This document shows positions 1 through 64,000 of a stretch of DNA of 64,000 bases, piece by piece. The translations under genes were made by a program, and so were the position numbers. How positions within the stretch are numbered: the stretch's first letter is position 1; every line of letters starts with the position of its first letter. Under the pieces are notes generated by a model that was not told where the DNA came from, ran no database searches, and saw nothing but the letters and a program-made list of their open reading frames with translations. Source of the stretch: Anthopleura xanthogrammica (taxonomy: Eukaryota > Cnidaria > Anthozoa > Actiniaria > Actiniidae); the NCBI GenBank assembly GCA_964019055.1, contig OZ025212.1, forward strand, positions 6,511,766-6,575,765, in the 5' to 3' direction.

Positions 1-38
1 TATAATGTAGGTATTTTATAGAAGCAGGCGTAACTCGA

Positions 39-195
39 TTAGTGCGCGGCCTCCAGATCCTCAGGATCTCCATGCGCCTGTTTCAACTTCTCTCTGTTCT
101 GTGTACCTTTAGCTTTAAATACCCGTAAAAAGGAGCACTGATAGTTTGAGAAGGTAAAGGGTGCTGCTTCAACTGCTTCATACATGAGCCACTGG
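39..195 (-). CDS. Terminal coding exon, possible alternative 3' end of the TTLL5 gene
   Basis: This is a minus-strand open frame of 51 codons plus stop (TAA at 41-39). It follows a good acceptor, a pyrimidine-rich tract ending in GAG just above 195. It joins in frame to the exon ending at 272. No other minus-strand gene fits between here and the TTLL5 stop at 1270, so the simplest reading is an alternative C-terminus of TTLL5. I do not recognise the peptide (it contains EAAPFTFSNYQ). Confidence 0.4.
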
Positions 196-271
196 CTCAG
201 GAGAAATGGTCAAACACAGTTTCGAAGTAAAATATTGGCTTTACCTTTACCTTAAACTGTTCATAACATAC

Positions 272-434
272 CTTGCAATCGCCATGAAGATCTTGAAGTC
301 CTCATCTGCTATCTCACTTTCATTGGTGGTATTCCTGTTCAGTCCATACGTGCGGCTGATTTCTTGTCTTTTTTGGATCTGATTTGTTTCCTTCAAATGA
401 AGAATAAATAGTGTTAACCGAGATGTAACGCATG
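272..434 (-). CDS. Probable coding exon, unrecognised, possible TTLL5 3' extension
   Basis: A minus-strand frame containing SRTYGLNRNTTNESEIADED ends at a clear donor (GCAAG|GTATG at 272). The upstream edge is uncertain. An acceptor at 434 keeps phase with the exon at 1056-1113, while a better-looking CAG at 379-381 would start the exon at 378 but break phase. The composition looks coding, but I do not recognise a family. Confidence 0.35.
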
Positions 435-1055
435 CTCTGATTGGCTGGATTATCATATCGCTCTCTCACTCGATCCAATTGTCTGTCTGTCCGTCTCTGT
501 AATGAATATCTTCCCATTCTCGTTTGATCAATCTGTCTGTCTGTCCATTTTTCTATCTATGACGAATATCAATTCATAAGAGCCAAGAATACCTTTCCAT
601 AGACGTGTACAAAGTCTCCTAACTGTTTGGCAAGAATTCTTCTCCTGGTAAAGAGTAGTAACAAAACGTTTTAAAAACAATGTAATTCCATGATCTTGAT
701 CTTGATGAGCCGCTGCAGTGGAGGCGCATGTTAGACGCCTTGTTACACTGTTTTTTGTTACGTTTTTATTTACTATACTGCAATAAGGCACGCTGTGTTG
801 TGTTACTGCATGATTGCGACACGCTGTGTTGGATCGCGTCACGTTTCGTTGCGTTACTGCAATGCCCCTCCTTACTTTAGGTGGTGTCGCGTTGCTGCGC
901 GTGACGTTACCTGTCATGTAGTGGTAGCTTACGGCTTGGTATGACCACTTTAAAGGGTTGCTGGAGATTACCAGCTGCTTTCTTCAAGAATCGAATCACT
1001 AGGGACTGTAATCATTATTACAATACATTAGTCAGGCTCACAAAGTCAGGCTTAC

Positions 1056-1113
1056 CGAATTCGGAACAACAGTTATTTTCCATGCGCGCAGCTTCACCTT
1101 CAAGACTTCCGTC
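1056..1113 (-). CDS. Possible short coding exon linking TTLL5 to the 3' exons
   Basis: This 58-nt open segment lies between AAG and a strong donor (TTCG|GTAAGCC). If the donor ATG|GTAAAA at 1279 is used instead of reading on to the TGA at 1272-1270, then 1327-1279, 1113-1056, 434-272 and 195-39 join in one frame. This gives an 881-residue protein. Frame arithmetic is the only support. Confidence 0.3.
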
Positions 1114-1269
1114 CTTATAAGAAGTTGTTTTAGAGACAAGGGTGCGCGAATCAAGAAAGCGTCTCGAAGCTGCGCTGTTATTGATAAATCTGTCCTTCAT
1201 TTATCGCACGCGGTGGACGAAGGTGTGCGCAAGAACAAGAACGTGCTTGCACTGTCGTATGTGGTCGCG

Positions 1270-14645
<13,376 letters not shown>

Positions 14646-15393
14646 TCTAGATGCTTAAACCAAAAGGTCTGGCCTTTCAACGTTGTTAAATAAGCTTATA
14701 AGATCCACTTCACATTAATTACAGCTATACAAATCTCTTTAGTTTATGATTTAAGCTAATAACGTCGGGCTGTCTTCCATTATGGGAAGATAAGATGACA
14801 GATAACCAATAAATAAATATCGAGACTTCATAACTTCGAGAGGAGAGACAACCGTTTTAGATGAAGATAGAGTGAAGAGAAATCCTGTGTTTGTAGCTCT
14901 TTCCTTAGACGTCGTCTTAAATTCGAATCCTCAATACCTTTGCTTGATAAATAACAGTATTCAAGTCCATAAATGTTGTCGATGAAAGGCAAACTTTCAG
15001 AAGAAGTCAAACAATTTCTCCAATAAATTCAAAATTTCCGAAGATAAACAGTTTTTCACGCTCTTTTGGTTAATGAACCGTCCCTTTAACCAATACCGCT
15101 TCAAATTTAATCACCCAATCAAAACGTTTTCACTTTGGCTTTCTTCTTCCGTGGCATAAGCGAATAAAACTCTTAGACATTTTGCAGAAAAAGCTTTCAA
15201 AGTTTGAATAACTTGTCTTCGCGGTTTTTACTTTCCGCCATTTTGTATACATTCCTCGTTGCCAGCCAGTCTCGAAATGAATGCTAGGAAAAATAGACGA
15301 TTACTTCCGGTTTCGGAATTACTTCCGGTGGCGTTTGAGCTGTGATTCATTTTTAATTTCAATTTCGATATTTCAAATTAGCATTGCAGGAAG
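14646..15393. promoter_or_regulatory. Divergent intergenic region between TTLL5 and receptor-like copy 1
   Basis: About 750 bp separate the TTLL5 start (minus) from the copy 1 start (plus). The right third holds the cluster's common promoter block. I see no other gene. The sequence TCCTCGTTGCCAGCCAGTCTCGAAATGA at about 15257-15284 also recurs upstream of copy 4 (about 27304-27331). Confidence 0.6.
15303..15329 (+). promoter_or_regulatory. Paired ACTTCCGG (ETS-type) sites upstream of copy 1
   Basis: Two ACTTCCGG motifs, the complement of the ETS-family site CCGGAAGT, sit about 19 bp apart in a block conserved upstream of all five copies. Factor identity is inference. Confidence 0.5.
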
Positions 15394-16632
15394 ATGGAAT
15401 ATCAAGAACAGAGTGCATCAAACAAAGAGCTTCACAAGTTCCCTGAAAACCTCTTCAATGAGGAAGGATCCAGGTTTAGGTACAAGTTCTGTCATTCTCC
15501 TATTCGACATGTCAAAAGACTCATGAGTTCAGGGTTGCTATTGAAGGTTTTTGCCCTTGCATTTGGCTTGTGGAATCCTCGTCGAAGATGGCGTGCTATG
15601 TTTGCACTGCTATTTCTACTGGTTGATGTTTATATCCCTGTTCAAACAGCGATCTATGTGTTTGTGTGTCCATCGCATCGAGTTCGAAGTCCAGTGGCCG
15701 CTAGCTTGTTATGTACAAACAGGTCTCTAAACTTCACTTCAAAAGATATGGGAAAAGATATGGGCATTCCCTTGCCTATGTACACAAAAAAAGTGCTTTT
15801 AAATAATGCTGTGTTCGATATTAGTCAGCTGTTGTCTCACTTGACTTTCTTTAGTAGTGTCTGGATGCTTTCCACAAAAACTACATGCTGCGTTAAACAA
15901 GAAAATACTCTCACTTTGGTGAACCCTTCAGGATGGATTAAACTGAACTGTGTACTACTGTTCTCTTGGTGTGCCCTGATTTCTTGTGTAGTATGGCTCT
16001 CGTTTAGCATCTCAAGCTACGACCCTGGATCTTTTGTAGTTGATGTAGCTCATTTAATTTCACTATGGACCAATCTTTTGACATGCTGGTTATTTGGCAC
16101 TTTGATATCATCATTGGAAACTCTTGTAACCAGATGTACGCATGACATCATGACATCAGAACACCTTGATGATGTCATCAAAAAGCATCAGAAACTTTGC
16201 AAGATTATCTTTGGCACATCCAATGCATTTAAGCTGTGGTTCATGGTGCATTGGATTCTGTACACTATAGCTTGTGTCTTTTGGGTTGCAGACTTTGTGT
16301 CTTATTTTACCTGGACTTTTCAGTCATGGAGTATAATATACTATTCAGTCATTGCATTCGTTGTTTATTTATACATTTTTATATATCCATGCTACCGGGC
16401 TGCAGCATTAACAGTAAAATGCCAGCAAATGCTTGCCAATTTCAACCTGATGAGTGAAGAAGACTGGCATGATAATCATCCATTTCGCAAGCGATCTCGA
16501 CTACACTTGTTTCTGCAGTATGCCAGCTATGCTGACTGTGGATACAAAGTTGGGCGATATACATTTGGTTCAATGGCTGTGTTTTTCTCAACTCTTTTAG
16601 CAATGATGGGAATAGGATTAAAAATCCTCTGA
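15394..16632 (+). CDS. Gustatory-receptor-like 7-helix membrane protein, copy 1 (412 aa)
   Basis: This is a single-exon frame from ATG to TGA with about seven hydrophobic segments. A basic N-terminal tail (RHVKRLMSS, WNPRRRWRA) precedes helix 1. Loop 1 (about 95-135) carries N-glycosylation sites NRS and NFT, so it is probably outside. The 4-5 and 6-7 loops are long and charged, so probably inside. The last helix ends only three residues before the stop. This gives N-in/C-out topology and a minimal tail, as in the insect Gr/Or (7TMIC) superfamily and the cnidarian Gr-like proteins, which act as ligand-gated channels in insects. Class A GPCRs have the opposite topology and a longer tail. The family call is inference from topology and the CG...YTFG start of helix 7; an orphan cnidarian family is the alternative. 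TTGCAG just before the ATG may be the acceptor of a 5'UTR intron. Confidence 0.6.
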   Translation: MEYQEQSASNKELHKFPENLFNEEGSRFRYKFCHSPIRHVKRLMSSGLLLKVFALAFGLWNPRRRWRAMFALLFLLVDVYIPVQTAIYVFVCPSHRVRSPVAASLLCTNRSLNFTSKDMGKDMGIPLPMYTKKVLLNNAVFDISQLLSHLTFFSSVWMLSTKTTCCVKQENTLTLVNPSGWIKLNCVLLFSWCALISCVVWLSFSISSYDPGSFVVDVAHLISLWTNLLTCWLFGTLISSLETLVTRCTHDIMTSEHLDDVIKKHQKLCKIIFGTSNAFKLWFMVHWILYTIACVFWVADFVSYFTWTFQSWSIIYYSVIAFVVYLYIFIYPCYRAAALTVKCQQMLANFNLMSEEDWHDNHPFRKRSRLHLFLQYASYADCGYKVGRYTFGSMAVFFSTLLAMMGIGLKIL

Positions 16633-17112
16633 AACAACATTCAAGTTGCTGTCAGAGAGCACTACAGAATGGATTATTCAGAACTAGATGGAAAAAAACT
16701 ATAACTTGTACCATCACATATTAAAATTCAGATAAATTGTAGCATTTTTTCTTGGTAAAACTACGATATCATACACTGTAAATGAACTATAGATTCACAA
16801 TCAGGGGTAGATCTGGGATTTTGTTCATTTAAAACTGAAGTGATCTTAGTTTTCAAAACATTTATTGTTGGCCTTGGATTTTTTAATATTATAGTAAAGG
16901 TTTTTTTATCCAGCGAGGTGCTTATCTGTCTGGTTTATCTGTTTTTATAATCAAGATTGGGGTAGATAATTGTGATGTTGAATTATTGGACAAAGTGATG
17001 TAAGCTAACAAATATTCTGGCTTAATAAATATTATGTGGAATGTTTTTTCTTCTTCTTGTGCTTAGCATCAGGGTCCTTTCCATCTAACAAGTTCTTCTT
17101 TCGTTTGTTAAT
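16633..17112 (+). other. 3' flank of copy 1 with polyadenylation signal and DDX49 tail fragment
   Basis: This 3' flank is shared with all the copies and has AATAAA at about 17024. From 17032 it matches the antisense end of DDX49, starting at the stop codon. The match ends near 17110, where the repeat with ACTGGGTTGCC begins. Confidence 0.75.
17032..17112 (-). pseudogene. DDX49 tail fragment 1
   Basis: About 80 bp match the last codons of DDX49 (KHST and the lysine-rich tail) in antisense. There is no helicase domain. It was carried along by the receptor-cluster duplication and shares its breakpoint with the fragment at 21568. Confidence 0.8.
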
Positions 17113-18660
17113 TACTGGGTTGCCTGTGGCAAACCAGTCTTAAAATGAGTTTCTTTTTTCTTTTCTTTTTCCGGGTCGCGATCATGATTGGAGGAAACTC
17201 GTAACCATAGCAATTGTCTGTCCGATGGAGTTTTGGTTTTGGTTTGTCTATTTCTCAAATATGTCCCTCCCTCCACCCGCTTAGAGAGCCTGATACTCAG
17301 GTTAATATGATTGGATACATGTTGACAGAATTAATCACATAATGATATTGAGCATAAGGTATTTGTCTTTCCTCGGTCGCCATTGCATCGTTCCTTCGAG
17401 GTTCGTTGATAGAAAATTACATATTAGGTCTCTTTTCTTCGGGTTCGTCCACGTACTCAAGAAGAAAACTATGAGAATCTATGAGAAAACTATTAGAATC
17501 TTAGAACTATCTAGCCAAACTAGCCAATCGATATCTTACCAGTTCTCAAATACAAACTATACGGAGACAAACTAAAAAACATTCGAAAAAACCTACTAAT
17601 GGTCTATAACCAATCGAGCCCTGTGATTGGCTGAGCTACTAGGGGTCTATTAGTGATAGACCTCTAGTAGCGAAATACGCCGGTTTTGAAAACCAAAAAA
17701 AATATATTTAAAGCAAAATCCAAAACTTTTTGCATCCTTTTATTGGACCGATTAGTAGGTTTTTACTAAAAGAATTCGACCTCTCGCCCTCATGGCCTAC
17801 GAGTCAATAGCCCATGAGGCCTTCGGCCTCATGGGCTATTGACTCGTAGACCATTCGGACTCGAGGACTAATTGTTAAATAGACAAATTAACAAGACATT
17901 GAAGCTGACCACAAGAACTTGAAGTCAGACGAGCAGGATAAAGTAAATGAAGCTTAGATATATCGTCAGCAATTAGCTGTCGCCTCGCTGTGCACTAAAA
18001 AAAATGAGGTCAAGATGAGGAGTAACTTAACACGCGTAATGCAACGCTATTTGTTAGCGGGAACATCATAACTTTAAACTCTCTGAGAAAGATGCGTCTT
18101 TCTTATACTACTAATCTATTTTCCAAAATATAAATATTTTTCGTAAGCTATTGAATAGTTAGTTTAATTACGTAAGCTAGGAAAACCACACTGGTTACCA
18201 AAGGCACATAAAAAATAAAGAAGTAATAAAAGGGGTTAAAAAATTGCAGAAAATTTCTTTTCTTTGGTACAACCATATGACTACTTTGTGAGTGGGTGAA
18301 AATGCTCTATAACCAAAAATTCATTTTGATATAAAAAAAGCTTATTTGGCAGTGAGCAGTTTCGATCCTGAAATATATATAGTTATTTCATCAGACATGC
18401 TAGTCTTAGTAGCTTAAGGTAGTCTAGGTAAACAAAAAACTTAATACTTGTTAAAACGCGTTAGTGACGCAGTCAAATCTGTTGTCGTACCAGTAAAGTA
18501 GGATAAAAGGTTGTTCAGTCCACAGGAAAGGAAAACTCCTGCGCGAAATAAGTAAGAGGGATTAGCTTGGAGATTAGGCGAGTCTTGGAATGTTCATCAT
18601 TGAGCTCTAGAATACTTGCAAAGGCAACCCAATGAACGCTCCAAGAGCGTTTAGTTAAAT
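17105..18660 (+). mobile_element. Dispersed repeat, copy A (ACTGGGTTGCC ends)
   Basis: It begins ACTGGGTTGCCTGTGGCAAA and ends GGCAACCCAATGAACGCTCC, so the ends are inverted (ACTGGGTTGCC). It is closely related to 23098-24420 and more distantly to 21650-23097. No intact protein frame is seen; small frames differ between copies. It has an extra insertion of about 300 bp at 17575-17880 that the related copy C lacks. Confidence 0.6.
17575..17880. mobile_element. Insertion with palindromes inside repeat copy A
   Basis: The insertion is absent from the homologous site in copy C (about 23600). It holds a 53-bp palindrome at 17797-17849 (CTACGAGTCAATAGCCCATG and its complement) and a shorter inverted pair around TCTATTAGTGATAGA. 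Confidence 0.65.
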
Positions 18661-18666
18661 AAAGTT

Positions 18667-19898
18667 TTCATTCATTCATTCATTCATTCATTCATTCATT
18701 CATTCATTCATTCATTCATTCATTCATTCATTCATTCATTCATTCATTCATTCATTCATTCATTCATTCATTCATTCATTCATTCATTCATTCATTCATT
18801 CATTCATTCATTCATTCATTCATTCATTCATTCATTCATTCATTCATTCATTCATTCATTCATTCATTCATTCATTCATTCATTCATTCATTCATTCATT
18901 CATTCATTCATTCATTCATTCATTCATTCATTCATTCATTCATTCATTCATTCATTCATTCATTCATTCATTCATTCATTCATTCATTCATTCATTCATT
19001 CATTCATTCATTCATTCATTCATTCATTCATTCATTCATTCATTCATTCATTCATTCATTCATTCATTCATTCATTCATTCATTCATTCATTCATTCATT
19101 CATTCATTCATTCATTCATTCATTCATTCATTCATTCATTCATTCATTCATTCATTCATTCATTCATTCATTCATTCATTCATTCATTCATTCATTCATT
19201 CATTCATTCATTCATTCATTCATTCATTCATTCATTCATTCATTCATTCATTCATTCATTCATTCATTCATTCATTCATTCATTCATTCATTCATTCATT
19301 CATTCATTCATTCATTCATTCATTCATTCATTCATTCATTCATTCATTCATTCATTCATTCATTCATTCATTCATTCATTCATTCATTCATTCATTCATT
19401 CATTCATTCATTCATTCATTCATTCATTCATTCATTCATTCATTCATTCATTCATTCATTCATTCATTCATTCATTCATTCATTCATTCATTCATTCATT
19501 CATTCATTCATTCATTCATTCATTCATTCATTCATTCATTCATTCATTCATTCATTCATTCATTCATTCATTCATTCATTCATTCATTCATTCATTCATT
19601 CATTCATTCATTCATTCATTCATTCATTCATTCATTCATTCATTCATTCATTCATTCATTCATTCATTCATTCATTCATTCATTCATTCATTCATTCATT
19701 CATTCATTCATTCATTCATTCATTCATTCATTCATTCATTCATTCATTCATTCATTCATTCATTCATTCATTCATTCATTCATTCATTCATTCATTCATT
19801 CATTCATTCATTCATTCATTCATTCATTCATTCATTCATTCATTCATTCATTCATTCATTCATTCATTCATTCATTCATTCATTCATTCATTCATTCA
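18667..19898 (+). repeat. (TTCA)n microsatellite, about 308 perfect units
   Basis: This is an uninterrupted TTCA tetranucleotide run of 1232 bp. It is preceded by GTTAAATAAAGTT and followed by the conserved copy 2 promoter. The same site has 16 units upstream of copy 3, two to four upstream of copies 4 and 5, and none upstream of copy 1. Confidence 0.98.
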
Positions 19899-19924
19899 AT
19901 GCCTTCTAGGAAAAATAGAAGATT

Positions 19925-19951
19925 ACTTCCGGTTTCGGAATTACTTCCGGT
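19925..19951 (+). promoter_or_regulatory. Paired ETS-type sites upstream of copy 2
   Basis: The two ACTTCCGG motifs have the same spacing as in copy 1. The block is intact although the coding region downstream is broken. Confidence 0.45.
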
Positions 19952-20129
19952 GGCGAATGAGCTGTGACAAGCACATAATTTTCAGTCAATATTTTTTACT
20001 AGTAACTTCTTTGGAATTTCAATGACTTCCGCCTGTCATCTCTGATTCAAAGGCTTCCCATCTATAGTCATTAGCTCCCAAAACCCCTCCCCTTTCAATT
20101 TCAATACTTCAATTTAGCATTGCAGGAAG

Positions 20130-21162
20130 ATGGAAAATCAAGAACAGAGTGCATAAAACAAAGAGCTTCACAAGTTCCCTGAAAACCTCTTCAATGAGGA
20201 AGGATCCAGGTTTAGGTACAAGTTCTGTCATCCTCCTATTCGACATGTCAAAAGACTCATGAGTTCAGGGTTGCTATTGAAGGGTTTTGCCTTTGCATTT
20301 GGCTTGTGGAATCCTCGTCGAAGATGGCGTGCTATTTTTGCCCTGATATTTCTACTGGCTGATGTGTATATCCCTATTCCAACAGCGATCTATGTGTTTT
20401 TGTGTCCAACACTTCGAGTTCAAAGTACACTGGTTAGCTGGTTTTGTAGTAACAAGTCCGCTCTAAACTATATCAGGTCAAAAGATGTGAAGGGATATCA
20501 CATCAAAGAAGTATTTTTAGAATATTCTGTGTTGAATATTAGTCAGCTGTTGTCTCACTTGACTTCCTTTTGGAGTGTTTGGATGATTTCCAAAAAAAAC
20601 TACCTGCGTTAAACAAGAAAATACTCTCACTTTGGTGGACCCTTCAGGATGGATTAAACTGAACTGTGTACTACTGTTCTCTTGGTGTGCCCTGATTTCT
20701 TGTGTAGTATGGGTCGTGTTTGGGATCTCAAGCTCCGACCCTGGATTTCTTGTATTCTATGTAGCTCATTTTGTTTCACTATGGACCAGTCTTTTGACAT
20801 GCTGGTTATTTTGTACTTTGATATCATCGATGGAAACTCTTGTAACCAGATGTACGCATGACATCATGACATCAGAACACCTTGATGATGTCATCAAAAA
20901 GCATCAGAAACTTTGCAAGATTATCTTTGGCACATCCAATGCATTTAAGCTGTGGTTCATGGTGCATTGGATTCTGTACACTATAACTTGTGTCTTTTGG
21001 GTTGCAAACTCTGTGTCTTATTTTACCTGGACTTTTCAGTCTTGGAGTATAATATACTATGCTGACTGTGGATACAAAGTTGGGCGATATACATTTGGTT
21101 CAATGGCTGTGTTTTTCTCAACTCTTTTAGCAATGGTGGGATTTGGATTAAAATTACTTTGA
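20130..21162 (+). pseudogene. Gustatory-receptor-like copy 2, broken
   Basis: This aligns with the other copies from the ATG at 20130 to the stop at 21162 but carries three lesions. Codon 9 is TAA (20154-20156) where the others have TCA. An A run near 20597-20604 has one extra A, shifting the frame. An in-frame 186-bp deletion, relative to copy 1, joins ATACTAT to GCTGACTG and removes helix 6 and most of the 6-7 loop. The deletion lies between short direct repeats ending CTAT. The remaining frames, 20259-20612 and 20632-21162, are unlikely to give a working channel. Confidence 0.9.
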
Positions 21163-21567
21163 AACAACATTCAAGTTGCTGTCAGAGAGCACTACAGAAT
21201 GGATTATTCAGAACTAGATGGAAAAAAAAACTATAACTTGTATCATCACATATTAAAATTTAGATAAATTGTAGCACTTTTCTTGGTAAAACTACGATAT
21301 CATACACTGTAAATGAACTATAGATTCATAATCAGGCCGGGCGGATCCAGGATTTTGTTCATTTAAAACTGAAGTGGTCTTAGTTTTGAAAACTTTTATT
21401 GTTGGCCTTGGATTTTTTAATATTATAGTAAAGGTTTGTTTATCCAGCGAGGTGTTTATCTGTCTGGTTTAACTGTTTTTTATAGTCAAGATTGGAGTAG
21501 ATAATTGTGATGTTGAATTATTGGACAAATGTGATGTAAACTAACAAATATTCTGGCTTAATAAAAA

Positions 21568-21650
21568 TTATGTGGAATGTTTTTTTTCTTCTTGTTGTGC
21601 TGAGCATCAGGGTCCTTTCCATCTAACAAGCCCTTCTTTCTCTTGTTAAT
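21568..21650 (-). pseudogene. DDX49 tail fragment 2
   Basis: Antisense match to the end of DDX49, with more substitutions than fragment 1. It stops at the same breakpoint before ACTGGGTTGCC. The shared breakpoint shows that copies 1 and 2 descend from one rearranged unit. Confidence 0.8.
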
Positions 21651-23097
21651 TACTGGGTTGCCTGTGGCAAACCAGTCTTAAAATGAGGTTCGTTTTTACT
21701 GGGTTGCCATGGTGGCAAACCAGTTTTAAAATGATGGCCGTTTTTCGGGCGTCAGGTAGACCATAATGTCTATTGTGACGTCACACGTCATGATTGGTTG
21801 AGAACTTGTAACCATAGCAATAGTCTGTCCAATGAAGTTGTGTTATGTATTTGTGTACAAATATGATTGACAATTTAATAGAATTTGCCACATGATATCG
21901 AGCACTGGGTATTTATAGCTTTCGGTGTTTGGTTGTCATTAATTTATTCGTTCAAGGTTCGTGGTCTACCATGGTCTTTAGGTTTTTACAAACGCACGCG
22001 CCGTACGTGGTAGACCCACACTAAAAGATGTTATTGAGCGATTTTGGAACGGGTTGGTCCACGTACTCAAAGAGAGAAGTCTGAGTATCTATGAGCTATC
22101 TTTGAGAATCTATGAGCAAACTATGAGAATCGTAGAACTAGACAAACTAGTCAAAATAGACTAAGAGAATCTATGAACTATCTAGCTATGATCAAACTAG
22201 ATCTTACCAGATCTCAGATACAAAACAATATACTGAGACAAACTACAAAACGAGCGACAAACAAAGCTTTGATGAAAGCTGACTCCAAGAACTTGTAGAA
22301 GTCAGACGAGCTGATAGTGGTCTACAAGAAAGCGAACTGCCAAGACTCCTTGTTGAATATTTCCATTTATCATATGACCGTATTTCACTGTACGCGTGAT
22401 TCTAAAAAAAACCTTTGGGGAAAATGTCGTCAGCAAAAAAAGTACGCTTTTCCGAAAAGTGTAATAATTTCCCGTTCGGACTCGCCGTTCGGACTCGCTG
22501 CCGTCAATCATGTAAAAACTACGCATTTTGATTCGCATTTATTAAAAACGCTTTGAAATCGATTTTTTATATGTGGTCATATGATAAAATGCTTATTGAC
22601 TGAGTTAAGGTCGGTCCGAACGGGAAAATATTTGGCTCGAGGTCCTTGGCACGGAACTCGCTGCGCTCGTTCCGTACTTCAGGACCTCGAGCCAAATATT
22701 TTCCCGTTCGGACCGACCTTAACTCAGTCAATAAGTACATATTATGAAAATATAGAAAACCAAAACTGAGGGAAAAACCAATTACCAGTTAAACACATTT
22801 TGGCTAAGAGTATTTACATTGATAAAACGTTTGTTTTGCCGTGAACAGTTTCGATACCGAAATAGACATGTTTATTTCATCAGCTAGTCTTGAAAGGTCA
22901 CGGTACTCTAGTAGGTCAAGTAGAAACCTAATACGCGTCGACGAGTCAATAACGCAACACTAATGTCTTACTTAAAATGTTTTTGATAAAGGGGGACTTT
23001 GAACCCAAAAGGAACACTTTGGTGTGAAATAATAAAGAGTATATAGGATTGGCGAGCTCTTGCACAGGCAACCCAGTGAACGCTCCAAGAGCGTCTA
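21650..23097 (+). mobile_element. Dispersed repeat, copy B
   Basis: It has the ACTGGGTTGCC start twice in a row (about 21652 and 21709) and ends GGCAACCCAGTGAACGCTCC. Its interior is diverged from copies A and C. It contains an inverted-repeat insert at 22592-22735. No convincing protein is encoded. Confidence 0.55.
22592..22735. mobile_element. Inverted-repeat element with 60-bp arms
   Basis: The arms begin CTTATTGACTGAGTTAAGG and run through GGTCGGTCCGAACGGGAAAA, with a near-perfect complement at the far end. The centre holds CTCGCTGCGCTCG. Confidence 0.8.
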
Positions 23098-24420
23098 GTT
23101 TTTTCTGTTTCCGGGTCGCGATCATGATTGGACGAAACTCGTAACCATAGCAATTGTCTGTCCTATGGAGTTTTGGAATGTCTATTTCTCAAATATGATT
23201 GGATACATGTTGACAGAATTAATCACATAATAATATTGACCATAAGGTATTTGTCTTTCCTAGATCGGTCGCCATTGCATCGTTCCTTCGAGGTTCGTTG
23301 ATAGAGAATTACATATTAGGTCTCTTTTCTTGATCGAAGTATGTTGTCTGTAGGCATGTGGCCTACCATTATCTTTAGCTTTTTTATCGCTACGCTCAAA
23401 CTACTTAAAAACGCACACGCCGTACGTGGTAGACCCACACTAAAATATGTTATTTTGCGATTTTGGAACGGGTTCGTCCACGTACTCAAGAAATGAACTA
23501 TTAGAATCTATGAGAAAACTATGAGAATCTTAGAACTATCTAGCCAAACTAGCCAATCGATATCTTACCAGTTCTCAAATACAAACTATACGGAGACAAA
23601 CTACAAAACAATAGACAAACAAGACATTGAAGCTGACCACAAGAACCTGAAGTCAGACGAGCAGGATAAAGTAAATGAAGCTTACATATTTCGTCAGAAA
23701 TTAGCTGTCGGCTCGCCGTGCACTAAAGGTCAAGATGAGGAGGAACTTAACACGCGTAATGCAATGCTATTTGTTAGCGGGAACATCATAACTTTAAACT
23801 CTCTGATAAAGATGCGTCTTTCTTATACTACTAATCTATTTTCCAAAATACAAATATTTTTCGTAAGCTATTGAATAGTTAGTTTAATTACGTAAGCTAG
23901 GAAAACAACAATAAATGGATATCTGGGGGGATATACTGCCACAATATCCACACTGGTTACCAAAGGCACATAAAAGATAAAGAAGTAATAAAAGGGGTAA
24001 ACAAATTGCAGAACATTTCTTTTCTTTGGTACCACCACATGACTACTTTGTGAGTGGGTGAAAATGCTCTATAACCAAAAATTCATTTTGATATATAAAA
24101 AAAGCTTATTTGGCAGTGAGCAGTTTCGATCCTGAAATATATATAGTTATTTCATCAGACATGCTAGTCTTAGTAGCTTAAGGTAGTCTAGGTAAACAAA
24201 AACCTTAATACTTGTTAAAACACGTTAATGACGCAGTCAAATCTGTTGTCGTACCAGTAGAGTAGGATAAAAGGTTGTTCAGTCCACAGGAAAGGAAAAC
24301 TCCTGCGAAAAATAAGTAAGAGGGATTAGCTTGGAGATTAGGCGAGTCTTGGAATGTTCATCATCGAGCTCTAGAATACTTGCAAAGGCAACCCAATGAA
24401 CGCTCCAAGAGCGTTTAGTT
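23098..24420 (+). mobile_element. Dispersed repeat, copy C (5' truncated)
   Basis: It starts inside the element at TTTCCGGGTCGCGATCATGA, directly after the end of copy B. It runs parallel to copy A to the GCTCCAAGAGCGTTTAG end. A 117-codon frame at 23521-23874 is interrupted in copy A, so it is not supported as a gene. Confidence 0.6.
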
Positions 24421-24430
24421 AAATAAAGTT

Positions 24431-24494
24431 TTCATTCATTCATTCATTCATTCATTCATTCATTCATTCATTCATTCATTCATTCATTCATTCA
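24431..24494 (+). repeat. (TTCA)16 microsatellite upstream of copy 3
   Basis: This is the same position and flanks as the 308-unit array, with only 16 units. Confidence 0.95.
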
Positions 24495-24520
24495 ATGCCT
24501 TCTAGGGAAAATAGAAGATT

Positions 24521-24547
24521 ACTTCCGGTTTCGGGATTACTTCCGGT
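24521..24547 (+). promoter_or_regulatory. Paired ETS-type sites upstream of copy 3
   Basis: Two ACTTCCGG motifs lie about 200 bp before the start codon. A conserved pyrimidine-rich block (CCCCTCCCCTTTCAATTTCA) follows and ends TTGCAG just before the ATG, which looks like a 3' splice site. Confidence 0.45.
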
Positions 24548-24725
24548 GGCGAATGAGCTGTGACAAGCACATAATTTTCAGTCAATATTTTTTACTAGTA
24601 ACTTCTTTGGAATTTCAATGACTTCCGCCTCTCATTTCTGATTCAAAGGCTTCCTATCTATAGTCATTAGCTCCCAAAACCCCTCCCCTTTCAATTTCAA
24701 TACCTCAATTTAGCATTGCAGGAAG

Positions 24726-25952
24726 ATGGAAAATCAAGAACAGAGTGCATCAAACAAAGAGCTTCACAAGTTTCCTGAACACCTCTTCAATGAGGAAGAA
24801 TCCAAGTTTAAGTACAAGTTCTCTCAAACTCCTATTCGACATGTCAAAAGACCCATGAGTTCAGGGTTGCTATTGAAGGGTTTTGCCCTTGCATTTGGCT
24901 TGTGGAATCCTCGTCGAAAATGGCGTGCTATTTTTGCCCTGATATTTCTACTGGTTGATGTTTATATCCCTGTTCAAACAGCGATCTATGTGTTTGATTG
25001 TCCAACGCTTCGAGTTCGAAGTCCAGTGGCCGCTAGCTGGTTTTGTAAAAACAGGTCTCTAAACTTCACTTCAAAAGATGTGAAAGGCATTCCCTTGCCT
25101 ATGCACATAAAAGAAGGGTTTTTAAATAATGCTTTGTTGGATGTTAGTCAGCTGTTGTCTCACTTGACTTTCTTTTGGAGTGTTTGGATGCTTTCCAAAG
25201 AAAATACCTGCGTTAAACAAGAAAATACTCTCACTTTGGTGAACCCTTCAGGATGGATTAAACTGAACTGTGTACTACTGTTCTCTTGGTGTGCCCTGAT
25301 TTCTTGTGTAGTATGGCTCGCGTTTAGCATCTTAAGCTCCAACCCTGGATCTCTTGTAGTTTGTGTAGCTCGTTTAATTTCACTGTGGACCAGTCTTTTG
25401 ACATGCTGGTTATTTGGCACTTTAATATCATCGCTGGAAACTCTTGTAACCAGATGTACGCATGACATCATGACATCAGAACACCTTGATGATGTCATCA
25501 AAAAGCATCAGAAACTTTGCAAGATTATCTTTGGCACATCCAATGCATTTAAGCTGTGGTTCATTGTGCATTGGATTCTGTACACTATAACTTGTGTCTT
25601 TTGGGTTGCAAACTTTGTGTCTTATTTTCCCAGGACTTTTCAGTCTTGGAGTAGTTTGTTCTATTTCATTATCATAATAGTTATTTATTTATTCGTTTTT
25701 ATATACCCCTGCTACCGGGCTGCATTAATGACAGTAAAATGCCAGCAAATGCTTGCCAATTTCAACCTGATGAGCGAAGAAGACTGGCATGATAATCATC
25801 CATTTCGCAAGCGATCTCAACTACACTTGTTTCTGCAGTATGCCAGCTATGCTGACTGTGGATACAAAGTTGGGCGATATACATTTGGTTCAATGGCTGT
25901 GTTTTTCTCAACTCTTTTAGCAATGATGGGAATTGGATTCAAAATCCTCTGA
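24726..25952 (+). CDS. Gustatory-receptor-like 7-helix membrane protein, copy 3 (408 aa)
   Basis: This single-exon frame is intact from ATG to TGA. It has the same architecture as copy 1: a basic cytoplasmic N-terminus, a glycosylatable loop 1 (NRS, NFT), a nearly invariant 4-5 loop (HDIMTSEHLDDVIKKHQKL), and a C-terminus a few residues after helix 7. Loop 1 is close to that of copy 1, but the short 3-4 loop (LSSNPGS) and helix 6 (FIIIIVIYLFVFIYPCY) differ. DNA across the 4-5 loop is almost identical to that of the other copies, including silent sites, which suggests recent duplication or gene conversion. Confidence 0.6.
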   Translation: MENQEQSASNKELHKFPEHLFNEEESKFKYKFSQTPIRHVKRPMSSGLLLKGFALAFGLWNPRRKWRAIFALIFLLVDVYIPVQTAIYVFDCPTLRVRSPVAASWFCKNRSLNFTSKDVKGIPLPMHIKEGFLNNALLDVSQLLSHLTFFWSVWMLSKENTCVKQENTLTLVNPSGWIKLNCVLLFSWCALISCVVWLAFSILSSNPGSLVVCVARLISLWTSLLTCWLFGTLISSLETLVTRCTHDIMTSEHLDDVIKKHQKLCKIIFGTSNAFKLWFIVHWILYTITCVFWVANFVSYFPRTFQSWSSLFYFIIIIVIYLFVFIYPCYRAALMTVKCQQMLANFNLMSEEDWHDNHPFRKRSQLHLFLQYASYADCGYKVGRYTFGSMAVFFSTLLAMMGIGFKIL

Positions 25953-26430
25953 AACAGCATTCAAGTTGCTGTCAGAGAGCACTACAGAATGGATTATCCA
26001 GAACTAGATGGAAAAAAACTATAACTTGTATCATCACATATTGAAATACAGATAAATTGTAGCACTTTTCTTGGTAAAACTACGATATCATACACTGTAA
26101 ATGAACTATAGATTCACAATCAGGGGAATATCCAGGATTTTGTTCATTCAAAACTGAACTGAAGGCTTTTAATACTGACTAGTTTTACTGCTCTTATGAT
26201 CCTCTCATATCTTGTCATAGGGCCGGGTTGGGGCTCACTCAAATGAGCAGCTAATTGAGGGGGGAGAGGTGAGTAAATAATTGTACATCCCAAATTCTAT
26301 ATTTTGTCAGCACTTGCCAAATTAAAAAAAGGTTGGCAGCAAGGTGTTTATCTGTTTTTATAGTCAAGACAAATAGTATATAGTATAGACAAAGTGATGT
26401 AAGTTAACAAATATTCTGGTTTAATAAAAA

Positions 26431-26693
26431 TTATGTGGAATGTTTTTGTTTCTTTTTCTTGTGCTTAGCATCAGGGTCCTTTCCATCTAACAAGTCCTTC
26501 TTTCGCTTGTTATCTTTTCGTTTCTCAAGAATGTCACTGTCCCTCACTCTGAGTTCTGCTTCCCGCCTAGCAACTAACACACCTTTTAAAAGAGGAAGTA
26601 GTTCCTTCTCAGAGGTTTTGAGCTCTGTCAACTTTGTATTAACGACAGCTTCAATCGCTTTAACCCTTTCAACATTATATTGCGTTACCGAGG
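26431..26693 (-). pseudogene. DDX49 tail fragment 3
   Basis: About 260 bp match the DDX49 C-terminus in antisense (from TELKTSEKE through the lysine-rich tail to the stop). They are still in frame but cut off before the helicase motifs near 26693. Upstream DNA is unrelated, so no DDX49 product is expected. Confidence 0.85.
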
Positions 26694-28620
26694 TGCAAAC
26701 ATACCTTTTAGTTGCGCGCTTTTGAGAAGATATTTCTGTGTTCGAGTTACGCGCCCATCACGTAACTCGAAGTCACTAAAATTTCTTAGTCACACCGAGT
26801 TACGCGCTAGGCGTGGGAAAGACAAACTTGGGTGTGGTTGAGCGCGTAACTCGATCGAAGATTACCCGCCCTCCTCGCAGCGCTCGCAGCCATATCGTGC
26901 GGTTCGGGCCCTCACTAGGCTGTCGGTTGGGACTTCGGTCATACTTGGGGGCCTCCCAGGGGCTTGCGAGTTTTCGTTCTCATGGCAACCCTCAAGTTCA
27001 CTCTGGTCGCTGCAGATTTGCCAGGGAAGCTGTGTTCGCGTTTGTTTTTCCCCACCCCTCTCTGGTTTATTTTGGGTCCCTCCCTTTCCACTGGTCTTAG
27101 CATCAGTTTGATAGGTGCGTTAAGGATGAAACCGGTTCCATAGTAACTGGCCAAGCACCACGCTCAGTCTATTCCCCCTCGCGTCAGGGGTAGCCTGCTG
27201 GTGCCACGCATCCTTGCACCTCTGACCAAATTTAACCCTTTCCTCGGTACTGTTCCTCTGTAAGCGTAATAGACATTAACTTACGTCAACCCTTTTGTAA
27301 ACATTCCTCGTTGCCAGCCAGTCTCGAAATGAGGTCCCTCATGAAAAGCACCTATTGGCCGGTGATGAGGTCTCCTCGTTACAGCGCGACGCGCAAAAGT
27401 ATGACCACATTTAATGTATTCGCATACTTCTATGCACGGGATTTAGGTTACTGGAGACCTTCAGGGGTATGCTTCGTTTAAAACTCTCTCTACGCAACAC
27501 TTTGAACAAAACCCTACGAAACTATATATCGTTTGAAAGGTCATATGATACAGATTACGAAAAATATAGTTTTTGAACGCAATTTTTCAATCTAAAACGA
27601 TGCCGGAGCCTTAAACGCGAATCGGGTACGTTCCGTTGATGTGAATTAATGGACATGGTGTTAGCGCGTATTGATTTAAAAAAATCACTGTGTGAATTAG
27701 TGAAAGATAAACTACAAAAGGGTGTGAGCGTTTTTTGATTTTTTGCTTATTTAAAAAGTTATTGAATCTCAAAGTTGGAGTTTCCAAAAATGTCCATGTC
27801 GGTTGACGCTTTAACGCATAGAAATAATTAAAATATCAAAAATCGCTCACACCCTTTTTTTTATCAATACTTCCCCATGCTTCTTACCAAATTTCATTGA
27901 AATTGAACAAAACCACATACCCTATTAATTCATTTAAAGAGAGGGAATTGAAGTAAAAACGATCATAGAGATTTTAAGCTTTAAAGATTTGGGAGAGTTT
28001 CACTCCTCGTTAAGACGTCTGTCAACATAGTGATACCGCCAGCCAACCAAAAACAAGGAACAACGGGACCAACGGAGTGTTGACAAACACTTCGAACTAC
28101 GCGGGAAATCATCTAAAAATCGAACACTTCGTTTCTCCGGTAAACTTTTAATAAAGACACAAAAAGAATGTAGAATCCCCAAAGGTATCGAAAGTATAGT
28201 GTATTCAAGACGAAAAAGAAATCAGAAAGCGCCAGAGTTTCGAAGCGTGGTAGGACACGAATTTCATCACGCGGGAAAATCCAAAGAGTAACCGACTCAA
28301 GTATAATAGGATTAACGAGGGTCACGACGCCTTCGGTTTAGATTTATTTTCCCTTCAAATCATGTTTTTTTTAAAATAACTAGCGAACTTTTAAACATTT
28401 CGAGAAAAAAATTGTTCAAAAAGAAAGATTAATGTAGAAACTTTTAATTAGTGAAATAAAATTTTTTTACAAACATTTTACCCGCGAAGATTTGGTGTCA
28501 AGCTGTCTGGTTTTACCAAATAAGGGGTGTAAAAACTCGTTTGGCAGCAAAAAACCTGTGCATAGAAGTATGCGAATATATTAAAAGAGGTCATACTTTT
28601 GCGCGTTGCGCTGTGAATAA
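26694..28620. other. Spacer between copies 3 and 4
   Basis: No gene is recognised. The left part (26740-26860) holds several GAGTTACGCGC or complementary motifs. The part at 26870-27290 is GC-richer and unassigned. At 27304 a fragment of the copy 1 upstream sequence appears (CCTCGTTGCCAGCCAGTCTC), followed by the inverted-repeat element at 27381-28614. Confidence 0.6.
27381..28614. mobile_element. 1.2-kb non-autonomous DNA transposon with long inverted ends
   Basis: The left end ACAGCGCGACGCGCAAAAGT and a right end with TTTTGCGCGTTGCGCTGT are inverted over about 57 bp, including TATTCGCATACTTCTATGCA. The interior has no transposase frame. It interrupts a CTCCTCGTTA/AATAAA sequence that is continuous upstream of copy 5 (about 31677-31690). 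A related terminus lies alone at about 48662-48715. Confidence 0.75.
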
Positions 28621-28666
28621 ATATTTCAATCATTCATTCAATGCCTGCTAGGGAAAATAGAAGATT

Positions 28667-28692
28667 ACTTCCGGTTTCGGAATTACTTCTGG
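28667..28692 (+). promoter_or_regulatory. ETS-type site pair upstream of copy 4, second site mutated
   Basis: The first ACTTCCGG is intact. The second reads ACTTCTGG, losing the core CCGG. The rest of the promoter block is conserved. Confidence 0.45.
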
Positions 28693-28888
28693 TGGCGATG
28701 ACCTGTGACAAGCAATGGTTGTCACCGTTTTAATTAATTTTCAGTCAATATTTTTTACTAGGAACTTCTTTTGAATTTTAATGACTTCCACCTCTCATCT
28801 CTGATTCAAAGGCTTCCCATCTATAGTCATTAGCTCCCAAAACCCCTCCCCTTTCAATTTCAATACTTCAATTTAGCATTGCAGGAAG

Positions 28889-30106
28889 ATGGAATATCAA
28901 GAACAGAGTGCATCAAACAAAGAGCTTCACAAGTTCCCGAAAAACCTCTTCAATGAGGAAGGATCCAGGTTTAGGTACAAGTTCTGTCATTCTCCTATTC
29001 GACATGTCAAAAGACTCATGAGTTCAGGGTTGCTATTGAAGGGTTTTGCCCTTGCATTTGGCTTGTGGAATCCTCGTCGAAGATGGTGTGCTATTTTTGC
29101 CCTGATATTTCTACTGGCTGATGTATATATCCCTATCCCAACAACGATCTATGTGTTTTTGTGTCCAACGCTTCGAGTTCAAAGTACACTGGCTAGCTCG
29201 TTCTGTAGCAACAAGTCCGCTCTAAACTATATCAGGTCAAAAGATGTGAAGGGATATCACATGAAAGAAGTATTTTTAGAATATGCTGTGTTGGATGTTA
29301 GTAAGCTGTTGTCTCACTTGACTTCCTTTTGGAGTGTTTGGATGATTTCCAAAAAAACTACCTGCCTTAAACAAGAAAATACTCTCACTTTGGTGAACCC
29401 TTCAGGATGGATTAAACTGAACTGTGTACTACTGTTCTCTTGGTGTGCCCTGATTTCTTGTACAGTATGGGTCGTGTTTGGGATCTCAAGCTACGCCCCT
29501 GGATTTCTTGTATTCTATGTAGCTCATTTTGTTTCACTGTGGACCAGTCTTTTGACATGCTGGTTATTTTGTACTTTAATATCATCGCTGGAAACTCTTG
29601 TAACCAGATGTACGCATGACATCATGACGTCAGAACACCTTGATGATGTCATCAAAAAGCATCAGAAACTTTGCAAGATTATCTTTGGCACATCCAATGC
29701 ATTTAAGCTGTGGTTCATGGTGCATTGGATTCTGTACACTATAACTTGTGGGGTTTGGGTTTCAAACTCTGTGTCTTATTTTACCTGGACTTTTCAGTCT
29801 TGGAGTATAATATACTATACAATTGTTGCATTCCTTACTTATTTCTACATTTTTATTTACCCCTGCTACCGGGCTGCAGCATTGACAGTAAAATGTCAGC
29901 AAATGCTTGCCAATTTCAACCTGATGAGTGAAGAAGACTGGCATGATAATCATCCATTTCGCAAGCGATCTCAACTACACTTGTTTCTGCAGTATGCCAG
30001 CTATGCTGACTGTGGATACAAAGTTGGGCGATATACATTTGGTTCAATGGCCGTGTTATTCTCAACTCTTTTAGCAATAGTGGGAATTGGATTAAAAATC
30101 CTTTGA
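28889..30106 (+). CDS. Gustatory-receptor-like 7-helix membrane protein, copy 4 (405 aa)
   Basis: This single-exon frame is intact. Its loop 1 (LRVQSTLASSFCSNKSALNY) is very different from copies 1 and 3 but close to pseudogene copy 2, so these two form a subgroup. An NKS glycosylation site is kept. Helix 6 is distinctive (IVAFLTYFYIFIYPCY). The N-terminus, the 4-5 loop and the C-terminal 60 residues are almost unchanged from its sisters. Topology and possible function are as for copy 1. Confidence 0.6.
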   Translation: MEYQEQSASNKELHKFPKNLFNEEGSRFRYKFCHSPIRHVKRLMSSGLLLKGFALAFGLWNPRRRWCAIFALIFLLADVYIPIPTTIYVFLCPTLRVQSTLASSFCSNKSALNYIRSKDVKGYHMKEVFLEYAVLDVSKLLSHLTSFWSVWMISKKTTCLKQENTLTLVNPSGWIKLNCVLLFSWCALISCTVWVVFGISSYAPGFLVFYVAHFVSLWTSLLTCWLFCTLISSLETLVTRCTHDIMTSEHLDDVIKKHQKLCKIIFGTSNAFKLWFMVHWILYTITCGVWVSNSVSYFTWTFQSWSIIYYTIVAFLTYFYIFIYPCYRAAALTVKCQQMLANFNLMSEEDWHDNHPFRKRSQLHLFLQYASYADCGYKVGRYTFGSMAVLFSTLLAIVGIGLKIL

Positions 30107-30349
30107 TTTGACAACATTAAAGTTGCTATCAGAGAGAACTACAGAATGGATTATTCGGAACTAGATGGATAAAAACAGGAGCCCTGTTTGTATTGGGTAT
30201 CTCCAAAATAGGGGGACAAAGTTGGTCCGAGGGTGGGGTGCCGGTTCCCTGGATTTGCCCTTGACAATAGTTTGAAAGCCTCAACTAAAATAATAGGCAA
30301 CACTACTGCTTTTCTTAGATGTATACCCTTTGAGTAATTCCTTAGTGGG

Positions 30350-30350
30350 C

Positions 30351-30416
<66 letters not shown>
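30350..30416 (+). repeat. (AAT)n microsatellite
   Basis: About 22 AAT units lie in the 3' flank of copy 4. The matching place after copy 5 (about 33426) has only three units. Confidence 0.95.
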
Positions 30417-30417
<1 letters not shown>

Positions 30418-30862
30418 CAGATGGCTATGTATCTTTCTTTTAAGAACAGGATAAGTAGAAATCAAACAAGTCTTTTAATACTGACTAGTTTCACTGATCT
30501 TAGGACCCTTCTTTATTTTGTCATAGGGCCGGGTTGGGGCTCACTCAAATGAGCAGCTGATTGAGGGGGGAGAGGTGAGTAAATAATTGTACATCCCAAA
30601 TTCTTTATTTTGTCAGCACTTGCCAAATTAAAAAAGGTGGGCTCATCAATTCTGGGCATTTAAAACTGAAGTGATCTTAGTTTTCAAAACATTTATTGTT
30701 GGCCTTGGATTTTTTAATATTATAGTAAAGGTTTGTTTATCCAGCGAGGTGTTTATCTGTCTGGTTTATCTGTTTTTATAGTCAAGATTGGGGTAGATAA
30801 TTGTGATGTTGAATTATTGGACAAAGTAATGTAAACTAACAAATATTCTGGTTTAATAAAAA

Positions 30863-31250
30863 TTATGTGGAATGTTTTTGTTCCTTTTTCTTGTGCGTAG
30901 CATCAGGGTTCTTTCCATCTAACAAGTCCTTCTTTCGCTTGTTATCTTTTCGTTTCTCAAGAATGTCACTGTCCCTCACTCTGAGTTCTGCTTCCCGCCT
31001 AGCAACTAACACCTTTTAAAAGAGGAAGTAGTTCCTTCTCAGAGGTTTTGAGTTCTGTCAACTTTGTATTAATGACAGCTTCAATTGCTTTAACCGTTTC
31101 AACATTATATTGCCTTACCGAGGTGAAAACACGCCACCTTTTCCAGCCCTGGCTGTTCGTCAAACTCTGTGAATGTAATCATTGCTATTGAAAACCAGTT
31201 AAACAGCAGGTCTAGACCACGACTAGTATAGCAACATCTTTTGCAACGAG
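30863..31250 (-). pseudogene. DDX49 tail fragment 4, frameshifted
   Basis: This is the longest of the captured fragments, reaching back into helicase motif VI. It has a 2-bp deletion in 'aacaccttttaaaag' (the real gene has 'aacacaccttttaaaag'), other indels and substitutions. It ends where a GGGGTACTC element is inserted. Confidence 0.85.
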
Positions 31251-31460
31251 GATAGGGGTACTCCCTATGATGGACTATACGGGGATGCTCCGCCCGAAAG
31301 GGGTACTTTTTTTGGTATAAAAAGGGGTGGATTTTCTTCAAAGGTATATAAAAGGGGTACTTTTTTGCTGAAATTTGGTAGATAGAAATTAAAAGGGTAA
31401 AGGATCGAGAGTCCGGGTGGAGCATCCAAATATGAAACGACCCGAAGTACCCCCCGGGAT
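31251..31460. mobile_element. Element with GGGGTAC motifs and CCCCCCGGG end
   Basis: It starts AGGGGTACTCCCTATGATGG and ends AGTACCCCCCGGGA, with repeated AAAAGGGGTAC/GGTA motifs inside. The ends resemble the poly-G termini of the elements at 42510 and 54176. It sits in the DDX49 fragment 4 sequence. Confidence 0.55.
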
Positions 31461-31735
31461 TTTCACATGTCTTTTCTCATACAAGTAAGTCCACAAATAA
31501 CAAACAATCGCTTAAAAACGACTTTCTGTGAAAAATCATGTGATTAATTAGAGAGTGATACCAGTAGTACAATCATTGAAATGTGTTTTATCAAATATTT
31601 ATTAAGGTTTCGTACTTTTTATCTTCTTTTTCAAGTTTTCCTTTTCAGTCTTGGAGTATGATATATGATGAGGCCTCCTCGTTAAATAAAGTTTTCATTC
31701 ATTCATTCAATGCCTGCTAGGAAAAATAGAAGACT

Positions 31736-31762
31736 ACTTCCGGTTTTGGGATTACTTCCGGT
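31736..31762 (+). promoter_or_regulatory. Paired ETS-type sites upstream of copy 5
   Basis: Both ACTTCCGG motifs are intact. Just upstream, the TTCA microsatellite is reduced to about four units. Confidence 0.45.
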
Positions 31763-31940
31763 GGCGAATGAGCTGTGACAAGCACATAATTTTCAGTCAA
31801 TATTTTTTACTAGGAACTTGTTTGGAATTTCAATGACTTCCGCCTCTCATCTCTGATTCAAAGGCTTCCCATCTATAGTCATTAGCTCCCAAAACCCCTC
31901 TCCTTTCAATTTCAATACTTCAATTTAGCATTGCAGGAAG

Positions 31941-33161
31941 ATGGAATATCAAGAACAGAGTGCATCAAACAAAGAGCTTCACAAGTTGCCTGAAAACCTC
32001 TTCAATGAGGAAGGATCCAGGTTTAGGTACAAGTTCTGTCATTCTCCTATTCGACATGTCAAAAGACTCATGAGTTCAGGGTTGCTATTGAAGGGTTTTG
32101 CCCTTGCATTTGGCTTGTGGAATCCTCGTCGAAGATGGTGTGCTATTTTTGCCCTGATATTTCTACTGGTTGATGTTTATCTTTCTATTCAAACAGCGAT
32201 CAACTCGTTTGTGTGTCCAACGCTTCATGTTGGAAGTACACTGATTAGCTGCTTCTGTACAAACAGCTTTCTAAACAGCACATTAAAAGAGGAGGGCATT
32301 TTCTTTCCTTTTCACATCAAAGAAATGGTTTTAGAAGATGCTATGTTGTATATTAGTCAGCTGTTGTCTCATTTGACTTTCTTTTGGAGTGTTTGGATGA
32401 TTTCCAAAAAAGCTACCTGCGTTAAACAAGAAAATACTCTCACTTTGGTGAACCCTTCAGGATGGATTAAACTGAACTGTGTACTACTGTTCATTTGGTG
32501 TGCCCTGATTTCTTGTACACTATGGGTAGTGTTTGGGATCTTCAACTCCTACTGTGCATATTCTGTATTTCGTGTAGCTTATTCAGCTTCACTATGGACC
32601 GGTCTTTTGACATGCTGGTTATTTGGTACTTTGATGTCATCATTGGAAACTCTTGTAACCAGATGTACGCATGACATCATGACATCAGAACACCTTGATG
32701 ATGTCATCAAAAAGCATCAGAAACTTTGCAAGATTATCTTTGGCACATCCAATGCATTTAAGCTGTGGTTCATGGTGCATTGGATTCTGTACACTATAGC
32801 TGGTGTCTTTTGGGTTGCAAAATTTGCATCTTATTTTCCCTGGACTTTTATGGCTTGGAGTTTTATCTTCTATTTCATCATTACATTAGTTATTTGTTTA
32901 TACATTTTAATATACCCCTGCTACCAGGCTGCAGCATTGACAGGAAAATGTCAGCAAATGCTTGCCAATTTCAACCTGATGAGTGAAGAAGACTGGCATG
33001 ATGATCATCCATTTCGCAAGCGATCTCGACTACACTTGTTTCTGCAGTATGCCAGCTATGCTGACTGTGGATACAAAGTTGGGCGATATACATTTGGTTC
33101 AATGGCTGTGTTTTTCTCAACTCTTTTAGCAATGGTGGGAATTGGATTAAAAATCCTCTGA
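31941..33161 (+). CDS. Gustatory-receptor-like 7-helix membrane protein, copy 5 (406 aa)
   Basis: This single-exon frame is intact and the most divergent copy. Loop 1 (CFCTNSFLNSTLKEEGIFF) keeps an NST glycosylation site but little else. The 3-4 loop (IFNSYCAYSVFRVAYSASL) and helix 6 (FIITLVICLYILIYPCY) are also distinct, and residue LTGKC replaces LTVKC. The remaining blocks are nearly identical to the others. It is next to the true DDX49 and may sit at the ancestral position of the family. Confidence 0.6.
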   Translation: MEYQEQSASNKELHKLPENLFNEEGSRFRYKFCHSPIRHVKRLMSSGLLLKGFALAFGLWNPRRRWCAIFALIFLLVDVYLSIQTAINSFVCPTLHVGSTLISCFCTNSFLNSTLKEEGIFFPFHIKEMVLEDAMLYISQLLSHLTFFWSVWMISKKATCVKQENTLTLVNPSGWIKLNCVLLFIWCALISCTLWVVFGIFNSYCAYSVFRVAYSASLWTGLLTCWLFGTLMSSLETLVTRCTHDIMTSEHLDDVIKKHQKLCKIIFGTSNAFKLWFMVHWILYTIAGVFWVAKFASYFPWTFMAWSFIFYFIITLVICLYILIYPCYQAAALTGKCQQMLANFNLMSEEDWHDDHPFRKRSRLHLFLQYASYADCGYKVGRYTFGSMAVFFSTLLAMVGIGLKIL

Positions 33162-33783
33162 AACAACATTCAAGTTGTTGTCAGAGAGCACTACAGAATG
33201 GATTATTAAGATCTAGATGAAAAAAAGATATAACTTGTATTATCACCTACAGATTAAAACTCAGATAAATTGTAGCCTTTTCCTTGGTAAAACTAGGATC
33301 AATTACACTGTGTATGAACAGTAGATTCACAATAGTTCAAAAGACTCAACTAAAATCATGGGCAGCACTACTACTTTTCTTAGATGTATACCCTTTGAGT
33401 AATTGATTAATTTCTTAGTTGGAAATAATAATAATACAGATGACTATGTATCTTTCTTTTAAGAATAGGATAAGAAGAAATCAAACAAGTATTTTCATAC
33501 TGAGCAGTTTTACTGATCTTAGGAACCTTTTATATCTTGTCATAGGGTTGGGGCTCACCCAAAATTGAGGGAGGAGAGGTGAGGAAATAATTGTACATCC
33601 CAAATTCTATATTTTGTCAGCACTTGCCAAATTAAAAAAAGATGGGCTCCTCAATTCTGGGCATTTAAAACTGAAGTGGTTTTAGTTTTCAAAACATTTA
33701 TTGTTGGCCTTGGATTTTTTAATATTATAGTAAAGGTTTGTTTATCCAGTGAGGTGTTTATCTGTCTGGTTTAACTATTTTTA

Positions 33784-34078
33784 TTGAGGTTTTTCATGTG
33801 ACGTTGTCACTGTAGACAAATTTCTTCAATCTGAAAAAGTAGTTGATATTCAAAGTTGTCATACAGATATTAGTAAAAATGTGAAGTTTTGTGAAGATCA
33901 TGTGTAAAATATCAAAGATATGAATTTTATTCATTCTCTGGATTATGGACAATCTTCATGAAACTTTGCCGTTTTACTAAAATATCTACATGACAAATTT
34001 GACTGTGAACTTCTTTCCCTGATTAAACAAAAAAAATAAAATTTCCTGATAGTGTGACGTCACAGTGAAAAGCCTCAA
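33784..34078. mobile_element. Tc1/mariner-type MITE with TA target duplication
   Basis: The inverted ends are TTGAGGTTTTTCATGTGACG and, complemented, TTGAGGCTTTTCACTGTGAC. They are flanked on both sides by TA (33782-33783 and 34079-34080). The other copies of this 3' flank read straight through (TTTTTATAGTCAAG), giving the empty site. The element has no coding content. Confidence 0.85.
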
Positions 34079-34155
34079 TAGTCAAGATTGGGGTAGATAA
34101 TTGTGTAATTGGACAAATTTGATGTAAACTAACAAATATTCTGGTTTAATAAAAA

Positions 34156-37100
34156 TTATGTGGAATGTTTTTGTTTCTTTTTCTTGTGCTTAGCATCAGG
34201 GTCCTTTCCATCTAACAAGTCCTTCTTTCGCTTGTTAACTTTTCGTTTCTCAAGAATGTCACTGTCCCTCACTCTGAGTTCTGCTTCCCGCCTAGCAACT
34301 AACACACCTTTTAAAAGAGGAAGTACCTCCTTCTCAGAGGTTTTGAGCTCTGTCAACTTTGTATTAATGACAGCTTCAATCGCTTTAACCCTTTCGACAT
34401 CATATTGTGTCACCAAGGTGACAGACATGCCACCTTTACCAGCCCTGGCTGTTCGTCCAACTCTGTGAATGTAATCTTTGGGTGATGCCGGCACGTTGCT
34501 ATTGACAACCAGTTCGACAGCAGGTATGTCTAGACCACGACTAGCAACATCTGTTGCAACAAGGATTTTTATATGTCCTGATTTGAATTTGGATAGAGCT
34601 GAAAGTCTCTGTGCTTGTGACATGAGGGAATGAAGAGCTACACATGGGAGGTCTACCTTACGGAACATAGAAGCGAGGACTTGGCAGTTTTTACATGTGT
34701 GTGTGAAGACAATGATAGACTTCTGCTCATCTTGTTCTCGTAATAAGTGTACTAAGTAACAGTCTCGTACATTGGCAGGAACAAGAAGGTATCTTTGATC
34801 TAGTTCTGCCACAGTAGCAACGCTAGTTGAAAAAATAATAAATGAACGAATTAATAAATTAATTAAAAATAATGCGGAATAAAAATTTACAATGAAATTT
34901 GTCAGAATATATTTTGCTCATCCTGAAATATTTCCAGGACTCAATATTAGCTATTTGCAGATATGAAGGTGCTGTGTGCATTTTTAAAGCAAGCATGAAT
35001 TGACAGACCATGAGAGAAGTGTTAGGAGAAGGACACACAGTGGAGTGCTTCTCAACACTTCTTGAGTGTTCCGTCAATCCCCAAGTGCTTCATAACTACT
35101 CCCAATAGAGGCTTTGCATCACTACCTGATGGCAGCCATGATAGGTGGCACAACAATAGAGCCTTCTTCCCCAGGGAAACTGAATTCTTTCTCATGTAAA
35201 TCAGATTAGAACAGGGGCCAGATTGGAAAAAAGACACTGTTCTTTATCTGCTTAATAACCCAATAAAGATTAATTGATTGATTAATTGAACAGATTCAAT
35301 TGTTCCTGCCTCCTGTCATGGCTGTCATCATGTGATAGTGCAAAGCCTCTATACAGTTTTTTCATTTCTTTTATAGAATATAATTTAGAGTAACCATTAT
35401 TTTGGATAATAGGAATGGCAAAACAGAAAGTACATGTGTGTGCTCTCATAACGCATGTGCTCCCAACCAATCAGAACATGACATTTATAACAGTCATTTT
35501 AAAAATCTACATATAGATATAAAATGACACCCATTTTTGATAGCCCCCCCCTTAAATTATGACTTAAGAAAAGTGCCCCCTCCCTCAAAATCCACATAGC
35601 CTGCCACTTCATAAATTATGAACAGTCCCTAAGAAAGATATCGCACAGCTATCTTTAACAATAAAGTAAAGTCAATACATATTACTTACTCAGACTTGAC
35701 TTCATAACAGAAAGGTTCTGCTGTTGATATTTTCTTGAGTTCTTCCATAGTGTCAGTTAAGGTGGCACTGAACAGAAGTGTCTGTCTCTTTTTCGGCACC
35801 TTGTCAAATATGACAGCAAGATCATCGCCAAATGAAGGATCAAGTAATCTGTCTGCTTCATCAAGCACTAAAAACTGTATTTTGCCAATATCTAAAGTGT
35901 CTGTGCTCTTAAGGTGGTCAGCTAACCTTCCTGGGGTTGCTATGACAACATGGGGTTTTTGTGCCAAGTTGATTGCTTGTTTCATCATGTCCATACCACC
36001 AATTATTACACATGATTTTAATCCAATCGGCTGTCCAAGAACTTTGAATTGGTCTGCTATTTGTAATGCCAGCTCCCTGATACCAATAAAATGAGTTGTT
36101 AGGTCTCACTAAACAATATATACCCTGAAACAACCTCTTGGCTGATCAAAGTTGGGACAGGGCTAACTCACAGATCGAATTGGATTTAGTTGTTAGGTCC
36201 CACTGAACAATATATACCCTGAAACAACCTCTTGGCTGATCAAAGTTGGGACAGGGCTAACTCACAGATCGAATTGGATTTAGTTGTTAGGTCCCACTGA
36301 ACAATATATACCCTGAAACAACCTCTTGGCTGATCAAAGTTGGGACAGGGCTAACTCACAGATCGAATTGGATTTAGTTGTTAGGTCCCACTGAACAATA
36401 TATACCCTGAAACAACCTCTTGGCTGATCAAAGTTGGGACAGGGCTAACTCACAGATCGAATTGGATTTAGTTGTTAGGTCCCACTGAACAATATATACC
36501 CTGAAACAACCTCTTGGCTGATCAAAGTTGGGACAGGGCTAACTCACAGATCGAATTGGATTTAGTTGTTAGGTCCTACTGAACAATATATATCCTGAAA
36601 CAACCTCTTGGCTGACCAAAGTCGGAGTACGGCTAACTCACAGATCGAATTGGATTTAGTTGTTAGGTCCCACTGAACAATATATACCCTGAAACAACCT
36701 CTTGGCTGACCAAAGTCGGGGCACGGCTAACTCACAGATCGAATTGGATTTAGCGTGTTAGGTTTTGTGGAGGGTAGAAAGCCGGAGAAAAAAATATGGG
36801 AGGAACCTAACAAACTCTACTCGCACGTGATATGAGACCCCGAAACCGGGACCCCAGTGCACTAATGCTACGCCACTCTTAATCCCTGAGAGATCAACAT
36901 TAAATCTCCCAGCATCTAGCTTTACCACTTTCAAATTTAAAATAAATCAACTCACCGTGTAGGAGTTAAAACAACAGCAAAAATCCCGTAAGGGTCTTCG
37001 CAAAGCTTCTGTAAAATCGGCAGAGCAAAGGCAGCAGTTTTTCCACTACCTGTCTTGGCACAGCCAATACAGTCCCGACCAGCTAATATAGGGGGGACAC

Positions 37101-37218
37101 AGTTGACTTGAATCTCAGTAGGTTTCTTTATTCCCATGGCTTCACATTGTTTTACAAGCCAGTTATTTATTCCTAAACTTGAGAAAGAATACACGTTTGA
37201 TTCATCTTTGTCCGCCAT
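34156..37218 (-). CDS. DDX49: ATP-dependent RNA helicase DDX49 (3 exons, 438 aa)
   Basis: This is a DEAD-box RNA helicase of the nucleolar DDX49/Dbp8 group, linked to pre-rRNA processing. Exons: 37218-36956, 36076-35690, 34822-34156; GT-AG junctions in one frame. Motifs in order: PTEIQ (Q motif), AKTGSGKT (I), PTR split by intron 1 (Ia), TPGR (Ib), DEAD (II), SAT (III), [13 protein letters not shown] (V), [10 protein letters not shown] (VI), then a lysine-rich tail ([11 protein letters not shown]). I chose the start MADKDESN because it directly precedes the domain; an in-frame ATG 25 codons upstream is less likely. The gene converges on receptor-like copy 5. Human DDX49 is somewhat longer. 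Four truncated copies of its tail lie in the receptor cluster. Confidence 0.93.
34823..35689. other. DDX49 intron 2
   Basis: This holds AT-rich sequence with no repeat family I can name and no convincing second gene; small minus-strand frames here lack codon bias. Confidence 0.6.
36095..36757 (+). repeat. 94-bp tandem repeat, seven copies, in DDX49 intron 1
   Basis: The unit starts GTTGTTAGGTCCCACTGAAC and contains CAACCTCTTGGCTGATCAAA and CTCACAGATCGAATTGGATT. The period is exactly 94 bp over most of the array. The last two units are more diverged. Part of the unit also occurs once at about 3925-3988, so it derives from a dispersed repeat. The array begins about 20 bp from the exon 2 acceptor. 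Confidence 0.9.
36757..36888 (-). mobile_element. SINE copy, antisense
   Basis: It has the reversed B-box-like CCCCGAAACCGGGACCCC with TAATGCTACGCC beyond it, and the GGAGAAAAAAATATGGGAGG body. It adjoins the 94-bp array, whose unit may come from the tail of the same SINE. Confidence 0.5.
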
Positions 37219-38488
37219 CTTGTTGAGTAATACCACCGCACACAGCATCCTGGGAAGGTTCTTGAAGCACGGCTTTCTGGGTAAATCGCACAAAGTTTGA
37301 ACCTGGAACAGTTTTTCATCGATCAGTCAACATTCCTTTTTTTTTTCTTTTTTCTAAAGTTGAACCATATCTTTTTAAATTTAAAAAATGCATTTTAGGA
37401 GACGAAAGTATTTTCCTAATTCTTTTATTGCAGTGGCTATTCGTACCGCCCCCGCACATCGATCTTACTGCACTCATGTAAGAGTCGGTATGGGACTAAT
37501 GGGAGCAGACCTGGCGGATCTCTAAAATGGACCATAAAAGTGCGACATAGCGAGGGAGGGTAGAAAATAAGAAAATATGCAGAGCAATTGCTGGTCGGGG
37601 AGGGAGGTAATGCGAGTCCACAAGAATACTTGAAATGCACTGGATAATGAAATGGTTGGATTGGATGCGACTGCAATGGATTGGTGGCTGAAATGGATTG
37701 GTTATAACTATATGAATGCAATGGATTGGATGTACAAAATGTTGGTCGTACTCACATTGACTGTTTTCCCATATACTGATCATCTACTAACATATTATTA
37801 CCTTTGAGGGCAGTATTTCAGCTTGAAAATTTGAGGACTGAGTCAATGTTTTGAACTTCATCTTTTACTGCATCCAATTTTACACAACTTTCCCAGCTTT
37901 TATTCATGCATTCTGTCACATTTCAAAATTCCCAGCCATTCATCCAATTCCCATTCATTCATCAAAATTCCCATTCATTCATCCATTTCCCATGCATCCC
38001 CTAAAAACATTTTGATTGCAATGATCATTATCATAATTCACATATTGGTATTTTAATTCATTTATATCACCGTACAACTTTGTAAACTTTTTTTTTCTCA
38101 TGGAAAACGCGATTTCATTTGTTCCTAACATTTTACCGTAACATCCCTAGATCCAAGGAAACAGCAACCGGAAGATTATACGTTTTTGAAAGTGATGATT
38201 TTAAATATTTATCTATAATTTTGATATATCATGTTTATGATTGGTATTAATCGTGAACTATGGCCCTAATCCATGTTACACACACTGTAGATTTTTAAAA
38301 TGGTTTTTATAAGTAAATCGATTCTGGTTACAGAACGAGTTAGGATTAGCTTGGATGTGGTGCCATGAATGTCCAACAATATATTGAATAATGAACTATT
38401 ACTGTCAATAAATAATACAGCATCAAATAAAATTTGTTACCAATTAAGGTTGGTTATATAAGATTCTCACAACAATTCGCCCAGCGCC
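37219..38488. other. Intergenic region between DDX49 start and KLC end
   Basis: The right end of the DDX49 side is its presumed promoter. At 37620-37740 there are irregular TGGATTGGATG-like repeats and at 37920-38000 CCATTCATTCATC-like repeats. No gene is recognised. Confidence 0.6.
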
Positions 38489-53235
<14,747 letters not shown>

Positions 53236-54175
53236 GTTTTATCTAGGTTTCTTGGCCAAGTATTTGTGACAAGATGGCTGCGTGTTGGTAATATTTGCGC
53301 CGAGTAATTCCACGCCAAAAAAATCGTCGAAAAAGTTCGTAAAGACCTTTGATGATTTCACTTCATGAGGGTACAAGTATCATGCTTCGTATCCTTCTTC
53401 TTCTTCTGGCCCCAAAGGCCACAGGTACGCCTAAAAGTTTCAAAATACTTCGATGCACAACACCTTATCCAACGACAGTCAAACAAGACCACGATTTGAT
53501 TTGGCCTTACCTTTCTTCACCATTGGACAGTGACATTCTAATTCCCACTAGGGGTAGGGAAAGTAATTTTTTTTATTCAACAAAAACTACCATACATAAC
53601 TACAACTATTTTAAAAATCACAATACATAACTTAAAACTAGGCATTATTCTTTCAATCCCACTGATAATTTTAGGTATTGCTTTTTTATGACAAAATTTG
53701 TTTTATAAGAAAATTTGTGTCACTAGCACCTCCCCGGACAGTTTGCTATCAGGGAACCGAGGCTACACGTATTCGGGAAATTAGCATAAATTATCCACTA
53801 AAATATTTTGACACAGGAAACCCGCATTGCGAAAAAGGAGGAGGGGCTGTAATCACATAAACCTGGAGATTTTTACCATGAATAAGAGTGTAGGGAGGCC
53901 AGGGTCCTTTGTCTAAGGTAGAACTTTCGTTCTTTCTAGACACTTTCATGTGTCTTTCTCATTTCAGACCACTTCACTTAACCTTAGGAACTAGTTTCTT
54001 TCTTGGAGTGTCATCCATAGGTAGTTAGTTACATCTTTACTGGCCTGTAACCAGGGGGGTGCCCACATCAGGCCCCAAAGGTCTGCATTTTGGTACTCAA
54101 GGTCCAACATTTAGAGTGTAGTCAATTAAAGTAAAGGATACTAGTAAAATTTTAACACTAAACTTGGATGGTTAC

Positions 54176-54525
54176 CCGGGGGGGGGGACTCCCTTATAAA
54201 AGGGGGCGGGGGTCCTCGTCGGAAATTTTGAAAATGACCCCTAAAAGGGACCTGTATTTTGAGATGATGGGCGTGGCAGTGATTAAATTTCACCCCTAAG
54301 AGGGACCAATCAATAAGTGACAATCCAAAAATGGGATTAAAATAAAAATCTATCTTTGAAAAGAAGCATTGTTGCTGATCTTACACCCTAAGCGGGACCA
54401 CAAAACTCAGCTAGTGGGCATTCTCGTCATTATCACCCTAAGCGGGACCAAAACACTGATTTCAAACCCTAAAAGGGACGACGAGGACCCCCGCCCCCTT
54501 TTATAAGGGAGTCCCCCCCCCGGGG
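54176..54525. mobile_element. 350-bp MITE with poly-G ends, 8-bp target duplication ATGGTTAC
   Basis: The ends read CCGGGGGG...ACTCCCTTATAAAAGG and the complement, with GGGGTCCTCGTCG inverted inside. ATGGTTAC flanks both sides (54168-54175 and 54526-54533). It belongs to the same superfamily as the 42510 element. The interior has several CCCTAAAAGGGAC/CCCTAAGCGGGACC motifs. Confidence 0.88.
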
Positions 54526-54529
54526 ATGG

Positions 54530-54822
54530 TTACAGTCAAACTAAGAAAACCGTGAACACCTAAAATATGTCTGGAATGTTTATTTAGGCCGTTGCTTGTA
54601 AAAAAGATGTTTCCCACCACCATGAAAAAAGATTGTATTGAATCTTTCTCTCGTGTATCCATCTGTCTCGAATACAAACTTCTAATTTCACGAGAATAAA
54701 ACTAAAATATGAAGTTTGAAACTTTTAAATGGGAAAATACTTTGCGTGACCGCACTGTGATCAAACAAATAAACATTCCAGACATATTTTAGGTGTTCAT
54801 GGTTTTCTTAGTTTGACTGTAA
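54530..54822. mobile_element. MITE with TTACAGTCAAACTAAG ends
   Basis: Inverted ends of about 58 bp begin TTACAGTCAAACTAAGAAAA and end with the complement; a GGAATGTTTATTT pair closes the arms. The 54176 element has inserted at its left edge, since its target duplication overlaps the first TTAC. Confidence 0.8.
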
Positions 54823-54952
54823 CAAAGCAAAACGATGGAAAAAAGTTCTGGCTGCTGGCCTGACCCCCATTTAAATGTAAAAATAAATTTAACAGCATGA
54901 TAGTCCAATCAGTGGCTATATTATGTATCTAATATCAAAAGGAGTCCATATG

Positions 54953-55288
54953 CCCGGGGGGGGGGGACTCCCTTATAAAAGGGGGCGGGGGTCCTCGTCG
55001 GAAATTTTGAAAATGACCCCTAAAAGGGACCTGTATTTTGAGATGATGGGCGTGGCAGTGATTAAATTTCACCCCTAAGAGGGACCAATCAATAAGTGAC
55101 ACAATCCAAAAATGGGATTAAAATAAAAATCAATCTTTGAAAAGAAGCATTGTTGCTGATCTTACACCCTAAGCGGGACCACAAAACTCAGCTAGTGGGC
55201 ATTCTCGTCATTATCACCCTAAGCGGGACCAAAACACTGATTTCAAACCCTAAAAGGGACGAGGAGGACCCCCGCCCCCGCCCCTGTG
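54953..55288. mobile_element. Second copy of the 54176-type MITE, damaged right end
   Basis: It is nearly identical to 54176-54525 for most of its length, in the same orientation. The right end has lost the CTTTTATAAGGGAGTCCC portion. TCCATATG flanks both sides (54945-54952 and 55289-55296), again an 8-bp duplication. Confidence 0.85.
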
Positions 55289-56502
55289 TCCATATGAATG
55301 GATCTCTTCTCAATAATTTATTAGTGTGAAAAGAATCAATTATACTCAAGGGAATGACATAATGAAATGAGAAAACCTTACACAGGCCCATAGCAGGGGG
55401 ACAATAATTTCTGATGTACAGTATGTTGAACACTGAAAATTCAAGGTCTGTTACTAATAAATAGGGCATTTTAGAATCTATAGCACCCCCAATACTTTTG
55501 ACCTCGCCCCCCTCCCCCAAATATTTTTGGCCTTGCCACAGCCCTGTTACACCTAAGCCAAATGGGACCAACCTTACAATTTTTTTCCATGGGATAATTT
55601 TACAAAGAAAGATATTTAATAAATCTCAGTTTTTTTAAATATTCATATATTATTATCTAATAATCATTACTACCTAAGAAGTTTGAGATAAGTTGACTTT
55701 TGAAATTAACAAAACAAAAATAATAGTAACACATATCGCAATTCTCTATGTGACACAGTTCTGACCGATTGTTTGATTGCAGTTTAGGGGGTTCAGTTAC
55801 CCCCTCACAATCCCTGGATCCGCCCCTAACATTGCACTAAGAAAATTAATTATCTTGAAACATGTGGCTGCTCCTCTAATTATACTGTAACAAAAGATCC
55901 ATATACAGGGAAGTAGTGAGATGAGATCTTGATCATAAGGAGGAATGTACCATTTTCCTGCCATATCCACAGAAATCTCACATGAATAGACTTTTCCTGA
56001 ATTCGCTTGGATGATCACGAAACAATGGTTTTAAGTCGAGGTTGGCCTTGATAAATAAAATAATCAAGTCCAGTCTCAACTTGGAAGTATTGTTTTGTGA
56101 TCATTGAAGCAAATTTGGGAAAGGTCTATTGATGAGATTTCAGTATCAAGATCAAACTTTTGAGGGTGGCCAAACCTCGCTATATACCACTGTCTATGCA
56201 TTTTCCACAGCAGCCCACTAAAATATCAGATTTTAATAGTCGCAATTAAGTACAAGTTTAACAATCTGCAGATCCCATCAAATAAATGTCACTTCACACC
56301 AATATATTAATAATGTTGCAAAAAGTAAATGAATATAATTTGACGTATGGATAAATGAATACATCGTAATGCCAGTTTATTTGGATTCCCTACTGGTTGT
56401 TTATGCACAAAAACTGGTTAGAATAACAATCTCAAATCCATACCATTAAATTTTCAAGACTTTATATCAAACTGGTCTAATTTATGGCCAATTTTGCTGT
56501 CA

Positions 56503-56699
56503 TGCACAAAGGTTTCAGTATGAGGCTCTGTGTAGTCTCCTTTGCAGTCGTTCTTAGTGTTGGAGGGATATCGAGACCGACACTAAGAACAGCTGCAAAG
56601 GAGACTAGGCTCTGTGCTAAATAAAATTTATTCTTTTCTCCTGTCACAGATCCCTGAGCATTTAGCACACACGGAGCCTCACACTGAAATCTTTGTGTG
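56503..56699. mobile_element. Nested inverted-repeat element downstream of MEN1
   Basis: Outer arms AAAGGTTTCAGTATGAGGCT and complement enclose an inner hairpin built on AGTCTCCTTTGCAG and CTTAGTGT (56535-56611). Confidence 0.7.
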
Positions 56700-57327
56700 T
56701 GAGAAGCAAAGCATATCTCAGAAGTAAGCTATTGTACTGCTGCAATATTTTTCTTTTTATGATACTGTTGTATGAAAATATATAGATTTAACAACTTGCT
56801 AAAGCACTTTGAATGTTTTAAATCACACAATTCATTTAAACCACAGCAATCTAAAACTATAACTAAGAATTATAGAAACTTACAGATAAAATGTATGTTA
56901 TTAATTTATTTAAATGAACTAAAACCTGCTGGGAATGAAGCTATCAAGTTCGTCTCTAATGGAAATGTCGATGCATGAAACATGAGTCAGCTGGCTTGTG
57001 GAGAAACTAACAAGCATAGGGGGCGAGGACAAAAAGGAGCAGAATTTTCATAAAAAACGTTTGCTCTTCTTTTGGAAGTGAAGTTTAATGTTGGCTGATT
57101 TTGGTTGAACTCTTCCTGATGTTAGTTCATTCTCTTTCTGTCGCTTTTCTTTTTCTTTTGCCTTGCCTACTTCTCCTATTGTTCACAAGAGCTATATTTT
57201 TTTTTATCCAATAAAGCTTTGAGTTTTACTCATACGAAATTGATCTTGCTAAGGTTCATTTTCCATAGAGTCAGAACAATTCAGAAATGAGCCAATTTGA
57301 CTAAATTGACCAACAACTGAAGCCATA

Positions 57328-60300
57328 CTAGAACGAAGTGGCATTCCAATTTCGGTCCTCGTCCTTTTTAATTCGGCGTTTCTTTTTCCTTACAAAAGTA
57401 TCATCATCTTCCTCTTCTCCTCCACCTTCTTCCTTGATTTGTTCATCATAATCATACAGGTAAACATCAGCTTTCATTGAGGACCTACGACGGCTTTTAG
57501 GAATGCTAACTTGGGACTGAGCAGTCAGCTGTAGTTTGATTGCGCTGGTGTTTAACTTCCCACTCGATGTTATTAATTTACGCAAGTCCTTCATCTTTGC
57601 ACTCTTAAAAACAAGAGAAACTTCAGGTTTTGCTGGCTTTTCTTTCTCTTCACTAGAAGTTGCATCTTGGTTATTGCTTGCTTCAATGTCCTCTTTTTTG
57701 TCAGGAGAAAAGGTTGATCTACATTCAGGAGAGAACTTGCCGATGGACTGAACAAGTTTCTTTGCCCAGTCAGCATGAATGACTGGAGTTTGGCTGCCTT
57801 CTTCCCATAGGCAAATTCCATCATAAAATTGGAGCATAAGTGAAAAGAAGAGAGGGTCCTTTGTCACATCTGAATCATCAGAATCTCCCTTTAGAATGTT
57901 TGGGATCAAATCATTTGCAATTTCATAAAATTCCTTGAACATTTCTTCATCCTCTTTGGAGTAGTTGTACCTGAAAGTATTGCGAAGATACAAGGAAAAA
58001 TGTAAAGAAAAACTTTGTTTAGTCTAAGTAAGAATCTTAGCATTTTTGTGTTTCTTTTTCAGGGGTTATATGTTTAATGAAACCCCTTTGATACATGATT
58101 TGTGCTGAGATACAGTATTTACTTGTTTAAGTGCCCCTCACAATTAAGTGCCACCCTCCATTAAGCCCCACATATGAGAGCAAAATATCAAAGAGCACTG
58201 CCCTCAAACTAGTGCTTCTCCCAAATAAGCTCCGCAACTGAACCACTAAAAATTTAAAGAGTGCCATGGCTCTTAATCAAATAAATATGGGAAGTGCCTG
58301 AAATATTGATGTATGAAATATGAGGCTGACCCCTGCCCCCCCCCCCCCTGTGCAACCCTGTTCCTAGGTACAGCACAGTTTGGCTTCCATCTTGAAAATA
58401 GACAACTTGGTCTGAGTTGGCAAACGTTTGACAGAAGCCAAAAACTTAGATACCTTTAAGTTACTGAGGTTAGAGAAACAAAGGAATTATTATAAGGAGA
58501 GGAGAGGAAGAGGCAGGGTACAGATTCTATGGAATTACATGGCCAATGCAATTACTTATTATTACTACTTAGGAAATCTCACTTACTTTCCAGCAACATG
58601 AGCAGCATCCACCCAGCATCTCATAGCTTCATAGTACTGTTTCTTGCGATTATAATAGCCGCCAAGGTAGGTATATGGGTATATATGTTGGTCATTATAA
58701 AACTCTTTTGCCGTAGATGTGGCTTCCTCAAAAATCTGCTTGCAAGGTGGACGTTCAGGAGAAGGAGAAATTTCTTCTAAGTCGGCAAGATTTGCGAGTG
58801 CCATTGGGTACCTAATGCAATAGATGTGTACTTAAGTATGGCTAAAAACAATCAGGGTCATATTGAAGGGAATGTTTTTTGTTACTCAACAGAGACAACT
58901 TGAATGAATGTAAAAGACTTGTAATTGGGTTGGCTGTGGTTTTAAGGGGGGACTTACTTATTTACCAGCCACAGTTGCTAAGGAAAGGATCTAAAAATGT
59001 CTAAGAGGTTTTTCTTATATTATAACTTCATAAATAAAATCAATTTGTGAAATGGACCATTTTTTGATATGTGTGATGACGTCATCACTTTTGCATTCAT
59101 GATGTCATATTTCATAAAAAGTTAAAAAACAAGCGTGCAATTGGTCAGTTTGACCCGAAAATAAACGAAATTATAGCTGACCTGAATTGGAACAAAGTTA
59201 AGCATTGATTTTACTCTACGTTAAGAGAGTGGAAAAATATTTAGATCTAAAAATTTCAACATGGCTTGGTAGCCTGGCCTTTTCACCGTTTTCAAAAATA
59301 ATGCTTAACTTTGTTTCAATTCCTATCAGCTATGATTTCGATTATTTGTGAGTCAATCCGACCAAATGCACGCTTGTTTTTTAATTTTTAGTGAACTGTG
59401 ACGTCATAAATTGCGTAAGAGAGATGACGTCATCGCACATATTGGAAAATGATCCATTTCACAAATTGATTTTAACTATGAAGTTAAAGAAAAACGTTTT
59501 AGAGATTTAAATACTTTCCATAGCAACCGTGGCTGGTAAATAGGTAAGTCCCCCCTTAAGACAAAAGCCCCTTAAACAAAAGAAAGAGTATAATTTTGGA
59601 GTAAGGCTGTGTGGAATAGAATAATAAAGAAAGAAATAGTTGACACACAAGCAGGGAGGTCAGAAAAAATTCTAAGCTCCAGATGGGAAGAGAAAGAGTT
59701 TTTTATCCAATATCCTAACACTGAGAACTGGGTAGAATAAATTATTATTACCTCTTTAAGTGTCCCAAGTCATACAGAACCCACAGTAGTTCCTGTTAAA
59801 AACATAAAGTAAATGCATCAACATTATCATAACTCAAATCTGACATTTAGTTAGAGCAGTAGGGCTCAAAATAACGGCCGGTCAACGGTCAATGTCTGGC
59901 CAGAATTGGTACTTGACCAGTAAAATACAGTTTTGAATGGAAATGTTGGCCGGTCATATTTGAAAAAGAATAAAATACAATATCATACACCAGACATCTT
60001 GACTGGCATATGACTGGCTGTTATTTTGAGCCCTAGAACAACACCGAATTTTATAACTTTATTTGACTTTTCTTAATCATGGGTTCGTGCAGGCTTCTTG
60101 TGAAGACATTCAAGGGCATTTCAAGGAGTATTCAAGGACCAAAATGAAAATTTTCAAGGACCACATAACGATGGGTGCGATCAGGATTACAAACTTTTAG
60201 ATGAGGAAAACAGGCATTTTGGGTTACAAAAACCTTTCTTAAACACTCCACAACCAGTTTAAGCTCATGATATTGACATACGTTTTACATTTTGTTTATA

Positions 60301-62796
60301 TTTATTGTTCTTTGCTATTTGAGGCTTTTTTGTAAAGTTTTCAAGGAGAACGAAAGCGCATGTGCGAAAACACAGGAAGCCCAGAATGCTCATCTACTAA
60401 ATGACAATCGTGTCATCATATTTCTAATATTTATTTCACTTCACTTTATTATTTTTTTCTTAATTGGATTTTTTTATTACTACACCTAAAAAATAAATGG
60501 TAAGAATTCCTGTATTTTTCAAGGAGTATTTACGATTTTCAAGGAATTTTTTCTTTTTTTAAGGAGTTTCAACTGCCCTTGAAATGAGTTTTCAAATTCC
60601 AGCACTTTTCCAGCACTTAAGGTTTGGTAGGCAAAAACAACGGTGAACTTCCAAATCGAAAATAAAAATAATAAAAAGGCAGGGAAAATTTACTGGACTA
60701 GCAGGCTATAATAATTTATTGTTTTCTATTTCAAGCCCTGAGGTTGAGTGACGACAGCCGTGAAATTGTCTATTTTGCAACCTGTCGACTCTACTACTGT
60801 TTTGCTTATTTGTCCTGACGGTCCAGGGTATAACTGTCAGGTTTTTAATTATATTATATTCCTTTTCTCTTAGAACAGCAAAGATTTACCATCATTTTAT
60901 ATCAGAGAATATGGCCTACCTGCTGCAGCTTTGCCAGCTCAATACTATCGGTATTATGGTTGATTCCTGCATTGATGGATGATACGATAGAAGCTACTTC
61001 AGTATACCGTGTGCATCGAACAGCATACCCATTCAAATACAACCAACTGCTACCATTTTCGTTTCCAATTTCAATAGGCTTGCCTCTCTTGTCTTCATTT
61101 CCTTTACCATGCCATGTTACTTCGGCAGTCTCTGAACCATCTTTACCAAAACATACCCAAGCATGGTCCTCAGATAAGCACAAGTTAACATCGTTATAGC
61201 CAAGGGCTTGGCACATGGCGACAACTGTGAAAGCCACACCAAAACAATCTAGCCGATTCCCTAAAAATATAGTTTAAGAATTTCAGTCAAACTATAGAAC
61301 AAATTTAATGGTATTTCTATAAATAAAATACTTGCACAATACAAGGACTGCAAGTATCGAACTTTTCTTTAAAACATTTGAAGGAATAAACCTCTTTAGC
61401 TTTGTATGCAAATTGCCCATTCCAGAAATGAGAAATGTTATTTTATTAAAATATTTACAAATGATAGAATCAACTCCCAATAGTAGCATCACATGGTCTA
61501 AATGGACACAACAAACAAGAAAGCTAAAGAAGTCTATTTAATGCCAATATTTTATAAACAATTTGTATACTTTCAATATGTTTTCAAAATATGTACAAGA
61601 GTGACTTCAAAAATGTTTTTGCAATTGAAGGTTAAACTTGAAACAGTTTTTAATGCTGCAAATTATATGTTGTCCCAGTTTTTTTATTCATCTTTTCTCG
61701 ATCACTCAAACATTCCATTTTGAGTACTTTTCTTTTTATATTTGCCTTCACTTTTGCCATTAATTCAAAGTTGGCTTAAATATAAATGCTTAAAGCACCA
61801 AAACAATGACCCTTCACAACAGAATCAGCACAAACCCTCCTCATGCTTCAGATCAGTTCTGTTTTTCCCCTTCCTCTTTCAAACCCTCAAAATATACATG
61901 TAACTCATACAAAAAAACCATCCAAATTATTTCTTTTCTGAAGTAAAAATATAGACAGTAAAAGCTTAAAACAACAGAAACTAAAGATTTAAGCCTTATG
62001 TCCTAAAGTATTACAATTAAACATGTAAACTATTGTACAAATGTAAGCCTAACTATATAGGAATACCTGTACTTTTTTAAAGAAAAAAAACCCCAAGAAT
62101 TTAGTTCTAAATGATCTTGAAATTTTCAATGGAAATTTTCATAAGAAAAGAATAGAAAATCTTTCATTTCTATAAAGAAGGGAATACTTATTGGTGTAAT
62201 AATATATACAATGAAGTGGGGAAGTCTCAGTTAGTGGACTTCCCACTACATTTAATTTACTACAGTGTTTACAAATAATAATAGTCGAGAGAGTTAATAG
62301 TAAGCTTGTAATGTATTTATATTTATCCATAGCATTTGGGTAACAGTTAGATCGGTTTTACGATCAAATTTGCGTTGGATTTGTTAAGAGGTTTTGAACA
62401 TCGAAAGTACGTAAGCTTACCAGTCAAAAAGCTGTATAAGTTCTGGATATGAGGTCTGTCTTTGAAATAGGATTTAGCCAGACAGCCCCACACTAGATCT
62501 GCTACACTCTTTACTAGCTCTCTCGTAGCAGGCTTATTTTCTGCATTGAACGAGAAATCCTGCTGTAGGAGAGCCATGAACTTGCAGTAGAGGGCATCAA
62601 ATGTTTCTTCATCTAAACTCGGACAAGAAGTATCTGGGTTACTTGCACCTCCCTTGCAAGTATTGGCGCCTTCAAAGAACCCAAGAATCAGAGACAACTG
62701 GGCCAAATTTGGCTGCTCTTTTTTCAGTTCTTCTTTGAAGTATTCAACCACGGACTTGACATCTTTAAGAGGAAAAAAGTTCTTTCTGGAATCCAT
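57328..62796 (-). CDS. MEN1: Menin (5 exons, 541 aa)
   Basis: Menin is a nuclear scaffold that tethers MLL/KMT2 histone methyltransferase complexes and JunD. Exons: 62796-62421, 61260-60920, 59792-59752, 58811-58587, 57970-57328; all GT-AG, one frame. The N-terminus shows [20 protein letters not shown], followed by the transglutaminase-like segment with [13 protein letters not shown] and [15 protein letters not shown] (about 155-190). Then come the central helical repeats ([25 protein letters not shown]) and [18 protein letters not shown]. Near the C-terminus are [19 protein letters not shown], typical of menin, and a basic nuclear signal ([14 protein letters not shown]). It is shorter than human menin mainly in the disordered loop (about 415-450). 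The start ATG directly precedes the conserved [10 protein letters not shown]. Confidence 0.96.
58942..59559. mobile_element. 618-bp inverted-repeat element with TTAAGGGGGGACTTAC ends
   Basis: The ends TTAAGGGGGGACTTACTTAT and the complement run on for over 100 bp as imperfect arms (ATTTACCAGCCAC; AAATTGATTTTA; GATGACGTCATC). Both termini are TTAA, which would fit a piggyBac-type target. It lies in a MEN1 intron. Confidence 0.75.
59861..60034. mobile_element. MITE, AGGGCTCAAAATAACGG family
   Basis: The inverted ends AGGGCTCAAAATAACGGCC and GGCTGTTATTTTGAGCCCT match those of 49425-49608. The interior has GGCCAGAATTGG and GACCAGTAA motifs. Confidence 0.78.
60085..60625. repeat. Repeats of TTTTCAAGGA in a MEN1 intron
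   Basis: Both edges (about 60105-60165 and 60520-60600) are rich in TTTCAAGGAGTATT-like motifs, and the outer CAAGGGCATTTCAAG recurs as the complement at the right. It may be a decayed inverted-repeat element. Confidence 0.4.
61261..62420. other. First MEN1 intron
   Basis: AT-rich; no element ends or further exon recognised. Confidence 0.6.
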
Positions 62797-63785
62797 CTTT
62801 TAGTTGGCGTTTTGGCTCTGCAAACAAGTCAATGATCTTTCAAATCGAAGTTGGTGCGTCTTGTCCCCTACTCTTTCAACTCTCCACAAAATACTACGGT
62901 ATTTTCCATAACTTTTACAAAAACAGCTGAATTTTGGATTTTTGATGAAAAACACTATCAAAAATAATCAGTATGGATCAGTTTGACAAAAGAATTGAAG
63001 TTAGAAAACTCTAAAATAGTGAAGAATATAAGGACAGCCTTTCCCACGCCACGACCAACATGATAAACAAATCGACTCGATTCCCGAAAGACCTTTCATG
63101 CTGGAACAGGCATTCGGGATTTATCGGAAAATCATCGGAAAGTCTTCGACCTCAACAACTTTTGAAACTTTCCAGTGAATCAGCTCAGTTCCACAATAAC
63201 TTTTCATGAATTCGCTCTTTTTTCCTGAGACAATAACAAAAAACAAAAAGAATACTCAGTTCAACATTCAGCAAAATTAACTTTTTATTTTCTTTGCACT
63301 TCACACTTCATTAAATAACTTCACACTTTCTCATCCATCTTTCCTGTTTCTCAAAAAATGATATTCCGTAAGATATGACTTACAAATAATCAAGACTGAT
63401 GATAATATTATTGAACAACTAAAAATCCCTTATTTCATAAGGAATACTTGTGCTTCATGTCAAAAACGTCACAACTTTTCGGGCTCATTTCCGCCACAGG
63501 AAAAAGAGAGAGATGAAAAACTCTGCGATCATTTTTTTGTAGATTTTTCTTGTTAAAAAAATGCAAGCACACTATCCAGGATGGTGACATTTATAAATCA
63601 AAGCTGGTCTCCAAAAAGTCAAATAACAAGACCTGTTTATTTCATTCACTCTTACTTTACGACAGATGCTGACGAGTAATTATCGATTTGTGGAACAGGA
63701 CTCGGAGTATGCTGGAGCATGCGCATTTGTATTCATGACGTCGGAAATAAAATCACGTGGCGCGATTTAGATGAGCAGAATCCAC
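62797..63785. promoter_or_regulatory. Probable bidirectional promoter region of MEN1 and a right-hand gene
   Basis: About 1 kb upstream of the menin start, ending in a GC-richer stretch with ATGACGTCGG and CACGTGGCGCG near 63735-63765. Promoter role is inferred from position. Confidence 0.4.
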
Positions 63786-63803
63786 AAGGTCGCCATCTTG
63801 AAG
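63760..63803 (+). other. Possible first, non-coding exon of a plus-strand gene
   Basis: GGTCGCCATCTTGAAG is followed by an optimal donor GTAAGTCGAG at 63804. The CCATCTTG context is common at animal transcription starts. The rest of the gene would lie beyond the window. Confidence 0.35.
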
Positions 63804-64000
63804 GTAAGTCGAGAACTTTTGAAGAAAAACGTAAGATTTTTCGATATTTCCGCCGTCATTTCTCTAAAAATTCATCCATAACTTGTTTTGAATAATGTTG
63901 AACTCTTTATGTTTCTAATAGGTTGTTCGTTTGGGAGTTTTTTCTGTCGTTTTTTGCGTCTCGAAGTTTCACGATTTTCGAAATCATTTCGTCATCTTCG

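Follow-up and report, generated by a model that had tools for sequence, protein, structure and literature searches.

The closest described systems for the genes considered here are the insect Or/Orco/Gr channels. A published account of one of them, MhOR5, places the pocket within the outer leaflet, flanked by S2, S3, S4 and S6, assigns the gate to S7b, and has the subunits meet in the anchor (PMC8410599). Functional information on Gr-like channels outside insects is described as very sparse (PMC7746228), and chemical sensing by such channels outside arthropods is largely an open question. In addition, sequence-cryptic members of the 7TMIC superfamily have been found by structure, including Drosophila Grl, PHTF and trypanosome GRL1, according to one report (Benton and Himmel 2023, PMC9998090).

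Here, we describe an array of related genes in a window of 64,000 nucleotides (the whole stretch of DNA that was analyzed) from the sea anemone Anthopleura xanthogrammica. We favor, with somewhat better than even confidence, the reading that the array encodes subunits of a tetrameric 7TMIC channel that is gated by ligand, is probably selective for cations, and has a pocket diversifying on a constant core. Five copies lie in tandem on the plus strand with a start-to-start spacing of 3.1-4.7 kb (Table 1), and copies 3, 4 and 5 are 85%, 83% and 80% identical to copy 1, respectively. The initial annotation had counted four intact frames and one broken frame, and we find the same: four frames are uninterrupted over the lengths given in Table 1, and the remaining copy is broken. 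That copy (copy 2) is interrupted by a stop at codon 9, changes frame near 20587-20612, and has lost about 180 bases at 21057-21060, and with them most of TM6 to TM7a. The description of the genes as single-exon stands for the coding frames of the intact copies, although an intron in the 5' UTR could still be present. Because they are conserved with an Exaiptasia diaphana protein (42% identity, E 2.4e-87), the frames of the copies are not chance.

Table 1. Positions of the array copies, their upstream sites and the helicase sequences, in window coordinates
Feature	Position	Strand	Remarks
Copy 1	15394..16632	+	intact single-exon frame, 412 aa (P0001), 7TMIC-like model
Copy 2	20130..21162	+	decayed
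Copy 3	24726..25952	+	intact, 408 aa (P0002)
Copy 4	28889..30106	+	intact, 405 aa (P0003)
Copy 5	31941..33161	+	intact, 406 aa (P0004), adjoins helicase gene
Paired ACTTCCGG sites upstream of copy 1	15303..15328	+	
Paired ACTTCCGG sites upstream of copy 2	19925..19950	+	
Paired ACTTCCGG sites upstream of copy 3	24521..24546	+	
Single ACTTCCGG site upstream of copy 4	28667..28674	+	second site altered
Paired ACTTCCGG sites upstream of copy 5	31736..31761	+	
Helicase gene, 3' end frame	34156..34917	-	Pfam Helicase_C; convergent with copy 5
Helicase 3' piece downstream of copy 4	30778..31253	-	like 34078-34566, 87%
Helicase 3' piece downstream of copy 3	26388..26705	-	like 34112-34431, 95%
Helicase 3' piece downstream of copy 2	21482..21649	-	like 34078-34238, 89%
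Helicase 3' piece downstream of copy 1	16947..17111	-	like 34078-34238, 88%

The flanks of the copies carry traces of how the array arose. Nine of the ten ACTTCCGG sites in the window, which we take to be ETS-like, sit upstream of the copies, and they are paired in four of the five cases; pairs of this kind are like those in the promoters of broadly expressed genes. Judged from the sequence, the shared sites suggest a common control of the copies, and since they were copied along with the duplication, they are tallied as one event. Fragments from the 3' end of the helicase gene, presumably of the DEAD-box type, recur downstream of copies 1-4 and mark the duplication units. Copy 5, beside the helicase gene itself, would thus be the original locus, with the array extended away from it. 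Just upstream of copy 2, 308 perfect repeats of (TTCA) fill 18667-19898, and at the equivalent place copy 3 is preceded by a 16-copy tract and copies 4 and 5 by short remnants; considering this recurrence before copies 2-5, the duplication borders may lie there. Elsewhere in the window, exons of a Menin homologue are found on the minus strand at 57328-58023 and 62347-62799.

Structure models of copy 1 and of a paralogue, P0006 (see below), were built on an alignment of 14 sequences and reached a mean pLDDT of 59 and 66, respectively. Both models contain long TM4-TM6 helices that project into the anchor and a TM7 that is split into 7a and 7b. The helices run at 211-254, 258-303, 309-352, 367-380 and 384-411 in the copy 1 model and at 245-285, 291-344, 348-389, 407-428 and 431-448 in the P0006 model, the latter with pLDDT below 50 at 420-437 and 443-449. 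The initial identification of the genes as Gr-like 7TMICs is borne out by these features and by the best structural matches of the P0006 model, which are Or/Gr channels over about 330 residues. The resemblance is weaker with the copy 1 model, for which Foldseek ranks HTR2A first and ABC transporters next (these at E 0.3-0.6 and TM 0.10-0.15), above Or/Gr; neither model gives any match at E 0.001 or better. These leading matches of a low-confidence model, together with the count of seven helices, are what could be cited for a cluster of class A GPCRs or transporters, a reading that we regard as extremely improbable. The initial annotation had itself named such a fold as the opposing possibility. 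With the P0006 model, neither a class A GPCR nor a transporter emerges as a clear match, and a class A GPCR was rejected on fold; taken by itself, the copy 1 model could not have settled the matter. The models also bear on the seven segments proposed originally: seven helices are present in them, but Kyte-Doolittle analysis of copy 1 alone yields seven peaks that include an N-terminal one (residue 52) and miss TM2, so it is the structure models that support a count of seven helices.

Several features of the chain between and beyond the helices agree with what had been noted from the sequence. Glycosylation sequons are confined to loop 1 (2, 2, 1 and 1 across the four intact copies), and the long charged loops are 4-5 (36 aa) and 6-7 (44 aa, with TM7a counted in). 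The tail is indeed short, although the chain stops two residues past helix 7 as drawn here and not three. The predicted 7TMIC fold and the loop-1 sequons together suggest that the copies have their N-terminus inside and their C-terminus outside. Evidence from charge is mixed, outer loop 1 having seven K/R residues in copies 1 and 3 and two in copy 5. This loop is 36-42 residues long and contains two cysteines, C92 and C107, that are conserved across the aligned members, and outer loops 2 and 3 have only 6-7 residues in the copies.

By sequence, the family is set apart from the classical GRL proteins. The Pfam model 7tm_7 (PF08395) was listed for none of the 14 family members at a maximum E of 10, a setting at which the HMMER filters still drop most matches above about 0.1, while the Actinia GRL P0016 (LOC116308271), used as a positive control, was matched at 7e-19 (68.8 bits against a cut-off of 26.6); the 7tm_7 search proposed in the initial annotation thus gave no match for the family. 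Pfam matches such as DUF5378 (E 5.8), BRI3 (0.011) and Bcl-2 (0.013) are stray and were judged to be chance, one search of PDB sequences returned a single stray match at E 1.2 and another returned nothing, with no Or/Gr chain in either, and hhalign against the classical GRL pair found no link to the window family, a weak test with two sequences on one side. The TM7 motif, tested as (T/S)Yhhhhh(Q/K/E)(F/L/M), is described as diagnostic but not definitive for animal GRL (PMC7746228). In the 14 members, its T/S is present in one and its Y in none, Lys occupies the Q/K/E place in all, and the last place holds Leu in eight, Ile in five (the copies and the Exaiptasia protein P0005) and Val in one.

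The same genome contains classical GRL genes for comparison. Two tandem loci on contig C13 (1558273-1566300, L017) match P0016; one, as we joined its exons, ends in GYFTILIQFQA, with the canonical TM7 motif, and has three phase-0 3' introns, and the other has a stop within the matched stretch. Copies 1, 3, 4 and 5 and two paralogues on contigs C7 and C4 each consist of one open frame without 3' introns in the coding frame. A 7tm_7 search of the genome gave four matches, all under the cut-off (two on C19, one each on C10 and C13). Those on C19 (L015, L016) and C10 (L018) are class A GPCR-like frames by eye and were rejected as GRL, so that the C13 match alone stands. The window family is therefore assigned to the 7TMIC superfamily on the strength of its predicted fold, and we do not class it among the 7tm_7 GRL. 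The local Gr-like expansion proposed at the outset therefore survives in part: the 7TMIC fold and the tandem copies hold, but what expanded is a sequence-cryptic clade rather than classical GRL.

Does the family form channels at all? Little of the TM7 motif remains, and in Orco the residues of this motif are reported to serve both subunit contacts and the gate (PMC7746228), as might suit a protein that has the 7TMIC fold yet makes no channel at the surface, for example a membrane protein of the cell interior or a receptor that works via partners. We consider this distinctly improbable, in that the loop-1 sequons, the near-constant TM7b and anchor, and the outer diversification described below point instead to a protein at the surface whose core serves assembly.

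Searches of the genome (290 Mb in 125 contigs) with copy 1, P0006 and one exon of a relative on contig C9 as queries converge on the same set, namely the five copies, the C7 and C4 paralogues, and the C9 gene. The genome holds at least eight loci of the cryptic clade (one of them decayed) and at least two classical GRL loci, counts that cover these two groups, with other 7TMIC branches such as PHTF outside their scope; with eight loci against two, as lower bounds, it is evident that an entire clade can escape the standard Pfam model. The single-exon paralogues, at 8.42 Mb on C7 and 13.99 Mb on C4, are 88% identical to each other, and either is 26-31% identical to the copies. The distant C9 relative (L012:5472-8424) bears two phase-1 introns, placed by splice signals, and encodes 501 aa as we joined it from its exons; about 88 mostly polar residues separate its two profile matches, at inner loop 2. 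Given the introns of this relative, we also weighed whether the intronless genes could have arisen as retrocopies.

Outside this genome, the named homologues found are Exaiptasia diaphana AC249_AIPGENE18861 (P0005) and Actinia tenebrosa LOC116286240 (P0008), one member per sub-clade and one entry for each species, both annotated as hypothetical or uncharacterized. The latter is 83% identical to P0006, and both agree with the earlier assignment to a cnidarian family. In the tree, the copies group with the Exaiptasia protein (support 99/100) and the C7/C4 pair with the Actinia protein and six further sequences (94/95), placement being unsure for long-branched rows, including P0005 and the C9 relative. 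Monophyly of the cluster relative to the Exaiptasia protein is weak (61/96), and the expansion may therefore have occurred before the split from Exaiptasia. The literature searched contains no description of this clade or of a cnidarian GRL expansion, and the claim of novelty is limited to that extent.

The differences among the copies fall mainly in the outer membrane halves and the outer loops. Whole-gene pairwise dN/dS values are 0.70-1.65. The genes were partitioned into the outer halves of TM1-TM6 with the outer loops, the inner parts, and TM7b, with outer/inner borders that follow hydropathy and fold, yet were drawn once the sliding-window result had been seen. Amino acids vary at 79 of 127 outer sites versus 42 of 274 elsewhere (Fisher 1e-20), and a count of 79 variable outer sites is attained in 4 of the 401 circular shifts. 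Inner loop 2 is unchanged at all 36 residues, and TM7b varies at 4 of 29 sites; in TM6, 12 of 14 outer-half sites are changed, and the inner half is also variable (6/13). Maximum-likelihood omega, which is rough with four sequences (the intact copies), is 1.80 for the outer partition (2dlnL 6.72 versus 1), 0.75 for the whole inner part (2dlnL 1.02) and 0.45 for TM7b (2dlnL 0.99), the last two by themselves not different from 1. Separate versus shared outer and inner omega values differ by 2dlnL 5.5 (by subtraction), and for anchor plus pore omega is 0.45 (p 0.026, uncorrected). Without loop 1, where gaps could misalign, outer omega is 2.35 (p 0.0014, uncorrected). In the control pair of C7 and C4 paralogues, the outer part is also more variable (23/138 versus 30/308 sites), but omega stays below 1, at 0.33 overall, indicating purifying selection, and 0.45 for the outer part.

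Could gene conversion have produced the conserved blocks? As the sole cause it is unsupported, since the silent variation seen where residues are unchanged is evenly distributed (4/44 and 17/216, p 0.76). The best tree differs among partitions, which may be a sign of conversion or of too little data; silent differences are near zero in some sliding windows, and codons ~256-275 are unchanged in all 360 pairwise comparisons, with the 5' flank at ~8%. Conversion on top of selection is possible.

Two other explanations of the outer variability need to be weighed. Perhaps the array derives from a developmental or housekeeping 7TMIC, with extra copies under relaxed constraint and outer parts that drift; one of the five copies is decayed, the whole-gene dN/dS range is near neutral, and the upstream site pairs recall promoters of broadly expressed genes. 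An apical patterning role has also been discussed as possible for a Nematostella GRL (PMC7746228). Nevertheless, we think this explanation unlikely: under drift omega tops out at 1, against the 1.8-2.35 seen, four frames are still open, anchor plus pore is constrained, and the C7/C4 pair has low omega throughout, its outer part included. Alternatively, the copies might be an immune or self/non-self receptor set, in which the outer face binds proteins in an arms race and the 7TMIC core only signals. Outer diversification and a tandem array with a decayed copy would fit, as would the loop-1 sequons, the conserved loop-1 cysteines and the variation of the outer loops at 30 of 45 sites. It is difficult, however, to reconcile this with an excess that is at least as strong in the membrane (49/82 sites; omega 1.99, p 0.016 uncorrected, for the outer membrane halves alone) as in the loops (omega 1.46, p 0.31, not different from 1), or with the shortness of outer loops 2 and 3, and we judge it quite unlikely. 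Because variation within the membrane is as great as in the loops, small ligands are favored over protein partners.

We return, then, to the reading of the array as subunits of a ligand-gated channel. Tandem copies, the predicted fold and the outer/inner selection split are what is observed, and from them we infer a tetramer, conduction, ligand gating, chemosensory use and co-assembly. With the N-terminus inside and the C-terminus outside, TM4-TM6 would reach into a cytoplasmic anchor that joins the subunits, TM7b would line the pore of the tetramer, and the outer halves of the helices would enclose a small-molecule pocket at the level of the outer leaflet. Constancy of anchor and pore would leave all copies able to assemble, perhaps with each other, while selection would diversify the pocket and so tune each copy to a different chemical. 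In the predicted topology, the diversified and the constant parts of the array fall on the pocket side and the gate/anchor side of MhOR5, respectively. The selection pattern is new beyond the initial annotation and strengthens a chemosensory reading; with a fixed assembly core and diversification at the insect ligand sites, that role is testable copy against copy. The findings suggest a separate chemical-sensing gene family outside arthropods. More tentatively, and as a possibility to which we give less than even weight, sea anemones may have independently built an Or-like chemosensory system of interchangeable tuning subunits, with a conserved anchor and pore and a pocket under positive selection.

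How does the window family compare with the known systems? It is like the insect Or/Orco/Gr channels (MhOR5, BmGr9, DmGr43a) in its predicted fold, with long TM4-TM6, a split TM7 and a near-absent C-terminal tail, and in having a variable outer half on a constant anchor; it differs in that it is cnidarian, that no sequence similarity was found, and that the Tyr of the TM7 motif is absent in 14 of 14 members. With the classical cnidarian GRL (Actinia P0016 and the C13 loci) it shares a genome and presumably the superfamily, but it has neither the 7tm_7 match of P0016 nor the phase-0 3' introns of the C13 gene. From the known sequence-cryptic 7TMICs, finally, the family differs in being cnidarian, tandemly expanded, and diversifying in its outer half.
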